Assembly (NCBI RefSeq): GCF_017599345.1
Contig: NZ_JAGFVL010000040.1
Location: 1 to 64,000 of the forward strand
DNA: 64,000 nt
Source of the DNA: Gracilibacillus suaedae
GTDB lineage: Bacteria > Bacillota > Bacilli > Bacillales > Amphibacillaceae
Reading direction: 5' to 3'
Program-made: the position numbers and the translations under genes
Shown here: positions 1 to 64,000 of the stretch, piece by piece
Layout of the letters: every line of letters starts with the position of its first letter
How positions within the stretch are numbered: the stretch's first letter is position 1
The notes under the pieces: model-generated
What the model was told of the DNA's origin: nothing
Seen by the model: only the letters and a program-made list of their open reading frames with translations
Database searches by the model: none

Positions 1-1578
1 TTACTCGTTATATGTGTCAGGTAAATCATTCTCCAATAAAATAATCGCATCTTGCCGGTTTAATGCTTGTATTTGTGATATCGCATGATTTAAGTCTTTT
101 GCGATAAACAATTGCTCTTCCGGGTAACCTTTTTCACGAAGACCATCCTGAATAGGTTTTGTCTGTTTTTCACCTACTAAAATCACATAGTCACACGCAT
201 CACTCGCATATTCACCAAATGCTTTATTATATGAATATTCCTTATCACCTAATTCTACCATACCTGGTGTCACCAATACTTTAAATCCTTCCATTGAGGA
301 GAGTACTTCTAAAGCCATTCGGGAACCGGTCGGATTTGAATTAAAACTGTCATCAATTACTGTTAAATTACCGAAGCCTTTCTTTATTTCCATTCTGTGT
401 TTCACTGCCTGAATCTTCTTCACACCCATTTGCAGTTTGGCGAGAGGTACTCCCATTTCCCACGCCACACTAATCGCAGCCAAAATATTATATACATTAT
501 GCTTACCTAATATCTTTGTTTCAAAATCTGCATCTAATGTTCCTGCTTTATTCGTCACTCTAAAAGTCGTTCCTTTTTTGTGAAAACGAATAGCAGAAGC
601 TAAGTAGTCTGCTTCTTGATCATCGATTCCAAAATAAACTTTACGGCACTGATTTTTCGGGGTATAAGACATAATGTTTGGATCATCACGATTGAGGAAA
701 GCAATGCCGTCAGCAGGCAATGTTTCAACAATCTCATATTTGGTTTTTTTAATGTTGTCTAATGATTTAAACGTTTCTAAGTGCTGTTCCCCAATTGCTG
801 TTAGAATCGCATATTTATGCCCTACTAACTCACAGATTTCTTGAATATTGCCAGGCTCTTTCGCCCCCATTTCAGCAATAAATACATCATGATATGGCTT
901 TAAAGAGTTCCGAATAGTGATCGTTACACCGATTTTCGTGTTAAAACTGTTCGGTGTTTTTAACGTGTTAAAGTGTGATGACAATATCGTATCTAAAATA
1001 AACTTTGTACTTGTTTTACCGAAGCTCCCTGTAATACCAATTGTTTCGGTATTTTTCGCACTGTTGATAATACGTTTTGCATCTTGGTAATAATATGCTT
1101 TAATTCTATTTTCAATCGGTTTATTCATGAGATTCGCCAATAACACTACTCCGTATGTGAGAATAGAACCTAGTACAATCACTAACCCAGCATAGCTTAA
1201 CGGGTAATCATTCCAAATAAAATGTAAGCTAGTTGCTAGGAAGAAAAGATAGATAATTGCAATAGTCGTAATCAGACGTTTGACACGTGCGGTCACAGCT
1301 AATTTTTTCTTTTCTTGTTTATTTCTAGGCACAAATAGACCTAGCAATACGATCACGAATATGAGCCAATTCCACGCCAAAAATAATAATAGTAGTGCGA
1401 AAAGAAGTGCTAACCACTCATGAACCGGTACAACTTTTGACCAATGCTCTGTCATCCAGCGCCATAATCGATTGTTAAAATAACTGTTTAATTGCAGCAT
1501 GTGGATTGATTGTTTCACTCGGAAGAATACATATACCATCCATAATACACTGACAATTGAATATATAATCTGCATCAT
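1..1578 (-). CDS. Membrane-anchored MurF-like Mur ligase
   Basis: 525 residues, with the stop codon exactly at the window edge. Several hydrophobic segments fill roughly residues 1-150, followed by a Mur ligase core with the ATP-binding P-loop GSFGKTS near residue 186. A MurF-type motif, DDSFNSNP, lies near residue 405. MurF joins D-Ala-D-Ala to the UDP-MurNAc-tripeptide using ATP, but the canonical enzyme is soluble, so the N-terminal membrane domain marks this as a separate paralogue, probably working on a cell-envelope amide ligation at the membrane. The start is ATG with AAGGGG upstream. The exact substrate cannot be read from the sequence, and the next genes downstream lie outside the window. 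Confidence 0.8.
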   Translation of the reverse strand: MMQIIYSIVSVLWMVYVFFRVKQSIHMLQLNSYFNNRLWRWMTEHWSKVVPVHEWLALLFALLLLFLAWNWLIFVIVLLGLFVPRNKQEKKKLAVTARVKRLITTIAIIYLFFLATSLHFIWNDYPLSYAGLVIVLGSILTYGVVLLANLMNKPIENRIKAYYYQDAKRIINSAKNTETIGITGSFGKTSTKFILDTILSSHFNTLKTPNSFNTKIGVTITIRNSLKPYHDVFIAEMGAKEPGNIQEICELVGHKYAILTAIGEQHLETFKSLDNIKKTKYEIVETLPADGIAFLNRDDPNIMSYTPKNQCRKVYFGIDDQEADYLASAIRFHKKGTTFRVTNKAGTLDADFETKILGKHNVYNILAAISVAWEMGVPLAKLQMGVKKIQAVKHRMEIKKGFGNLTVIDDSFNSNPTGSRMALEVLSSMEGFKVLVTPGMVELGDKEYSYNKAFGEYASDACDYVILVGEKQTKPIQDGLREKGYPEEQLFIAKDLNHAISQIQALNRQDAIILLENDLPDTYNE

Positions 1579-1768
1579 TTAACTGCCCCTTTATCCCCTT
1601 CTAAAAAGGTATCTACAATCACCGCAACAGGATGTTTTTGTTCTAATAACACGCTAATATAGTTTATCTACAATATGCTTCTTCCGAACTGTATATATAT
1701 TTTATTGGTAACTCTTTTTTAATACTGGATTCCGCTTTTAGTTCGAAATATTTATACATCTCTTTACC

Positions 1769-2131
1769 TTAAATGTTTTTTTCAAAATCATTGAATAATT
1801 TAAATATCATCACTCGTTCACCAGTGCGAGAGCTTATATCAGTATGAAAACTTTTCACTTTCTCTCCAGTTATAGTCAGTATAATATCTTTAAGATCTTC
1901 TATACCTGATTCAACTAACTCTGAACGAGTTTTCTTTATCGTTAACATTCCTTCTTTGGTTTCACAAACGTTATATTCTGCTCGGGTTAAAATACCTTGT
2001 AGATTTACAATTACCATATCCCGTAATATATCTGTCTTTACCGATACAGATCCACGCCCAAGATAGTCCTTTTCCCATTGAGTAATTGCCTTACTTATCT
2101 CAGATTCATAAGAGCCTTTAGAAACTTTCAC
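1769..2131 (-). CDS. mpsC: MpsC-like (DUF2294) small protein
   Basis: 120 residues, starting at GTG with GGAG eight bases upstream. No signal peptide or membrane segment is seen. The sequence (GRGSVSVKTDILRDMVIVNLQG, read here as GRGxxxVxxDxxxxMVIVxLxG, then LTxAE and a C-terminal SRTGERVMIFKL) fits DUF2294, renamed MpsC after the Staphylococcus mpsABC cluster. MpsAB translocates bicarbonate and/or sodium and supports growth at low CO2; the role of MpsC is not known. It lies downstream of dabB-dabA on the same strand but is separated from dabA by 476 bases with a possible terminator, so it is probably its own transcript. Confidence 0.75.
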   Translation of the reverse strand: MKVSKGSYESEISKAITQWEKDYLGRGSVSVKTDILRDMVIVNLQGILTRAEYNVCETKEGMLTIKKTRSELVESGIEDLKDIILTITGEKVKSFHTDISSRTGERVMIFKLFNDFEKNI

Positions 2132-2443
2132 AAACTCATCTCCTAACGATCAAAAAAATTATCTATTCCATTTATATTTCTAATTTCTAAGACAACATTC
2201 ATTCTTAGAAAATTGAATGTCCGTCTAAATTTAAAGAAGTTTCCAAATATATATTAATTGAAACGAATCTGCTTCTTCTAATTTAACAATGAATAACCTC
2301 TAATAACATCTCCTTCATTTATACCAACTGTTTTTGTTAGCTCTATTATTTTTGAATAAGGTGAGACTTCGGATTAGCCAGTTTTTACTAAAATCACTGT
2401 GAAGTTAACTCACCTCATCCCCCATTCAGCCTTTTTAGTGCTT

Positions 2444-2482
2444 AAAGCTTGGATTAGTCCTTGATAAAAGGACCCTAGCTTT
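2444..2482 (-). terminator. Possible terminator after dabA
   Basis: Hairpin with outer arms AAAGCT/AGCTTT and inner arms GTCCTT/AAGGAC about 125 bases after the dabA stop. There is no long U-tract on the minus strand, so termination is uncertain. Nothing else recognisable was found in the 2132-2607 gap. Confidence 0.4.
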
Positions 2483-2607
2483 GTATATAGTCAGTATTTT
2501 CTTTTAGGTGATTTTTTGTAAATTATTGTAAAGAAGCGCAATCTATTTTTTCTTGTCCATATCAAATAATACTTTCGTTGATTAAGCAAAGCAAATAATT
2601 TAAACCA

Positions 2608-5238
2608 CTACCAATTTTTCCAACGTCCTTCTGGATCAATACTAGCAAGGCGAACCCATCCATTTTGAACTTTTTCGCGAAATACTGAATCATTTTTCAA
2701 TAATCGTTCTACATATTCGCTAGGCGCTTGGATGACAATCAGCAAACGAAGAGGGGAATGATATGCTTCGTGATCTGATTGCATGACGGATTGCCAAGGT
2801 AGTCCAGTTAACAAGTCACTAGCATTTCCCTGCATAACACCAAGACCTGCTGTAACGGTTTGCGTTGCTTTATTTCCACTTCCATAATAATGTGGTGCTA
2901 CCGTTGAAGCGTAATATTGAAGATTAATCCACTGGGACACTGTTCCTGGTCCAGCAATGATGTTTACTAGGAGGTCACCACTTTCATCTTGTTTCCAATC
3001 ATAGTTATGAAGAAAGGCTCTACCTTCCAAATCACAATCCTGAGTTAATTCACGTTGACCAATTATAAAAGCAGCATTACGAGCTAATCCCCATTCAGGA
3101 CGTATCTCACTCCAATCGTCTGCAAATCGGTGTGCCTCAGCCTTTGGATTTTTTAGTTTTGATTGGAAACTCGGTAATTGAGCTAAACGTTCTGCGTTTG
3201 CATTACGACTCACGGTCGGCATAATAGCTTCGATACGATCTAATGCTTCTTGTGCTGCTTTAGAGAGGTTAGGAACATAAATCCAGTGTAATTCATCCAC
3301 CGTTGTTTTATGCTCTGCAGCTACAAAAACAGTGTCCTCAGGAATTTCAATTCCTCTAGAAGAAAGCCCTCTCCTTACCTCTGGAAGATTACATAAAGTA
3401 GCTAAAGCTCTTGCATTGAATCCACCTGCCGCACCACCACAGGCACCGCATTCGAGAGCAGCGGCATAAGGATTGTTTATACTTTGACTACCATGCCCAC
3501 ATATTACGACTAAAGGTGCGAACTTCTTCTCTGTTAGACCCATTAATTTTAGAGCCTGGTGAGCATAATTCAATTTCTCTTCTTCAGAGAAGCCAACAGG
3601 TAGATTCGCTTCTGTGTCATCTTCATGATCAAGCGAGAGCTTTGTATTAGGTTTACGTATCCAAGTCTCACGTAGATTACGTATGAATTGATTTGCTTTT
3701 CTTGGCACAAAGCTACGTGCTACCATTTGTAGACTAAGCCAAGGTCCACTTAATTCTGGTAAAAGTAAACTCGCTAGTACATTCTGTTTCATAGTTTTAA
3801 ACGTATTGCTTAAGGAATTAACTGCTTGCTTACGTTGTTGGTATTTATCGAGTTCCCCTTCATCTACGTACTCTTTTATCTTATGCTGTGGGTTTAGTAT
3901 AATTGGCAAGGATGCATGACTATGTTTACTACCTAATTCACTAGTTGCAATCGGTAACCCGAAAAAACCAGCAATTCCAATCGTTTCAAACGGACCTTCT
4001 TTTTCTAGTTGACGACGAAAAGGTTCTGAACGAACATCTATACAGAATGCTAATTGAGCTAATGTTGAATTATTCCGCTTAGTCTCACGTTGTTTATAGA
4101 TTAACTTCTGACTTAATTGATCTGTGTGTGTTTGCTCCCAAGCTTCTAACCATATTTTTCGGCGCAGTTTCTCATCAAAGCTGTAAGCAAATAATAAATA
4201 CTCATGCTGTTCAGCGGCTGACATCTGTAACCATTCCTCTATCGTAAGGCCGCCCCAATGAATCCAAGATGCTAACAAAGTAGTAAGCGAAACTTCACTC
4301 TCCGTTCGCTGATTACTCATAGGCAAATAGGGCTTTATAAGTGCCGACTCTAGGGAAATTCGAACTGCTAGATAGTCTGTTAAGAGAGCTTGTTCATGGC
4401 TCGATTGTTGGGAGCGCCAAAGCATCATGCCTGCCCACCCAGGTAACGAAAGTAAATGACCTTCAAGATAATTCTGTATCTCTGACTTAGGAATTTCCAT
4501 TAGGGACAATGCTTCTTTTAATGCCAAAGGTGCCTCATGTGGCCAATCTTTTAGGTTTTTACGCTGATGTTTACTAAGTGCCGGATCGTGTTGAATGAGA
4601 CGTCGCCACGCACGATAGAAACCTTCCTCCCGATGTGGCATTGTCCAACCCGCTTGAAATTCATCAAGATATACTTTGCACCACTTGATAACATGATTAT
4701 CAAGCATTTTAATTAACTTCTCACCATCTTGATTTTTTATATATGAACACATTGGTTGTATGGAGAAATTCTTAATACTATCCAAATTCAGTCCACTAAA
4801 TTCCTCTACCACTTTCTCCAATTTATGTGATGTTAAAAGGCTTGAAGGTAATCGATCTAATTTGAGTGCAGCCTGACAAAATCGCTCTGCTACATCCCTT
4901 GGGATATTAAAGGGATGGGTATCAAGCCAACGCTGTAGCCCCATTTTCACAAACGCTTCATCAATCTCACCTTTACTCTTTGCCGAAAGAATCATGGAAG
5001 CACTAGGATAGATATCAACATCTCGAGTATCTTTTAACCAATCTGCAACCTCTTCAAAAGATTGCTTTTCTAGTCCCATCCATGGATTACGTGCTGCAAA
5101 CGTAGAAATAGGCCATAGTGGCGCAATCACCCGACTAGCTGATTCAATTATTGTACTGATGTCCATTTCTTTAAAATTATTATTTGTGTCTTTATTATTT
5201 TCATTTTCTTTTGTTAAAACGGATGATACGTCCATCAC
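2608..5238 (-). CDS. dabA: DabA/MpsB inorganic-carbon transporter subunit (DUF2309)
   Basis: 876 residues, UPF0753/DUF2309. DabA has a beta-carbonic-anhydrase-like zinc site and works with the membrane protein DabB to accumulate bicarbonate, driven by a cation gradient. The predicted zinc ligands are present: Cys and Asp in AFCIDVRSE (near residue 396) and His and Cys in ICGHGSQ (near 580) and ECGACGG (near 596). The start is GTG at 5238 (4-base overlap with dabB) or ATG at 5235. The SD AAGGAGG is encoded by the last codons of dabB, so the two are translationally coupled. Length and motifs are typical, and the order dabB-dabA matches mpsAB of staphylococci and bacilli. Confidence 0.93.
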   Translation of the reverse strand: MMDVSSVLTKENENNKDTNNNFKEMDISTIIESASRVIAPLWPISTFAARNPWMGLEKQSFEEVADWLKDTRDVDIYPSASMILSAKSKGEIDEAFVKMGLQRWLDTHPFNIPRDVAERFCQAALKLDRLPSSLLTSHKLEKVVEEFSGLNLDSIKNFSIQPMCSYIKNQDGEKLIKMLDNHVIKWCKVYLDEFQAGWTMPHREEGFYRAWRRLIQHDPALSKHQRKNLKDWPHEAPLALKEALSLMEIPKSEIQNYLEGHLLSLPGWAGMMLWRSQQSSHEQALLTDYLAVRISLESALIKPYLPMSNQRTESEVSLTTLLASWIHWGGLTIEEWLQMSAAEQHEYLLFAYSFDEKLRRKIWLEAWEQTHTDQLSQKLIYKQRETKRNNSTLAQLAFCIDVRSEPFRRQLEKEGPFETIGIAGFFGLPIATSELGSKHSHASLPIILNPQHKIKEYVDEGELDKYQQRKQAVNSLSNTFKTMKQNVLASLLLPELSGPWLSLQMVARSFVPRKANQFIRNLRETWIRKPNTKLSLDHEDDTEANLPVGFSEEEKLNYAHQALKLMGLTEKKFAPLVVICGHGSQSINNPYAAALECGACGGAAGGFNARALATLCNLPEVRRGLSSRGIEIPEDTVFVAAEHKTTVDELHWIYVPNLSKAAQEALDRIEAIMPTVSRNANAERLAQLPSFQSKLKNPKAEAHRFADDWSEIRPEWGLARNAAFIIGQRELTQDCDLEGRAFLHNYDWKQDESGDLLVNIIAGPGTVSQWINLQYYASTVAPHYYGSGNKATQTVTAGLGVMQGNASDLLTGLPWQSVMQSDHEAYHSPLRLLIVIQAPSEYVERLLKNDSVFREKVQNGWVRLASIDPEGRWKNW

Positions 5239-6770
5239 TTATTACCTCCTTGAGATAAAAATAGCTGCTTAAGGTAGTTTGGATGACTTTCTACTGATTT
5301 AGTTTTTGCTTCACCTAGTCGTATTAACCAAAGATAGAGTACTGAGTAGGTAATAGAAGAACGATTACGGGAAGCCCGTGCACCTATAGTACTACCAATT
5401 AATAAGAGGCCTACGACAATGATGACAACAAACATTGGAGGTTGAACACCTTGAAAAACGGTTGTATGCAACCACTCATAAAAGAGATTATGAATGATAA
5501 AATAAATGATGGCGGAGCCTCCTAAAAATGATAAGCCAGCAATACGACCAATTCTCCCCTCTCCAAAAGCCACGAGTTGTGTCCAAGAAACGGACAATGA
5601 CCACGCTAGGATTAGCGCACTGATCAATTGATACCCATCTCCAGGAGCCATAAGCCAAAATGCAACACCTACTAATAAGGCTAATGTTCGACCAGCCAAG
5701 ACCCATAAATAGGATGAACGTTCATTAATGCGAGATGATACTTCATAACGGCGTACTGCAGAACCAGCCAGTAAGAACAGTGTTGCTTTGAACAAACCAT
5801 GTAAAACGAGATGAATAATAGCTGCTATATACGCACCTAGTGCACACTGAATGAGCATAAATCCCATTTGACCAATCGTGGATCCCACTAACTGACGTTT
5901 ATAGTCAACCTGGACTAAACTAATTCCAGATCCAATCAAAACAGAGATACTTGCAAGAATAAGTAATACAATCGAAGCTATATCACCGTTAAATAGTGGT
6001 GAAAATCGAGTTAGCATAATCCCACCTGCATTTACTAAACCAGCGTGCATAATCGCAGAAACAGGAGTCGGAGCAATAACAGACTCAATTAACCACCTTT
6101 GGAAAGGCCATTGGGCTGCAGGAATTATTACTGCTAATACAATCAATAAATTAATCCCAGTTCTCTCCCATTGTCCAAGTTGTACTAAATTTTCATTGGT
6201 TAGAGCTAATGAAAACTGCCATTGACCTGTGGCTTCAAAAAGCCAAATCATCGCAAACAATAATGAAAACCAACTTAATGTAAATAAGCGAGCAGAAACC
6301 TTGGCAGCTTCATCAGCTACTTTCCAACTACGGTTTAACCTTATAAGGAAGGTTAAACCGACGAGAGTTGCTCCCCAAGATACAACCATTAAGCGAAGAT
6401 CACCACTTAACCATGTAATAGAAGCAACACCTGTCGTGAATGTAAAAAGCATAAAATACTTACGATAAGAGCGATCTCCCATTAAGTAACGTACAGAAAA
6501 ACGCTGAATGATTAAACCAATTGCAAGGACAAAGAAAACCATTAACCAAGCTAAGGAATCCACGTACCAAGGACCAACATTTCCATGCACACTAGTATTT
6601 GCAAGAGCAAATAAGGCAACTAAAGGAGGCAAAGACACGATACCAATGTGAATACGAACAAAACTCAATGGTACTCGTGGGTGTAAAAACAAGAGTCCGC
6701 TAAGCCCAGAGGCAATAAGCATAATAAAAAATAATGTTAAAAATGATGACATACTCAACGAATCTAACAC
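5235..6770 (-). CDS. dabB: DabB/MpsA, NADH-dehydrogenase subunit 5-like membrane subunit
   Basis: About 511 residues with a dozen or more membrane segments and the proton-antiporter (NuoL/ND5) fold, for example PTPVSAIMHAGLVNAGG and HLVLHGLFKATLFLLAGS. The His and Lys in the latter match the conserved ion-channel residues of the family. It forms the membrane half of the DabAB/MpsAB bicarbonate-uptake system. I prefer the GTG at 6770: it has AGGGGAG eight bases upstream, while the longer frame beginning at a TTG at 6788 would start inside that SD. Its stop overlaps the dabA start. Confidence 0.92.
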   Translation of the reverse strand: MLDSLSMSSFLTLFFIMLIASGLSGLLFLHPRVPLSFVRIHIGIVSLPPLVALFALANTSVHGNVGPWYVDSLAWLMVFFVLAIGLIIQRFSVRYLMGDRSYRKYFMLFTFTTGVASITWLSGDLRLMVVSWGATLVGLTFLIRLNRSWKVADEAAKVSARLFTLSWFSLLFAMIWLFEATGQWQFSLALTNENLVQLGQWERTGINLLIVLAVIIPAAQWPFQRWLIESVIAPTPVSAIMHAGLVNAGGIMLTRFSPLFNGDIASIVLLILASISVLIGSGISLVQVDYKRQLVGSTIGQMGFMLIQCALGAYIAAIIHLVLHGLFKATLFLLAGSAVRRYEVSSRINERSSYLWVLAGRTLALLVGVAFWLMAPGDGYQLISALILAWSLSVSWTQLVAFGEGRIGRIAGLSFLGGSAIIYFIIHNLFYEWLHTTVFQGVQPPMFVVIIVVGLLLIGSTIGARASRNRSSITYSVLYLWLIRLGEAKTKSVESHPNYLKQLFLSQGGNK

Positions 6771-6788
6771 AAAACATTCTCCCCTCAA

Positions 6789-7489
6789 AACAATATTAAC
6801 GTATAAGAAATTTTTTTAAAAAGGACATTTCATATATCTTTCTAATAAGTCCTACATTTTATCTTGCTCCATTATGAATTTTTAAATAATTTGTGTTTAT
6901 TCAAAAACAAAAGTGGAGAGACCCCGCATAAAACAAGAGCAACTTCAGAATAACCTAAGATAAAGAAATAATGGTCATTTTGCTGATGGTGACCTACCGT
7001 AAGAGAAGTCGTCTACTTTTTTGCACTAGGGGCTGATCGTTGCGATATTTATTCCGATATGGTAACCACGGCACAACATTTTAATTTCCTAGGAAATTAA
7101 AAAACCGACAATTTCAAAACTACAATGATAATCTAAAATCATTGAATCTTGAAAATTGTCGGTTTCACTTCAACTAACTTCACCGAAGTTTTTTGAAGAA
7201 CTACCTTATTAAGGTGGAAATTAAGTTTAGTTATATTCCCACTTCTAATTAGAAAATCTGTTTAATCTAATACTTAAGCTATTATATATACCGATTTACT
7301 TTACCTTTACATTCTTATATTTAAAAGCTTTTTCATTCAATCAATATGGAAATATTAAAAGAATGCTAAAGCCCCAATTAATTAAGAAGTTAAAAATAAG
7401 CATCTGTCGATTATTAAGTTAAGTATAAATATATACTAAATTATAACATGTGTCAACAACAAGTCCTTCATCCTAGAAGTGTTTTCATG
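6789..7489. other. Gene-poor interval
   Basis: About 700 bases between dabB and the aldo/keto reductase. I find no open frame with family resemblance. One short plus-strand frame (about 6990-7100, ending at a TAA near 7099) reads somewhat protein-like but has no start and matches nothing I know. The only clear structure is the hairpin at 7101-7166. Confidence 0.5.
7101..7166 (-). terminator. Long hairpin, terminator-like on the minus strand
   Basis: Nested inverted repeat: outer arms ACCGACAATTTCAA/TTGAAAATTGTCGGT (one bulge) and inner arms CAATGAT/ATCATTG. On the minus strand it is followed by TTTTTT, so it can act as an intrinsic terminator. It is 325 bases beyond the end of the aldo/keto reductase, an unusually long distance. 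Confidence 0.5.
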
Positions 7490-8320
7490 CTAAATTCCGT
7501 AATCAAACTCATCAGGATGAGCGCCAATTCGGTTATTGGCATCCATGCTTTTCATTTTCTCGATATCTTCATCTAATAATTCAAAATCAAAGATATCGAC
7601 GTTTTCCTGTTGACGCTCCTTATTAACAGACTTTGGAATTGTAATAATTCCACTTTGATATTGCCAACGGACAATAATTTGGGAAGACTTTTTGTTATGC
7701 TTTGCAGCTAATTCCTGTAATATAGGATGATCAAAATAGCGAGCTTTACCTAATGGAGCCCATGCTTCTACTTTAATATCGTGTTTTTTACAAAAATCTC
7801 TGACTGCTTGTTGTTGTAGCTGGGGATGTAACTCAACTTGATTCACTACCGGAGTAACTTTTGCCTCTTTTAATAACTCCTCTAAGTGGTGTGGTTCAAA
7901 ATTACTTACCCCAATTGCTTTCGCCTTACCATCATGATAAATTTCTTCCAGCGCTTTGTATGTCTCCGTAAATTTACCTGGTACCGGCCAGTGTACTAAG
8001 TATAAATCAACATAATCCATTTGCAGACGTTCTAAACTACGCTTAAATGCTGCTTTTGTTTCTTCATATCCTTGCTCATCATTCCAAACTTTTGTCGTCA
8101 CAAAAATTTCTTCACGAGGAATACCACTATCTTTAATTGCCTGACCTACCCCTTCTTCATTTGCATAAAGAGAAGCAGTATCAATATGCCGATAGCCTAA
8201 CTCTAATGCTGATTTTACAGCATGGTAAACCTCATCCCCTGGCTCCGCTTTGTAAACACCAAGTCCTACTGCAGGTATCTCTGTTCCATTGTTCAGCTTT
8301 AATGTAGTAGTTAAACTCAT
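7490..8320 (-). CDS. Aldo/keto reductase (AKR5 type, YtbE/YvgN-like)
   Basis: 276 residues, the normal length for a monomeric NADPH-dependent aldo/keto reductase. The catalytic tetrad is present: Asp in GYRHIDTASLY, Tyr in the same segment, Lys in FVTTKVW and His in YLVHWPVPG. The cofactor-binding IPKSVNKER is near the C-terminus. Such enzymes in Bacillus (YtbE, YvgN) reduce glyoxal, methylglyoxal and other reactive aldehydes in the cytosol. The gene is preceded by AAAGGAGG and appears monocistronic. The physiological substrate cannot be told from sequence. Confidence 0.9.
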   Translation of the reverse strand: MSLTTTLKLNNGTEIPAVGLGVYKAEPGDEVYHAVKSALELGYRHIDTASLYANEEGVGQAIKDSGIPREEIFVTTKVWNDEQGYEETKAAFKRSLERLQMDYVDLYLVHWPVPGKFTETYKALEEIYHDGKAKAIGVSNFEPHHLEELLKEAKVTPVVNQVELHPQLQQQAVRDFCKKHDIKVEAWAPLGKARYFDHPILQELAAKHNKKSSQIIVRWQYQSGIITIPKSVNKERQQENVDIFDFELLDEDIEKMKSMDANNRIGAHPDEFDYGI

Positions 8321-8400
8321 TCCTAGAAACGCCTCCTTTTTTTAATAAACCATTCGCTTCCTATTTTAATATGTTGTCGGCATTTCCTAAAGTAAACTGC

Positions 8401-9471
8401 TTAATTAGCCTGATTTTTAATAATGTCGATAACCTTTTCTTTCGCTTCACTGGACCGGTATTGATTCATTTTGTCTTTTATTTCAAATTTATCTTTTTTC
8501 AATTCTAAAAGTGAAGTAACCAATATATTAGTTGATAAATCTTCTTCCTCTAACACCTTCGCATAGCCTTGTTTTTCAAAAGATTGGGCATTGACGATCT
8601 GGTCTCCACGACTTGCTTGACGTGATAGCGGAATCAACAGCATTGGTTTATTTAGTGCCAAAAATTCAAAAATCGCATTAGCACCCGCACGCGAACAAAC
8701 CATATCTGTAATCGCGAGTAAATCCTTCAATTCATCTTGGACATATTCATATTGAACATATCCTTCTTGCTCATACGTCTCATCGATATTGTCCTTACCA
8801 CAAATATGGACAACTTGAAATTGCTTTAACAATTCTTCTAAGCCTTCACGTACTGCCTGATTAATCTTTTTCGATCCTGCACTACCTCCCATAATTAATA
8901 AAACATTTTTCTTGTTAGAAAAGCCGGTCATTTCAAAACCTTTTTCCCTGCTGCCAGTAAAAAGCTCTTCCCGAACAACAGCACCAATCCATTCTGCCTT
9001 TTGCTCTGGTAGATATTGTACGGTCTCCGGAAAAGTTGCCAACACTTTTTTTGCGAAAGGGATTGCTAATTTATTAGCAAGACCCGGGGTATAATCTGAT
9101 TCATGAATCACTGCAGGTACACCTCTCATCCGTGCTGCTACTAAGACAGGAACAGAGACAAATCCACCTTTGGAAAAAATAACGGCAGGCTTCTTTTTGC
9201 CGATAATTCGATGTGCTTGCCATGTACCTTTTAGTACTTTAAATGGGTCCTTAAAATTCTCCTTGGAAAAATAACGACGCAGTTTCCCTGTGGAAATCGG
9301 GTGGTATGTCACCCCTTCTAACGGTTCAATTAAATCCTTCTCAATACCATTTTTCGAGCCAATATAATCTATTGTCCAACCTTCTTTTAAAAAGGCAGGG
9401 ATAATCGCCAAATTCACCATAACATGCCCAGCAGTACCACCACCGGTAAAAATAATTTGTTTAGTGGTCAT
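8401..9471 (-). CDS. murG: MurG-like UDP-GlcNAc:lipid I glycosyltransferase (orphan paralogue)
   Basis: 356 residues, GT28 fold. The glycine-rich lipid/phosphate loop GGGTAGH is at residues 10-16, and SKGGFVS, GGSAGSKK and SRAGANAIFE mark the donor-binding half. MurG adds GlcNAc to lipid I at the inner membrane face, forming lipid II. The gene stands alone, outside a division/cell-wall cluster. The acceptor-side motif is RGDQIVNA, where the classical MurG motif begins HxxDxQ. It may therefore be the second MurG found in some Bacillales rather than the housekeeping copy; whether the canonical one exists elsewhere cannot be seen here. Confidence 0.88.
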   Translation of the reverse strand: MTTKQIIFTGGGTAGHVMVNLAIIPAFLKEGWTIDYIGSKNGIEKDLIEPLEGVTYHPISTGKLRRYFSKENFKDPFKVLKGTWQAHRIIGKKKPAVIFSKGGFVSVPVLVAARMRGVPAVIHESDYTPGLANKLAIPFAKKVLATFPETVQYLPEQKAEWIGAVVREELFTGSREKGFEMTGFSNKKNVLLIMGGSAGSKKINQAVREGLEELLKQFQVVHICGKDNIDETYEQEGYVQYEYVQDELKDLLAITDMVCSRAGANAIFEFLALNKPMLLIPLSRQASRGDQIVNAQSFEKQGYAKVLEEEDLSTNILVTSLLELKKDKFEIKDKMNQYRSSEAKEKVIDIIKNQAN

Positions 9472-9503
9472 AAATAAAAACCGTCCTCTCTTTTAACAAA
9501 ATA

Positions 9504-9512
9504 TGTTATAAT
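9504..9512 (+). promoter_or_regulatory. Extended -10 promoter for the MATE gene
   Basis: TGTTATAAT, an extended -10 (TGn plus perfect TATAAT), lies 32 bases before the ATG. No good -35 is present, as is usual for extended -10 promoters. It fires divergently from the murG paralogue. Confidence 0.55.
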
Positions 9513-9543
9513 CCTTCTACGACTGTAAAAAGGAAGAATAGAT

Positions 9544-10896
9544 ATGTATCAAACAAAAACACTAAAAGAAAAAATAAGACTCTTTATGATTATACTGATA
9601 CCGATTCTAATCACGCAAGTAAGTATGTATGCTATGAATTTTTTTGACACGATTATGTCCGGTAGAGCAGGGGCTGCAGATCTTGCTGGAGTAGCAATCG
9701 GCTCTAGTTTATGGGTGCCAGTACAAATGATGGTTGTAGGTATTTTAATGGCTATGTCTCCGATTGTTGCTCAGTTAACAGGTTCTAATGAAGAAGACAA
9801 AATACCTTTTACTGTACAACAGGGTATTTATTTATCAATTGGATTAGGTGTAGTTGTAACCTTGATCGGTGCCTTCTTGATCGATCCTATTTTATTATTG
9901 ATGGATTTAGAAGATCGAGTACAGCATGTTGCGAAGTACTATATTATTTCGATCGGATTAGGGATGATTCCACTTTTTGTTTATAATTTATTACGCTCTT
10001 ATATTGATGGACTGGGTCACACCAGGATTTCAATGGCAATCATTTTAATTTCCTTGCCTTTAAACATTTTATTTAATTATATATTTATCTTTGGTAAATT
10101 AGGTTTACCTGCTTTTGGTGGTATTGGTGCCGGGATCGCATCGGCATTAACATTTGGAGTCAATTTAATTTTATCAATTTTGATTGTCCATTATGTGCGA
10201 CCTTTTCGCGGTCACAAAATTTTTCATCGTTTGATAAAACCATCTGTTAAAGAATGGTTCAGCCAATTAAGGCTTGGGATCCCGATTGGATTTTCTATCT
10301 TTTTTGAAGTCAGTATTTTCTCTGCGGTAACCTTTATGCTAAGTGTATATAATACCAATACGATCGCCGCACACCAAGCAGCGATTAATTTTGCATCATT
10401 TTTATACATGATTCCATTAAGTATAGCGATGTCCCTAACAATTGCCGTTGGTTTCGAAGTTGGTGCTAAACGAATTCAAGATGCAAAAACCTACTCTTAT
10501 ATGGGAATTATTTCTGGAGTAGTGATCGCTTTTCTAGCTGGTGGTATTATTTATCTAATGGACGATCAAGTTGCTCGTTTATATAGTGATCATCCCGAAG
10601 TAATTGAGCTTACTAAACATTTCTTGTATTATGCGATTTTCTTCCAATTTGCTGATGCCGTTGGTGCACCGGTGCAAGGAATTTTACGTGGGTATAAGGA
10701 TGTCAACATTACCTTCTGGATGTCTCTCGTTTCTTATTGGTTAATTGGCTTACCTAGTGGTTGGATTTTCGCTAATTATACGAACCTGGATGCCTATGGA
10801 TATTGGTTAGGACTAATCGTTGGACTTTCAGCAGGTGCGATAACGTTATTTGGCCGAATGTATTACCTGCAAAACAAGCTAGCAAAACAGGTGTAA
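9544..10896 (+). CDS. MATE-family multidrug/Na+ exporter
   Basis: 450 residues with twelve predicted membrane helices in two halves. The family signature is visible at the N-terminus (ITQVSMYAMNFFDTIMSGRAGAADLAGVAIG) as P-x-x-x-T-Q and M-D/N-x-x-x-x-G type positions, and again in the second half (GIPIGFSIFFEVSIF, AAHQAAINFASF). MATE proteins exchange toxic cations or drugs for sodium or protons at the cytoplasmic membrane. An SD, AAGGAAG, precedes the ATG. Monocistronic, divergent from murG. The substrate is unknown. Confidence 0.9.
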   Translation: MYQTKTLKEKIRLFMIILIPILITQVSMYAMNFFDTIMSGRAGAADLAGVAIGSSLWVPVQMMVVGILMAMSPIVAQLTGSNEEDKIPFTVQQGIYLSIGLGVVVTLIGAFLIDPILLLMDLEDRVQHVAKYYIISIGLGMIPLFVYNLLRSYIDGLGHTRISMAIILISLPLNILFNYIFIFGKLGLPAFGGIGAGIASALTFGVNLILSILIVHYVRPFRGHKIFHRLIKPSVKEWFSQLRLGIPIGFSIFFEVSIFSAVTFMLSVYNTNTIAAHQAAINFASFLYMIPLSIAMSLTIAVGFEVGAKRIQDAKTYSYMGIISGVVIAFLAGGIIYLMDDQVARLYSDHPEVIELTKHFLYYAIFFQFADAVGAPVQGILRGYKDVNITFWMSLVSYWLIGLPSGWIFANYTNLDAYGYWLGLIVGLSAGAITLFGRMYYLQNKLAKQV

Positions 10897-10936
10897 TTTT
10901 ATCTGGACACTTTTCCCCATTATCTGGACACTCGTC

Positions 10937-10969
10937 AAAAAAGGTGTAGCTTGAGACAAGCTACACCTT
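10937..10969 (-). terminator. Terminator overlapping the aldehyde dehydrogenase stop
   Basis: Perfect 13-bp stem AAGGTGTAGCTTG with a 3-base loop (10941-10969), then six U residues on the minus strand. The stop codon of the dehydrogenase (10961-10963) lies in the 5' arm. The convergent MATE gene ends just before it. Confidence 0.9.
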
Positions 10970-12385
10970 CAAATTCATCACAATTAATCTCTCTTCGGTC
11001 ATTTCTTCTATCGAATATTTCGGTCCTTCTTTACCATTGCCACTATCCTTTACACCACCATATGGCATGAGATCGACGCGATATTGCGAACCATCATTGA
11101 TCATCAACCCGCCTACTTCCACATGTTTCGCTGCATAATAAGCTGTATCGATATTTTGTGTGAAAATGCCACCTTGTAAGCCATAATCGGATTGATTGAT
11201 TTCCTGAATACACTGCTTAATGTCTGAAAAAGGTATGACACTTGCAATAGGTGCAAAAACCTCTTCACAAACTACGCGCATTTTTGGTTTGACATCAGTC
11301 AGAATAGTGGGTTGCAATAGTGCTCCTTCTCTTTCGCCACCAATAAAGATAGTAGCGCCTTTTTCCACTGCTTCCTGAATCCATTTTTCCGCCCGCTCAG
11401 CCTCATCTTCTGCAATCATTGGACCGACATCTGTTTCTGGATCAGTTGGATCTCCTATTTTCAAATCATACATATACCCTTTTAGTTTTTCTAAAAATAA
11501 CTCCTGCACCTCTTCATGAACATAAATTCGTTGTACAGAAATACATACCTGTCCTGCAAAAGCAAAGGATTGTGCTGCTATTGTTTTTGCTGCTAACTCC
11601 ACATCTGCTTCTTTATCAACAATCACTGGAGAGTTATTGCCCAATTCTAATATTAAACGATTCAAACCTGTTTCCTGTTTTAACTTCATGCCTACCTTAG
11701 CACTCCCAGTAAACGTGTAAAGAGCGATACGCTCATCTTTCATCATTTGACTGCCTACTGTTGAACCGGAACCAACGACTACTTGCAATAATCCTTTCGG
11801 TAAACCTGCTTTATCAAGGATTTCTGCTAATTTCAACGCTGAAATCGGGGTTTTACTCGCCGGCTTTAACACGACTGCATTACCGGCAGCAAGGGCAGGG
11901 GCTACTTTATGTGCAACAAGATTGAGTGGAAAGTTAAAAGGACTAATCGCTCCAACTACCCCTACCGGTACTTTGATCGTAAAAGCCATTCGATTTTCCG
12001 ATCCGGGCGCTGCTTCAACTGGTACACCTTCCCCGTAAATTCGTTTTGCCTCTTCTGCTGCCACTAAAAAAGTTTGTGCAGAACGGTCAATTTCAGCTTT
12101 TGCCTGTTTTAACGGTTTCCCTGCTTCTTTCGTAATGATCATCGCCAACTCTTCTTTTTGGTCAACAATAAGTTGAGAAGCTTTATGTAAGATTTGATAG
12201 CGTTCGTATGGAGAAAGCTTCTCTTGTTCAAACGCTTTCGATGCACTCGTAATCGCTTTGTCTACTGCCTCTTCATCCGCTTTCGAAACACTTGCATATA
12301 CTTCTTGAGAGTATTTATCTAATACATCTAATGTTTCGTTTGTACCTATCCATTTTCCATCAATAAAGAGTTGAAACTGTTGCAT
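10961..12385 (-). CDS. NAD(P)-dependent aldehyde dehydrogenase
   Basis: 474 residues, full-length ALDH superfamily. The N-terminal Rossmann half has VGAISPFNFPLNLVAHK and FTGSAKVG. The general base Glu is in LELGNNSP and the catalytic Cys in FAGQVCISVQR. The Asn in LELGNNSP replaces a usual Gly, a variation seen in GapN/lactaldehyde-dehydrogenase-like branches. It oxidises an unknown aldehyde to the acid in the cytosol. A LacI-type palindrome lies 55 bases upstream, and the xylosidase gene precedes it on the same strand with a terminator between, so it may serve sugar metabolism. Confidence 0.88.
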   Translation of the reverse strand: MQQFQLFIDGKWIGTNETLDVLDKYSQEVYASVSKADEEAVDKAITSASKAFEQEKLSPYERYQILHKASQLIVDQKEELAMIITKEAGKPLKQAKAEIDRSAQTFLVAAEEAKRIYGEGVPVEAAPGSENRMAFTIKVPVGVVGAISPFNFPLNLVAHKVAPALAAGNAVVLKPASKTPISALKLAEILDKAGLPKGLLQVVVGSGSTVGSQMMKDERIALYTFTGSAKVGMKLKQETGLNRLILELGNNSPVIVDKEADVELAAKTIAAQSFAFAGQVCISVQRIYVHEEVQELFLEKLKGYMYDLKIGDPTDPETDVGPMIAEDEAERAEKWIQEAVEKGATIFIGGEREGALLQPTILTDVKPKMRVVCEEVFAPIASVIPFSDIKQCIQEINQSDYGLQGGIFTQNIDTAYYAAKHVEVGGLMINDGSQYRVDLMPYGGVKDSGNGKEGPKYSIEEMTEERLIVMNLKV

Positions 12386-12439
12386 CTGTTTAACACCTCT
12401 GTTTTCAGATTTATGAATGTTATTCCACTTTCTTACTAT

Positions 12440-12451
12440 TTTAAACGTTTG
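12440..12451 (-). promoter_or_regulatory. LacI-type operator-like palindrome before the aldehyde dehydrogenase
   Basis: TTAAACGTTTGA, with the AAACGTTT core typical of LacI/GalR operators, lies about 55 bases upstream of the dehydrogenase start. The same core occurs before xynB and around the LacI-family gene at 58.5-59.6 kb. Confidence 0.4.
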
Positions 12452-12454
12452 ATG

Positions 12455-12492
12455 ATAAAAAAAGAAGCCTCACTCATTATGAGACTTCTTTT
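12455..12492 (-). terminator. Terminator after the beta-xylosidase gene
   Basis: Stem AAAGAAG-CTCA pairing with TGAG-CTTCTTT and followed on the minus strand by seven U residues, just beyond the xylosidase stop at 12499. Confidence 0.9.
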
Positions 12493-12498
12493 AAATAT

Positions 12499-14109
12499 TT
12501 ATTCTACTGGATCATAGATAAAATAATCAAAATCAGCATGTTTGTTTTGACCTGATGTATCTTGACACTGCATACCTACAAACGCACCTGTAAAGAATCC
12601 ACCGCCTTGGATATAATCATCTGATAGCTTGTAGGCTTCAAATTCAACCGGTACTGTATGCCAAGTTTCTCCGTCAAAGGAATAAGAATATGTGTAGATA
12701 GCTGTTTTTACATCCACGCGCAAATAAACATATTCAGCATCCTCAGGAATCTCCATTTCGTTTCCTTTGATCGGTTGTCCAAATGTAAAATTATCGCAAG
12801 TCATTAACTCTAAGATACGACCTTTTTCTTCATCCCATGAAATTTGGAACGATGTCCAATTCTCTGTATTATAGTAATTCACCAAACCAGCTGACTGTTG
12901 GAAATCCTCCGGCTGGAACGCAACTTTCGTTTCCGCTCTAAAATTAAAATGTTGCCAACGTCTTGCAATAAATGATTGAGTAAATAAAGAAGTAAGTGAT
13001 TCTCTACCATATAAACGTAAATGGCCAGGATTATCTTTTAATGAAACGATATCTTCACCCAAAGGGATGCGTAAACTTTGGAAATGAAGGTTTAATTCTT
13101 CAGAATTGAAATCATCTTTTGTAGGATAATCAGGATCCCATTTTACTTCTTCGATATCTGGACCTTCAATTTCTAACGAAGGCTGGTTGCCACCGACAAC
13201 ATATGGCCAGTCATCTTTCCACTCTAGACGCTGAATTGCCGTTTCACGACCTAATGGACAATAGCCTCGAGGATCTAATAAAGGTTGTCCTTCTCTTGGT
13301 AAAACACGCCCCGTTAAATGGACAAGGATCCATTCATCTGTATGTGTTTGTACAATAGACGCATGTCCAGCTTTTTGCAACGGATTTCTTGGATACGGCC
13401 ATGATGTAATAAGTGGATTTTCTGGATGTACTTCATATGGTCCAGTAAGCTCTTTAGAACGTGCTAACGTGGCACAATGGTCAAATTTTGTACCACCTTC
13501 AGCTGTTAATAAATAGTAGTAGCCATTCCACTTATATAAATGCGGTGCTTCAGTTAATTTAATATCAGTTCCTTTGAAAATAACTTGCGATTTACCAACA
13601 AGTTTCTGCTGCCTATGATCATATTCCTGTAAAACAATTCCGTAGAAATTATGATGTCCTACACGGTGGTCCCATTTCATGTTTACTAAGTATTTTTTAC
13701 CATCATCATCATGGAAAAGAGACGGATCAAAACCTGAGCTGTTTAGGTAAATTGGATCTGACCATTCACCATCAATCGTGTTACAAGTTGCCAAATAGTT
13801 ATGAGAATCTTTCCAGTTACCGTTTACAACTTTCACATCTGTGTAGATTAAATAGAATTGATCATCATGATACGATAACTGTGGTGCCCAAATACCACCT
13901 GAGTTAGGGTTACCTTTCATGTTTAATTGACTAAGTCTATTAAGTGGTCTTGACGCTAAACGCCAGTTTTTTAAATCTTTCGAATGAAAGATACCCACTC
14001 CCGGAAACCATTCAAATGTGGATACAGCGATATAATAATCTTCCCCTACTCTGCAAATACTTGGATCTGGATTAAAGCCTGTTAAAATTGGATTTTGAAT
14101 TGTAGCCAT
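12499..14109 (-). CDS. xynB: GH43 beta-xylosidase (XynB type)
   Basis: 536 residues, the usual length for two-domain GH43 beta-xylosidases. The five-bladed propeller carries the catalytic set: Asp15 (NPDPS), Asp128 (SGFDPSLF) and acid Glu187 ([10 protein letters not shown]). The C-terminal beta-sandwich (about 330-536) closes the active site. No signal peptide is present, so it acts in the cytosol and releases xylose from imported xylo-oligosaccharides. The start is ATG with GGGGTG upstream. A LacI/cre-like palindrome 22 bases before the start suggests repression by sugar status. No xylose genes adjoin it here. Confidence 0.93.
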
Positions 14110-14130
14110 TATTTCACCCCTACTTTGTTT

Positions 14131-14144
14131 TGTAAACGTTTAAT
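14131..14144 (-). promoter_or_regulatory. cre/LacI-type operator before xynB
   Basis: TGTAAACGTTTAAT on the plus strand. It contains the palindrome TAAACGTTTA and one well-conserved cre half-site (AACGTTTACA read on the minus strand, two mismatches in the other half). It sits between a possible -10 (TATACT, minus strand, near 14155) and the xynB start. Confidence 0.5.
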
Positions 14145-14332
14145 TTTACAATCCATAGTATAGCATAAAATCAACACAAAGTATAATGGATAAACTAAGT
14201 TTTTGTGATTTTTTGTACAAGACTTATATACCCTGACGAAAACGAACATTTTTTCCTCATTGGGTCCATCTAATAAAGCACCCTTTTCTTTTGATAGATC
14301 AAGTGAAAAGAGGTCTAATTCAATATAATAAT

Positions 14333-14380
14333 AAAAGAGTGGCATCTATCACCAGTCTTTGTGATGGATCCACTCTTTTT
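14333..14380. terminator. Bidirectional hairpin upstream of xynB
   Basis: Outer arms AAAAGAGTGG/CCACTCTTTT enclosing ATCAC/GTGAT, followed by U-rich runs on both strands. It lies between two divergent genes, where a terminator has no obvious upstream gene to stop. It may insulate xynB from transcripts starting near 14.44 kb, or it may be a leader terminator. Apart from this and the operator, the 14110-14512 gap holds nothing clear. Confidence 0.65.
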
Positions 14381-14512
14381 TATTTTATAATCTAATTTTT
14401 TCCAGACTTCATTATCCATCATAACAAATTATAAAAAAACAGTCTATATTTTTCGTTAGATATTTAATATAGTTTAGTTGCCGGCAAAAACTATGACAAG
14501 GAGTGTAATCCA

Positions 14513-15487
14513 TTGAAATTCATTTGTCACCTCGATCAATCTGATTTGCAGGACTATGTAGAAGAAGTCTTCGGTACTAGTTATTTGGTTTCAAGTGTAA
14601 CGAAAATGCATGGTGGTACACAAAAGGTAGTCTATAAAATCGAATGCAGTAATGGATTTTCTTGTGTTCTATATGTGTGGGATCTTACGATGAATTATTT
14701 CTCAGAAGAAAAAGCAGACGAAGATACAACGGAGCAATCCTATGGCAGTGATTTATTTGAATTAAACAATAAGTATTTAACACAACAAGGAATACGCACA
14801 CCCACTCTTTATAATCTGAATAATGAAAAAAGCCGTTACTCTTTTGATTATGCCCTTGTTGAATATGTAGATGGACAAAAAGCAGAAGCTTATTTCCATC
14901 ATCCTGATTCAGTGATTCAAGATAAATTGTTTCAGCGACTTGGGGATTTAGTGACTAGTATGCATGCCAACGAAAGATACACGTACGGTAAACTAAATCA
15001 TAGTGGGGCCAACACGAAAAATTGTCATCTTTTAAAAATGGAAAATGCTAAAAGGCAGCTATCCTATGCCTCCCAATACATGGAGAGCATTCGAACCAAT
15101 CACAGCAGGCTACTCAATACTTTACATCAGCTTGAATCAAGAATTGAACCTAGAAGTCGTTATGGATTTATACATGGGGAACTGGGGCCTGACCATGTAT
15201 TAGTTAATGACCATTTAGAGCCATATTTGATCGATATAGAAGGGGCTTCATTCTTTGATATTGAGCATGAACATAGTTTTTTACAATTACGTTTTGGGGA
15301 TTATTACCGTTATTTGAAGAATGATAACCTCGATCCTAACCGGATGTTATTCTATCAATTCCATCATCATATATCGTTAATTTCAGGTGGTTTAAAGCTG
15401 CTTCACAGGGGCTTTCCTGACCAAGAATTTGCGAAAGGGCTCACCAATCACCATTTCCGATGTGCATTGAAATTTATTGAAGGTTAA
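14513..15487 (+). CDS. APH-fold phosphotransferase
   Basis: 324 residues starting at TTG with AAGGAG nine bases upstream. The C-terminal half has the aminoglycoside-phosphotransferase/choline-kinase catalytic loop FIHGELGPDHVLV (Brenner-like, with Glu where Asp is usual and His where Asn is usual) and the metal-binding segment LIDIEGASFFDIEHE in place of DxE/D. Such kinases phosphorylate small molecules in the cytosol; some make the cell resistant to an antibiotic. The altered loop leaves open whether this one is active. Monocistronic, with its own terminator. Confidence 0.78.
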   Translation: MKFICHLDQSDLQDYVEEVFGTSYLVSSVTKMHGGTQKVVYKIECSNGFSCVLYVWDLTMNYFSEEKADEDTTEQSYGSDLFELNNKYLTQQGIRTPTLYNLNNEKSRYSFDYALVEYVDGQKAEAYFHHPDSVIQDKLFQRLGDLVTSMHANERYTYGKLNHSGANTKNCHLLKMENAKRQLSYASQYMESIRTNHSRLLNTLHQLESRIEPRSRYGFIHGELGPDHVLVNDHLEPYLIDIEGASFFDIEHEHSFLQLRFGDYYRYLKNDNLDPNRMLFYQFHHHISLISGGLKLLHRGFPDQEFAKGLTNHHFRCALKFIEG

Positions 15488-15495
15488 GAAAAACC

Positions 15496-15520
15496 GGCAA
15501 ACTTCGCCGGTCCTTTATTA
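15496..15520 (+). terminator. Terminator after the APH-fold gene
   Basis: Stem ACCGGC/GCCGGT with loop AAACTTC, followed by CCTTTATT, nine bases after the stop. A similar ACCGGG/CCCGGT hairpin lies at the same position relative to the repeat copy at 44.5 kb. Confidence 0.75.
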
Positions 15521-15579
15521 AATGCTAATTGGATTTCGATTACTTTGGTAGTAATGATGAAATATTGGAACAGCTTGAC

Positions 15580-15730
15580 CACCACTTCTGCTGCCCACTT
15601 CCCTTTCCGTGAGGTTTGCCCTTCAGCTAACTTTTTCGAGCCAAAACCGCTCGGAAAAGTGGATCTTCAGGTCAAACAATTCCCACAGGAGTGAAAGTGG
15701 ACGGCCTACGCTAAGTACTGCTCTACAACA
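15580..15730 (+). repeat. Structured intergenic repeat, copy A
   Basis: Core from 15593 to 15702. The inner helix is ACTTTTTCGAGC (15630-15641) pairing with GCTCGGAAAAGT (15649-15660), complete with one G-U pair. The outer arms (CCCACTTCC and GAAAGTGG) pair with a mismatch and the middle helix is damaged, so this is the most decayed of the four copies. Conserved unpaired blocks are CTTTCCGTG, CAGCTAACT, GTGGATCTTC and CACAGGAGT. It occupies most of the 15488-15914 gap. Confidence 0.8.
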
Positions 15731-15838
15731 TATGTCAGAACTAACAACTTGGATTATTATTCCATAAAACGCTAAAATATAGTATTGAAATCTTTAAAAA
15801 AGTTATGATACCAATGTTTATATACTTTCCTTACAAGT

Positions 15839-15880
15839 AAAAAAGGGAATACATATTAGACATGTCTAATATGTATTCCC
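15839..15880 (-). terminator. Terminator after the nucleoside transporter
   Basis: A perfect 36-base palindrome (15845-15880, arms GGGAATACATATTAGACA) followed on the minus strand by six U residues, 35 bases beyond the transporter stop. Confidence 0.9.
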
Positions 15881-15914
15881 CCTCATTTTTATAATGGAAC
15901 CGATCTTGATCCTC

Positions 15915-17105
15915 TTATAAGAATAGACCTGCAATTGTTGCAGATAGGATAGAACCTAATGTTGCACCAATTAATAATTTCATACCAAATTTAGAAACAG
16001 ATGCACCTTTTTCACTATCAATTCCTTGTACTGTACCTGCAATGATACCGATAGAAGAGAAGTTAGCGAAACTAGTTAGGAATACCGTAACAATTCCAAC
16101 CGTTTTTTCTGATAATTGACCAACTAATGGTTCTAATTCTAACATGGCTACAAATTCATTTGTAATAATCTTCGTACCCATAATACCACCAGCTTGGACC
16201 AGTTCTCCAGGAGCAATACCCATTAGGAAACCAATTGGATATAGTACATAACCTAAAATTTCCTGTAAGGTTATGCCAGCGAACACCGCTGCAATGACCC
16301 AGTTTACTAATTCTAAAGCCGCAATAAAGGCTATTAACATGGCTGCTACGATTAAAGCAATTTTACCTCCATCTAATGCACCATTCCCCATTGCTTCGAA
16401 AAAGCTTTTGGCTTCAGAAACATTTTTAACATCAACTTCATCATTTTCATCATCCACTTTCACTGGTGCAATAAGGGATGCAATAATAAGGGAACTGAAC
16501 ATATTCAAGGGAATAGCTACTAATACATACTGTGCCGGTAGCATTTGAATATAAGCACCGATAATGGAAGCTGAAACAGACCCCATCGCAGAGGCACTCA
16601 CAATATATAAACGATTATTATTTAAATGATGGAACTGTGATTTAATTGCAATAAGTGCTTCAGATTGACCAAAGAACATACTGTTTACTGCATTGAAAGA
16701 TTCTACTTTTGGTAATCCGGTAATTTTGGATATGAGCCAACCAAAATATTTAATAATTAATGGCAGGATTCTTAAATAAGTAAGTACGGATAATAAGGTT
16801 GAAAAGAAGATAATGATCAATAACACATTGAAGAAGAATACTGATGCGCCTTCTTCAATGGCAACTCCTCCAAGTACGAAGGCTACACCTTCACTTGCAA
16901 ATTCGATTAGCTTATTAAATAAAGCAGAAATGCGATTGATGATAGCCTCACCAATTGTTGTCATAAACATAAACCATGTAGTTAGAATTTGTGCTAGTAG
17001 CATGAGTCCGATTCCAACAAAATTAACATTTTTACGGTCATTAGACATCGCGTATGCAATAGCTAGTACTATAATGACTGCTAAAATTCCTAATAAAATT
17101 CCCAC
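15915..17105 (-). CDS. NupC/CNT-family nucleoside symporter
   Basis: 396 residues and around ten membrane segments. Family landmarks are the pore motif GQSEALIAIKSQ, SASIIGAYIQMLP, and the C-terminal TSFANFSSIGIIAGTVQGI. CNT proteins import nucleosides with protons or sodium across the cytoplasmic membrane. The start is GTG with AAAGGAGG seven bases upstream. Monocistronic with a strong terminator; no purine riboswitch is visible in the 120-base leader. The substrate range (pyrimidine or purine) is not certain. Confidence 0.93.
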   Translation of the reverse strand: MGILLGILAVIIVLAIAYAMSNDRKNVNFVGIGLMLLAQILTTWFMFMTTIGEAIINRISALFNKLIEFASEGVAFVLGGVAIEEGASVFFFNVLLIIIFFSTLLSVLTYLRILPLIIKYFGWLISKITGLPKVESFNAVNSMFFGQSEALIAIKSQFHHLNNNRLYIVSASAMGSVSASIIGAYIQMLPAQYVLVAIPLNMFSSLIIASLIAPVKVDDENDEVDVKNVSEAKSFFEAMGNGALDGGKIALIVAAMLIAFIAALELVNWVIAAVFAGITLQEILGYVLYPIGFLMGIAPGELVQAGGIMGTKIITNEFVAMLELEPLVGQLSEKTVGIVTVFLTSFANFSSIGIIAGTVQGIDSEKGASVSKFGMKLLIGATLGSILSATIAGLFL

Positions 17106-17224
17106 AAAATTTCCTCCTTTAAAATAGACACTATTATTCCTACCTTACCCAATCACCTGTAGAATTACACCTTATTTTAGCATGAAAATGTTTTCTTGTG
17201 GGAGGGTAAATAAAAGTCTAAAAA

Positions 17225-17713
17225 TTATGAAGATTGAAAAGATTTAGCTACTTGCACTAGTTCTTCTTCTGAAAGTGATTCTTCAGATGGTCGATAAATC
17301 AATTGATATGTAATACCATCTTTTTCCCAATATAATATTTGGGAATATGGTTGATCCTGATAATAGCCTTCCAAAGAATCACTTATGGAAATGGTTTTAA
17401 AATCACTTTCATCTTGATAGTTTTCTCCATTAATGAACTGTATGGTAAAAATATCGTTAGCTTCCGTAAACATGGTAATATCAAACGCTTCATTATCAAG
17501 CTCTTCCAAATAGAAACGATCCGTGACAAGTATCTCAGCAGCAATTGGAACATACGATGGTAATTCTGCGGTAAATTCGAGGTTTTCCATGGCTTTTTCT
17601 ACTTCATCTTTCTCATATGAATAAAAGCCTTCAGGTATAGCAGATTGTGCATTACATCCTGCCAAAAATAAAATAGTTATGCTTGCTGTCACCACTTGCT
17701 GAAAAAACTTCAT
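17225..17713 (-). CDS. Small secreted lipoprotein of unknown function
   Basis: 162 residues from the ATG at 17713, which has GGAGG nine bases upstream; a longer frame to 17737 would begin inside the SD region. It has a lipoprotein signal with lipobox FLAGC (Cys20 in this numbering), so it is lipidated outside the membrane. The mature part is acidic and ends ITYQLIYRPSEESLSEEELVQVAKSF, resembling the DUF4367-type domain of Bacillus envelope proteins, but I am not sure of the family. Single gene between nupC and yhbH. Confidence 0.75.
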   Translation of the reverse strand: MKFFQQVVTASITILFLAGCNAQSAIPEGFYSYEKDEVEKAMENLEFTAELPSYVPIAAEILVTDRFYLEELDNEAFDITMFTEANDIFTIQFINGENYQDESDFKTISISDSLEGYYQDQPYSQILYWEKDGITYQLIYRPSEESLSEEELVQVAKSFQSS

Positions 17714-17861
17714 ACTTGCCTGCCTCCATAAATTCATTAGTATACTATTAGACGATTAGTAAAAGCAATAAGTTTCACTGGAAGTAAACATCCAAATAAT
17801 TTGTTAACTTTTAGCACTTATTATAGCATGTTTAGAAAATATTAATCATATCTGTCTAAAA

Positions 17862-17896
17862 ACGTAAAAACGTCGACACTATTTAGCATCGACGTT
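17862..17896 (-). terminator. Terminator overlapping the yhbH stop
   Basis: Stem AACGTCGA/TCGACGTT followed on the minus strand by a T-rich run. The yhbH stop codon (17879-17881) sits in the loop. Confidence 0.8.
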
Positions 17897-19033
17897 ACTT
17901 TTATGGAAGAAGTGCTTCATCGCGTAGAAAACATCTTCTCTATTTTTCAACACATATTGTTTGAACCGAGGATGATCAACATCTTTGAACGCTTGCATTA
18001 ATGTGGAATACCGGTTATATTGATTAACTTCACCATAGCAAAACATACTCGCACTTTCTAATAACCGATAAACAGCTTCTAATGACCTTCGATTATCGGA
18101 AGTTAAGTTATCACCATCCGAAAAATGAAATGGATAAATGTTATAACGACTAGCAGGATACTTTTCATTGACGAGTTCTAATGCTTTTCGATAAGCAGAA
18201 GAACAAATCGTTCCACCACTTTCTCCTTTAGTAAAAAAGGATTCCTCATCTACCACCTTTGCTTCTGTATGATGGGCAATAAATTCCACATCTACTGTTT
18301 CGTATTTTTTCCGTAAAAAGCGAACCATCCAAAAGTAGAAACTGCGTGCCACATATTTTTCAAATTGCCCCATCGAGCCACTTGTATCCATCATGGCTAA
18401 CACAACTGCTTTTGATTCTGGTTTTTCAATATTATCCCATGTTTTATAACGTAAATCATCTGGATAAATTGGAGCAAAAGATGGATTCCCTTCTAGAGCA
18501 TTTCTTCGATAAGATGCTAACATTGTTCTTTTCTTATCAATGTTTCCTGTTAAACCTTTTTTACGTATATCACGAAACTCCACATCAGTTATCGTAATGT
18601 TATCTTGTTCTTTCTCCATTAAATTGGGCAATTCAAGTTGTGAAAAAAACGCTTCCTCTACTTCCTCAAAATCTACTTCTGCCTCATAATAGTCTACTCC
18701 AGGTTGATTTCCAGCTTTCTCACCTTTTTGTCCCTTTTTCGCTTTTTGTGGGTCTTGAGCAACGACATCTCCTACCTCGCTGTCTCCATCTCCTTGACCT
18801 ACATGTTTGTTTTTAGATTGACTGTAGCGTATTTTATATTCGTCCAAGGAGCGAATTGGAATACGAATAATTTCTTTTCCTCGAGACATAATAATATTTT
18901 CTTCGCTAACAATATCTGGTAGCTTCTTTTTTAATACTTCCTTAATTTTGTCTTGATGTCGTTTTTGGTCATCAAACCCTTTTCGATGGAGGGACCAATC
19001 TTCCTCTGCAATCACAAAGTTACCATCAGCCAT
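17879..19033 (-). CDS. yhbH: YhbH, DUF444 sporulation-associated protein
   Basis: 384 residues, matching the length of Bacillus YhbH. It contains a von Willebrand A-like fold with a metal-binding site ([12 protein letters not shown], DxSxS type) near residue 216 and an acidic, Gly/Lys-rich linker at about 90-120. YhbH works in the same process as the PrkA kinase, and loss of either affects sporulation in Bacillus. It has its own SD (AAGGGAGG) and terminator. prkA, its usual neighbour, is 7 kb away here behind odhAB and panF. Confidence 0.92.
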
Positions 19034-19199
19034 CGAATTCCCTCCTTCGCTTGTATTATTTTATTGTATGCAACGAAAAAGAGAATGATTAAGCATTTTT
19101 AACAGAAATTAAATGGATTATAATGTCATGATTTTAACAATGGTCCATAAAGAACTTAGTCTAGTATATACATACTGAGAACTAGTGAACGTTTGTAGA

Positions 19200-19380
19200 G
19201 CGGACATAGAGTGCGTTATTTGACGGAATAACTCCCGTTTTTCGGGTTCGGCGGACATTGAATCCCTTATTTGGTTCATTTCGACTTCCATTAGCTTTAT
19301 TTTCAATGAATAGCGGAATAGATGTCCGCGACCACCCTAAAAACGGCACTTTTGTCACAAATAGCGGAACAAGTGTCCGC
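19200..19380. repeat. Array of four 21-bp GCGGACA units
   Basis: Units at 19200-19220 and 19251-19271 read GCGGACATxGAxTxCxTTATT. Units at 19309-19329 and 19360-19380 are the same sequence inverted (AATAGCGGAAxARxTGTCCGC). Each unit is itself partly palindromic (GCGGACA...TCCGC in the better copies). The spacing is 50, 58 and 51 bases. Together with the odhB terminator this explains most of the 19034-19486 gap. I recall similar GCGGACATTGA-type repeats between genes in other Bacillaceae. Confidence 0.75.
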
Positions 19381-19443
19381 GATCAGCCCAGATTTACTTG
19401 AAAATCCACGTTACCTCGGAGTATATGTATTATGTGCTCTATC

Positions 19444-19479
19444 TTAAAAAGCACTCACCATTTAAAAATGATGAGTGCT
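19444..19479 (-). terminator. Terminator of the odhAB operon
   Basis: Stem AGCACTCA-CATTT pairing with AAATG-ATGAGTGCT (19450-19479), followed on the minus strand by TTTTTA, eight bases after the odhB stop. Confidence 0.88.
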
Positions 19480-19486
19480 GTTGATC

Positions 19487-20761
19487 TTAGCCTTCTAATA
19501 ATAGATCATATGGATCTTCTAATAATTGTTTGACGCGTACAAGGAATTGTACTGCTTCTTTTCCATCTACGATACGGTGGTCGTACGATAATGCGATATA
19601 CATCATTGGACGAACTTCAATGGAATCATCAGGCATTACAACTGGACGTTTTTGAATCGTATGCATTCCTAAAATACCAACTTGTGGCGAGTTTAGAATT
19701 GGTGTTGATAATAGCGATCCAAAAATTCCACCGTTTGTAATTGTGAAAGAACCGCCCTGTAAGTCACTAATTTGCAGTTCTTTATTTTTCGCTTTGGTAC
19801 CTAAATCAGCGATTTGCGATTCTATACCTGCAAAATCTAAACGATCTGCATCACGTACTACTGGAACAACTAAACCATCGTCTGTTGATACAGCAATTCC
19901 GATATCATAGAATTTCTTCTTCACAATCTCGTTTTCTTGAATCTCTGCATTTAAGTATGGGAAATCTTTCAATGCACTAACTACCGCTTTAGTAAAGAAC
20001 GACATAAAGCCTAGTTTAATACCATGCTTTTCTTGAAACTTATCTTTACGTTGGCTACGTAGTTTCATCACTGCAGTCATGTCTACTTCATTAAATGTTG
20101 TAAGCATTGCTGCTGTGTGTTGAGCTTCAACAAGACGATTAGCAATGGTTTGACGACGGCGAGTCATTTTCTCGCGCTCTACTGGTTTATCAAACTCTTC
20201 TTTGGAACTAGAAGCTTTTGCTTGATTATCTGCTTTAGACTTCTTATCTGCTTTTTTAGATTTCGCTGCGTTCTCGACATCTTCTGAACGAATACGTCCT
20301 AGTGGATCTGCCGGAGTAATATCATTCAGATCAATGCCTAACTCACGAGCACGTTTTCTCGTAGCTGGTGATGCGACAACTTTTTGTTGATCGCCTGCTT
20401 TTTTCGGTTCAGTTGCTTCCTTACTAGCTGGCTCTTCTTTCTTCGGTTCTGCTTTTTTCTCTTCCTCTTTTGCTTTTGGTTCTTCTTTTTCGTCAGAGCT
20501 TTCCGTTGAACCTCCGCTAGCTTCACCACTTTCATTTATCTTCGCAATGACTTCTCCTACTTCTACATCTTCACCTTCGTCTTTTACAAATTCAGCAATT
20601 ACACCTGAATAATCAGCATTAACCTCTACATTAACTTTATCTGTTTCCAGCTCACAGATCGGATCACCTTTCTCGACGGAATCCCCCTCACTAACTAGCC
20701 ACTCTGCTATCGTACCTTCCGTAATAGATTCTGCTAATTCTGGGACTTTAATTTCCTTCAT
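19487..20761 (-). CDS. odhB: Dihydrolipoyl succinyltransferase, E2 of 2-oxoglutarate dehydrogenase
   Basis: 424 residues. The lipoyl domain (1-80) has lipoylation Lys42 in [12 protein letters not shown] Lys/Glu/Ala-rich linker follows at about 80-125, then an E1/E3-binding domain ([19 protein letters not shown]), and a catalytic acyltransferase domain with His395 and Asp399 in [12 protein letters not shown]. It transfers succinyl from E1 to CoA in the citric acid cycle; E3 is encoded elsewhere. Its ATG lies 14 bases inside the end of odhA, with the SD GGAGGAG encoded by odhA codons, so translation is coupled. Confidence 0.96.
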
Positions 20762-23618
20762 TGGTTTCTCCTCCTTCAGACAGCTCTAATGCTTTTTGTA
20801 CTATGCGTCTTTGTTCTGTTTTGTGTATGTGTGGATCACCTACGGATGGTGACGAACGTTCAGTACGTCCAACATAGTGTAATTCTAATTTTGTATCCTC
20901 AAGCATTCTGTAAAGCAATTCTTTTACAAAGTTCCATGCACCCATGTTACGTGGTTCTTCTTGTACCCAAACCACTTCTTTCAATTTAGGGCATCCATCA
21001 ATAACCTCTTGAATCCTCTTGTCAGGGAATGGATAGATTTGTTCTAACCGAACGACATGAATATCTTCATATTTCTCCGGGCTTTCACTCATTTTGTCTT
21101 GAATATCTACCATAACTTTCCCTGTACCAATTAATAATCGCTTCGCTTTTTTGGATGTTAACTCTAAGCCGGGCTGAGGTATTAATGATTGGAACTTACC
21201 ATTCGTAAACTCATCTATTGTTGACACTACTCGCGGACTGCGTAACAAGCTCTTGGGTGTTAGAACAACTAATGGACGAGCCGCTTCACTATCAACTAAT
21301 GCCGCTTGGCGTCTTAACAGATGAAAGAATTGTGCACTGGTTGTTACATTAGCAACAATCCAGTTATTTTCAGCTGCCATCGTTAAGAACCTCTCTGCTC
21401 TTGCACTGGAGTGCTCTGGCCCTTGCCCTTCATAACCATGTGGTAATAACATCACCATATTAGAACGTTCATCCCACTTCGCACGACCAGACGAGATAAA
21501 TTGATCAAAAATCACTTGGCCTGCATTGGCAAAGTCGCCGAATTGTGCTTCCCAAATAACTAATGTTTTTGGTGCTTTTACACTATAACCGTATTCAAAG
21601 CCTAGTACTGCAGCTTCAGATAATGGACTGTTGTGAATGTCGAATGTCGCTTTTGCTTCATCCAGTCCATGCATCGGGCAATACGTATCACTTGAATCCA
21701 CATCATGTAACATTAAGTGACGGTGTGCAAATGTTCCACGTTCTGAATCCTGTCCTGTAATCCGAATTGGAATACCGTCTTGTAAAATCGAAGCATAGGC
21801 TAATGCTTCTGCTACTGCCCAGTCGGCTTTTTCATCTTTTTCAAATGTATGATGACGCTTAGATAATATTTTTTCGAGCTTCTTAAAGGATTGGAAACCT
21901 TCTGGTCTTTTTAATAGACCCTTATTAAGTGAAAGTAGTAAATCCTTTGGCACCGATGTTTCAATGTCACTCAATCCATTACGCAACGCCTGTGGTACTG
22001 GCAATGCTTCGGGATTTTCATTAACACTTTCCGTCATATCATCATAAATGCCTTGTAATTTATTAAAAACAGCTTCTTTCATTTCTTCAAAAGTATTTTC
22101 TGCTAAAATTCCTTCTTCTTGTAGTCGTTTAGCATAAACATTGGCACAAGTTGGATGTTGATCAATTGATTGATACAATTTCGGTTGTGTAGCACGTGGT
22201 TCGTCCATTTCATTGTGACCATAGCGTCTGTAACCGACTAAATCAATTAACACATCTTTTTGAAATTTTTTACGGTAATCATATGCTAATGTTGCTGCTG
22301 AAATACAAGCTTCCGGGTCATCTGCATTAACATGGATAATAGGTACTTCAAAGCCTTTCGCTAAGTCACTTGCATACCTAGTGGAACGGCCCTGGCGCTG
22401 ACCAGTTGTAAAACCTACTAAGTTATTCGCAATGATATGCAATGTTCCACCTGTTCGATAGCCGTCTAACGCACTAAGGTTAAAGGTTTCTGCTACTACA
22501 CCTTCGCCAATAAATGCCGCATCACCATGAATCAAAATACTAAATGCTTTATTGACATTTTGCTCTGGACTACCTTTTTGGAAACGAAAATCTTGTGCTG
22601 CTCTTGTAAAACCTTCTACAACTGGGTTAACAAACTCCAAATGTGAAGGGTTATGTGCTAATGTAATTTTCGTTGGAGATGGTTTCTCTTCCCCGACATC
22701 GCGTTTTGCACCAAAATGATATTTCACATCACCAGTCCATCCGTACGTAATCGCTCTCGAACCTGGTGAAGAAGGCACTAATTCCTTATCTGCTGACGGA
22801 TGAAACTCAGAAAATAATTTATCAAATGGCTTACCTAAAATGTGTGTCAGTACACTTAATCTTCCACGGTGCGCCATTCCCATCAGTATTTCTTCTGTTT
22901 CATCATAGAAGGAATTTTGAACAATGCGGTCTAAAATAGGAACCATCATTTCCAAACCTTCAATAGAAAAACGTTTCTGCGCTACAAAAGTTTTTGCTAG
23001 AAAATTTTCAAAACCTTCTACATCTACGATCTTTCCAAGAAGTTCTTTTTTCTCCTTTTCTGAGAAAGGAAAACGATACTTACCAGACTCAATATTCTCT
23101 TGGAACCACAAGCGCTCTTCGTCATTGTTTACATGATCGTACTCAAATGAAATCGTTCCTGCATATTGAGCTAACAAATAATCAACAACGTCCTGCGCAT
23201 TGTTCACCCCTTGAACAGTGGCATCCCAAACCCATTCAGACGGAATCGCTTCCAAAATGTCTTTACTAAGATTGTAATAGCTTGGATCAACAAGTGTAGT
23301 ATCACTCATAATACCTGATCCTACAGAGTAAATATCAGCTTTCAAATGACCATAACGACGAATAGCCTCAACAAGCTTAATTGCTGAGGTTAATTGTTTC
23401 GCACTTATATCAGATGATAAGCCTTTACTGCTTGCTACCTCTGCTTGCTGTCCTTCCATTAATTCTTTTGGAGCTCCGTACTGATCAAACATTTCTTTCA
23501 GGGATGAATCGACAGAGTCTTTGTTTTCCAAATAAAGTTCATACTGCTCTTGTACATAGCCCATATTAGGACCGTAAAATTTTTTCCAGAATCTCTCACT
23601 GGATTCCTGCTGTGTCAC
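20748..23618 (-). CDS. odhA: 2-oxoglutarate dehydrogenase E1 (thiamine diphosphate dependent)
   Basis: 956 residues, close to the Bacillus OdhA length. The thiamine diphosphate-binding region reads [20 protein letters not shown], and substrate and cofactor segments include [18 protein letters not shown] and the C-terminal [12 protein letters not shown] and [18 protein letters not shown]. It decarboxylates 2-oxoglutarate and succinylates the E2 lipoyl group. The start is GTG after GGGGG. A good promoter lies 90 bases upstream. First gene of the odhAB operon. Confidence 0.96.
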
Positions 23619-23704
23619 GTCTTATACCCCCATTAGAAGTCACTTTCTCCTGCTAAACTAAACTCCCATCCAAATGTTGTAATGAGTAAAACATTACATC
23701 AATA

Positions 23705-23733
23705 AATATAACCTATTTTACCTAGGGAAACAA
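23705..23733 (-). promoter_or_regulatory. Promoter of odhAB
   Basis: Minus strand: TTGTTT (-35, 23728-23733), a 17-base spacer, then TATATT (-10, 23705-23710). It matches the housekeeping sigma-A consensus well, with about 85 bases of leader. The rest of the 23619-24012 gap shows no further clear element. Confidence 0.7.
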
Positions 23734-24012
23734 CATATAAGTTACGATTTTTTGGAAAAGTTTATTAAGTATAAAAAAAGCTTAAAAAAGCTCGATTTTA
23801 TGCGTTAAAAGGTACATTATGATCGTTCATGAGAATGCTTACAAAAAAGGGATATTACTTCACACTTTTTTACCATTCTAAACTTAATAATGTGCTATTG
23901 TTTATAGTTATTTTAGTGAATCTAAATCATTAATACGAGCCATGCATTTGTCACCGACTCTCTGATATGATTTACTTTTAAGATAGGACTATGGTAAGGA
24001 GGAAAATGTAAA

Positions 24013-24288
24013 ATGAAAGAACAAGATAAAAATCCTATTAAAATAGCCAATCGTGAAGCACTCATTGGCGTCATTTTAGTAGTATTTCACTTTATCTGGT
24101 GGTTTGCTTTTGCTTATGGCTTAGGAAAAAAAGAACCTGCTGAGTATCAATATATTTTAGGATTTCCTGCTTGGTTTTTCTATAGCTGTATTGCTGGTAT
24201 TATCATTATGTCCATTCTTGTATTTATTATCGTAAAATTCTTTTTCACTGATTTACCTTTTGATGATGAGGAGTTCGAACAATCATGA
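24013..24288 (+). CDS. yhdT: YhdT-family small membrane protein
   Basis: 91 residues with two membrane segments (about 17-39 and 54-77) and an acidic C-terminus (DLPFDDEEFEQS). It fits YhdT/DUF997, the small protein encoded immediately before panF in many bacteria. Its function is not known; a role as a small subunit or chaperone of PanF is an inference from the constant pairing. Strong SD (AAGGAGGAAAA). Its stop overlaps the panF start by four bases (ATGA). Confidence 0.85.
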   Translation: MKEQDKNPIKIANREALIGVILVVFHFIWWFAFAYGLGKKEPAEYQYILGFPAWFFYSCIAGIIIMSILVFIIVKFFFTDLPFDDEEFEQS

Positions 24289-25712
24289 ATTTAGTAGCAT
24301 CTATCACATTATTCAGTTCCGTTGCCATTATTTTTTTTATTGGTTTATTGGCGAGCAGAACGACTAATACAAGTGCTTCCTTTATGGAAGATTATTATTT
24401 AGGCGGACGCAGCTTAGGCGGATTTGTCTTAGCGATGACAATGACTGCAACATACGGAAGTGCCAGTAGTTTTATCGGTGGGCCCGGGGTAGCCTACAAT
24501 GAAGGGTTAGGTTGGGTATTATTATCTGTTATCCAGGTCTCCACAGGCTATTTCACCTTAATGATTCTCGGAAAAAGATTTGCAATCACCGCAAAAAAAT
24601 ATAAAGCGATCACGATGGTAGACTTTCTAAAAGAAAGATACCAATCCAAATGGGTTGTATTATTGTCTTCATTCAGTATTATAGTCTTTTTATTTTCAGC
24701 CATGGCCGCTCAATGGATTGGCGGAGGCCGATTAATCGAATCTATTACTGGCTTATCCTATCATTCTGCTTTGCTTATTTTTGTTTTAACTGTACTCATT
24801 TATGTTACATTCGGTGGGTTTCGCGCAGTAACTTTGACGGATTCCATTCAAGGAACGATTATGATTATCGGAACTGTCATCCTACTGGCATCGATCATTA
24901 TAGCAGGGGGCGGTATTTCTTCGATCATGGCTAACCTTCGTGCTGAGAATCCTAATCTAATTACACCATACGGGGCAGATGGAAGCTTATCACCACAATA
25001 CGTATCCTCTTTTTGGATATTGGTTGGTGTTGGTGTAGTGGCTTTACCGCAAATTGTGGTTCGGGCTATGTCCTATAAAAACACGAAATCATTTCATCGT
25101 GCTCTAATCATTGGTACTATTGTCGTCGGTGTTATTATGTTAAACATGCATTTAATCGGGGTATTTGCTCGTCCGATTTTGCCAGGTGTTGAAGTACCTG
25201 ATACAGTAATCCCGTTAATTGCTTTAGAAGTATTACCAGCTTGGTTGGCAGGAATTGTGCTGGCAGCACCACTCGCAGCCATCATGTCGACAGTTGATTC
25301 CTTGCTATTATTAGTCAGCTCAACCATTGTTAAAGACGTCTATCTTAATTACATACAGCCAACAGCCTCTAAGAAAAAAGTTCGTACATTAAGCATGACC
25401 ATAACCGCTATTTTAGGTTTGATTGTATACTTAATTGCAATTAATCCACCTGATTTAATCATTTGGCTGAATCTATATACTATTGGCGGGTTGGAAGCTG
25501 CATTTATTTGGCCGGTTGTAATGGGTATCTATTGGAAAAAAGGAAATAAATATGGAGCAATCGCGGCGATTATCACAGGCTTCAGCTCGTATATTTTATT
25601 TCAAGCCGTTTATCCAGAACCATTCGGCATGCATTCAGTTGTCTCTTCGATAGCGATTTCACTGATTGCCTATGTAGGGGCTAGTTTGAGCTTGAGAAAC
25701 AAAGTGCTGTAA
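24285..25712 (+). CDS. panF: Sodium/pantothenate symporter PanF
   Basis: 475 residues, sodium:solute symporter family (LeuT-like fold, thirteen helices). Family marks: YYLGGRSLGGFVLAMTMTATYGSASSFIGGPG, then AQWIGGGRL, VTFGGFRAVTLTDSIQG and APLAAIMSTVDSLLLLVSS for the sodium site. It brings pantothenate, the vitamin precursor of coenzyme A, into the cell. The overlap with yhdT makes a two-gene operon. A large palindromic repeat follows and probably ends the transcript. Confidence 0.92.
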   Translation: MNLVASITLFSSVAIIFFIGLLASRTTNTSASFMEDYYLGGRSLGGFVLAMTMTATYGSASSFIGGPGVAYNEGLGWVLLSVIQVSTGYFTLMILGKRFAITAKKYKAITMVDFLKERYQSKWVVLLSSFSIIVFLFSAMAAQWIGGGRLIESITGLSYHSALLIFVLTVLIYVTFGGFRAVTLTDSIQGTIMIIGTVILLASIIIAGGGISSIMANLRAENPNLITPYGADGSLSPQYVSSFWILVGVGVVALPQIVVRAMSYKNTKSFHRALIIGTIVVGVIMLNMHLIGVFARPILPGVEVPDTVIPLIALEVLPAWLAGIVLAAPLAAIMSTVDSLLLLVSSTIVKDVYLNYIQPTASKKKVRTLSMTITAILGLIVYLIAINPPDLIIWLNLYTIGGLEAAFIWPVVMGIYWKKGNKYGAIAAIITGFSSYILFQAVYPEPFGMHSVVSSIAISLIAYVGASLSLRNKVL

Positions 25713-25732
25713 ATTTATTGGACACTTTACAA

Positions 25733-25980
25733 AGAAGCTGGGACAAAAGGGTAATTAGATAGGAAAAATCCGAACATGAAAGTCTGAGTACACATACCGC
25801 TTCGGCAAAATACTTCGCTTTCCGTGGGCGATCTTGAGCTAACTGTGTGAAGAAAAACACTTCACACAGTGGATCTTCGGCTCGCGTGAATTCCCACAGG
25901 AGTCTGCGTATTTTGCCTACGCTTAGTTCAGATTGTTCGGATTCTTATTCTACCTATTTAGTTACGTCCTAGCCTCTTTC
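25733..25980 (+). repeat. Structured intergenic repeat, copy B, inside a larger palindrome
   Basis: Perfect outer helix GGCAAAATAC (25804-25813)/GTATTTTGCC (25908-25917). Middle helix GTGGG (25824-25828)/CCCAC (25893-25897). Inner helix ACTGTGTGAAG (25842-25852)/CTTCACACAGT (25860-25870). Further outside, AAAGAAGCTGGGAC (from 25732) pairs imperfectly with GTCCTAGCCTCTTT (to 25979), and AATCCGAAC pairs with GTTCGGATT, so almost the whole gap between panF and prkA can fold as one long hairpin. Confidence 0.85.
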
Positions 25981-25983
25981 TTA

Positions 25984-27879
25984 TTATCGATTCAACAAGC
26001 TACCAACATAACGCAACAGATCATTAGCAGATTGTGTATTATAGCCATACTCTTCTACTAAAGTTGCTACTACTTCATTCATTTTTTTCAACTGCTGCTC
26101 ATCTGGTGTTTTCGTGGAAGTGGTAATTTTTACTACGTCCTTCAAGTCAGCAAATAATTTCTTTTGAATTGCTTCGCGTAGGCGTTCATGTGATTGATAA
26201 TCAAACTTTTTGCCTTTGCGTGCATAAGCTGAAATTCGGATAAGAATCTCTTCGCGGAATGCTTTCTTGGCATTTTCAGAAATTCCTATCTGTTCCTCGA
26301 TCGAACGCATTAATTTCTCATCAGGGTGCATTTCTTCACCTGTTAGTGGATCCTGTAATTTTGCTTTATTACAAAATGCTTCCACATTATCTAAATAATT
26401 GTCCATCAGCGTTTTGGCAGATTCTTCATAGGAATATACAAATGCTTTCTGTACTTCTTTTTTCGCCAGTTCATCATATTCTTTACGGGCAATCGAAATG
26501 AAGTCCAAATAATCTTCTTTTTGTTCTTTCGTAATCGAAGGATGATCATCCAAGCCATCTTTCAATGATCGCAATACATCAAGCGCATTGATTGCCTGCA
26601 TTTCTTTACGGATAATCGTCGACGAGATACGATTGATGACATAACGAGGATCAATACCTGTCATCCCTTCATCTGAATATTCCTTTTTCATCGTATTTAC
26701 ATCTTGATCACTAAACCCTTCGACATCTTGATCGTTGTATAAATAAAGCTTTTTCAACAAAGTAACATTACTTTGTTTAGATTCTTTCAAACGCGTCAGG
26801 ACTGTAAACATCGCTGCAATCTTCAATGTATGTGGTGCGATGTGAACGTCCTGGATATCACTTTCTTCAATCATTTTTTGATATATTCGCTCTTCCTGAT
26901 CTAATTTTAAGTTATATGGAATCGGCATCACAATCATTCTCGAGTGTAATGCCTCGTTCTTTTTATTAGAAATAAAAGAACGATACTCAGATTCATTCGT
27001 GTGAGCTACTATCATTTCATCTGCTGAGATCAAGGCAAATCGACCTGCTTTAAAGTTACCTTCCTGTGTTAATGAAAGTAAATGCCAGAGAAATTTCTCA
27101 TCACATTTGAGCATTTCCTGGAATTCCATCAGCCCGCGGTTGGCTTTATTCAACTCCCCGTCAAAACGGTATGCTCGAGGGTCTGACTCAGATCCATACG
27201 TCGCAATCGTAGAAAAATCAATTGAGCCGGTAAGGTCCGCAATATCCTGTGATTTCGGATCGGACGGGCTAAATGTACCGATACCAACTCGTTTATCTTC
27301 TGAGAAAAAAATCCGCTCTATTTTAACATCTTCAATTCTTCCGCCGTATTCCTCCTCAAGTCGTAGTCTGTTTAACGGAGATAAACTTCCTTCAATTTTA
27401 ATGCCATACTCTTCTTCAAAATCTGATCTCAAATGCTGTGGTATCAGGTGCAGTGGGTTTTCATGCATAGGACAATCTTTAATGGCATACACCGCCCCTC
27501 TATCTGTCAACGTGTACTTCTCTAAACCTCTTTTTAATAATGTGACCAAAGTGGATTTCCCGCCACTTACCGGTCCCATTAATAATAAAATCCGCTTTTT
27601 AACATCTAGCCTTTTCGCAGCCGGATGAAAATATTCTTCAACCAATTTCTCTAATGCTTCTTCCAAACCAAATAATTCATGGCTGAAGAAGTTATATTTA
27701 CGCACACCGTTTTCTTCTTCTACTCCTTCATCTTTTATCATCTGGTAGATACGGGAATGAGCAGATTGTGCAAGGTACGGTTTTTCTTTCAACAATTCAA
27801 GATACTCTGCAAATGTACCTTCCCATTTCAAGGCATCTTGTGTTTGACGATATTCTTGCACCCTTCTTAAGATATCCAT
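25984..27879 (-). CDS. prkA: PrkA, AAA+ serine kinase/protease of sporulation
   Basis: 631 residues from the ATG at 27879, the length of B. subtilis PrkA; GGGAGG lies seven bases upstream and a longer frame would start inside it. The AAA+ P-loop is GPVSGGKST near residue 105, with Walker B/sensor region FALISADEMIVAHTNE. The C-terminal third carries the kinase-like part (IEEQIGISENAKKAFREEI). In Bacillus it acts early in sporulation with YhbH, and an ATP-dependent protease activity has been reported. Monocistronic here. Confidence 0.95.
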   Translation of the reverse strand: MDILRRVQEYRQTQDALKWEGTFAEYLELLKEKPYLAQSAHSRIYQMIKDEGVEEENGVRKYNFFSHELFGLEEALEKLVEEYFHPAAKRLDVKKRILLLMGPVSGGKSTLVTLLKRGLEKYTLTDRGAVYAIKDCPMHENPLHLIPQHLRSDFEEEYGIKIEGSLSPLNRLRLEEEYGGRIEDVKIERIFFSEDKRVGIGTFSPSDPKSQDIADLTGSIDFSTIATYGSESDPRAYRFDGELNKANRGLMEFQEMLKCDEKFLWHLLSLTQEGNFKAGRFALISADEMIVAHTNESEYRSFISNKKNEALHSRMIVMPIPYNLKLDQEERIYQKMIEESDIQDVHIAPHTLKIAAMFTVLTRLKESKQSNVTLLKKLYLYNDQDVEGFSDQDVNTMKKEYSDEGMTGIDPRYVINRISSTIIRKEMQAINALDVLRSLKDGLDDHPSITKEQKEDYLDFISIARKEYDELAKKEVQKAFVYSYEESAKTLMDNYLDNVEAFCNKAKLQDPLTGEEMHPDEKLMRSIEEQIGISENAKKAFREEILIRISAYARKGKKFDYQSHERLREAIQKKLFADLKDVVKITTSTKTPDEQQLKKMNEVVATLVEEYGYNTQSANDLLRYVGSLLNR

Positions 27880-28070
27880 AGAACAACCTCCCAATAATGT
27901 AAACCTTGCTTATGCTTCCAAGCATGATGTAATAGGTTCAGTAGTTGCCATATCTATATCTATGTGGGAGCAAGGCAAAAAATGAATCGAGTATCGATAA
28001 GAAAGCAGATTGATTTGTCAGGATAAGTAAGAGTCCAGAAACGTTTAATATTCACCAAAAGGCCTATAAG

Positions 28071-28097
28071 AAAAGCATGGAGAACTAATCTCCATGC
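28071..28097 (-). terminator. Terminator of the PTS operon
   Basis: Stem GCATGGAG/CTCCATGC with a 7-base loop, then UUUU on the minus strand, just beyond the EIIBC stop. Confidence 0.88.
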
Positions 28098-28105
28098 TCA
28101 GTTAC

Positions 28106-29572
28106 TTAATGTGGTTTTCGTATTTTTTTGATTTCATCTGCTACAAATTGCACTTGAGTTCCAACTATTACTTGGATGCTATTTTTACCTACAATATTAA
28201 TTCCTGGTACACCAGTATTTTTTATTCTTTGTTGGTCAACGGCATCCATATCTTTAACGTCTAATCTTAATCGTGTCACACAATTATCTAACGTAACTAC
28301 ATTTTCATCTCCGCCTAATCCAGCATAAATTTCTTTGGCCATTGCGGCTATATCATCATTAGAAGAAGATTCCTGATTCACATTTTCGGACTGCAGCTCT
28401 ACATCATCTTCCCGACCTGGTGTTTTGAAATTAAATTTCGTGATTAAGAAACGGAATAATGCGTAATAAATGACAGCGATAACTAATCCTTGAACAAGTA
28501 ACATTAGTGGTTGATTAGCTAATGGTAATCGTGAGCTTAAAAAGAAGTCAACAAAGCCTGCACTAAATCCAAAACCTGCTGTCCAATTAAATGTAGCTGC
28601 CACAGCCAGGGAAATACCTGTTAACAATGCATGCACTACATATAATGCAGGAGCTAGGAACATAAAAGAAAATTCTAACGGTTCTGTTACACCAGTAAAA
28701 AAGGAGGCAAAGCCTGCTGCTAAAAGTAACGATGCCGCTGTTTTCTTTCTTGTAGTTTTAGCTGTATGATACATTGCTAATGCTGCTGCTGGTAAACCAA
28801 ACATCATTACCGGGAAGAAGCCTGCCATGTACATACCAGTAACACCTTTTTCGCCTTCTCCGGACCAAAAATTCGCAATATCATTGATCCCTGCAACATC
28901 AAACCAGAAAACGGAGTTTAAGGCATGATGAAGGCCAGTCGGTATTAATAATCGATTGAAAAAGCCATATAAACCTGCACCGATTGCATCTAAATCTAAA
29001 ATTGCCTTACCGAATGAAACTAATCCAGAATAGACAACCGGCCAAACAAAGAATAGAACGGCAGATACAATTAAACTAGATACCGCTGTCATGATTGGGA
29101 CTAAACGCTTACCACTAAAAAACGCAAAAGCATCTGGCAATTTCACATGACTAAATCGATTATACATAATAGAAGCAACAATACCTGAGATAATTCCGAT
29201 AAATTGATTTTCAATACCGCCAAATGCAGCATTCACATTTTCTGGATCAACACCTTGCAACAGTGCTACAGATTCCGTCGATAGCAAGGTCGTAATAACT
29301 AGATAAGCTACTAACCCACTCAATGCAGCAGAACCATCCTTGTCTTTGGACATCCCAAAGGCTATACCTACCGCAAATAGTATTGACATACTTTCACCGG
29401 AAACAATAGATTCACCAGCTTTAATTAAAAAGGCTGCTATTACATTTGCTTCCCCCCAACCTTCCGGGTCCATCCAATAGCCAATCCCCATTAATATCGC
29501 AGCGGCTGGCAATACGGCAACCGGTAACATTAACGATCTACCGATATTTTGAAGATATTTCATAACCATCAT
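28106..29572 (-). CDS. nagP: PTS EIIBC, N-acetylglucosamine/glucose type
   Basis: 488 residues. The EIIC membrane domain (about 1-385) has the sugar-binding GVTEPLEFSFMFLAPALY and NRLLIPTGLHHALNSVFWF segments. The EIIB domain (about 410-488) has its phosphorylated Cys in LDNCVTRLRLDV. No EIIA domain is fused; EIIA is the first gene of the operon. The closest type is NagE/NagP, which imports and phosphorylates GlcNAc to GlcNAc-6-phosphate, and the chitinase next door agrees. A glucose-specific PtsG cannot be excluded. Start ATG or the in-frame ATG four codons later. Confidence 0.85.
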   Translation of the reverse strand: MMVMKYLQNIGRSLMLPVAVLPAAAILMGIGYWMDPEGWGEANVIAAFLIKAGESIVSGESMSILFAVGIAFGMSKDKDGSAALSGLVAYLVITTLLSTESVALLQGVDPENVNAAFGGIENQFIGIISGIVASIMYNRFSHVKLPDAFAFFSGKRLVPIMTAVSSLIVSAVLFFVWPVVYSGLVSFGKAILDLDAIGAGLYGFFNRLLIPTGLHHALNSVFWFDVAGINDIANFWSGEGEKGVTGMYMAGFFPVMMFGLPAAALAMYHTAKTTRKKTAASLLLAAGFASFFTGVTEPLEFSFMFLAPALYVVHALLTGISLAVAATFNWTAGFGFSAGFVDFFLSSRLPLANQPLMLLVQGLVIAVIYYALFRFLITKFNFKTPGREDDVELQSENVNQESSSNDDIAAMAKEIYAGLGGDENVVTLDNCVTRLRLDVKDMDAVDQQRIKNTGVPGINIVGKNSIQVIVGTQVQFVADEIKKIRKPH

Positions 29573-29600
29573 TAGTTCCTCCTATATTAAAAAAATTTAA

Positions 29601-30416
29601 TTACTGTTTAATTCTATTAAGGTGAATCGTAATATAGCCGAGCTCTGATTCAGGAAAATAAATATCATACTTGTTTTGGATAATATTTGTTACTTCCTTG
29701 GTGCATTGATAAGCATCCGCAAACTTCTTTTGAATCATCGATAACATTTCATGATCTAATTCATGCATTTCATAGTGACTCACTCGAGATAAAGCAAAAT
29801 GTAAATGGGTAACAAGCCTTTGATAAGATATATCATCTTCTCTATATGTCATCTCCATTTTCTGCATGATAAGTTGAATCATTTCTCTTACAATGGCAGT
29901 ATGCTTAATCGTCTGACGGTAATCACCCCCTTGAAGCTTCATCGTATGAATATGCAGAGCAATATGAGCCGCTTCATCAATCGGAACATCTATATTATAT
30001 TTTTCACGCATTCGCTGAACTGCCCATAAACCAATTTCATATTCATTTCGATACAATATCTTTATTTCATTTAAAAGCTTATTTTGGAGAAGAATACCAT
30101 CCTGTATCCGTTCAATCGCGAATGAAATATGGTCTGTCAAAGCAATATGAATATGCTCACTTAACTTAGTGCCAAGATACTTTTCAGCATAGGAAATAAT
30201 TTCTTCTGAAATAAGAAAATGTTCCTCTGGAATTCGATCCAACAGCTGCTGTAATTTTTCATTTTCCTTCATTACAAAAAGCTGTTCGACTTTCTGTAGG
30301 TTAATGACATCATTCTTTTTCTTACCGAATGCAATGCCAGTGCCAATCGCTACTTTTTCTACTTCTTGGTCCGTTACAAGTACAGCGTTATTATTCAAAA
30401 TTTTTTTCAATTTCAT
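29601..30416 (-). CDS. BglG/LicT/GlcT-family transcriptional antiterminator
   Basis: 271 residues from the ATG at 30416 (GGAG eight bases upstream). The N-terminal CAT RNA-binding domain (1-55: KKILNNNAVLV, VAIGTGIAFGKKKND) is followed by PRD1 and PRD2, with conserved His residues in SEHIHIALTDH, EAAHIALHIHTM and ITIHLNRI. These proteins bind a RAT hairpin in the leader and stop a terminator forming when sugar is present; EII phosphorylates them when it is absent. A matching RAT/terminator pair lies upstream of the operon (30991-31067). Order EIIA-antiterminator-EIIBC. Confidence 0.9.
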   Translation of the reverse strand: MKLKKILNNNAVLVTDQEVEKVAIGTGIAFGKKKNDVINLQKVEQLFVMKENEKLQQLLDRIPEEHFLISEEIISYAEKYLGTKLSEHIHIALTDHISFAIERIQDGILLQNKLLNEIKILYRNEYEIGLWAVQRMREKYNIDVPIDEAAHIALHIHTMKLQGGDYRQTIKHTAIVREMIQLIMQKMEMTYREDDISYQRLVTHLHFALSRVSHYEMHELDHEMLSMIQKKFADAYQCTKEVTNIIQNKYDIYFPESELGYITIHLNRIKQ

Positions 30417-30457
30417 TCCATCATCTCCATTCTTGGCAGAAGTCGTCATTCCTAACA

Positions 30458-30949
30458 CTATCCACTAATCGTTAACACCGTTGTCTTCCCAGCTACACAT
30501 TCCTTTTCTAAGGTTAGGTTATACTCGTTCTCATTTTGGTTACTATTAGTAATGACTATCGGAGTTATAATATGTTCTACTTTATTACGAATATAACCCA
30601 AATCCGCCTCCATTAACCGATCACCAACTGAAACATGATCTCCCTCTTTTACTAAGATACGAAATCCCTCGCCATCTAAGGAAACAGTTTCTAATCCAAC
30701 ATGGATAAGTATTTCCATGTCATTTGGCGTTTTTAATCCAATTGCATGCTTACTGGGTGCAATTTGAATAATCGTTCCTTCAATAGGTGCGACAATATTA
30801 TCTTCTTTCGGTATGATCGCAACTCCTTCCCCCATCATTTTTTGACTAAAAACAGGATCCGGTACTTTTTCAAGGGGTACTATTTTTCCAGTAATAGGTG
30901 CTTTTAATTGTATAGGGGTAGAAGATTTTTTAAACAAGTTCTTAAACAT
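30458..30949 (-). CDS. PTS EIIA, glucose/GlcNAc family
   Basis: 163 residues, single-domain EIIA-Glc. The phosphorylated His83 lies in MEILIHVGLETVSLDG and the partner His68 in APSKHAIGL. Residues 1-20 form a short basic/amphipathic leader. It receives phosphate from HPr and passes it to the EIIB domain encoded two genes later. First gene of the operon, after a leader with the antitermination structure. Confidence 0.93.
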   Translation of the reverse strand: MFKNLFKKSSTPIQLKAPITGKIVPLEKVPDPVFSQKMMGEGVAIIPKEDNIVAPIEGTIIQIAPSKHAIGLKTPNDMEILIHVGLETVSLDGEGFRILVKEGDHVSVGDRLMEADLGYIRNKVEHIITPIVITNSNQNENEYNLTLEKECVAGKTTVLTISG

Positions 30950-30990
30950 TATTCAGTCTCCTTTTGCTATGATTTTCTTTCAAACAGAAC

Positions 30991-31047
30991 AAAAAGCATG
31001 AAGAAATATTAAAGGGAGATATACCAACCTTTATAATTTCTCCATGC
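30991..31047 (-). terminator. Leader terminator of the PTS operon
   Basis: On the minus strand a 20-bp, nearly perfect stem (arms beginning GCATGGAGAAAT and ending ATTTCTTCATGC, 31028-31047 and 30996-31015) is followed by UUUUU and stands before the EIIA gene. Its 5' arm overlaps the RAT-like hairpin, the arrangement expected for control by the operon's own antiterminator protein. Confidence 0.85.
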
Positions 31048-31067
31048 CTAATCTCATTAGTAACATG
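31043..31067 (-). promoter_or_regulatory. RAT-like antiterminator hairpin
   Basis: Minus strand: CATG stem ends, GTTACT on the 5' side, inner stem CTAAT/ATTAG and AGGCA on the 3' side, i.e. GTTACT-(9 nt)-AGGCA. Known RATs of SacY/LicT/GlcT have GTTACTG-(6-7 nt)-CAGGCA with asymmetric internal loops. The last five bases (GCATG) are also the first bases of the leader terminator, so the two folds exclude each other. Confidence 0.75.
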
Positions 31068-31120
31068 TGAGTCATGATTTAATTAGCCAATTCCAATTAC
31101 ATATAGATTACCACAAGTAG

Positions 31121-31136
31121 GTTTAGTTGTCTATAC
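31121..31136 (-). promoter_or_regulatory. GTATAGAC-type operator candidate before the PTS operon
   Basis: Minus strand GTATAGACAACTAAAC. It aligns with sites before the deacetylase operon (40297) and the LPMO (49849), and resembles operators of GntR/HutC regulators such as NagR. No such regulator is encoded in the window. Confidence 0.45.
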
Positions 31137-31146
31137 CTAAAATATA

Positions 31147-33354
31147 TTAACTATATTTAGTTACTCTTGTTACAAAAAATATTATTCCACCGCCAGCTAT
31201 TACAAGTAAGCCGATTAATATATAATGAAATTGGTTGGTCGCTGTATCTGGAAGACGTTGACTTTCCGTTTGCTCTTTTTGATTTTCGGTAGATGTAGTA
31301 CTTCGCTTTTCTTTTTTCTCATCAGTTGTACTGTCTTTATCCGAGTTATTTGTTGACGTTCCTTCATCAGATGTTTTTTCATTCGAGTTTTGATCACTGT
31401 TATCTGTATTAGACTGATCATCTTCTTTTTCACTATCCTCTGTTTGTTCCTCATCAGGAGTGCTGTTCTCGAATACCCCGTATAAACTGAAATGAGGAAC
31501 ATCTGCCATAACGATTTGTTGTTCCTTATCGTACTCGACATCTATTTCTTGCTGTTTTTTACCATTCTCCCCCAATAAATAAACAGCTAATTGATCCCAA
31601 TTTTCTATCTGGTCTTCATTCACTGTGAAAGTCAATGTAACTTGATGCTCACCAAAGTCAGCCATTACTTCTTCTCCAACTAATATCGTTAAATCATAAA
31701 TAGAGCTAACCTGATTATCATGCTCACTGTTTATCTCCTTTGCAGCTTCGGCAAGATGGAACGTAATATTCTCTTCTGTCTGCAACAGTTCAACCGGTAC
31801 TGCCATGGCAATATCTTTATAATAAATCACTAACTCATAGTCTTCTTGTAATTCTTCCAAAAGGGATGCATTGAAAACGATGCTTTCCTGATTACTTGAA
31901 TTAGTATACATATACTGATTATCACTGATCTCTAGTTCAGCTATATCCTTAACCGTACCATCATCAGGAGGTGTAGGTTCAGGTGGTGTTGTGCCGTTTG
32001 TAAATTCATTAAAAATTACAGATAATAGTCTACTCTCACGATCTGCACTTAACTCCCAAATCATCGCTCCGCCAAGTTGACGGTTTTCCAGATAGGCGAT
32101 TTTATCTGCTATCGAACGTTCATCATCATAGGTAATAAATTCGCCTGTTTCTTCATTAAATAAATATGGTACTTTGGAAATATCATTCCAATAAGCAGTA
32201 TATTGCTCATCTGTTAATTTATTGGCCATAATATCATCATAATCATAGACCCCTTGTTCCCATGTTCCATCTCCTGCACCTTGACAGTTTTGATAATAAC
32301 CACCATTAGGGCTATTCTCCGCATTATCACAGCCAGCCCATGAACGACCATAAAAAGGTAATCCCATCACTAATTTATTAGCAGGTACACCTGCATTTAA
32401 ATGTCCTTCGATTGCTGTGTCTACATTAAATACATCTGTGTCTGGGACACCTGCGTCCATTGCAGTTGGATCAGCAAATAATGGAGCATTATGTGCACTG
32501 GTAGATTGCCAGCTTCCGTTAAAGTCGTAAGTCATAATGTCAATAAAATCAACTATTTCTGCAATTTTTTCCATTTCATTATTTTCTAGATAAGAAGGAT
32601 TTGCACTAGAAGCAATCGCTAATTCATATTCCTTGCCGTCTTCTTCCTCTGCTTTGTCTAATTGATCACGTATGGTTTGTAATAACAAAGTGTGATTTTC
32701 TTTATCTTCCGGGCGGTGAACATTTCCTTCCTGTCCACCACTAACCGGGTATTCCCAATCGATATCTACACCATCCATTTCATACTTTCTCATAAAAGCA
32801 ACTGCTGATTTTGCAAAAGTTTCCCTAGTATCTTCTGATGCTGCTATATGGGAGAAATTTTTCGAGAATGTCCATCCCCCAATAGATAATAAGGTACGTA
32901 GTCCCGGGTTTTCATCCTTTAATATAGCTAAACCACCTAAGTTTCCATAAAAATCTCGATCCCAATCTTCTAATTCCTCTTCAGTAAGTCCTAATACATT
33001 AGGATTTTGATAATCTGCCCACGGATCAGCGGATACTACTGTACCGTTTGTTACCCCTTCACAATCAGTTGTATCTGCATGACCTTCACCTTCCCAACAA
33101 TAATCCGCAAATGCATAAACGATATGTGTTAATTTACTTGCATCAATATCTACCGCTTGATAATCTCTGCCATATGTTGACCATTGCGTATAATATCCGA
33201 CAACACGATAATCATCTTCAGATTCTGATGCAGTCATTTCTTCTGTTGCTAGGAATAATAAACCAACAGCAACTATTACAATTGCGACACAACCTGATAC
33301 TAACCACTTCACAACATGTTGACATTTCTCTTTCACTATCACTCTTTCCTCCAC
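31147..33354 (-). CDS. Cell-wall-anchored GH18 chitinase
   Basis: 735 residues. A signal anchor lies at about 15-37. The GH18 barrel (about 48-450) has the catalytic motif DGVDIDWE with acid Glu201, then MTYDFNGSW and GGAMIWELSAD. A region of unknown folds (about 465-625) and a Ser/Asp/Lys/Glu-rich low-complexity spacer (about 630-700) follow. The end is a sortase signal: LPDTA at 701-705, a hydrophobic stretch, then a basic tail. LPDTA-type signals are used by class D sortases of Bacillus. It should hydrolyse chitin at the cell surface, supplying the GlcNAc PTS gene cluster just downstream. Confidence 0.92.
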   Translation of the reverse strand: MEERVIVKEKCQHVVKWLVSGCVAIVIVAVGLLFLATEEMTASESEDDYRVVGYYTQWSTYGRDYQAVDIDASKLTHIVYAFADYCWEGEGHADTTDCEGVTNGTVVSADPWADYQNPNVLGLTEEELEDWDRDFYGNLGGLAILKDENPGLRTLLSIGGWTFSKNFSHIAASEDTRETFAKSAVAFMRKYEMDGVDIDWEYPVSGGQEGNVHRPEDKENHTLLLQTIRDQLDKAEEEDGKEYELAIASSANPSYLENNEMEKIAEIVDFIDIMTYDFNGSWQSTSAHNAPLFADPTAMDAGVPDTDVFNVDTAIEGHLNAGVPANKLVMGLPFYGRSWAGCDNAENSPNGGYYQNCQGAGDGTWEQGVYDYDDIMANKLTDEQYTAYWNDISKVPYLFNEETGEFITYDDERSIADKIAYLENRQLGGAMIWELSADRESRLLSVIFNEFTNGTTPPEPTPPDDGTVKDIAELEISDNQYMYTNSSNQESIVFNASLLEELQEDYELVIYYKDIAMAVPVELLQTEENITFHLAEAAKEINSEHDNQVSSIYDLTILVGEEVMADFGEHQVTLTFTVNEDQIENWDQLAVYLLGENGKKQQEIDVEYDKEQQIVMADVPHFSLYGVFENSTPDEEQTEDSEKEDDQSNTDNSDQNSNEKTSDEGTSTNNSDKDSTTDEKKEKRSTTSTENQKEQTESQRLPDTATNQFHYILIGLLVIAGGGIIFFVTRVTKYS

Positions 33355-33422
33355 TCCTTTAATAGATTAATAGAATACATATTGATGTAAGCGCAATCTA
33401 TTTTAGGAACAATAGATGAGAT

Positions 33423-33438
33423 GACTATACCTCTATAC
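33423..33438 (-). promoter_or_regulatory. Repeated GTATAG half-sites before the chitinase
   Basis: Minus strand GTATAGAGGTATAGTC, two directly repeated GTATAG half-sites about 70 bases upstream of the chitinase start. It is a weaker match to the GTATAGAC palindrome. A cre-like sequence (TGCGCTTACA, imperfect) lies between it and the gene near 33385-33398. Confidence 0.3.
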
Positions 33439-33477
33439 AAGATTACAGAATTCATTATTTTATGTCAACATATTTTT

Positions 33478-33516
33478 AGGGTGATCACTAGCATTTTGAT
33501 ACGTAGCAATCACCCT
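33478..33516. terminator. Hairpin between the ABC operon and the chitinase
   Basis: Arms AGGGTGAT/ATCACCCT. The minus-strand side is not followed by a U-tract and the plus side has only TTATTT, so it may be a weak terminator or an RNA 3'-end stabiliser for the ABC operon. Confidence 0.45.
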
Positions 33517-33590
33517 TATTTAATCAGATATATTAAAGCCTATTTTTTACTAGATTTCTTTTCCTTTACCAAGAGCTTTCATCACATCAA

Positions 33591-34469
33591 TTAGCCCTTT
33601 ACCGAACCTGCTACCATTCCTTTCATGATTTGCTCTTGAAAAAAAACATACATAATAACTGTCGGTATAACAGCTATAGCCATTGCGGCCATCGTTAAAG
33701 AATAATCTGTACTGTAACCATCAGAAAAAATCGATAAACTAAGTGGTAAAGTTTTCAATGAAGCATCATTGATAAATACAAGCGCAAAAATGTACTCATT
33801 CCAATACCGTAAAAATGCTAATATAGCTACGGTTGCCATTGCAGGAACCGCAATGGGAAGCATGATTCGAAAGAAAATCCCCCAATAGCCGGCCCCGTCA
33901 ATGACAGCAGCTTCTTCGATTTCCTTTGGTATGCTTGACATATAAGCAGTTATTAAAAAGATAGCTATCGGTAGTTCAAAGGCAGTATATGGCAATATTA
34001 ATGCCCAATATGTGTTTAGCATTCCTATCTCATTCATAATCGAAAACAATGGTACAAGTGTACTATGAATAGGGATTAACATACCTAATAGAAAAAATAA
34101 CATGATAAAACCTTTCCACTTAAAGGAGAACCGCGAAAGTACATACGCCGTTAATGCACCTAGAAATACAGTAAAAATCGTTCCGACAACTGTAACAACA
34201 GTTGAATTTATCATAGCCCCACCCAAATCGGCTAAATTCCAAGCTCTAACGAAATTATCGAATGTCCATTCACTCGGTAATGCATAAGGAAACTGAAAGA
34301 ACTCATCTGTCGATTTAAAAGCACTAATAAACAGCCAGTACAGCGGATAGATCATGCAAAAAGAGAAAGTGATTAAAAAAACAGTTTTCATTACTTTTAA
34401 TATTGATTTTTTCTGTTTAAAAACCGGGTTAAAGGATCTATTTGCTTCATAAACCACATCTTTTCTCAT
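33591..34469 (-). CDS. Sugar ABC transporter permease (MalG type)
   Basis: 292 residues with six predicted membrane segments. The EAA loop that docks the ATPase reads EEAAVIDGAGYWGIFFRIMLPI. CUT1 family inner-membrane subunit. One base separates its start from the stop of the preceding permease, so the order is binding protein, MalF-type and MalG-type in one operon. No ATPase gene is present; a shared MsmK/MsmX-type ATPase encoded elsewhere is the usual solution in Bacillus. Substrate probably an oligosaccharide of the chitin or xylan class, from context. Confidence 0.92.
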   Translation of the reverse strand: MRKDVVYEANRSFNPVFKQKKSILKVMKTVFLITFSFCMIYPLYWLFISAFKSTDEFFQFPYALPSEWTFDNFVRAWNLADLGGAMINSTVVTVVGTIFTVFLGALTAYVLSRFSFKWKGFIMLFFLLGMLIPIHSTLVPLFSIMNEIGMLNTYWALILPYTAFELPIAIFLITAYMSSIPKEIEEAAVIDGAGYWGIFFRIMLPIAVPAMATVAILAFLRYWNEYIFALVFINDASLKTLPLSLSIFSDGYSTDYSLTMAAMAIAVIPTVIMYVFFQEQIMKGMVAGSVKG

Positions 34470-34470
34470 C

Positions 34471-35361
34471 TTAAATGCTCATCCCCTTCTCTTCTTTTCG
34501 TCTCATTAAAATTTGACTAATTAGGATTAGGATAAGACTAACAATAATAATCATAGTAGATACAGCTGAGCCATATCCATATCGATAAGTCATAAAGGTG
34601 TTGTTATACATGTAAGTTGCTAATAGTTCGGTTGATTGGGCAGGGCCTCCACCGGTCATTACAAATACTTGATCAAAAGCTTTTAAACTGCCTGAAATAC
34701 ATAATACAACTGCAACTTTTATTGTTGTCCACATCATGGGTAAAGTAATATAAAATAATTTACGAAACCCGTTCGCTCCATCCATTTTTGCTGCATCTTC
34801 TATTTCAGTAGGAATGTTTTGAATAGCCGCGATAAAGATAATTAAATAAGGACCAATGTAGTTCCATATAATAGGGACGGACACTGCATACATATTTACA
34901 GCTGGATCGGATAACCACGCTCTGGTCCATGATTCTAAGCCAAGCATTTCAAGTAACGCATTGACAATACCGAATTCTGGATTGTAAATATATCCCCAAA
35001 TTAAACCAACTACAACCGTTGATATTACCATTGGTAAGAATACAGCAGAACGTACAAAGCGCTGAAATAATGTAGTTTTACGTAACAGAAGCGCTAATAA
35101 TAATGCGATAGGTACTTGGCCAAAGACAGAAGCGACCACAATGATCATATTATTTTTTAAGGCTCGCCAGAAAATTGGGTCATTTACTACTTCTAAATAA
35201 TTAGCCCATCCTATAAAACTAGGTTCATTCATGCCTGACCATTTAAAGAAACCATAATACGAAGACCAAAAAATTGGCACGATAACAATAAATGTATATA
35301 ATAATAATGCTGGCAGTAACGATATGATAATCCAGTGCTTTGCTTTTAGTATGTCTTGCAC
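34471..35361 (-). CDS. Sugar ABC transporter permease (MalF type)
   Basis: 296 residues with six membrane segments and the EAA motif EIEDAAKMDGANGFRKLFYITLPMM. The segment QVFVMTGGGPAQSTELLATYMY is typical of CUT1 MalF-type permeases. It pairs with the downstream MalG-type permease. 128 bases separate it from the binding-protein gene, with no clear terminator. Confidence 0.92.
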   Translation of the reverse strand: MQDILKAKHWIIISLLPALLLYTFIVIVPIFWSSYYGFFKWSGMNEPSFIGWANYLEVVNDPIFWRALKNNMIIVVASVFGQVPIALLLALLLRKTTLFQRFVRSAVFLPMVISTVVVGLIWGYIYNPEFGIVNALLEMLGLESWTRAWLSDPAVNMYAVSVPIIWNYIGPYLIIFIAAIQNIPTEIEDAAKMDGANGFRKLFYITLPMMWTTIKVAVVLCISGSLKAFDQVFVMTGGGPAQSTELLATYMYNNTFMTYRYGYGSAVSTMIIIVSLILILISQILMRRKEEKGMSI

Positions 35362-35489
35362 TTTATCCCCCCTTTGTCAAATCTAACTAAACTCTTCTTA
35401 TCTTTACTACTAACGCAAGAGCATTAAAGAGCGTGCAATCACATAACATGTAGCAGCCTCTATATATTTTGAGGTAATTAGCGTATGAT

Positions 35490-36815
35490 TTACTCTTCTT
35501 CTAATGATTGAACCTGAGCTTGTTGCACCTTTTCAGCAACTGTTTCCAGATCTCCACCTAGCATAATTTCTTGCAGACCATTATTTATTGCTTCACCTGC
35601 TGCTGCTGACAAATACAAATCATAAACTGGTGCAAATTCTACACTTCTAGCCAAATTAAATGCCTCATAATATAAGGGTGATACATTTTCTGGTTCAATA
35701 TCTACGTCATACATAACCATAGAATCACTTTCAGCAATGGCTTTTTGTGCCTCTTCATTACTCAAAGCATAAATAAGCTCTAACCCTGCTTCTTTCACGT
35801 TACCTTCTGCCTCACTATTCAACACAAATCCACCACCTGGTCCACCGGTTATCGTATTGGCTCTTCCTTCACCATCTTCTATCCTGGGTACTACTGTTAC
35901 TCCAATGTTTTCAATCACGTCTTCTGATGCAGATGCTGCTAAGCTACTTACTGTCCATGATCCATTGATCATCATCGCTGCTTTTCCTTGTGCGAAATAT
36001 TGCTCTGCTTGTGTATTATCTATACTATTGGCTCCTTCTTGATAAGCATCAGCATCTACTAACTGTTTAAAATAACCTAAGGCTTCAATAAATACAGGAT
36101 CTGTGAATGAAGCTCCATCTTGTTCAACTGCATTCATGAACCACTCCGTTCCAGTTACTCTGTCAGCAATCGCTCCAAAGGTCGTGGATTGAGCAACCCA
36201 AGGTGCTTGATTCCCCATAGCAATGGGTGTAATATCCTGGTCATTAAAAGTATGAATCACATCTAAAAATTGATCCCATGTTTCTGGAACTTCTACTTCA
36301 TTCGCCTCAAATAATTGCTTATTATAAAATAAATAAGAAGTGGATGACATACCGACTGGAGCTGAATAAGTATCGCCATTGTCTCCATATTCATACGCTT
36401 CTAAACCGGTTGGCAAAAATGAATCAGCCCAATCACTATGTTCCTCCATTAACGGAGTGATCGGTTGAATTAATCCACCATTATAAAATTGGTCTGTAAA
36501 ACTACCGGCATAAGTAAAAAACACATCTGGTAGTTCCTGTGCTGCAGCTACCGTACTAATTCGCTGACGGTAACCATCCACTGGAATTGCCTCAGCTTCA
36601 ACACTTATGTTTGGATTCTCCTCATCAAATTGGTCTATTAAATCACGAACTGTCCTAGCTCTCAGATCATCTCCAGCAAAGTTGTGCCAAATGGTCACCG
36701 TTGCTTCTGCCGATTCTCCGGTACTTTCTGTATTTTCCGTTTGGTCACTGTTGCATGCGGTTAACCAAATACTTATCAACACCATTAGAAATAAAAATAG
36801 ATTTATGTTCCTCAT
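35490..36815 (-). CDS. Extracellular sugar-binding lipoprotein of an ABC transporter
   Basis: 441 residues. The signal peptide ends in lipobox WLTAC (Cys21), followed by a Ser/Thr/Glu linker and a family 1 solute-binding fold (VTIWHNFAGDD, INGSWTVSSL, GGPGGGFVLNSEAEG). It captures a sugar at the outer membrane face for the two permeases. Strong SD AAAGGAGG. A good cre site lies 36 bases upstream, so the operon is likely repressed by CcpA when preferred sugars are present. The YesMN-type pair directly upstream probably activates it. Confidence 0.9.
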   Translation of the reverse strand: MRNINLFLFLMVLISIWLTACNSDQTENTESTGESAEATVTIWHNFAGDDLRARTVRDLIDQFDEENPNISVEAEAIPVDGYRQRISTVAAAQELPDVFFTYAGSFTDQFYNGGLIQPITPLMEEHSDWADSFLPTGLEAYEYGDNGDTYSAPVGMSSTSYLFYNKQLFEANEVEVPETWDQFLDVIHTFNDQDITPIAMGNQAPWVAQSTTFGAIADRVTGTEWFMNAVEQDGASFTDPVFIEALGYFKQLVDADAYQEGANSIDNTQAEQYFAQGKAAMMINGSWTVSSLAASASEDVIENIGVTVVPRIEDGEGRANTITGGPGGGFVLNSEAEGNVKEAGLELIYALSNEEAQKAIAESDSMVMYDVDIEPENVSPLYYEAFNLARSVEFAPVYDLYLSAAAGEAINNGLQEIMLGGDLETVAEKVQQAQVQSLEEE

Positions 36816-36851
36816 TTTTCAAGCCTCCTTTTGGAATTAAGGTTATTTTAT

Positions 36852-36865
36852 TGTAAGCGCTTAAA
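36852..36865 (-). promoter_or_regulatory. cre site (CcpA) before the sugar-binding protein gene
   Basis: TGTAAGCGCTTAAA, one mismatch to the cre consensus TGWAANCGNTNWCA, with a perfectly palindromic AAGCGCTT core. Confidence 0.7.
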
Positions 36866-36936
36866 ATTTTTGAGGGGGTAAATCAAAGTGAATAGGTGGA
36901 AAAAAACAAACTTACTTAAAACTGCTTGAACTCTTC

Positions 36937-38448
36937 TCATCTGGCATCTTTTTTTGCTCTATATTGTGAAGGGGTTTGCCCTGTCTCCTTTTTGAATTGG
37001 CTAGTAAAATACTTCCAATCAGAATAACCAACTTGTTCCGATATAGATTTAATTTTAGCGGGTGTATTCACCAGTAGCTCCTTTGCTTTTTTCAAACGTA
37101 ATTCCGTAATTAATTCCATATAAGATTTTCCTATTCGCTTTCGTAGCATGTCGCTTAAATAGTTGGGATGTACATTGACAAATTGAGCAACTTCTCTTAA
37201 TGAAATCGCATTGCCTAGATTCATTTCCATATATTGAATAGATATTTCAACGAATCCTCCTTCACTACTTACTAATTGGCGGTATAATTCTAGCATTCTA
37301 GTGAAAGTTGGGATCAGAAATTCTTTTGGCAAAGTCAGCCATTGATGAACAGGTAGAAGTGAAGGTAATTCATCCACTTCAACACCGACCGAAAAAGCAA
37401 CCCGATGTATAAGCCTGATCATGGTAATATATAATGATTGGATCACTAACTGAATAGATTCCGGGGTAGCATGCGGATCTTTTATCATTTTTTCCACTAA
37501 TTGTTTCATCCATTTTTCTAAATCTGTTGCATTACCACTGTTGATTTTTTTCATAAAGTCGTTTTCGTTTTTTTGGATAAATTCTGCTTTTGAAATCCCT
37601 TTACGGTCTTGCACGTCTTGACTAGTAATCATACGCCTATCTTTTAATATATTCTGATAACCTAAAAGAACTTGAGCTTTTTCATAAGACAGCGGTAAAT
37701 CACTTATTTTTTCAACTACTATTCCCATTAAAAATATATAATCTAAGACAGGATATAGTTTTTGAATAGCCATATTTATAATATAGTCATCTTGGTAAAC
37801 ATCAGATCTAAAGGTAAGAATAAATGTTTGACCATTTAATTGAAACCACCATCCTTTTAAATAACGATTCCATATTTGCTCACATTCTATTAATACAGAA
37901 TTGTCTATTAATGTATCGATTATAATAATTTGATAGAATGTACGATCTGTCGGTGATAGTAAATCATGGAGATGATGCAATTCTACTTTCGTGACTTCCC
38001 CATTTAATAACTTGTTAACAGTATAGGACAGGGTTAACTGCGATTCAGTTCTGTCTTGACGAAGCTTTCTTCCATTTGCTTCTAATCGCTTTTTTACTTT
38101 TTGAACCGCTTCTAATATTTCTTCTGGACTACTATTTTTTAATAAATAATCACTTACACCTTCACGGATAGCCTTCTGTGCATAGGAAAATTCATCATAA
38201 CCTGTTAAGACTATTACTTCTATTGGTAATTGTAGCTGCTGAATTTCTGATGCTAGCTCAAGTCCGCTTTTTCCTGCCATTTTAATATCTGTTAAAACAA
38301 TTTCCGGTGCATATTGATGAATCTTATGGATGGCTTCTTCAGCAGAGGCAGCTGGCTCTAATATTTGATAACCATACTTTTCCCACGGTACTACTTGAGA
38401 AATAGCTTCGCGAATGATGACCTCATCATCTACAATTAATACTTTCAT
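36937..38448 (-). CDS. YesN-type response regulator (receiver plus AraC HTH)
   Basis: 503 residues. The receiver domain (1-125) has phospho-acceptor Asp54 in IVLTDIKM, acidic pair DDE at 7-9 and Lys in DYLLKNS. A middle region of unknown role follows, then a C-terminal AraC DNA-binding domain (about 400-500) with NVHPNYLSDMLRKRIGKSYMELI and SEQVGYSDWKYFTSQFKKETGQTPSQYR. It would activate sugar-uptake genes nearby when phosphorylated by the kinase encoded just before it. The start overlaps the kinase stop by four bases. Confidence 0.93.
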   Translation of the reverse strand: MKVLIVDDEVIIREAISQVVPWEKYGYQILEPAASAEEAIHKIHQYAPEIVLTDIKMAGKSGLELASEIQQLQLPIEVIVLTGYDEFSYAQKAIREGVSDYLLKNSSPEEILEAVQKVKKRLEANGRKLRQDRTESQLTLSYTVNKLLNGEVTKVELHHLHDLLSPTDRTFYQIIIIDTLIDNSVLIECEQIWNRYLKGWWFQLNGQTFILTFRSDVYQDDYIINMAIQKLYPVLDYIFLMGIVVEKISDLPLSYEKAQVLLGYQNILKDRRMITSQDVQDRKGISKAEFIQKNENDFMKKINSGNATDLEKWMKQLVEKMIKDPHATPESIQLVIQSLYITMIRLIHRVAFSVGVEVDELPSLLPVHQWLTLPKEFLIPTFTRMLELYRQLVSSEGGFVEISIQYMEMNLGNAISLREVAQFVNVHPNYLSDMLRKRIGKSYMELITELRLKKAKELLVNTPAKIKSISEQVGYSDWKYFTSQFKKETGQTPSQYRAKKDAR

Positions 38449-40160
38449 TTTATGAACCTCTTTTCTAACGAAACAACAAATGAAATAGTTGTTCCGTTAT
38501 TTTTCTCACTATTAATTGTCAGCCTTGATGTTGAGCCATAATGCATAGATAATCTTAAATTAACATTACGAAGACCATAACTTGTTCCAACCACTTCTTC
38601 TAATTTTTCATCTATTAAGAACCATTCGTTTAATTCTTTTAGTTTTTCCTTTGATATACCGATTCCATTATCCTGAACATGTATACACAAACTATCCTGC
38701 TCCCAATACCCTGTTATACCGATCTTTCCTTGCTTGTTTTCGTTAGGCAATAAACCATGAATAATGCTATTTTCTATTAAAGGTTGTAATACTAATTTCA
38801 GCATATAATATTCCTCCACTTCTTCTGGAATATTTATGTTCAATTGAAATAGATTAGGATATCGTAATTGTTGGATTCTCACATAGTTATTAAGATGCTC
38901 AAGCTCTTGTTTTATCGTGCAATATTCATCACCTTTATTAAGACTGTATCTTAAAAAATTACTTAAAGCAGAAACCATTCTGGAAATCTTCATATCATGA
39001 TTCACAAGTGCCATCCAGTGAATCGAAGCTAATGTATTGTATAAGAAATGCGGGTTTATTTGCGCTTGTAAGGCTTGTAAATCTATTTCTCTCTTACGTG
39101 CCTCATTTCTTTTTACTTGATCCAGCAAACGATAAATTCGCTTATTCAACTTATTATAGCTATCCAATAATAAGCCAATCTCATCACTTGAATGTAAGGA
39201 CACCAACTTCAAACCAGCTGTTGGATCAGAAGTTTGTATAACTTCTGTTAACTTCGACAAAGGTCCAATCACTTTACGAACGAAAAACAACACTAATGCC
39301 GTGACTAGAAGAATTGCGATAATAATTGCCAACAAGGTTAGTTGTAAAAACTTTCGGTTCTCAGCGGTAAATTTCTTTGTAGGGATGATACTAATTAATG
39401 TCCAATCAACTTCTGGCACTTCACTAGATATAATTGTGTTTTCCATTCCCTCCATATTTGTTGTAAATGGGGTTTGATTTGCTTTTAACCATTGAGATAA
39501 ATCTTTCAGATGAACATCAGAATTGGAACGATTACCAGCAGCTAATAAGATATCATCCTTTAATAAATATGTTGTTCCTCCCCACTCCAAATCTACAGCT
39601 TGTAGATATTTTTCCATAACTTGTTGGTCCAGAAAAATGCTCAAATAGCCAATTAGTTGGTAGTCATCCGTACTTCTTATCGGACGATGCAAAGTAATGA
39701 CATCATTTTTATATCGAAAACTTTTTATAACGTTCTGTTTATGATTCACACTATATTCAGCTTTAGAAGATAAAGTTGAAAGGGTAGAAATATTCCGGTT
39801 TTTATTGAGCGGTTCAATTAAGATATTTGCAATATAGGATTTAGAATAAGTCAAATTAGATAAAAAACCATAGACATTCCACCTTTGTTGCACCGTGTTT
39901 TTTTTTGTTATTAAATATTGTTGCACATCGTCATTTCCAATTAAAAAAACTGACATATTATCAACATCATTCACAATAAATTCAAGAGATTTTTCTAGCT
40001 GGTCCAAAGAAGATTGGGCAGATTCCGTTGCTCGTTGTTTCGCAAGATGGTTTGCTGTGAAATAAGAAATAGTACCTAACAAACTAATTGGAATGAGTAC
40101 AGCTAACAACACAAATACAATTAATTGATGCTGAACCGACTTTTTAAACCATCTATACAA
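38445..40160 (-). CDS. YesM-type sensor histidine kinase
   Basis: About 571 residues from the TTG at 40160, which has GGAGG eight bases upstream; an ATG at 40184 is in frame but has no SD. Two membrane helices flank an extracellular sensor (about 40-280), followed by HAMP, a His-kinase domain with INPHFLYNTLASIHWMAL (phospho-acceptor His in NPHFLYN) and a GHKL ATPase (IQDNGIGISKEKL type). Kinases of this class sense sugars, often through a binding protein. Forms an operon with the YesN-type regulator; divergent from the deacetylase operon. Confidence 0.92.
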   Translation of the reverse strand: MYRWFKKSVQHQLIVFVLLAVLIPISLLGTISYFTANHLAKQRATESAQSSLDQLEKSLEFIVNDVDNMSVFLIGNDDVQQYLITKKNTVQQRWNVYGFLSNLTYSKSYIANILIEPLNKNRNISTLSTLSSKAEYSVNHKQNVIKSFRYKNDVITLHRPIRSTDDYQLIGYLSIFLDQQVMEKYLQAVDLEWGGTTYLLKDDILLAAGNRSNSDVHLKDLSQWLKANQTPFTTNMEGMENTIISSEVPEVDWTLISIIPTKKFTAENRKFLQLTLLAIIIAILLVTALVLFFVRKVIGPLSKLTEVIQTSDPTAGLKLVSLHSSDEIGLLLDSYNKLNKRIYRLLDQVKRNEARKREIDLQALQAQINPHFLYNTLASIHWMALVNHDMKISRMVSALSNFLRYSLNKGDEYCTIKQELEHLNNYVRIQQLRYPNLFQLNINIPEEVEEYYMLKLVLQPLIENSIIHGLLPNENKQGKIGITGYWEQDSLCIHVQDNGIGISKEKLKELNEWFLIDEKLEEVVGTSYGLRNVNLRLSMHYGSTSRLTINSEKNNGTTISFVVSLEKRFIK

Positions 40161-40174
40161 GCTACACACCTCCG

Positions 40175-40190
40175 ATACAGTCATCTATAC
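40175..40190 (-). promoter_or_regulatory. GTATAGAT-type site before the sensor kinase
   Basis: Minus strand GTATAGATGACTGTAT, a near match to the palindrome at 40297. It lies just upstream of the kinase SD if the TTG start is used. Confidence 0.3.
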
Positions 40191-40296
40191 CATTAATAGA
40201 ATTTTAGTTGGATTATATCACCAATCGATTATCAAGTAAATAACTATATCAATTGCGTCATACATGCAGATAATATTTATAAATTTATCGTTTTAT

Positions 40297-40312
40297 GTAT
40301 AGACATCTATAC
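40297..40312 (+). promoter_or_regulatory. Perfect GTATAGA-CA-TCTATAC palindrome before the deacetylase operon
   Basis: Two 7-base half-sites, exactly inverted, with two bases between. It ends 38 bases before the amidohydrolase ATG and overlaps a possible -10 (TATACT, 40308-40313). The form resembles GntR/HutC (NagR-like) operators. Related sites lie before the PTS operon and the LPMO. Confidence 0.6.
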
Positions 40313-40350
40313 TTAAAATTGATATTCTTTTGTCATAAGGGGTGAAATAT

Positions 40351-41451
40351 ATGACATATTCGTATGTATTACAGAATGTGAAATTCGCTACCGGGCGGAA
40401 AGTGGATATGGTGATTAGAAATGGTCGAATTGCTGAAATTACCAAGGCTGGAAAAGGAATAGCGCAGGAAAAATTCAATTATTCTGGCTGTTATGTGTCG
40501 AGCGGGTGGATTGACCTACATGTACATGCAAATAAAGCATTACATCCATACGGAGACGAAATAGATGAAATTGGTGTTAAACAAGGTGTAACAACCATTG
40601 TGGACGCTGGAAGTTGTGGTGCAAACAATGTAAGCGATATCCTTGATGCTGAGAAGGTGCATAAGACAAATTTATATGTGTTTTTAAATATTTCAGCTAT
40701 CGGCCTTACGAGAATGGATGAACTATCTAATCTGAAATGGATAGATGAACAGAAAGTAGTGGATACCATTGCTAAATATCGCGAGAAAATCATTGGACTT
40801 AAAGCTAGAATAAGTAACAGTGTTGTGAAGGACAACGACATTATGCCATTACAAATCGCCAAAAAATTTTCTCGTCTTACCTCCCTACCATTAATGGTAC
40901 ATATTGGTTCAGCTCCACCAGCTATTAACGATATTTTAAGATTACTAGATCGAAAGGATATTGTGACACATTTTCTAAACGGGAAAAGCAATAATTTATT
41001 TGATCAGAATGGTAATCCACTAAAAGAGCTGCAACAGGCAATCCACCGTGGGGTGTTGTTAGATGTGGGCCACGGCAGTGCAAGCTTTTCCTTTCAAGTT
41101 GCGGAGTATGCCAAAAAGCATCAAATCTATCCTTTTTCGATCAGTACTGATATTTACCGGGAGAATCGGCAGAATGGTCCAGTGTACAGCTTAGCTCATG
41201 TAGCCAGTAAATTTCTCTATCTTGGCTACTCTTTGGAACAAGTCATCAATGCCATAACCATATACCCTGCCCAAGCTATAGGAATGCCTGAGTTAGCTAC
41301 CATTGCAGCAGGTGAAAATGCTAACTTGACAATATTTAAGATGGCAAATAAAAAAACGGTTTTAGTTGATTCAGTTGGAGAAGAGAGAATTACCAATCAA
41401 ATGATCGTACCTAAAGGAGTGGTAAAGGATGGCGAACTTATTACATGCTAA
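40351..41451 (+). CDS. Amidohydrolase, putative N-acetylglucosaminate deacetylase
   Basis: 366 residues from the ATG at 40351 (AAGGGGTG six bases upstream; a GTG three codons earlier is less likely). Metal-dependent amidohydrolase barrel with all ligands visible: HxH in WIDLHVHANK, the carbamylated Lys in IIGLKARISN, His in LMVHIGSAPP, His in IVTHFLNGK and Asp in SISTDIYREN. It belongs to the amidohydrolase/deacetylase group found beside DgaE/DgaF genes. I infer it removes acetyl from N-acetyl-D-glucosaminate; the substrate is not proven. First of four overlapping genes. Confidence 0.85.
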   Translation: MTYSYVLQNVKFATGRKVDMVIRNGRIAEITKAGKGIAQEKFNYSGCYVSSGWIDLHVHANKALHPYGDEIDEIGVKQGVTTIVDAGSCGANNVSDILDAEKVHKTNLYVFLNISAIGLTRMDELSNLKWIDEQKVVDTIAKYREKIIGLKARISNSVVKDNDIMPLQIAKKFSRLTSLPLMVHIGSAPPAINDILRLLDRKDIVTHFLNGKSNNLFDQNGNPLKELQQAIHRGVLLDVGHGSASFSFQVAEYAKKHQIYPFSISTDIYRENRQNGPVYSLAHVASKFLYLGYSLEQVINAITIYPAQAIGMPELATIAAGENANLTIFKMANKKTVLVDSVGEERITNQMIVPKGVVKDGELITC

Positions 41452-42535
41452 ATACGGGCTAAAGCGAGTGATTAATGCAAGTGGCAGAATGAGTATTTTA
41501 GGGGTTTCGGCACCAAATGACAGTGTTATGGACGCAATGAAAATAGGAGCAAAAAACTATATCGAAATAGCTGATTTAGTAGATAAAGCAGGGAGCTATA
41601 TAGCGGATAAATTAGACAGTGAAGATGCGGTCGTCGTTAATTCTGCTTCGAGTGGAATCGCGATGTCAATTGCAGCTCTGGTAACAAAGGGAAATAAGTT
41701 TGATAGTTTAAAACTACACCAAAAAGACATTCCAGAAAATGAAGTGATCTTATTTAAAGGACACAATGTTCAATACGGAGCTCCAATAGAAACCATGATT
41801 CATTTAGGAGGTGGAAGACTAGTAGAAGCCGGCTATGCCAATGAAGGTAGGAAGGAACATTTAGAAGAAACAATAAGCGACAATACGTGTGCTATTTTAT
41901 ATGTCCAATCCCATCATGCCGTTCAAAAAAACATGATAACGGTGGAGGATGCATGGGAAGTTGCCAAAAAATATGGCATTCCCTTTATTATTGATGCTGC
42001 CGCTGAAGAAGATCTGCAAAAATATATATCCTGTTCCGATCTTGTTATCTTCAGTGGTTCGAAAGCTATTGAAGGACCAACCTCGGGCATTGTAGCAGGA
42101 AAAAAACAATACATTGATTGGGTAAAAGTCCAATTATATGGAATCGGCAGAAGTATGAAAGTAGGAAAAGAAGCTATTTTCGGGTTACTTCAGGCAATTG
42201 ATAATTTCTTTAACAAAGAAGATCATAGTCGAGAAGAACGAGACAGCCTTCAAGCCTTACATGTATTAAATGAATTGGATGGTGTTACCGTTGATATTGT
42301 CCAAGATGAAGCGGGAAGAGAGATTTATCGAGGGAGAATCAAGGTTAATCCAATCCAAGCAAGCATGAGTGCAGAAGAATTAGCTACTGCTTTAAGAATC
42401 GGAAAGATCGCTATCTACACTAGAGATTATGGAGTAAAGCAAGGCTTTTTCGATATTGATTCCCGCCCATTACAGGGAAATGATATCGAGATTATTGTTC
42501 AAAGAATCCAGGAGGTTTTAGGAGGTAGTTCATAA
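41429..42535 (+). CDS. dgaE: DgaE-like PLP-dependent glucosaminate ammonia-lyase
   Basis: 368 residues, SelA-like fold type I PLP enzyme. The cofactor Lys is in VIFSGSKAIEGPTSG (near residue 212), the Asp binding the PLP ring is in FIIDAAAEEDL, and the Ser/Ala loop is NSASSGIAMSIAAL. DgaE in Salmonella dehydrates and deaminates D-glucosaminate-6-phosphate to 2-keto-3-deoxygluconate-6-phosphate. Because this cluster has a kinase but no Dga-type PTS, I infer that it acts on unphosphorylated glucosaminate to give KDG. It overlaps the amidohydrolase by 23 bases and the next gene by one. Confidence 0.87.
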   Translation: MANLLHAKYGLKRVINASGRMSILGVSAPNDSVMDAMKIGAKNYIEIADLVDKAGSYIADKLDSEDAVVVNSASSGIAMSIAALVTKGNKFDSLKLHQKDIPENEVILFKGHNVQYGAPIETMIHLGGGRLVEAGYANEGRKEHLEETISDNTCAILYVQSHHAVQKNMITVEDAWEVAKKYGIPFIIDAAAEEDLQKYISCSDLVIFSGSKAIEGPTSGIVAGKKQYIDWVKVQLYGIGRSMKVGKEAIFGLLQAIDNFFNKEDHSREERDSLQALHVLNELDGVTVDIVQDEAGREIYRGRIKVNPIQASMSAEELATALRIGKIAIYTRDYGVKQGFFDIDSRPLQGNDIEIIVQRIQEVLGGSS

Positions 42536-43287
42536 TGGCTTCTATTTTTAATCACTTTTATCAAAATCGGGTTGCTTTAAATGTATTAGCCAACAGTATC
42601 GATAACGCGAAAGACATCTATCAAGCTGCTGAAAAACATGTACTAGTTGGTGTTTTATCTAAGGATTACCGAACAACAGATGAAGCTATACTGGCTATGA
42701 AAGCATATGGTGCAGCAATAGAGGATGCAGTCTCGATCGGACTCGGAGCAGGAGATAGTAGGCAAGCACCAGTAGTTGCTGAGATAGCAAAACAATATCC
42801 GGGCAAGCATATAAATCAAGTATTTCCATATGTCGGACAAACGAAAGCAAATACGGATAAGCAAGATTGTTGGATTAATAGCTTAGTAACACCTACTGGG
42901 AAGATTGGTTACGTCAATATTTCAACAGGTCCTATTAGTGAACATGCAGAAAAAGCGATTGTTCCTGTCAAATCTGCTATTTCATTAGTTCGTGATATGG
43001 GAGGAAAGGCACTTAAATATTTTCCGATGCAAGGTTTAGCGACAATAGATGAGTACAAAGCCGTCGCCAAAGCGTGTGGTGAAGAAAACTTTGCACTAGA
43101 GCCTACTGGCAGTATAGATAAAACAAACTTCACTGAAATATTGGATATTGCCTTATCAGCCAATGTACCGCAGATCATTCCCCATGTTTATTCATCGATT
43201 ATTGATAAAGAAACTGGGAAGACCAATGTTGATGATGTAACCTTTTTACTACAACAAGTGAAAAAGCTGGTTGATCAATATGACTAA
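42535..43287 (+). CDS. dgaF: DgaF-like 2-keto-3-deoxy-6-phosphogluconate aldolase
   Basis: 250 residues, beta/alpha-barrel KDGP aldolase of the DgaF family (larger than the classical Eda of about 210). Visible segments are VLVGVLSKDYRTTDEAILAMKAYG, INQVFPYVGQTKAN, LVTPTGKIGYVNISTGP and ALKYFPMQGL. It would split KDG-6-phosphate to pyruvate and glyceraldehyde-3-phosphate. Start ATG in the sequence TAATG, sharing a base with the dgaE stop; SD AGGAGG about 20 bases upstream, so coupling is likely. Confidence 0.87.
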   Translation: MASIFNHFYQNRVALNVLANSIDNAKDIYQAAEKHVLVGVLSKDYRTTDEAILAMKAYGAAIEDAVSIGLGAGDSRQAPVVAEIAKQYPGKHINQVFPYVGQTKANTDKQDCWINSLVTPTGKIGYVNISTGPISEHAEKAIVPVKSAISLVRDMGGKALKYFPMQGLATIDEYKAVAKACGEENFALEPTGSIDKTNFTEILDIALSANVPQIIPHVYSSIIDKETGKTNVDDVTFLLQQVKKLVDQYD

Positions 43288-44296
43288 GAAAATCGCAGCC
43301 TTTGGTGAAGTAATGATGCGTATGCAAGTACCTGAGAATCTACTGCTGACACAAGCCAATTCTTTACAATATTCGTTTTCAGGTACAGGGGTAAATATTA
43401 CTGGCAGTATCGAAAAATTAGGATATAAAAGTGCACTCATTTCAACACTACCAGCTAATCCAATTGGTGATGCTGCTATTTCTCATTTACAAAAGCTCGG
43501 CATTTCGACCGATTATATCGCCCGATCAGGTAATTATATCGGAATGTATTTTTTAGAGAATGGAATTGGTGCTCGGCCAAGTCGTGTAACTTACTCCAAT
43601 CGTATGGAAAGTAGCTTTAATACCGCAAGTAAATCCAACTATTCATTTCATAAAATCGCTGAAGAGATCGACTTATTACATGTATGTGGGATAACACTAG
43701 CTATGAATGAAAATGTTCGACAGCAATTGATACTGTTAGCTAATTTAGTCAAGGAGCAGGGTGGTATTGTTCTCTTTGATTGCAATTACCGTCCTTCCCT
43801 ATGGGGAGAAAACGGCCATATAAAAGCAAAACCATACTATGAACAACTACTGAACATTGCTGATATAGTGATGATGAATGAGAAAGATGCACTTTACACA
43901 TTAGAATACCACTGTCAGCATCAAGAACGTGAAAAACAGTTAGAGGAACTGATTCCAAAAGTGGCAGAGGAGTACAACATAGCTATACTAGCAGGTACCC
44001 ATCGAACGATTCATCATGATGACTCCCATTCTATTAAAGGCTATTTATATCAGTTAGGGAGATTTCATTATGCAAAGAAGGAACAATTTCGTGTTTTGGA
44101 CCGTATAGGAGCTGGCGATGCTTTTGCAACAGGCATTATTCATGGAAAGCTCCAAGACTATCAACCGCAACAAACGATTCAGTTTGCGACCGCTTCATGT
44201 ATGCTAGCACATACCATTGTAGGTGACACACCACTATCGACCAAGCAAGAGATTTTACAAGCAAGCAACCACCAAATCCGTGATGTAATTAGGTGA
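43280..44296 (+). CDS. kdgK: PfkB-family 2-keto-3-deoxygluconate kinase
   Basis: 338 residues from the ATG at 43280, overlapping dgaF by eight bases; an upstream TTG is less likely. Ribokinase fold with the anion-hole and base motif DRIGAGDAFATGII near the C-terminus and N-terminal FSGTGVNITGSIEKLG. It phosphorylates a sugar acid, most likely KDG, giving the substrate of the aldolase encoded before it. Last gene of the operon, followed by a long hairpin. KdgK is assigned from context; other PfkB substrates are possible. Confidence 0.87.
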   Translation: MTKKIAAFGEVMMRMQVPENLLLTQANSLQYSFSGTGVNITGSIEKLGYKSALISTLPANPIGDAAISHLQKLGISTDYIARSGNYIGMYFLENGIGARPSRVTYSNRMESSFNTASKSNYSFHKIAEEIDLLHVCGITLAMNENVRQQLILLANLVKEQGGIVLFDCNYRPSLWGENGHIKAKPYYEQLLNIADIVMMNEKDALYTLEYHCQHQEREKQLEELIPKVAEEYNIAILAGTHRTIHHDDSHSIKGYLYQLGRFHYAKKEQFRVLDRIGAGDAFATGIIHGKLQDYQPQQTIQFATASCMLAHTIVGDTPLSTKQEILQASNHQIRDVIR

Positions 44297-44300
44297 TAAC

Positions 44301-44337
44301 AACTGTCGGCAACAGCAATGAAATGTTGCCGACAGTT
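44301..44337 (+). terminator. Hairpin after the deacetylase-kinase operon
   Basis: Perfect 14-bp stem AACTGTCGGCAACA/TGTTGCCGACAGTT with a 9-base loop, five bases after the kinase stop. No U-tract follows, so it may stabilise the mRNA end as much as terminate. Confidence 0.65.
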
Positions 44338-44444
44338 GCAGTTGGTGAAGTTGATGTAATTGATGATATCTTCTGCTTCTTTCTTCAATTCAATCACAAA
44401 AGATATAGTTTGTTAATGAACTAAGGATTTTAGGTAATAAGAAA

Positions 44445-44467
44445 AACCGGGAAAACCCACCCGGTCC
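44445..44467 (+). terminator. Short GC hairpin before repeat copy C
   Basis: ACCGGG/CCCGGT with loop AAAACCCA followed by CCTGTT. It corresponds in position and sequence to the hairpin before repeat copy A at 15496. Confidence 0.45.
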
Positions 44468-44472
44468 TGTTC

Positions 44473-44660
44473 AAAGTAGTTATTTTGACATGATTAATAG
44501 TCGTAACAACCGCTTCGGCTTGCCCACTTCGCTTTCCAGGGGGCGTGTCTTCAGCTAACTTTGCAAAGAAGATCGCTTTGCAAAGTGGATCTTCAGATCA
44601 CGCTGATCCCCCAGGAGTTGAAGTGGGCGGCCTTCGCTATTATCAGGCTCTACAACGCTA
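44473..44660 (+). repeat. Structured intergenic repeat, copy C
   Basis: Perfect outer helix GCCCACTTC (44522-44530)/GAAGTGGGC (44620-44628). Middle helix GGGGG (44539-44543)/CCCCC (44608-44612). Inner helix ACTTTGCAAAG (44558-44568)/CTTTGCAAAGT (44576-44586). The upstream flank AAAGTAGTTATTTTGACAT is shared with copy D; the downstream GCTCTACAAC is shared with copy A. Confidence 0.88.
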
Positions 44661-44754
44661 GCATGAAGTAACACAGCTGCTTTTATACTCACGGATAGCG
44701 GTCCATTGTAAAAAAAGTCAACCTATTCCTTCTGACAAGAATTGTTGCACCTTC

Positions 44755-44922
44755 TCATAGCGGAGACTAATTACGGAGACTCCTGTGGGAATAGCACGAG
44801 CCGAAAATCCACTTTGCAAAGTGTTTTTCTTTGCAAAGTTAGTTGAGGCTGTGCCCACGGAAAGCGAAGTAATTAGTCGAAGCGTTGGCAAACACACATA
44901 AAATATGTCAAAATAACTACTT
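44755..44922 (-). repeat. Structured intergenic repeat, copy D (inverted)
   Basis: Same element in the opposite direction. Outer helix GACTAATTAC (44765-44774)/GTAATTAGTC (44869-44878), middle GTGGG (44785-44789)/CCCAC (44854-44858), inner ACTTTGCAAAG (44811-44821)/CTTTGCAAAGT (44829-44839). With copy C it makes a 450-base inverted pair. The rest of the 44297-45099 gap (44930-45068) has a stretch AAAAGCGCAGAGCGCCCGC that may be a fragment of another Bacillaceae repeat. Confidence 0.88.
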
Positions 44923-45064
44923 CGTTAAACACGGTCATTACGCTGATTATATACTTTCTTACCTTTTAAGAAAAGCGCAGAGCGCCCGCTTAGCTTCCTT
45001 GTGTTACTTAAAGTGGGGATCTTACAGACGTTTAGCACTGTGACAAATACGGATTCAAAGATAA

Positions 45065-45110
45065 TATTAAAAAGCATAATCGACCAATGATCTGGCCGCT
45101 TATGCTTTTT
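45065..45110 (-). terminator. Terminator of the LplABC-type operon
   Basis: Perfect 11-bp stem AAAAAGCATAA/TTATGCTTTTT (45069-45079, 45100-45110) overlapping the end of the YesL gene. The U-tract on the minus strand is within and just beyond the 3' arm. Confidence 0.85.
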
Positions 45111-45828
45111 GGGGGTTCCATTGTTTTTTACTTTCATTCTTTTCCTTTATTCTTTTTGCTCTTAGGTAGATGAAATAATAACCTAGAAAACAGATGATTG
45201 CAGGCAAAATCCCACCATACAACACAAAAAATATGGGGTGTAGCCAGTATAAAATATAGAGACAAACACCTGAAACACCAATTACAGAAATGGTATAATG
45301 TGGAAAACCAATACTCATTATGATAGATTTTTTGATGGATGCAATAAATGTAAGATGATAATGTACACTATCCGCAAAGAAATAACTCGTAAATGCTAAT
45401 AAAAACATAGTAAGAGCGAGGTAAATATAAGACAATCCGGAACCTAACTCAATCCCTGATAATTGATAATTATAAATCCAAACCAACCAAATAACAGTAA
45501 TCGTTATCCCACCTACAAGACTGCGAGCATAATTTTGTTTATAAGTCTTCCAGAAATAAGATAGTAATCTATCATCCTTCTTATATAACACCCCTCTTCT
45601 TACTACCGCAAACATTGCATTAGTGGCAGGAAAGGAAATAAAGGGGAGTAAGAGTATGATAATGATAAGAAGCAAATACAGTTTATCCATACTGTTTACT
45701 GTTAATGTAGCCAGTACCATATACACGATTGGAAAATTAAAAATGACCCAAATCATATTTACCAGTAGTAATTTCATCATCCAATACGATATTTGATAAA
45801 ACCTACCGATCATTCCCATCGATTCCAT
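45100..45828 (-). CDS. YesL-family (DUF624) membrane protein
   Basis: 242 residues with five to six membrane helices and N-terminal MGMIGRFYQISYWMMKLLLVNMIWVIF typical of DUF624. YesL proteins are encoded with LplABC/YtcQ-type sugar ABC transporters in Bacillus; their task is not known. Last gene of this operon, 29 bases after the binding-protein gene. Start ATG with GGGGAG nine bases upstream. Confidence 0.85.
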   Translation of the reverse strand: MESMGMIGRFYQISYWMMKLLLVNMIWVIFNFPIVYMVLATLTVNSMDKLYLLLIIIILLLPFISFPATNAMFAVVRRGVLYKKDDRLLSYFWKTYKQNYARSLVGGITITVIWLVWIYNYQLSGIELGSGLSYIYLALTMFLLAFTSYFFADSVHYHLTFIASIKKSIIMSIGFPHYTISVIGVSGVCLYILYWLHPIFFVLYGGILPAIICFLGYYFIYLRAKRIKEKNESKKQWNPQKA

Positions 45829-45857
45829 GATGATTTACTCCCCTTCCATTCAATCAT

Positions 45858-47510
45858 TTATTCCCCAGCCATAATCGCTAGATTCTCTTGCCATTTTTCA
45901 GTTTGAAATTCAAGGAGTTGTTGATAACCTACATCTCGAGCCGCTGTTTCAGCTTCTGCCATAATCTGCTCGACTTCTTCATCGCTTTGTGCATAAACTG
46001 CTTTGGCACGAGCCTCCTCAAAAATTTCTCCTACACGTTGCTGGATAATCCCCTCCTCACTTTCGGGGATCGGACTTATATTTAAATATTGTGTTGCGTC
46101 ATATTGTGTATCCCAAGTAATCGTATTTTGCCAATGTGTTGTCCAGTTACGATGTTCTTCAGGTAAGGTTTCTTCAAATTTAGCTTTCGCTGTATCTAAG
46201 AAATTTGAATTCCCATTCCATTGAAAATTAGCTGTATCTTCTTCCACTTTCGCTAAACCTTCAGGGTCTTCATAGTATTTTTCCGTAAATTGCGGGAATC
46301 CTTCTTCATCAAATCCATCCCAATATTCCCCCTCAGGACCAAATATGAGTGAAGCCTGCCCTTCAGGTCCTGTTAACCAATCTAAGAAAGCAAAAACTTT
46401 CTCTGGATCTTCTGCGCCTTTGGTAATAACGCTCACATTCCATCCCATCATGTTATAAGAACCTGGATAGATTTCATTTGGATCTAATCCTTTTTTATGA
46501 ATCGGATGAATCATGAAATATCCTCCATCAGAATCTTCTTCCAACAGATTATAATGACCTGTTCTGGCATGGTCTGTCGGACTTGCAGAAGCGAAAACGG
46601 CTATGTTACCTGATGTGACTTTCTCAATAACCATATCCTGATCTTGCGTCAATGCATCCTGTGTAATTAATCCATCACGGAACAATTTACTAACATATTG
46701 TAAAGATTCGATATAATTCTCATCCGTAAAAATGGACGTTAACTGATCTCCGCTCTGGACCGCTACATTGTTAATGTTAGCCGGAGATTCTCCCTCGGCA
46801 AAAGCAGAATATAACACATTAATCCCTTGACCATCTATACCTGTTTCAAACGGAATAACATTTGGATAATTCTCTTTTACTAATTGTAAGTATTCATATA
46901 GATCTTCTGTAGTCTCTAATGGAGGAGATCCTAGATCTTCGTAAATTCCTTTATTTATGACATACCCTGCATTACCAAATGGGCTGGAATTATACCAGTT
47001 TGGAAATTGGTATAACTTGCCGTCATCTGAACGAAGCATATTAATACCTTCTTCACCAAACCAGTCTCTTAAATTCGTATATTTATCAAGATAAGGATCC
47101 AATGGTACAAGTGCTCCACCTTCTCGTAATCTTTCGACAGATGCTCCACGATCTGTCCAAATAAAATCAGGCAGCTCATCACCTGCAATCATCGTGGTTA
47201 ATTTTTGTTCAGCATTCCCGCCGCCGTCAATCGCAGTTATATCTACTTTTTTATTCTCTTTGATCCAAGCAGTTGCTACATCATCCCCCCATCCAGGCAT
47301 GGTGTACCAGTCATAATTGCCAAACATTGAAATTTCCAGTGGCTCCTCGCCTAATACAAATAAGTCATCCTCTTCACCTGCTTCGTCTGATTCGGAATCA
47401 TTTGTCTCTTCTTCTACACTTTCAGTGGTGTCACTATCAGAACATCCAATAACAATTCCAACAGTTAATAATACAAGTAACAGATACCAATGAAATCTCC
47501 TTTTCCTCAT
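45858..47510 (-). CDS. Large sugar-binding lipoprotein (LplA/YtcQ type)
   Basis: About 550 residues from the ATG at 47510 (AAAGGGG nine bases upstream). The longer frame reaches 47573 but the signal peptide starts properly here: MRKRRF, hydrophobic core, lipobox IVIGC. A very acidic linker (DSDTTESVEEETNDSESDE) precedes a binding fold rich in Trp and Tyr (AMFGNYDWYTMPGWGD region). Proteins of this size serve importers of complex oligosaccharides. Operon order is permease, permease, binding protein, YesL. Substrate unknown; the divergent LPMO suggests chitin fragments. Confidence 0.88.
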   Translation of the reverse strand: MRKRRFHWYLLLVLLTVGIVIGCSDSDTTESVEEETNDSESDEAGEEDDLFVLGEEPLEISMFGNYDWYTMPGWGDDVATAWIKENKKVDITAIDGGGNAEQKLTTMIAGDELPDFIWTDRGASVERLREGGALVPLDPYLDKYTNLRDWFGEEGINMLRSDDGKLYQFPNWYNSSPFGNAGYVINKGIYEDLGSPPLETTEDLYEYLQLVKENYPNVIPFETGIDGQGINVLYSAFAEGESPANINNVAVQSGDQLTSIFTDENYIESLQYVSKLFRDGLITQDALTQDQDMVIEKVTSGNIAVFASASPTDHARTGHYNLLEEDSDGGYFMIHPIHKKGLDPNEIYPGSYNMMGWNVSVITKGAEDPEKVFAFLDWLTGPEGQASLIFGPEGEYWDGFDEEGFPQFTEKYYEDPEGLAKVEEDTANFQWNGNSNFLDTAKAKFEETLPEEHRNWTTHWQNTITWDTQYDATQYLNISPIPESEEGIIQQRVGEIFEEARAKAVYAQSDEEVEQIMAEAETAARDVGYQQLLEFQTEKWQENLAIMAGE

Positions 47511-47572
47511 ACCCTTCAACCCCTTTTTAAAATTTTTATTTAAAGCACTAGCCTTAAACCAATTTCTTTGCA

Positions 47573-48469
47573 CTACTCTTTCAATGATCCGATTAGTACC
47601 CCTTTCACAAAGTGTTTTTGAACAAACGGATAAACTAATATAATCGGAATTGTCGCTACCATCATCGTGGCCATTGATAAAGATTTCCCGGTAACTTTCG
47701 CTACATTGGACATGTGTGCTAAAGCTCCCGCATCGAGCTGACTCATTTGTGATGTTACAGTATTGGAATTCAATACTTGTCGAAGTAAAGTCTGGATTGG
47801 TATCAAGTTTTCTGAAGAAATATAAATACTAGGAAAAAACCAATCATTCCAATGGAATACAGCGGTAAACAAGGATAACGTTGCGATCACAGGTCCTGAC
47901 AAAGGTAGCACAATCCGAAAGAAAATTTGCCAATTCCCACATCCATCTATCTTGGCTGATTCCTCCAGCCCTTTAGGCAGTTGTTGAAAGAAGGTACGGA
48001 AAATAATCATATTCCAAACTAACACAAGTGTTGGGATAATCATCGCCCAAAAAGAATCCATCAATCCTATCCCCCTAACAAGTAGAAAAGTGGGAATTAG
48101 ACCACCACTAAAAAACATCGTTAACAAACAGAAAATCATAAAAAATTTTCTACCAATCAGTTCTTTTTTGGACAAGCCATACGCCAGAAGTGCGGTGACA
48201 AGAACAGATAGAAAAGTACCTATTACCGTCCTTAACACAGAGATCAAAAAAGCATTCAGTAATCTTTTATCCTGAAAGACGATTTGATAATTTTCCAATG
48301 TGAAATCTCGTGGCCAAAAAGTTACACCGCCTAGCATGGTGTCCTGCCCACTATTAAAGGAAATCACTAACGAATTCCAAAATGGATAGAACGTTACAAA
48401 GCCTAATAAAATTAGGAAAATATATATGCTGACTATCATGATCCGGTCACCAAATGTCGGTTTTATCAT
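47573..48469 (-). CDS. ABC transporter permease (LplC/YtcP type)
   Basis: 298 residues from the ATG at 48469 (AGAGGTG eight bases upstream; an ATG at 48490 is in frame but would include the SD). Six membrane helices. EAA motif LEESAKIDGCGNWQIFFRIVLPLSG and the family's C-terminal QKHFVKGVLIGSLKE. Inner-membrane half of the importer for the LplA-type binding protein. Confidence 0.92.
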   Translation of the reverse strand: MIKPTFGDRIMIVSIYIFLILLGFVTFYPFWNSLVISFNSGQDTMLGGVTFWPRDFTLENYQIVFQDKRLLNAFLISVLRTVIGTFLSVLVTALLAYGLSKKELIGRKFFMIFCLLTMFFSGGLIPTFLLVRGIGLMDSFWAMIIPTLVLVWNMIIFRTFFQQLPKGLEESAKIDGCGNWQIFFRIVLPLSGPVIATLSLFTAVFHWNDWFFPSIYISSENLIPIQTLLRQVLNSNTVTSQMSQLDAGALAHMSNVAKVTGKSLSMATMMVATIPIILVYPFVQKHFVKGVLIGSLKE

Positions 48470-48493
48470 TTGTTCTTCACCTCTTCTCATTCT

Positions 48494-49453
48494 TTACCAA
48501 AGACTGTTGCCATTCCTACGAGCAATATAATTTGCTAAAGTTAACAAACCTACACTTATGATCGCTTTAAATAATCCAATTGCCGTCGCATAGGAATACC
48601 TTCCGCTTCCGATCCCTACCCGGTAAACATAGGTATCAATGACATCGGAAACAGACCGTAATATTGCCGAATCTCCTAAAATTAATAAATCTTCGAAACC
48701 AGCATTTAATAAATTTCCTACTTCTAAAATAAAGAAGATAATAATGATAGGCATAATAGAGGGTATTGTTATTAAAAAGATTTGCTTGAATCGACTAGCA
48801 CCATCTAACGCTGCAGCTTCATAAAGTTGAGGATCCACTCCTGCAATTGCTGCAATATAAACTATCGAAGCAAAACCAATCGATTTCCATAGATTTGTAG
48901 AAACGATAATCGTCCAAAAGTATTCAGGGATTGCCAGAAAATTAATCGATTCATCAATCAACCCCGTTTTTTCTAATGCAATATTTAAACTGCCATTGTC
49001 TGTCGATAATATCGACATCGCAAATCCTGCAACAATAACCCAAGACAAAAAATGTGGCAAATAAGTGATAGTTTGCACTGTTCTTTTGAAGGCCATGTTT
49101 TTTACTTCATTTAACATAAGAGCAAGCATGATTGGTGCAGGAAAACATATCAAAATCTTCAATCCACTGATAACAAAGGTATTACGCAATATTTCCAGAA
49201 ACCTTGGATCAGAAAAAAACATTTTAAAATGCTCTAGTCCAACCCATTCACTCCCCATCATTCCCTCAAATATGTCATAATTCTGAAAAGCCATTAACAC
49301 ACCATACATCGGTATATAGTTAAAAATAAAAATAAAGATCAGACCAGGTATTACCATCATTTGCAAGTCAAACTGACCAAAGTATCTCTTGAAAAAGCTT
49401 TTCTTCTTATTAACCTTTATACCTTTTGTGATAACCTCCGATTTCACACCCAT
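48494..49453 (-). CDS. ABC transporter permease (LplB/YteP type)
   Basis: 319 residues with a basic N-terminal tail, six helices and EAA motif LYEAAALDGASRFKQIFLITIPSI. MYGVLMAFQNYDIFEGMMGSEWVGLEHF is characteristic of LplB/YteP proteins. First gene of the operon. SD AAGGAGG lies unusually close (three bases) to the annotated ATG; a GTG two codons later has a better distance. A promoter and a leader terminator lie upstream. Confidence 0.92.
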   Translation of the reverse strand: MGVKSEVITKGIKVNKKKSFFKRYFGQFDLQMMVIPGLIFIFIFNYIPMYGVLMAFQNYDIFEGMMGSEWVGLEHFKMFFSDPRFLEILRNTFVISGLKILICFPAPIMLALMLNEVKNMAFKRTVQTITYLPHFLSWVIVAGFAMSILSTDNGSLNIALEKTGLIDESINFLAIPEYFWTIIVSTNLWKSIGFASIVYIAAIAGVDPQLYEAAALDGASRFKQIFLITIPSIMPIIIIFFILEVGNLLNAGFEDLLILGDSAILRSVSDVIDTYVYRVGIGSGRYSYATAIGLFKAIISVGLLTLANYIARRNGNSLW

Positions 49454-49534
49454 TTGCCTCCTTATCCCATTTTTTTAAATCAAGAACGACTGTACTTACA
49501 CACTCCTGGCAAAGTCATCGCATTTCTTACACAT

Positions 49535-49585
49535 AAAAAAAAGAGAACATAAACTCCCAGACATTTCTAAGATGATTATGTTCTC
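49535..49585 (-). terminator. Leader terminator of the LplABC-type operon
   Basis: Arms GAGAACATAA (49543-49552) and TTATGTTCTC (49576-49585) followed on the minus strand by eight U residues. It sits about 20 bases after the predicted start of transcription and 80 bases before the first gene, so the operon can be expressed only if this hairpin is bypassed. Confidence 0.8.
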
Positions 49586-49602
49586 GTTGATAAAATTTAT
49601 TG

Positions 49603-49640
49603 GATAAGATAACTATACCAATTTACAGTGTGGAATGCAA
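49603..49640 (-). promoter_or_regulatory. Promoter and possible operator of the LplABC-type operon
   Basis: Minus strand TTGCAT (-35, 49635-49640), 17-base spacer, TATAGT (-10, 49612-49617). The -10 is part of GTATAGTTATCTTATC (49603-49618), a weak match to the GTATAGAC palindrome. Confidence 0.6.
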
Positions 49641-49728
49641 TCCTTTTTTGTGTTTTAGTTAAGAACGGATAAATTTATTGATTAGTTTTTCTTTTATAGG
49701 ATTTTTTTACTAAATTTCTTCGTTACTA

Positions 49729-49757
49729 TTGAATTAAACACTTGCATCCTCTATGAT
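49729..49757 (+). promoter_or_regulatory. Promoter of the LPMO gene
   Basis: TTGAAT (-35), 17 bases, TATGAT (-10), giving a leader of about 120 bases. The leader contains a second SD-like AAGGAGGTGG at 49791-49800 with no start codon in reach. Confidence 0.55.
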
Positions 49758-49848
49758 ATAAAATGTAAGGGTTTTCTTTTCATGGTAGAAAAAGGAGGTG
49801 GAATCCGAAATTATTGAGGCTCTTACCCAATATTTTTCGCTTATATAG

Positions 49849-49864
49849 GTATAGACTTCTAGTA
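49849..49864 (+). promoter_or_regulatory. GTATAGAC-type operator candidate before the LPMO
   Basis: GTATAGACTTCTAGTA, sharing GTATAGAC-WW-CTA with the sites at 31121 and 40297. It ends 22 bases before the ATG, directly before a TATAAT and the SD. Confidence 0.45.
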
Positions 49865-49886
49865 TTATAATCAAGGAGGAGAAAAG

Positions 49887-50843
49887 ATGAGTATAAAAAT
49901 TAGTAATCTTAGTTTTCTAAAAGTCGCATTGATGGTTGTTGGATTATTTGGTGTGTCTTTAGCTTTCACCACGATGGTTTCTGCTCATGGATATGTTAGT
50001 AATCCCGAAAGTAGGGCTCTACTATGTGCAGATGGGGTTAATGTTGATTGTGGGGCTGTAGTTTATGAACCACAGAGCCTTGAGGGACCTGGTAACTTTC
50101 CTGAAGCAGGGGTAGCAGATGGACAGATTGCCAGTGCTGGAGGCGTCTTTCCTAAATTAGACGAACAATCTGAAAATCGTTGGGCGAAAGTTCCGATGTC
50201 AAGTGGCGCCTTTACCTTTGAATGGACATTAACTGCTGCACATGCATCATACAATTGGGATTACTATATTACAAAAGAAGGATGGGATCCTAATTCTCCG
50301 TTAGAACGATCAGATTTTGAATTATTCTGTACACATAATGATAATGGACAACGCCCTGATTTCACGACAACACATGATTGTGAAATTCCTCAAAGGTCAG
50401 GATATCATGTTATACTTGCGTATTGGGAAGTAGCTGATACAGCAAATGGTTTTTATCAAGTAATTGATGCTAACTTTGACGGGGAATTTGAGCCTGGAGA
50501 TCCTGGGGAACCAGGTGAACCTGATCCGGAAAAACCTGGTGACACACCGGAATGGGATCCAAATGCTGTTTATTTAAATGGTGATCAAGTTTCTTATAAT
50601 GGAAACGTTTATCAAGCAAAGTGGTGGACACAAGGAGATACTCCCGGTGAATCAGACGTATGGGAATTGGTAAGCGGGGACGCACCTGAAACGCCTGAAC
50701 AGCCTGAAGTTCCAGAATGGTCCAGTACCACTGCATATAATGGTGGAGATCGTGTTTCATATCAAGGTGTCATATATGAAGCACTCTGGTGGACACAAGG
50801 TGAAACACCTAACACAAGTGACGTATGGATTGTCGTGAGTTGA
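49887..50843 (+). CDS. AA10 lytic polysaccharide monooxygenase with two CBM5 modules
   Basis: 318 residues. A Sec signal peptide is cut after VSA, exposing His34, the first copper ligand (HGYVSNPESRALLC); the second is His119 in LTAAHASYNW. The catalytic domain spans 34-200, then an acidic Pro/Gly/Glu linker and two CBM5/12 chitin-binding modules (about 222-263 and 274-317) with paired Trp in YQAKWWTQGDTP and YEALWWTQGETP. AA10 enzymes of this form cleave crystalline chitin oxidatively, mostly at C1, leaving aldonic acid ends. SD AAGGAGGAG. Monocistronic with its own terminator. Confidence 0.95.
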   Translation: MSIKISNLSFLKVALMVVGLFGVSLAFTTMVSAHGYVSNPESRALLCADGVNVDCGAVVYEPQSLEGPGNFPEAGVADGQIASAGGVFPKLDEQSENRWAKVPMSSGAFTFEWTLTAAHASYNWDYYITKEGWDPNSPLERSDFELFCTHNDNGQRPDFTTTHDCEIPQRSGYHVILAYWEVADTANGFYQVIDANFDGEFEPGDPGEPGEPDPEKPGDTPEWDPNAVYLNGDQVSYNGNVYQAKWWTQGDTPGESDVWELVSGDAPETPEQPEVPEWSSTTAYNGGDRVSYQGVIYEALWWTQGETPNTSDVWIVVS

Positions 50844-50896
50844 GATTCAAAATACATTAAAAAATAACAAAACCTCCGAGGTATAATAAAGAATTA

Positions 50897-50930
50897 CCCC
50901 TGTTTCAAAATATATGATACAGGGGCTTTT
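50897..50930 (+). terminator. Terminator after the LPMO gene
   Basis: Stem CCCCTGT/ACAGGGG with a 15-base loop, followed by CUUUU. Confidence 0.85.
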
Positions 50931-50961
50931 ACACATCATAATTACCTGTTAATATAATAAA

Positions 50962-52887
50962 TTACTTTTCTCTTATCCAAACTAACATTTCATTCTCACC
51001 TCTATTACTCCATGCGTAGTAAGGAATTGCTATTAATTCTTTTTCTATAAAGGATGGTAGAGCTGTTGTATAGAGTTGGTCTTGAATTTTTTCAGTATCT
51101 GTTTGGAAGCCTGTTCCTTTTACAATCATCAGACCATTTAAGAGGGAAGCATTAAAGTCTACTGAAAATGTTTGATTCGAATCTAGTTGGATATCTTGTA
51201 AATTTGCTCCATTATCAATTTCTTCCAGGCAATAGACGATTGGCCCACGTTGAAGTGCCACTTTACCTGCATTTTCACGTACAGCTGGATGTGATCTAAC
51301 GGTTTCTACTGGCATATCTAGAAGTAATGTTACTTCATCATCTGGATGCCATTCTTTGTTAACTTTTGCATATCCTTTCACTTTTTCTACTGGATATTCC
51401 GTGCCATTAATGAACAGTTGGCTTTTTTTACACCAACTTGGAATTCTTAATGCCAATGTAAAGGATGTTGGCTTTTTCAAATCTAAACGAAAGTTAATAT
51501 TTCCATCCCAAGGATAATTAGATTGTTGTTCTACGTTAACAAGCTCACCATCCATTATAAATTCAGTTTCACCACTAATATATAAATGGACATACAGTTC
51601 TTTCTGATTAGCAGAATAAATATATTGACCGAGGGAAGCTAATAATCTAGCAATGTTCGGTGGACAGCAAGCACAACCGAACCAAGGTTGTCTTGTTGTT
51701 TTAACTGAATTCATATCATGTCTACAGTTTGTTGTGTGTGGCCAAACTTCTAATGGATTCACATAGAAATAGCTTTTACCATCTAATGCAATACCACTTA
51801 ACGCCCCATTATATAATACTCGTTCTAACACATCCGTATACTTAGAATCGGCCGCTATTTGCACCATACGTTGAGCCCACATGATTAGTGCAACCGAAGC
51901 ACATGTTTCGGTATATGCTCTATCATTTGGTAAATCATAATCGACCGTAAATCTTTCTTGATGTGCAGATGAACCAATCCCACCAGTTACATACATTCTC
52001 TTATTAACGGTATTCTCCCAAAGGGCGTGACAAACCTCCAATAGTTCTTCGTCTTCTAATTCGCTTGCCAAATCGACCATACCACTATATAAATAGGTGG
52101 CACGAACCGAATGCCCTTCAGCTGTTCGTTGCTCTCTAATTGGTAAATGAGCTTGATAATAACTATAATCATTTTCAGGCTTTTCGCCACGATTTTTAGT
52201 TTCTTCATCAAAGAAATGATGTGGAGTTCTTCTGCCTCTTTCCTCGATAAAAAACTTACACAAATTGATATACGCCTCTTTGCCAGTTATCCTATATAAT
52301 TTCATCAAAGCAAGCTCAATTTCAGGATGTCCTGGATATCCAGCAAGCTTTCCATCATCTTCTCCAATTACCTCTGTAATATGCTCAATTGCTTTATTGA
52401 CGATCTGTATAATTTGGTCTTTTCCTGTTGCTTCATAATAGGCTACTGCCGCCTCAATTAAATGACCAATACAATACAATTCATGATCATCTTTTAAATT
52501 CGTCCATTTTTTATCTGGATGATTAACACTAAAATAGGTGTTGAGGTAACCATTTTCTTCTTGTGCTTCTTCAATTAATTGGATAACTTCATCCATAATC
52601 TCCTCCCATTTGTTACTTTTCTCCATATGAAGGGTGTATGCTACTGTTTCCATCCATTTGTACAAATCACTATCTTGAAAAACCATGCCATAATGCTTAC
52701 CATTTGATCTACCAGCTGCTATTTCAAAATTTTTGACCGTTCGGCTCGGTTCAGCTCCAGGTATCCGGTCATTTAAAGCATTCCACTGATATGGAATGAT
52801 GGAATCTTTTACAAGGTTTTGCCATGGACTCCAAAATGCATCCTTAATCTTCACTTGCGAAAGCTGAATTGGTGTCATCTTATTCAT
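50962..52887 (-). CDS. GH127 glycoside hydrolase, beta-L-arabinofuranosidase family
   Basis: 641 residues. The (alpha/alpha)6 barrel carries the metal/nucleophile set of GH127: Glu in AYTETCASVALI and the Cys pair in WFGCACCPPNIARLLASLG. The beta-sandwich C-terminus follows (RIPSWCKKSQLFING). GH127 enzymes remove beta-L-arabinofuranose from plant glycans and glycoproteins, by a Cys nucleophile. No signal peptide, so it acts on imported sugars. Last gene of the LacI-controlled operon; the substrate cannot be fixed because the family is broader than its tested members. Confidence 0.88.
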   Translation of the reverse strand: MNKMTPIQLSQVKIKDAFWSPWQNLVKDSIIPYQWNALNDRIPGAEPSRTVKNFEIAAGRSNGKHYGMVFQDSDLYKWMETVAYTLHMEKSNKWEEIMDEVIQLIEEAQEENGYLNTYFSVNHPDKKWTNLKDDHELYCIGHLIEAAVAYYEATGKDQIIQIVNKAIEHITEVIGEDDGKLAGYPGHPEIELALMKLYRITGKEAYINLCKFFIEERGRRTPHHFFDEETKNRGEKPENDYSYYQAHLPIREQRTAEGHSVRATYLYSGMVDLASELEDEELLEVCHALWENTVNKRMYVTGGIGSSAHQERFTVDYDLPNDRAYTETCASVALIMWAQRMVQIAADSKYTDVLERVLYNGALSGIALDGKSYFYVNPLEVWPHTTNCRHDMNSVKTTRQPWFGCACCPPNIARLLASLGQYIYSANQKELYVHLYISGETEFIMDGELVNVEQQSNYPWDGNINFRLDLKKPTSFTLALRIPSWCKKSQLFINGTEYPVEKVKGYAKVNKEWHPDDEVTLLLDMPVETVRSHPAVRENAGKVALQRGPIVYCLEEIDNGANLQDIQLDSNQTFSVDFNASLLNGLMIVKGTGFQTDTEKIQDQLYTTALPSFIEKELIAIPYYAWSNRGENEMLVWIREK

Positions 52888-52909
52888 CGTTTATTCCTCC
52901 TCGTGTATG

Positions 52910-55300
52910 TTATAGATTAATAATTTTCCACCCCTGATCATGCTCTCTTTCGATAACGATCCGTGAAAAATCTTGATTATCTTGTTTGTATACATCCGCT
53001 ATTCCCATTCGGTAAAACTTATATTCTTTTGGGTATGCTGCATGACTTTCAATAATCAATTGACCGTTCTTTTCGATAATAATTCCATTTACACAATGCA
53101 CCGTGCCATTTTCTTGATAGACATATGTTGTTGTACCAAATCCTTTTAAATACGCTACTAACTCTTCTCCCATATCCCAATCGTCACCTGTTGCATTTCC
53201 AGCAAACAGTTCCGGATCATCTTCAAGAAATACAGATTGTCCAAAACGATTATGGGATAAGGATGGCTTATTAATATTGGGGTAGGCAACACTATAAGTC
53301 GAAGCTGCTTCCCCCTCTTTTAGCTCATTTAAAGTGGCACTTGCATTCCAGTCATAACAATAGAGGACAGCCATCATCGATCGGTAAGCTGCATGCAGAT
53401 AAGCTGTTTTTTTACTTTTTTCAAAGAGGACGAGAGCTGAATGGGATACAAGCCCTCCCCATAAGGAATGAATCATATAAGATAATGCTTCCCACCAACG
53501 ATCTGGATTTTGATTTCGAAAATCGTTACTTATACCAATATTCGCCAATATTAATTCACCATACTTCTCCGCAGCTTCTATCTCCCCATATATTGCTAAT
53601 GATTCACTGGTTGGACCAAATCCCGCATTATCGAAGTGATGCTCTGTTATTGCTGATTGATAGGAGCCCACATTATTTACCAACCTCAAACAGAAACTTT
53701 GCCATAGTTCTTGTAGCCGATTCCAGTATTTCACCTTTTTTTGTTTTGCTAGTTCCGCTAATAAATCTTTTATAAATAGGTTAAAGACACCATTCATTTC
53801 TGTCTCATTTTTTTCTCGTTCACTTTGATGTAAATTCTTATCAAAACGAAGTATCATTACCTCGGCCGCCCACTCCAAATAAACATTGGGTTGATGAATT
53901 TTTAAAAATGTTGGATTGACTTTTGACAATAAGAAGAAAACATGTGCAATATAGTCAAAATCTAATGTACGATAAAAATCACCATGTATTTTCAATGGAC
54001 TAGTTAAGTCACCATTTTTAAACCATTTATTTTTTATATAAAATACTGCACTTTTTTCCACTTTTTCTATTTGCTTCGGCTTAACTTCCGCTATCAAATT
54101 TTTTTGTAACAAAAAACATAACTTACCAAGTGACTCTCCTTGATTGGATATAGGTTTAAACCCAAAAGCGTTTTCATCAGTCTCTTCTTCAATAAAAGCA
54201 TTTCGCTCTAAATAATTCGCTCGTGCTTCGATAAGACGATGTATGGGATTCATTACATTAAAAACAACGAAATCTATTTTTTCATTATCTAAAATTACCT
54301 CTAATTTATGCTCTCCCAAATCTTGCATCAAATATTGTATTTGATACTTATTTTCCGATAATTTCTTTAAATAATTAGTGATATCGATCGTCTTATCATA
54401 AAGCTTTAATACAAGCTGATGAATTGTAGTATTGCTAGGTAGCACCACTTCACCAATAAAATGTCTATCCTTCAATACAACCGGTGGATATTGAATAAGC
54501 GGTCGATCGCAATCTAAAAGGGTTTGCTGATATTCTTCAGCATGATCAAAAGCCGCAAATCGATATAACCAAGACTGCTTATTTGCAGCTGGAACGATAA
54601 TACTTTGACCTAAACTGTCATAAATCCAATCACCTTGTTCTTTAGTTTCACTCGATTCTGCTAATATAAGCTGGTGAAACAAGGCTCCATCTAATGAAGG
54701 CGATACTTGCTCACGAAATCTATTCGTATATCGACAGAAAGTTCCGATATTTATCGTCTTGCCTTCTAAATTCAAAATAGCTAAATCGGGTCCATTGTTA
54801 TCTCTCTTTTTGGCAATCAATCTAGTATAATCGTTTGAAATATGCGGGAATATCGCACAAGACTGCTGCATATTCCGATGTACATCTGTATCTCGAAACA
54901 TAATATAAGAAAGAGCACACCACACTTTAAAATGATCAATCACTAATTCCTTTTCATTATGGTTGATAACTTGTATATGCCAATCAAAATAACTATTATC
55001 AGTTGCTGTATAAATATATTCTATAGTGAATCCAGCTTCTAAAAAGTCAAAATCCACCTTTAGTTGTTGCTTTGTCACATCTACTCTTGGTTCTATCCCC
55101 TGATTATCAAAAGTTTGGTTATTTATCTCAATCGAAAAATTCCCAAACAATTTCTGATAGTCCGGGTAATTATGCTCTTTTAAATAACTTTGATTGATAA
55201 CCCAATTCATATGTGACTTGTCTTGATTAACAGAAAGAGAATCAACCAATCCTTTGTCGTTTACTAATGCTGTGAACACTTGGTTCGTTAACTTATACAT
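52910..55300 (-). CDS. Large uncharacterised protein, possible glycoside hydrolase (DUF5695-like)
   Basis: 796 residues, no signal peptide. The N-terminal half (about 1-330) reads as beta-rich, like the sandwich domain of many glycosidases (FDWHIQVINHNEKELVIDHFKVW). The C-terminal half (about 360-720) looks helical, like an alpha-toroid, with the motif EHHFDNAGFGPTSESLAIYGE and NPDRWWEALSYMIHSLWGG. It resembles DUF5695-type proteins but I am not certain. Its place between an ABC transporter and a GH127 enzyme suggests a cytosolic glycosidase or lyase acting on the imported sugar. No catalytic residues are claimed. Confidence 0.7.
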   Translation of the reverse strand: MYKLTNQVFTALVNDKGLVDSLSVNQDKSHMNWVINQSYLKEHNYPDYQKLFGNFSIEINNQTFDNQGIEPRVDVTKQQLKVDFDFLEAGFTIEYIYTATDNSYFDWHIQVINHNEKELVIDHFKVWCALSYIMFRDTDVHRNMQQSCAIFPHISNDYTRLIAKKRDNNGPDLAILNLEGKTINIGTFCRYTNRFREQVSPSLDGALFHQLILAESSETKEQGDWIYDSLGQSIIVPAANKQSWLYRFAAFDHAEEYQQTLLDCDRPLIQYPPVVLKDRHFIGEVVLPSNTTIHQLVLKLYDKTIDITNYLKKLSENKYQIQYLMQDLGEHKLEVILDNEKIDFVVFNVMNPIHRLIEARANYLERNAFIEEETDENAFGFKPISNQGESLGKLCFLLQKNLIAEVKPKQIEKVEKSAVFYIKNKWFKNGDLTSPLKIHGDFYRTLDFDYIAHVFFLLSKVNPTFLKIHQPNVYLEWAAEVMILRFDKNLHQSEREKNETEMNGVFNLFIKDLLAELAKQKKVKYWNRLQELWQSFCLRLVNNVGSYQSAITEHHFDNAGFGPTSESLAIYGEIEAAEKYGELILANIGISNDFRNQNPDRWWEALSYMIHSLWGGLVSHSALVLFEKSKKTAYLHAAYRSMMAVLYCYDWNASATLNELKEGEAASTYSVAYPNINKPSLSHNRFGQSVFLEDDPELFAGNATGDDWDMGEELVAYLKGFGTTTYVYQENGTVHCVNGIIIEKNGQLIIESHAAYPKEYKFYRMGIADVYKQDNQDFSRIVIEREHDQGWKIINL

Positions 55301-55335
55301 ATATTATCCCCCAACGTACATTTATATTGTTGTCT

Positions 55336-56154
55336 TTATTCTTTGATCGCCCCTGCCGTTAGTCCACTTATAATATACTTTTGCAGGATAACGGAAATTA
55401 ACACAATAGGAATCGTTGCAACAATCGCGGCTGCTGTCATCTGACCCCAGTTTAATGAGTGCACACCTTGAAATTGAGAGATTGCAACCGGAACCGTTCG
55501 AGCACTATCTGAAGATGTAAATATTAACGCAAATAAAAATTCATTCCAGGATAATGTGAAGGCGATAATCCCAACGGTGATAATCCCTGGAATAGATAAT
55601 GGTAAAACAATTTTCCAAATTAGCTTTGGAATACTGCAACCATCCATAATCGCCACTTCTTCTATAGCACTTGGTATCGTTCGGAAAAATCCAGTTAAAA
55701 TCCAAACAACTAATGGTGTGAAGTAAGCAATGTAAGGTAAAATTAAAGCAAAGTACGTATCTATCGCACCAATACTTCGCAAAAAGCTAAACAGTGGACT
55801 GATAATAAAAATACCTGGAAAAATAGTCATAAACAATACAAGCATGAACAATCCGTTTTTCATTCGAAACTGTAGCCTTGCAAAAGCATAGGCGGCGGGT
55901 ACACCAATAACTATACACATTATCGCTGTCACACTTGAAATCACTACACTATTCCATATATTTTTCAAAAAACCACTTTCTAATAATACTTGCAGATAAT
56001 TTTCCAAAAAAAGTGTTTCAGGGAAAATCTTTACGTTATAGATTTCATTTTGTTGTTTTAAAGAGGTTAGGATCGTCCATAGGTAAGGAATTGTATTGAT
56101 CAATATAATAGTCACTAATCCAATCCAAAACCAAACTTTTAACTTTTTATTCAT
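55336..56154 (-). CDS. Sugar ABC transporter permease (MalG type), LacI-linked operon
   Basis: 272 residues with six helices and EAA motif IEEVAIMDGCSIPKLIWKIVLPLSI. The C-terminal QKYIISGLTAGAIKE is standard for the family. AGGAGG lies eight bases before the ATG. Works with the preceding permease and binding protein. No ATPase gene is present. Confidence 0.92.
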   Translation of the reverse strand: MNKKLKVWFWIGLVTIILINTIPYLWTILTSLKQQNEIYNVKIFPETLFLENYLQVLLESGFLKNIWNSVVISSVTAIMCIVIGVPAAYAFARLQFRMKNGLFMLVLFMTIFPGIFIISPLFSFLRSIGAIDTYFALILPYIAYFTPLVVWILTGFFRTIPSAIEEVAIMDGCSIPKLIWKIVLPLSIPGIITVGIIAFTLSWNEFLFALIFTSSDSARTVPVAISQFQGVHSLNWGQMTAAAIVATIPIVLISVILQKYIISGLTAGAIKE

Positions 56155-56169
56155 CAGGAGTACCTCCTA

Positions 56170-57042
56170 TTAGTTATACTGCTTATTCATGCTTCTTGTA
56201 TAGAAGTAGATTAATATACCTACTAAAATTACCCCAATAACTGCCATAGCACCACCAAGACCGAAGTCTAGATATTGGAAAAATACTTTGTAATTGTAAA
56301 GGGTAAAGATTTCTGTCGATTCTCCAGGTCCTCCACCAGTCATGACATAGATAATATCGATAACATTGATCGTCTGTAGGGTAGTAAAGATAAGTCCCAT
56401 GGCAATAAAAGGTCTTATCAATGGTAATGTAATATGATAATACTTTTTCCAAGCACCTGCTCCATCTATATCTGCACTCTCATATAATTCTCTAGATATT
56501 GTCTGTAACCCAGATACAATGATTAGAGTTAACAAAGGTGTTGTCTTCCACACATTTGTAATTACTACACTTATCATGGCATGGTCCGATGAAACGAGCC
56601 ACGGAATATTTCGTTCGATGATCCCAATCCCTTCCAAGACATAGTTGATAATCCCGAAATCTGTTTCAAACATAAATTTCCAAGACTGTGCTGCAACGAC
56701 TGGAGCAACGGCCCACGGTAATAAGATGGAAGCGCGGAATAATGAACGACCCTTAAACGCTTGGTTGGCAATTTGTGCGGTAATTAAACCTAGTATTAAC
56801 ATCCCTATAACACTACCAATAATATAGATTAAACTGGTTAGTAAAGAAGATACAAAACGGTCATCCTGCAAAATTTCAAAATAGTTACTTAAACCAACAA
56901 AAGTTGCCTGTGCATCAGGATCTGTTAATCTATATGATTGAAAGCTGTATATGATAGTCGTAATAAGCGGAATAAACACAATAATAATAATCATGGTAAA
57001 TACAGGTAATAACAACATATAAGGTAAGAATCTATATCTCAT
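56170..57042 (-). CDS. Sugar ABC transporter permease (MalF type), LacI-linked operon
   Basis: 290 residues with six helices, LYESADIDGAGAWKKYYHITLPLI as EAA loop and DIIYVMTGGGPGESTEIFTLYNY. It follows the binding-protein gene after a 54-base gap that holds a stem-loop, and precedes the MalG-type permease by 15 bases. Confidence 0.92.
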   Translation of the reverse strand: MRYRFLPYMLLLPVFTMIIIIVFIPLITTIIYSFQSYRLTDPDAQATFVGLSNYFEILQDDRFVSSLLTSLIYIIGSVIGMLILGLITAQIANQAFKGRSLFRASILLPWAVAPVVAAQSWKFMFETDFGIINYVLEGIGIIERNIPWLVSSDHAMISVVITNVWKTTPLLTLIIVSGLQTISRELYESADIDGAGAWKKYYHITLPLIRPFIAMGLIFTTLQTINVIDIIYVMTGGGPGESTEIFTLYNYKVFFQYLDFGLGGAMAVIGVILVGILIYFYTRSMNKQYN

Positions 57043-57058
57043 GATTTACACTCCTTAT

Positions 57059-57089
57059 AACAGGTACCGAGTGACACCCGATACCTGTT
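57059..57089 (-). terminator. Stem-loop between binding protein and permease genes
   Basis: AACAGGTA/TACCTGTT with further pairing inside and no U-tract. Such loops usually protect the upstream mRNA, so that the binding protein is made in excess over the permeases. Confidence 0.6.
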
Positions 57090-57096
57090 ATTCTTA

Positions 57097-58398
57097 TTAT
57101 TCAAGCTCCTCAAGCTCCGTTGCTAATTGGTTTAGAGCTTCTTCCGGTGTTAAATCTCCTGATAACGCCTGATGAATATAGGACTGCGCAATATCAGATA
57201 TTTTAGAGTATTGTGGATGTGATGGCCTTACTGAAGCATGTTCAAATACATCTAAATACTCTTCTAATTGAGGATTTGCTTCTAATACTTCTGGATCCTC
57301 ATATAGTTTTACTCGAGTTCCTACTTGACCACCGCCAAGCAACATTTCTTTCTGATTTTCAAAGGATGTGAACCATTTGATGACTTCCCATGCTGTTTCT
57401 TTATCACTAGCATTTTTGGATATAGCGAAGTTCCAACCTCCGACAGAATTGGCTTTTTGCCCACCTTCAAATGCAAAATTACTAGCTACCCACGTTTTAT
57501 CTTTTACCGGGGAGTCATCAGATTGGTTCTCAGAATACACATAACCCCAGTTTGGATGAAATAATACTTGTCCTTGAGTAAATGGAATTCTGGCATCCTC
57601 TGGTGTTGAATTACCAATTGCTGAAGGGGATACCACTTCATATTCCTCTATCATATCGACCATAAACTGAAGTGCTTCCACTGCCTCCGGACTATTAATC
57701 GTGACATTGCCATCTTCGTCGAAAAAATCGCCATTATTAGCATGTAAAAATTCAGTAAAGCTGACAATAAGTTGTTCAGCGCGTCCCCAGTGCATACTGA
57801 ATCCTTGAATACCTTCCTCTTCTTGAATCGTTTGTGCAACCTCTACAGCCTCTTCATACGTTTCAGGTACTTTCAAATCATACTTTTCTAACAAATCCTT
57901 GCGATACCATAATGGATGTAAGTCATTAAACCATGGAACCGCCCATACATGTCCATCATACGTCATGGCATCAACTTGTCTTTCAATAAATTCTGATTGC
58001 ATTTCTTCTGTAAACAAATCATCTAATGGCTCTATCCATCCTGCTTCTGCAAATTCAGCAGTCCATACGACATCCATATTCACAATGTCAAGATTTTCAG
58101 AGCCAGCCGACAATTGCGTTACAGTTTGATCATGCATTTGTGATGCGTCATTCGACATCTCTACAAATTCTACTTGTATATCATCATGTTCTTCATTAAA
58201 TCTTTGACGTGCTTCCTCCATCATTCCATTAGGATCAGATTCTAGTTTTGCCATATGGATGGTTTGTACATCCGCATTATTTTCGTTTTCAGCTTCATTT
58301 TGTTCCTCATCCGCATTTTCATTACTACAAGCGACTAAAAATACTATTACAATTACTACAACAAAAAGTGAGAAACGTTTTTTAAAATAATTTTTCAT
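57097..58398 (-). CDS. Sugar-binding lipoprotein, LacI-linked operon
   Basis: 433 residues. Signal peptide with lipobox FLVAC (Cys24), acidic Asn/Glu linker (ENADEEQNEAENENN) and a family 1 solute-binding fold (AEFAEAGWIEPLDDLF, SVGGWNFAISKNASDKETAW). First gene of an operon of five (binding protein, two permeases, unknown 796-residue protein, GH127). Two LacI-type palindromes lie about 100 bases upstream. Confidence 0.9.
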   Translation of the reverse strand: MKNYFKKRFSLFVVVIVIVFLVACSNENADEEQNEAENENNADVQTIHMAKLESDPNGMMEEARQRFNEEHDDIQVEFVEMSNDASQMHDQTVTQLSAGSENLDIVNMDVVWTAEFAEAGWIEPLDDLFTEEMQSEFIERQVDAMTYDGHVWAVPWFNDLHPLWYRKDLLEKYDLKVPETYEEAVEVAQTIQEEEGIQGFSMHWGRAEQLIVSFTEFLHANNGDFFDEDGNVTINSPEAVEALQFMVDMIEEYEVVSPSAIGNSTPEDARIPFTQGQVLFHPNWGYVYSENQSDDSPVKDKTWVASNFAFEGGQKANSVGGWNFAISKNASDKETAWEVIKWFTSFENQKEMLLGGGQVGTRVKLYEDPEVLEANPQLEEYLDVFEHASVRPSHPQYSKISDIAQSYIHQALSGDLTPEEALNQLATELEELE

Positions 58399-58488
58399 AG
58401 TTAATTTTCCTCCTTTAATTTTGTACTCATGACTTTGAACAAAGGAAAAGCTCCAACATCACATAATTTGCAAACACCACCCCCTCGA

Positions 58489-58521
58489 ATTAAACGTTTT
58501 CATTTTAGGTTAAACGTTTAA
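58489..58521 (-). promoter_or_regulatory. Tandem LacI-type operators before the transporter operon
   Basis: ATTAAACGTTTT (58489-58500) and the perfect palindrome TTAAACGTTTAA (58510-58521), 21 bases centre to centre, i.e. two helical turns, on the same DNA face. They probably bind the LacI-family protein encoded next to them. Confidence 0.75.
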
Positions 58522-58526
58522 TCTAA

Positions 58527-58558
58527 AATTAGTGTTTAAACGCTCTCGCGTTTAACTA
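58527..58558 (-). terminator. Hairpin overlapping the LacI-family gene stop
   Basis: GTTAAACGC/GCGTTTAA with loop GAGA and flanking TTAG...CTAA, followed by UUUU on the minus strand. It may end the regulator transcript; the AAACGC arms also resemble half operators. Confidence 0.6.
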
Positions 58559-59561
58559 ATTTACAATTTAATCTAATTTTATTAGACAAGATTCTTTCTC
58601 CTCTTATTTTTTTTATTAATAATTTAATGGATTGCTGCCCCATCTCATTTAATGGTAGACTCACCGTAGTTAATTTAGGTGTTAAATACTGGCTGATCTC
58701 TCGATTATCAAAACCTATAACCGCTAAATCACCAGGAACGTCTATTCCTAATTCACTTGCTGCCTTTAATACACCACCTGCCATTAAGTCATTCATGGCT
58801 AATATAGCACTAGGTTTATGGTTAGTCTGTAATAAAACATGGCCTTGTTGATAACCAGAATTAAATTCCCAATCCCCATTAGTAATCCAATCTGGATTCC
58901 ATTCTATTTGATTTTCTTGGAATGCTTTTTTAAAACCTTTTAATCGTTCAATAGTTGATTCAGAATTTTTAAATCCTGTAATTAGTCCAATATCTTTAAT
59001 TCCTTCGTCGATTAGATAGTCCGTTGCATAAAAAGCCGCACTAAAGTCGTTATAATTGACCGATAAATCTTTTGGATTAGATGTATCACAATAAGTATAT
59101 ACAACAGGTATAGATGAATCTGGCAGTATCCCTTTTACATCACGTGAATGAATCCCAATATAGATAATCCCTTCAACTTGACTTGCTAATAAAACTTTAA
59201 ACATTGGTGCTGCTTCTTGTTTACATATTTCGGAATCGGGATATTGCACACCGGTTTTTTTCTTCATACGTAAGTTCATTAGTAATATAGAATATCCATG
59301 ATCTTCCGCAAAAGAATTTATTCCATCAATTATTTCTGGTGCATTAAAAACAGACAAGTCTTCGACAATAACACCAATCGTTTGAGATTTATTCATTTTT
59401 AAGCTTTTGGCCATTCGATTAGGAGCATAATTAAATTCTTCAGCTATTTGCAAGATTTTCTTTTTAGTTTCTTCACCTACTCGACCTCTATTATTGAGAA
59501 CATTTGAAACAGTAGCAACAGAAACATTTGCCTTCTGAGCGATTTTTTTTAAACTAGCCAT
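58536..59561 (-). CDS. LacI/GalR-family transcriptional repressor
   Basis: 341 residues. N-terminal helix-turn-helix (SLKKIAQKANVSVATVSNVLNNRGRVGEETKKKI) with hinge FNYAPNRMAKSLKM, then a periplasmic-binding-protein-like sensor domain ending PLNEMGQQSIKLLIKKI. It is expected to repress the transporter-GH127 operon and itself: matching AAACGTTT palindromes lie before both. The inducer is unknown, presumably the imported sugar. Confidence 0.92.
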   Translation of the reverse strand: MASLKKIAQKANVSVATVSNVLNNRGRVGEETKKKILQIAEEFNYAPNRMAKSLKMNKSQTIGVIVEDLSVFNAPEIIDGINSFAEDHGYSILLMNLRMKKKTGVQYPDSEICKQEAAPMFKVLLASQVEGIIYIGIHSRDVKGILPDSSIPVVYTYCDTSNPKDLSVNYNDFSAAFYATDYLIDEGIKDIGLITGFKNSESTIERLKGFKKAFQENQIEWNPDWITNGDWEFNSGYQQGHVLLQTNHKPSAILAMNDLMAGGVLKAASELGIDVPGDLAVIGFDNREISQYLTPKLTTVSLPLNEMGQQSIKLLIKKIRGERILSNKIRLNCKLVKRESV

Positions 59562-59577
59562 TTTTTCACCACTTTGA

Positions 59578-59589
59578 TAAAACGTTTAA
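59578..59589 (-). promoter_or_regulatory. LacI-type operator before the regulator gene
   Basis: TAAAACGTTTAA, 16 bases before the regulator start, suggesting autoregulation. Confidence 0.65.
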
Positions 59590-59768
59590 TCTTTATAAGA
59601 AAATTAACATGAATTCGCTTTCCTTGTCAATAAATATTAGAAAATTAATCCTATTTCTTATCCTTTACTACCTTTCTTTCCGTTTTGCAGACTGAACAAA
59701 AAAATATTGTATATAAAAAAGTAGTTCAGTAAGGAGTACAAATTGCCTGCACTCCAGAACTAAACTAT

Positions 59769-60224
59769 TTAAAGTGTCTTCATTTGTTTCAACACAGGCA
59801 CACCATCAATCGGTACCGCTCCAATCGTTTTCTTATAAAACTCCACGGGACCAGCATCACCTATGATTGCATACGCGTAACCTTTAGCTCGTAATTGAAA
59901 CAAGCTAGCCAACAACAACTGATAACCAATTCCTTGCCCTCTTGCACTTTCCTTCATTCCGGTAGGGCCAAAAAAGTTTCGAAATGTCGTATCATAACAG
60001 GCAAAACCTAATATATCTTTATCTTGGACTGCGATTAAACAGTTAGCAGGTACCTTTGCGCAAGCGACTTCACATTCACTTACCCAGTTTTCAGAAAAAT
60101 GCTCTCGAACCCAATCCATCACTTTATGTTTTTCTGGTGGTAAAACCGTTCGAATTTGATAGTTTTGCGTCGTATCAAGTGAATCTTCGGATAATGAATA
60201 TAAATTGACTAACATATCTGTCAT
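59769..60224 (-). CDS. GNAT-family N-acetyltransferase
   Basis: About 151 residues from the ATG at 60224, eight bases after AAGGAGG, which is encoded by the last codons of the lactonase gene. Acetyl-CoA-binding segment MKESARGQGIGYQLLLASLFQLRAKGYAYAIIGDAG (Q/RxxGxG/A as RGQGIG). Acetylates an unknown amine; its place at the end of a hexosaminidase operon could mean an amino sugar (inference). Two bases separate it from the preceding stop. Confidence 0.85.
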   Translation of the reverse strand: MTDMLVNLYSLSEDSLDTTQNYQIRTVLPPEKHKVMDWVREHFSENWVSECEVACAKVPANCLIAVQDKDILGFACYDTTFRNFFGPTGMKESARGQGIGYQLLLASLFQLRAKGYAYAIIGDAGPVEFYKKTIGAVPIDGVPVLKQMKTL

Positions 60225-60226
60225 TC

Positions 60227-61255
60227 TCACAGCCTCCTTAAAAACTTTAAACAAGTCGGTTTAATCATTTCATATTGATCAGGTACCGGTTGTAATGTAC
60301 CATCTGAGGTAATTTTTAGTACTGTGATCATGTCACTATGCTCATTAGCAACCAACATAAATGCACCATCAGGCGTTACAGCAAAATTTCGTGGCCAACA
60401 CCCTAGTGTTGATACCTCATCATGAAAGGTTAGCACGCCATCGGTAAACACTTGAAAAACGGTAATAGAATCTCTTCCCCTATTCGATACATATAGGAAA
60501 TGCTCATCTGGCGAAAAGTGTATATCCGCACAATAATTATCTATCTCTTCGTCTTGAGGAATAGTAGCAATTTCCTGAATAAGCTCCATCTCTAACTTCT
60601 CTTGATTAAAGCGGTAGACTGAAACAGTAGAACTGAATTCATTTGCAATATAAATGAATTGCCGATTCTGAGAAACAACTAGATGCCGTGGTCCCTTACC
60701 TTGTCCTAAATCAAATGAATGAACATGATGTAAGCTTAGTTGATTGCGAATTATTTGAAATAGTGACAAGGTATTCTGACCTAAATCCGTAACTAAAAAA
60801 GTATTCTGATCACCTAATGGATAACAAGTATGTGGGTGTGAATGCTTACCTTGCTGAACCATCGGCAGTTTAATTGCATCACTACACGTTTCTATTGAAC
60901 CATCCTCTTTTAGTGGGTGTAACGAAATATTCCCTTCCCCATAATTTGCGATTAATAAAAATTCCCCTTCTTCATCGGCATGGACATAACAAGGCCCTGA
61001 TCCTTTTGTAAACTGTCTACCAAGTTCAATGAACTGCGAATCAAGCTGAAAACCCGCTACTTCTCCCTTATCCACCTCACTGACAGCATAAATGATGTCT
61101 AAATAAGGGTGAGGCGCTAAAAAAGAAGGGGAAGTAATCCCCTTTATCGTAGACTGCTTTTCAAATGAATGTGTTTTTGAATTGTAAGTTACCAAATGTA
61201 TCGCTTCCTCCACTTCTTGCCCATATCCTCCAGCAAACATTTTATAGCTACTCAT
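60227..61255 (-). CDS. Lactonase-family seven-bladed beta-propeller (YkgB/Pgl-like)
   Basis: 342 residues from the ATG at 61255; B. subtilis YkgB is of the same size. Repeated propeller strands include HPYLDIIYAVSE, GKGPRHLVVSQNRQFIYIANEFSSTVSVYRF, IHFSPDEHFLYVSNRGRDSITVFQV and PRNFAVTPDGAFMLVANEHSD. The family hydrolyses 6-phosphogluconolactone or related sugar lactones in the cytosol. In this operon the substrate might instead be the lactone of an oxidised amino sugar, which is speculative. It starts 31 bases after the hexosaminidase stop. Confidence 0.85.
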   Translation of the reverse strand: MSSYKMFAGGYGQEVEEAIHLVTYNSKTHSFEKQSTIKGITSPSFLAPHPYLDIIYAVSEVDKGEVAGFQLDSQFIELGRQFTKGSGPCYVHADEEGEFLLIANYGEGNISLHPLKEDGSIETCSDAIKLPMVQQGKHSHPHTCYPLGDQNTFLVTDLGQNTLSLFQIIRNQLSLHHVHSFDLGQGKGPRHLVVSQNRQFIYIANEFSSTVSVYRFNQEKLEMELIQEIATIPQDEEIDNYCADIHFSPDEHFLYVSNRGRDSITVFQVFTDGVLTFHDEVSTLGCWPRNFAVTPDGAFMLVANEHSDMITVLKITSDGTLQPVPDQYEMIKPTCLKFLRRL

Positions 61256-61286
61256 TTGAATGGATCTCAGTCCTTTCGAAAATTGA

Positions 61287-63209
61287 TTAATAGATTGGTA
61301 ATACGTGAAAAAACACATTTGGAGATGCCATCCGATAATAATAACTGGACCAGCCTAAACCGGTTGTTTTATCTAGATTAGCATTAAACGGTAGACGATC
61401 TTGTTCTAGTTCCTCAATCCTTTCTATCTCACCATTCAAATAGTCCATAATTCGTTCTATTGCGGTTTCTAAACGAGCAATAAGTCCACCATAACGAATA
61501 TCGATCACTTCCCAGCCAAAAGGCTTATTAATGGTCAACCATTGCTTTTTATGTGCATTTCGCAAAACTTTAACCTTATCTATAATTTCAGGTAAGTCTA
61601 CATCAGCTATTCGCCGTAAGGTCTCTACCTGTTGATCATCATACGTTGTTTTTAGCTTTATACCGATAGCAGCCTTTTGTGCTAATACTGCCGACAATTT
61701 CTCTGGTACTTCAAAAATAAAGTCAAGCTCTAAACGTGGGTCTCGTGACTGTTTTATCTTATTCTCCAATTGTTGATAATGAAGAGAAACGTCATGTTCC
61801 ATCCCTTCTATATGTTTATCAAATAAGCCGAGAAGTACGTCTTGCCATAACAAAAATTTCGATGGATTTGTTTGGTCCAAGTTTCCTTTTACCACTCCCG
61901 GAATGGCATCTAAATCATTTAATTGTAAAAAGGTCTTCGCATCTAAACCAGTACAAAATTTAGTACGGGCATACCAATGTTCCTTATCAACAGTAGTTTG
62001 GAATTGATGTTCTGCATATAATTGTAAGCCAAGCATCGCCGAATAATAGTTATTTTCGTAACCGTCATCCCCCCATAAAGTAACAAAAACATCTTCTATA
62101 CCTTCTTGCTTACATACCGATAGAGCCGCTTCACTTGTTTTTAATGATAGTCCATAATTCGTTGCGAAGGTATTCCAAACCCAAATACCACCAGCAAACG
62201 CAGGTGTTTGTCCCAATTGTTTATGTTTAGCAATCAACGCCTGATAATCTTCTTGTTCCGTATGATAGTAATCCCAATACATCAGCTTGATATTGTCAGG
62301 TATTTTATTTTTCATAACCTCTGAAATTTCCGTTGACATATCATACTGATCATCCCCAGAATTAGAAGCTAGCTTTAAAAACATGTCACTCCACATCATG
62401 ACATCAAGCTCTAGTTTATCTGTTATTTCTTTTACCTGTCGTAAATGATCTGTCATCAAATCTATACGATCTTTATAGCCAAATTTATTTAAATAGATCC
62501 CTCTTCCTGATTCTTCGGCTTCATCCATTCCAATATGAATACGTTTAGTTCGGAAAGGTTGAGCAGCAGCGGTAATCATTTTTCGTAAAAATTCATATGT
62601 TGCTTCCTGTTCCACTAACAAAACACCTCTGGTATCCTTAAGGTGTGCTGCTGCATCCCACTTCAAAAACTCTTCTAAGTGTGCAAGTGTTTGGATACAA
62701 GGAATCAGCTCGATTCCAAATTGAAACGCATAATCATCAAGCTCTTGCAATTCTTGTTGTGTATAACGTCCTCGCATATATCCAAAGTAAGGAAAGTCTT
62801 TAACTTCATACGTATCTTCCATGTAAAGCATTGCAGCGTTAAATCCCATTAATGCCATTTTTCGAAGCATACCTTTGAATTGATCTACTCGGATCACGGC
62901 ATTTCTAGACAGGTCAAACATCGGACCAATTGTTTGAAAATGTGGTGTTTCTTTCATCATAAACGTTGCTTGTTCTTCACTGTATTGGACAAATAAACCA
63001 ATTGCTCTATAGACGTGATAGGCTTGACTATAAGAAATAAACCCTTCACCATTTCTGAACTCAACAACAGTCTCCTTACTATCACTCTTCTCTATTGTTA
63101 ATGGGATACCGTCTTCATGGAGGGTAATATTAATTTCCTTCTGTAATTCTTCAATACCAGGTAAAAATGAATGAAATTCTCCTTGTAATAAAATATACAA
63201 ATGGATCAC
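61287..63209 (-). CDS. GH20 beta-N-acetylhexosaminidase
   Basis: 640 residues. Catalytic barrel with the Asp-Glu pair D229-E230 in RIHIGMDEAEESGRG (Asp aligns the substrate acetamido group, Glu is the acid) and a WVWNTF aromatic site near 350. N-terminal small domain at about 1-90; the C-terminal 200 residues are helical. No signal peptide, so it cuts imported GlcNAc-containing oligosaccharides in the cytosol. It resembles the GH20C branch. In an operon with the ABC permease upstream and the lactonase and GNAT genes downstream. Confidence 0.9.
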   Translation of the reverse strand: MIHLYILLQGEFHSFLPGIEELQKEINITLHEDGIPLTIEKSDSKETVVEFRNGEGFISYSQAYHVYRAIGLFVQYSEEQATFMMKETPHFQTIGPMFDLSRNAVIRVDQFKGMLRKMALMGFNAAMLYMEDTYEVKDFPYFGYMRGRYTQQELQELDDYAFQFGIELIPCIQTLAHLEEFLKWDAAAHLKDTRGVLLVEQEATYEFLRKMITAAAQPFRTKRIHIGMDEAEESGRGIYLNKFGYKDRIDLMTDHLRQVKEITDKLELDVMMWSDMFLKLASNSGDDQYDMSTEISEVMKNKIPDNIKLMYWDYYHTEQEDYQALIAKHKQLGQTPAFAGGIWVWNTFATNYGLSLKTSEAALSVCKQEGIEDVFVTLWGDDGYENNYYSAMLGLQLYAEHQFQTTVDKEHWYARTKFCTGLDAKTFLQLNDLDAIPGVVKGNLDQTNPSKFLLWQDVLLGLFDKHIEGMEHDVSLHYQQLENKIKQSRDPRLELDFIFEVPEKLSAVLAQKAAIGIKLKTTYDDQQVETLRRIADVDLPEIIDKVKVLRNAHKKQWLTINKPFGWEVIDIRYGGLIARLETAIERIMDYLNGEIERIEELEQDRLPFNANLDKTTGLGWSSYYYRMASPNVFFHVLPIY

Positions 63210-63237
63210 CCTTTCTTTTTTGATTGTCTCTCAATCG

Positions 63238-64000
63238 TTACCCTTTTACTGCTCCAGATGTTGCTCCTTTTTCAAATGTTTTTTGAGCTACAAGATAGAA
63301 AATCAGTACAGGAATTACTGTCATCGCAATCGCCGCAGTCATTAAACCGTAATCTGTACCATATTGTGAACTAACATTAGATAATAGCACTACGATTGGT
63401 GCTACGCTTTCGTGTGATACTAATACTAATGAGGAGAATAAATCGTTATATGACCAAAGGAATACAAATATACCCACTGTTGCGAAAGAAGGTAATGATA
63501 TCGGTAAGAATACTCTAGTAAACATTTTGAATCGACCGCAGCCATCCATTACAGATGCCTCTTCCAATTCCTTGGGGATAGTCGCCATATAACCACTGAT
63601 AACCAAGATAGCAAAAGGCAAATTACCCGCAGTATGAGGAATAATCAGCGCAAGGTATGTATTGACGAGATCCATTTGAATCATCATCCGGTATACAGGA
63701 ACAATCGTAGCAAATGCTGGGATTAATAAACTTGCGATTAACAACGCTTGCAATACCCCTCTTAACTTAAATTGCATTCGTGCCATTGCAAAAGCTGCTA
63801 ATCCACCAATAAACAATACAAGTAGTACAACAGATCCAGATATAATAAAACTGTTCATATAACTCTTTCCAATGTTAACCGTTTCAAACGCATTTACATA
63901 ATTTTGCATCGTTGGGTCAGTTGGCATTTTAAATGTATCCGTAATAATCTCACGGGATTCCTTAAAAGAATTCAAGAATACCCATGCTAAAGGAAAAATG
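63238..64000 (-). CDS. Sugar ABC transporter permease (MalG type), partial
   Basis: The frame stays open to the right edge, so the N-terminus and start codon are outside the window; a Met near 63975 is internal. The visible part has five or more helices, EAA motif LEEASVMDGCGRFKMFTRVFLPIS and C-terminal EKGATSGAVKG. It lies 29 bases before the hexosaminidase gene and most likely imports that enzyme's substrate. The partner permease and binding protein should lie beyond 64000. Confidence 0.9.
   Translation of the reverse strand, partial: IFPLAWVFLNSFKESREIITDTFKMPTDPTMQNYVNAFETVNIGKSYMNSFIISGSVVLLVLFIGGLAAFAMARMQFKLRGVLQALLIASLLIPAFATIVPVYRMMIQMDLVNTYLALIIPHTAGNLPFAILVISGYMATIPKELEEASVMDGCGRFKMFTRVFLPISLPSFATVGIFVFLWSYNDLFSSLVLVSHESVAPIVVLLSNVSSQYGTDYGLMTAAIAMTVIPVLIFYLVAQKTFEKGATSGAVKG

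Follow-up and report, generated by a model that had tools for sequence, protein, structure and literature searches.

Genes at the probable chitin locus

The window analyzed here is a stretch of 64,000 nucleotides from Gracilibacillus suaedae (contig NZ_JAGFVL010000040.1, positions 1 to 64,000). It contains a plus-strand operon of four genes encoding, in order, an EF_0837-family amidohydrolase (40351..41451; ATG start, with the ORF open from a GTG at 40342), a DgaE-like PLP ammonia-lyase (41429..42535), a DgaF-type KDPG aldolase (42535..43287; PF07071/NF047796), and a PfkB-family kinase (43280..44296; ATG start, with the ORF open from a TTG at 43271; PF00294). Each gene overlaps its successor, and the operon is followed on the same strand by a terminator-like hairpin (44300..44338; a 15-bp perfect inverted repeat with a 9-nt loop). 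A sequence-only reading of this DNA had described this tight operon; its ORFs and order were reproduced, and we assigned the families by profile scores. The amidohydrolase scores 470.7 bits against TIGR03583 (EF_0837; cut-off, 432.15), the lyase scores 519.3 bits against TIGR01437 (cut-off, 385.3), and the aldolase scores 364.4 bits against the DgaF equivalog NF047796 (cut-off, 300). Against the true-DgaE model NF047797, the lyase scores 396.9 bits, which is below the cut-off of 600. The kinase is below every NCBIfam cut-off displayed, although it resembles, again below cut-off, the kinase half of the KDPG-aldolase/kinase fusion NF041633. The closest solved structures are 2ics and 8wzy for the amidohydrolase and 3ktn, followed by the KDG kinase entry 2afb, for the kinase. 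The whole genome has one copy of an amidohydrolase over the cut-off and one of a PF07071 aldolase.

Amidohydrolase residues H60, H62, K154, H187, H210, and D270 (GTG numbering), which we take to be metal ligands, are all present and are invariant in 61 of 61 aligned amidohydrolases (proteins outside 340 to 440 aa or with stops were excluded), in keeping with the earlier description of this enzyme as metal complete. The lyase retains H162, H163, K213, R301, R332, and R346 (Salmonella numbering), while R226 is replaced by K. Within the 33.6- to 50.8-kb interval around the operon, no gene was recognized as a mannose-family (Dga-type) PTS component; the sequence-only reading had likewise reported none. 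A two-component system and an ABC transporter at 33.6 to 40.2 kb adjoin the operon in several genomes; their role is unproven, and we excluded them from the pathway.

The single LPMO gene of the genome lies 5.6 kb from the operon on the plus strand (49887..50843). It encodes a secreted AA10 LPMO with, as first read, two chitin-binding modules (PF03067 plus two CBM5/12 stretches), and by eye a His directly follows the signal peptide. A minus-strand ABC operon encodes two permeases (48494..49453, the first gene, and 47573..48490), a lipoprotein-like solute-binding protein with distant similarity to AlgQ2 and to proteins of the 5gub/5xs8 type (45858..47573), and a DUF624 membrane protein (45100..45828). 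DUF624 genes recur alongside ABC operons of this kind, and the ABC operon adjoins the amidohydrolase gene in ten genomes of several genera. Gracilibacillus lacisalsi has this locus as well. Also on the minus strand are a GH18 chitinase with a wall-sorting-like C terminus (31147..33354; LPDTA, membrane stretch, basic tail) and a GlcNAc PTS operon encoding IIA (30458..30949), a PRD/CAT antiterminator (29601..30458), and IIBC (28106..29572; TIGR01998 over cut-off).

A further minus-strand operon has the order binding protein-ABC-ABC-GH20C-lactonase-GNAT. Within the window it comprises an ABC permease (63238..63975; its ORF continues, and the operon begins, beyond the window), a GH20C beta-N-acetylhexosaminidase (61287..63209), a second lactonase (PF10282; 60227..61318), and, 3' of the lactonase, a GNAT-family protein (59769..60254). 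The second lactonase has no visible signal peptide, and its sequence has diverged from that of the housekeeping, 6-phosphogluconolactonase-like lactonase (the comparison covered lactonases longer than 300 aa). The GlcNAc PTS, wall-bound chitinase, and hexosaminidase of the sequence-only reading are thus all present, with the qualification that the hexosaminidase is a GH20C enzyme without a visible signal peptide. That reading missed the lactonase and the common operator described below, and it did not count the ABC transporter as a member of the set.

The putative operator of the amidohydrolase operon

The perfect palindrome GTATAGA-CA-TCTATAC (40297..40312) is located 38 bp 5' of the ATG of the operon, and two overlapping dre-like 16-mers, 40293-40308 and 40301-40316, lie at this site. 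Other dre-like sites are found 22 bp 5' of the LPMO start codon (49849..49864), upstream of the GlcNAc PTS operon (31121..31136), and upstream of the chitinase gene (33419..33438). The dre site of B. subtilis was reportedly described by Bertram in 2011. The core GTATAGACNNCTA has three matches in the 4.65-Mb genome, and these are 5' of the GlcNAc PTS, the amidohydrolase operon, and the LPMO gene. Across seven LPMO-positive Gracilibacillus genomes, all 19 exact matches are at the starts of chitin/GlcNAc genes: the core is 5' of the LPMO gene in 7/7 and 5' of the amidohydrolase gene in 5/7, the genes of G026 and G033 being without it. It is kept at both genes in G031 despite a distance of 278 kb between them. 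The window itself supplied the core, and a reversed-pattern control has 20 matches in the seven genomes against 19 for the core, so that only the placement of the matches is special. With a matrix built from B. thuringiensis NagR sites, the two 16-mers of the amidohydrolase operator rank 1 and 8 within a 73-kb region, but shuffled sequence attains an equal top score (13.75 +/- 1.45 versus 13.49). No site with up to 3 mismatches was found directly upstream of the GH20C and binding-protein genes; the start of the GH20C-lactonase operon at locus L295 carries one.

A GntR-UTRA gene 3' of nagA and nagB (contig 68890-69612, 4.9 kb beyond the window) is the presumed nagR by context, its relatives being below all NCBIfam cut-offs. 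Dre sites are reported for B. thuringiensis at nagP, nagA, chiA, chiB, and lpmo, the expression of which increases when nagR is deleted (PMC6141813). That regulon, too, joins nag, chitinase, and lpmo genes that bear dre sites, there under one GntR/HutC repressor, but here such sites also occur at the amidohydrolase operon and the GH20C-lactonase operon. The NagR targets given in the part of that report available to us include neither operon and no amidohydrolase or Dga gene. According to the available part of another report, natural Bacillus dre sites are never perfectly palindromic (PMC4333415). Since the amidohydrolase site is a perfect palindrome and has a second, shifted dyad, a different GntR-type repressor could bind it. 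We infer from these comparisons that the promoter of the amidohydrolase operon carries a NagR-type site in common with the LPMO and GlcNAc genes, to which NagR would bind.

Distribution of the operon and of LPMO genes

The sequence-only reading had proposed asking whether the operon co-occurs with AA10 genes across genomes, and it does. In a sample of 159 genomes of the host's GTDB family, of which 23 have an LPMO gene and 136 do not, an amidohydrolase over the cut-off is present in 21/23 and 12/136, respectively (Fisher, 9e-16). The association persists within genera (CMH z of 5.7; 0/200,000 permutations). In contrast, the sugar-acid control UxaC is present in 13/23 and 64/136, which is no association. 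The second lactonase is found in 21/23 LPMO-positive and 8/136 LPMO-negative family genomes. Among the 29 genomes that have it, 27 also have the amidohydrolase, and by coordinates it adjoins a GH20C gene in 26, one of these GH20C genes being interrupted. The second lactonase is within 25 kb of the amidohydrolase gene in 22/29 genomes, compared with 0/29 examined for the housekeeping lactonase. The LPMO gene itself is within 25 kb of the amidohydrolase gene in 8 of the 21 genomes having both and is farther away or on a separate contig in the other 13. In a sample of the class, the amidohydrolase occurs in 33/49 LPMO-positive and 28/349 LPMO-negative genomes (raw counts, with phylogeny ignored). 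One genome (G141) has two LPMOs and neither the amidohydrolase nor the second lactonase, and another (G142) has solely the PTS version of the operon.

Among the 33 amidohydrolase-positive family genomes, 12 have no LPMO. In 80 named loci, we found an LPMO gene in 2, the second lactonase gene in 1, and a GntP permease gene in 23, including loci of Staphylococcus nepalensis, S. xylosus, S. equorum, and Mammaliicoccus sciuri. In the PTS version (L079, L095, L167-L170), the kinase and ABC transporter give way to DUF4310-4312 proteins together with a PRD regulator. The operons of G145 and G093 are without DgaF. The frequency of the operon without LPMO and of the GntP permease leaves its exclusive use for chitin unsettled. 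Nevertheless, co-occurrence, linkage, the co-occurring lactonase, and the common NagR-type operator together give strong comparative support to a tie between the operon and oxidized chitin.

A candidate route for oxidized chitin ends

Based on these comparisons, we read this as probably a chitin locus of the NagR type, one branch of which is dedicated to oxidized chain ends and would constitute a Gram-positive N-acetylglucosaminate route. AA10 LPMOs have C1-lactone chemistry, and the secreted LPMO and wall-bound chitinase would yield chitin oligomers ending in N-acetylglucosamino-lactone or N-acetylglucosaminate. The lipoprotein-dependent ABC transporter would import these oligomers, cytoplasmic GH20C would take off GlcNAc, and the second lactonase would open the lactone ends. 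The amidohydrolase would then deacetylate N-acetylglucosaminate to glucosaminate, the lyase would deaminate glucosaminate to 2-keto-3-deoxygluconate (KDG), the kinase would convert KDG to KDPG, and the aldolase would cleave KDPG to pyruvate and glyceraldehyde-3-phosphate. GlcNAc would be handled by the GlcNAc PTS, NagA, and NagB. The gene set for oxidized chitin ends appears complete in a salt-loving Gram-positive bacterium. The proposal that N-acetylglucosaminate from LPMO-oxidized chitin is consumed through the operon had already been made in the sequence-only reading; it gains comparative support here, while the lyase-then-kinase order and the exclusivity for chitin are not settled.

It is a possibility of some weight, although short of probable, that the same substrate is processed in another order, in which PfkB acts first, on N-acetylglucosaminate or glucosaminate, and 6-phosphates are then the substrates of the amidohydrolase, the lyase, or both, in a Salmonella Dga-like manner; the lyase product would then be the 6-phosphate of KDG. 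Lyase residues R301, R332, and R346 are identical in 48/48 kinase-type and 5/5 PTS-type enzymes (lyases of 340 aa or less were excluded). In the available part of a report on the Salmonella enzyme, these arginines are set near the 6-phosphate by manual docking, not by a crystal complex (PMC9529869). With these residues kept in every kinase-type lyase, phosphorylation may precede or follow the lyase step. However, the closest named relatives of the kinase are KDG kinases, its likeness to the kinase half of NF041633 points the same way, and the KdgK of the ong pathway is described, in the portion available, as a KDG kinase with little activity toward GlcNAc1A (PMC9537276). Kinase and PTS types also differ in the lyase at H97 versus P and at Y334 versus H, and in the amidohydrolase at R124 and R276, which are found only in the kinase type; we tried this residue comparison as a test of order, and it did not decide the order.

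We consider it rather unlikely that the operon serves general scavenging of some N-acetylated amino-sugar acid, mostly from sources other than LPMO action (GlcNAc oxidized by other enzymes, or the environment), and is merely coregulated with chitin genes here. The amidohydrolase genes in LPMO-negative genomes of the family and the class, the GntP permease loci, and the PTS version at other loci would fit such a role, but the association with LPMO within genera and, phylogeny ignored, across the class and the operator common to the operon and the LPMO gene argue for chitin. A sugar dehydrogenase with a lactonase as the source of the acid was considered and rejected, as no such dehydrogenase gene recurs among the annotated genes of the neighborhoods, many other genes of which are unannotated. 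It is very improbable that peptidoglycan recycling, and not chitin, supplies the amide. The gene 3' of the nagA-nagB-GntR genes, which from its sequence we take to be murQ-like, a MupG gene close to the operons of G106 and G038, and GH3 in four genomes are consistent with that source, but MupG was seen in only these 2 genomes, and the LPMO, GH18, and GH20C associations indicate chitin.

The N-acetylglucosaminate route that we favor has a counterpart in Gammaproteobacteria, the ong pathway for oxidative chitin use of Pseudoalteromonas prydzensis and others (PMC9537276); the sequence-only reading had also mentioned a route of this kind in marine Gram-negative bacteria. In the sections of that report available to us, the ong pathway follows the logic proposed here, from an LPMO and import of oxidized oligomers through GH20, deacetylation, deamination, and a PfkB KDG kinase to KDPG. 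Its deacetylase, however, is the D-aminoacylase-like OngB (subtype V, with a Cys/His/His metal site and a catalytic Asp), its deaminase is the D-amino-acid-deaminase-like OngC, and its regulator is the MurR/RpiR protein OngR, where we find an EF_0837 amidohydrolase, a SelA-like DgaE-family lyase, and a NagR-type site. Also unlike the ong pathway as described in those sections, the G. suaedae set has ABC import, GH20C with no visible signal peptide, a dedicated aldolase, and a lactonase, and has no RidA gene within the four-gene operon. The operon amidohydrolase shares only short local similarity with D-aminoacylases and has the six-residue set given above instead of the OngB-type site.

The Dga system of Salmonella was reportedly described by Miller in 2013. 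As far as the available text describes it (DgaABCD PTS, DgaE, and DgaF, for D-glucosaminate; PMC9529869), the lyase and aldolase are homologous to those here, but an amidohydrolase and a kinase are added, no mannose-family PTS is beside the operon, and the lyase is below the true-DgaE cut-off. The EF_0837/EF_0839 families (TIGR03583, TIGR01437, and TIGR03581) are the same amidohydrolase, lyase, and aldolase families, and NCBIfam names no substrate for the TIGR03583 amidohydrolase. Enzymes of cog3964 were reportedly studied by Ornelas in 2013. On our best reading, what is new is a Gram-positive route analogous to ong but with another deacetylase and lyase, built of largely unrelated enzymes. 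A survey, in the part available, places complete ong sets only in Gammaproteobacteria and one Betaproteobacterium (PMC9537276), and a Firmicute GlcNAc1A pathway was not found in the open-access literature among the matches listed.

We favor, with some reserve, the view that an oxidative chitin pathway exists in Bacilli in its own right, separate from that of the Gammaproteobacteria. At its center would be a portable N-acetylglucosaminate module (amidohydrolase/DgaE-like/DgaF) that is combined with one of three uptake systems. These are an ABC transporter, accompanied by GH20C, the lactonase, and the kinase; a permease of the gluconate type, again with the kinase; and a PTS, in which case the kinase is absent. 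LPMO products need a consumer, yet the demonstrated route is gammaproteobacterial. If the proposed route is correct, it would explain the fate of oxidized chitin in Bacilli, it would give a substrate to the EF_0837 amidohydrolase family (TIGR03583), which is conserved without a known one, and it would give lactonases a new role, the opening of chitin lactones, as an extra step in the route for oxidized chitin.

Operon enzymes and co-occurrence with the LPMO

The window belongs to a 4.65-Mb Gracilibacillus genome (64 contigs) whose nearest named record is G. lacisalsi (lyase 98% identical). ORF and family checks agree with the sequence-only reading that there is a four-gene operon (40351-44296, + strand) and an AA10 LPMO with two CBM5/12 modules (49887-50843, + strand); that reading had proposed that the operon degrades N-acetylglucosaminate from LPMO-oxidized chitin. 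Profile scores place the amidohydrolase in the curated EF_0837 family and the aldolase in the curated DgaF family. The lyase is of the DgaE family but under the true-DgaE threshold, and the kinase is a PfkB protein to which 2-keto-3-deoxygluconate (KDG) kinases are nearest. Three arginines put near the phosphate by manual docking of the Salmonella enzyme (accessible part of PMC9529869) are retained in 48/48 kinase-type lyases longer than 340 aa, so the kinase step may come either ahead of the lyase step or after it. Two operons (L082 and L094) have no DgaF-type aldolase, and the profile search of the family genomes gave no PF07071 match in G145; therefore, another KDPG aldolase may stand in. 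PF07071 matches of about 190 to 212 bits in family genomes form a second, more distant KDPG-aldolase-like group.

Among 159 genomes of the GTDB family, the amidohydrolase is over cut-off in 33, an AA10 LPMO is present in 23, and 21 have both (Fisher p 9e-16). The two remaining LPMO genomes have either a PTS-type relative (G142, 345 bits) or no relative (G141). When stratified by genus, the association has a z of 5.7, and the observed overlap was reached in 0 of 200,000 within-genus permutations. The sequence-only reading had asked whether the operon accompanies AA10 genes across genomes; at 21 of 23 LPMO genomes, and also within genera, the amidohydrolase does. The control, the unrelated glucuronate isomerase UxaC, is found in 77/159 genomes (13/23 with LPMO and 64/136 without). 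In a class sample of 398 genomes, which overlaps the family set by a few genomes, 49 have the LPMO, 61 the amidohydrolase family (E <= 1e-40), and 33 both; the amidohydrolase family is present in 28 of the 349 genomes without LPMO, in a test that ignores kinship. At the curated cut-off only, kinship again ignored, these values are 16/49 with LPMO versus 17/349 without.

A second lactonase and GH20C

When an LPMO attacks at C1, a lactone is the first product. The sequence-only reading overlooked a lactonase gene at 60227-61318, next to a GH20C gene at 61287-63209; by eye, neither product has a signal peptide. PF10282 proteins of the family fall into two groups, a housekeeping copy (about 388 to 468 bits) and a second copy (about 206 to 311 bits), to which the window's gene belongs. 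The second lactonase is present in 29 family genomes (fragmentary in G025; two separate matches each in G093 and G145), of which 27 have the amidohydrolase, and in 21 of the 23 LPMO genomes. Its distance from the amidohydrolase is 25 kb or less in 22/29, compared with 0/29 examined for the housekeeping copy, and by coordinates it adjoins a GH20C gene in 26/29. GH20C is over cut-off in 40/159 family genomes, including 21/23 LPMO genomes. All 27 second lactonases above 300 aa group in a single clade, apart from the nine housekeeping copies compared; the GPRH, H163, E227, NRG, and WPR positions are common to both groups. Based on this separate clade and these conserved positions, the second lactonase is likely an active but different lactonase. 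In G118, which has no LPMO, a stop-interrupted GH20C gene (C1:3074688-3075246) adjoins the second lactonase, as if the set were decaying.

Proposed operator sites

The operon promoter contains a perfect palindrome at 40297-40312. With up to 3 mismatches allowed, the window has 8 such sites versus 3.33 expected, a number that 1 of 100 shuffles gets to, and these include the promoters of the LPMO, the chitinase, and the GlcNAc PTS. Only 6 of 40 family amidohydrolase loci have a site (<=2 mismatches), so a site at the amidohydrolase is characteristic of Gracilibacillus and G143 and not of the family at large.

Genome-wide, the core GTATAGACNNCTA matches three times: once each in front of the GlcNAc PTS, operon, and LPMO genes. 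There are 31 matches in 17 Gracilibacillus genomes, and the surroundings of all 31 were read. In the seven genomes with an LPMO, all 19 matches either precede chitin or GlcNAc genes or coincide with their called starts (LPMO, 7; operon, 5; PTS, 4; chitinase, 1; nagA, 1; binding-protein-GH20C-lactonase operon, 1); at L254 and L269, the site falls after the start chosen by the ORF caller. The ten genomes without an LPMO have 12 matches, 5 at nagA or nagB and 7 with no gene assigned. In G031, where the LPMO is 278 kb from the operon, the site is kept at both. Because the total is not above that of a reversed-pattern control (19 versus 20 for the seven LPMO genomes), the evidence is the placement of the matches and not their number.

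Immediately beyond the window, the contig carries nagA, nagB, and genes for a GntR regulator and a murQ-like product. These point away from the binding-protein-GH20C-lactonase operon, and two-mismatch sites precede both that operon and the nagA-nagB-GntR genes. The gene after these (L295, 6630-7529), which we take from its sequence to be murQ-like, links amino-sugar to muramic acid recycling.

In Bacillus thuringiensis, nagP, nagA, chiA, chiB, and lpmo have dre sites (NagR-type operators) and increase upon nagR deletion, and nagP, lpmo, chiA, and nagA are among the EMSA targets shown (accessible part of PMC6141813). A matrix built from the 19 sites listed in that part ranks the operon promoter 1st and the chitinase promoter 2nd in a 73-kb region, top scores that shuffled sequence equals, with the LPMO 17th, the PTS 22nd, and the GH20C operon 23rd. 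Descriptions of natural Bacillus dre sites make them imperfect palindromes (PMC4333415, sections available), and the center of the window palindrome is 4 bp off the dre frame. It is therefore possible that the palindrome represents two overlapping sites or a candidate site for another GntR repressor.

Known systems, uptake, and gene order in relatives

The operon would work like the gammaproteobacterial ong pathway for oxidized chitin (PMC9537276, as far as available). However, it is not an ong member, because its candidate deacetylase and its lyase, the counterparts of ong's two defining enzymes, are from other families (available text of PMC12017989). Aeromonas was checked for ong genes, and neither OngB nor OngC was found (PMC11653859, in the portion available). 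No Firmicute route for oxidized chitin ends was among the matches listed from the open-access literature. Natrarchaeobius chitinase clusters contain DgaE-like genes, interpreted in the accessible text as a phosphorylated route (PMC12343721); these genes are an independent hint that the lyase family goes with chitin.

A YesM/YesN-like two-component system and an ABC transporter (33591-40184) are divergent from the operon and share its promoter region, a pairing seen again in several genomes. The gene-free stretch after the operon holds a MITE-like element of about 450 bp (44474-44922) whose long inverted repeats are imperfect (complementarity of 88% in the 25-nt ends and 76% in the 85-nt inner arms). 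The region 50962-59561 encodes a GH127 beta-L-arabinofuranosidase-like protein and a 796-aa protein whose sole match, to DUF5695, is weak, both also found in G. lacisalsi (L064). It also includes genes for an ABC transporter and for a LacI regulator. A small ORF and a sodium:solute symporter gene lie at 24013-25712. The symporter, which in G023 and G033 is likewise close to chitin genes, could import acetate or a sugar acid.

Beyond this lineage, the operon is mostly accompanied by other uptake: the best 80 named loci include GntR in 62, a GntP gluconate-type permease in 23, the LPMO in 2 (both Gracilibacillus), and the lactonase in 1. A PTS version without the kinase also occurs. A kinase with nonphosphorylating uptake, and none with a PTS, would be expected from the proposed chemistry. 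L151 (G538), with PTS and kinase both nearby, is no simple fit. At L168, which comes from a different family and a genome that has an LPMO, a PTS-type amidohydrolase-lyase-aldolase operon adjoins a GH18-like gene.

In ten family genomes (G041, G060, G070, G073, G104, G106, G145, G054, G110, and G093), an ABC operon (binding protein, two permeases, DUF624) precedes the amidohydrolase, either immediately or at a distance of a few genes, and the kinase is followed by a GntR gene. GH20C and the lactonase are usually near, GH3 is present in four, and the LPMO is within the cluster in G041, G060, and G145. We infer that the ABC transporter carries oxidized oligomers. The window's binding protein has a distant likeness to AlgQ2 and 5gub/5xs8-type proteins, and its G041 counterpart is like 5g5y, AlgQ1, and AlgQ2. 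A related ABC operon separates the four-gene operon from the LPMO in the window and in G028, G036, and G143. In G072, G076, G077, G084, and G085 (g24), GH20C, lactonase, ABC, amidohydrolase, and GntR genes form a single run, and the four-gene operon is elsewhere. These contexts fall in two clades of the amidohydrolase tree (FastTree), and thus the association has probably arisen or been retained on more than one occasion.
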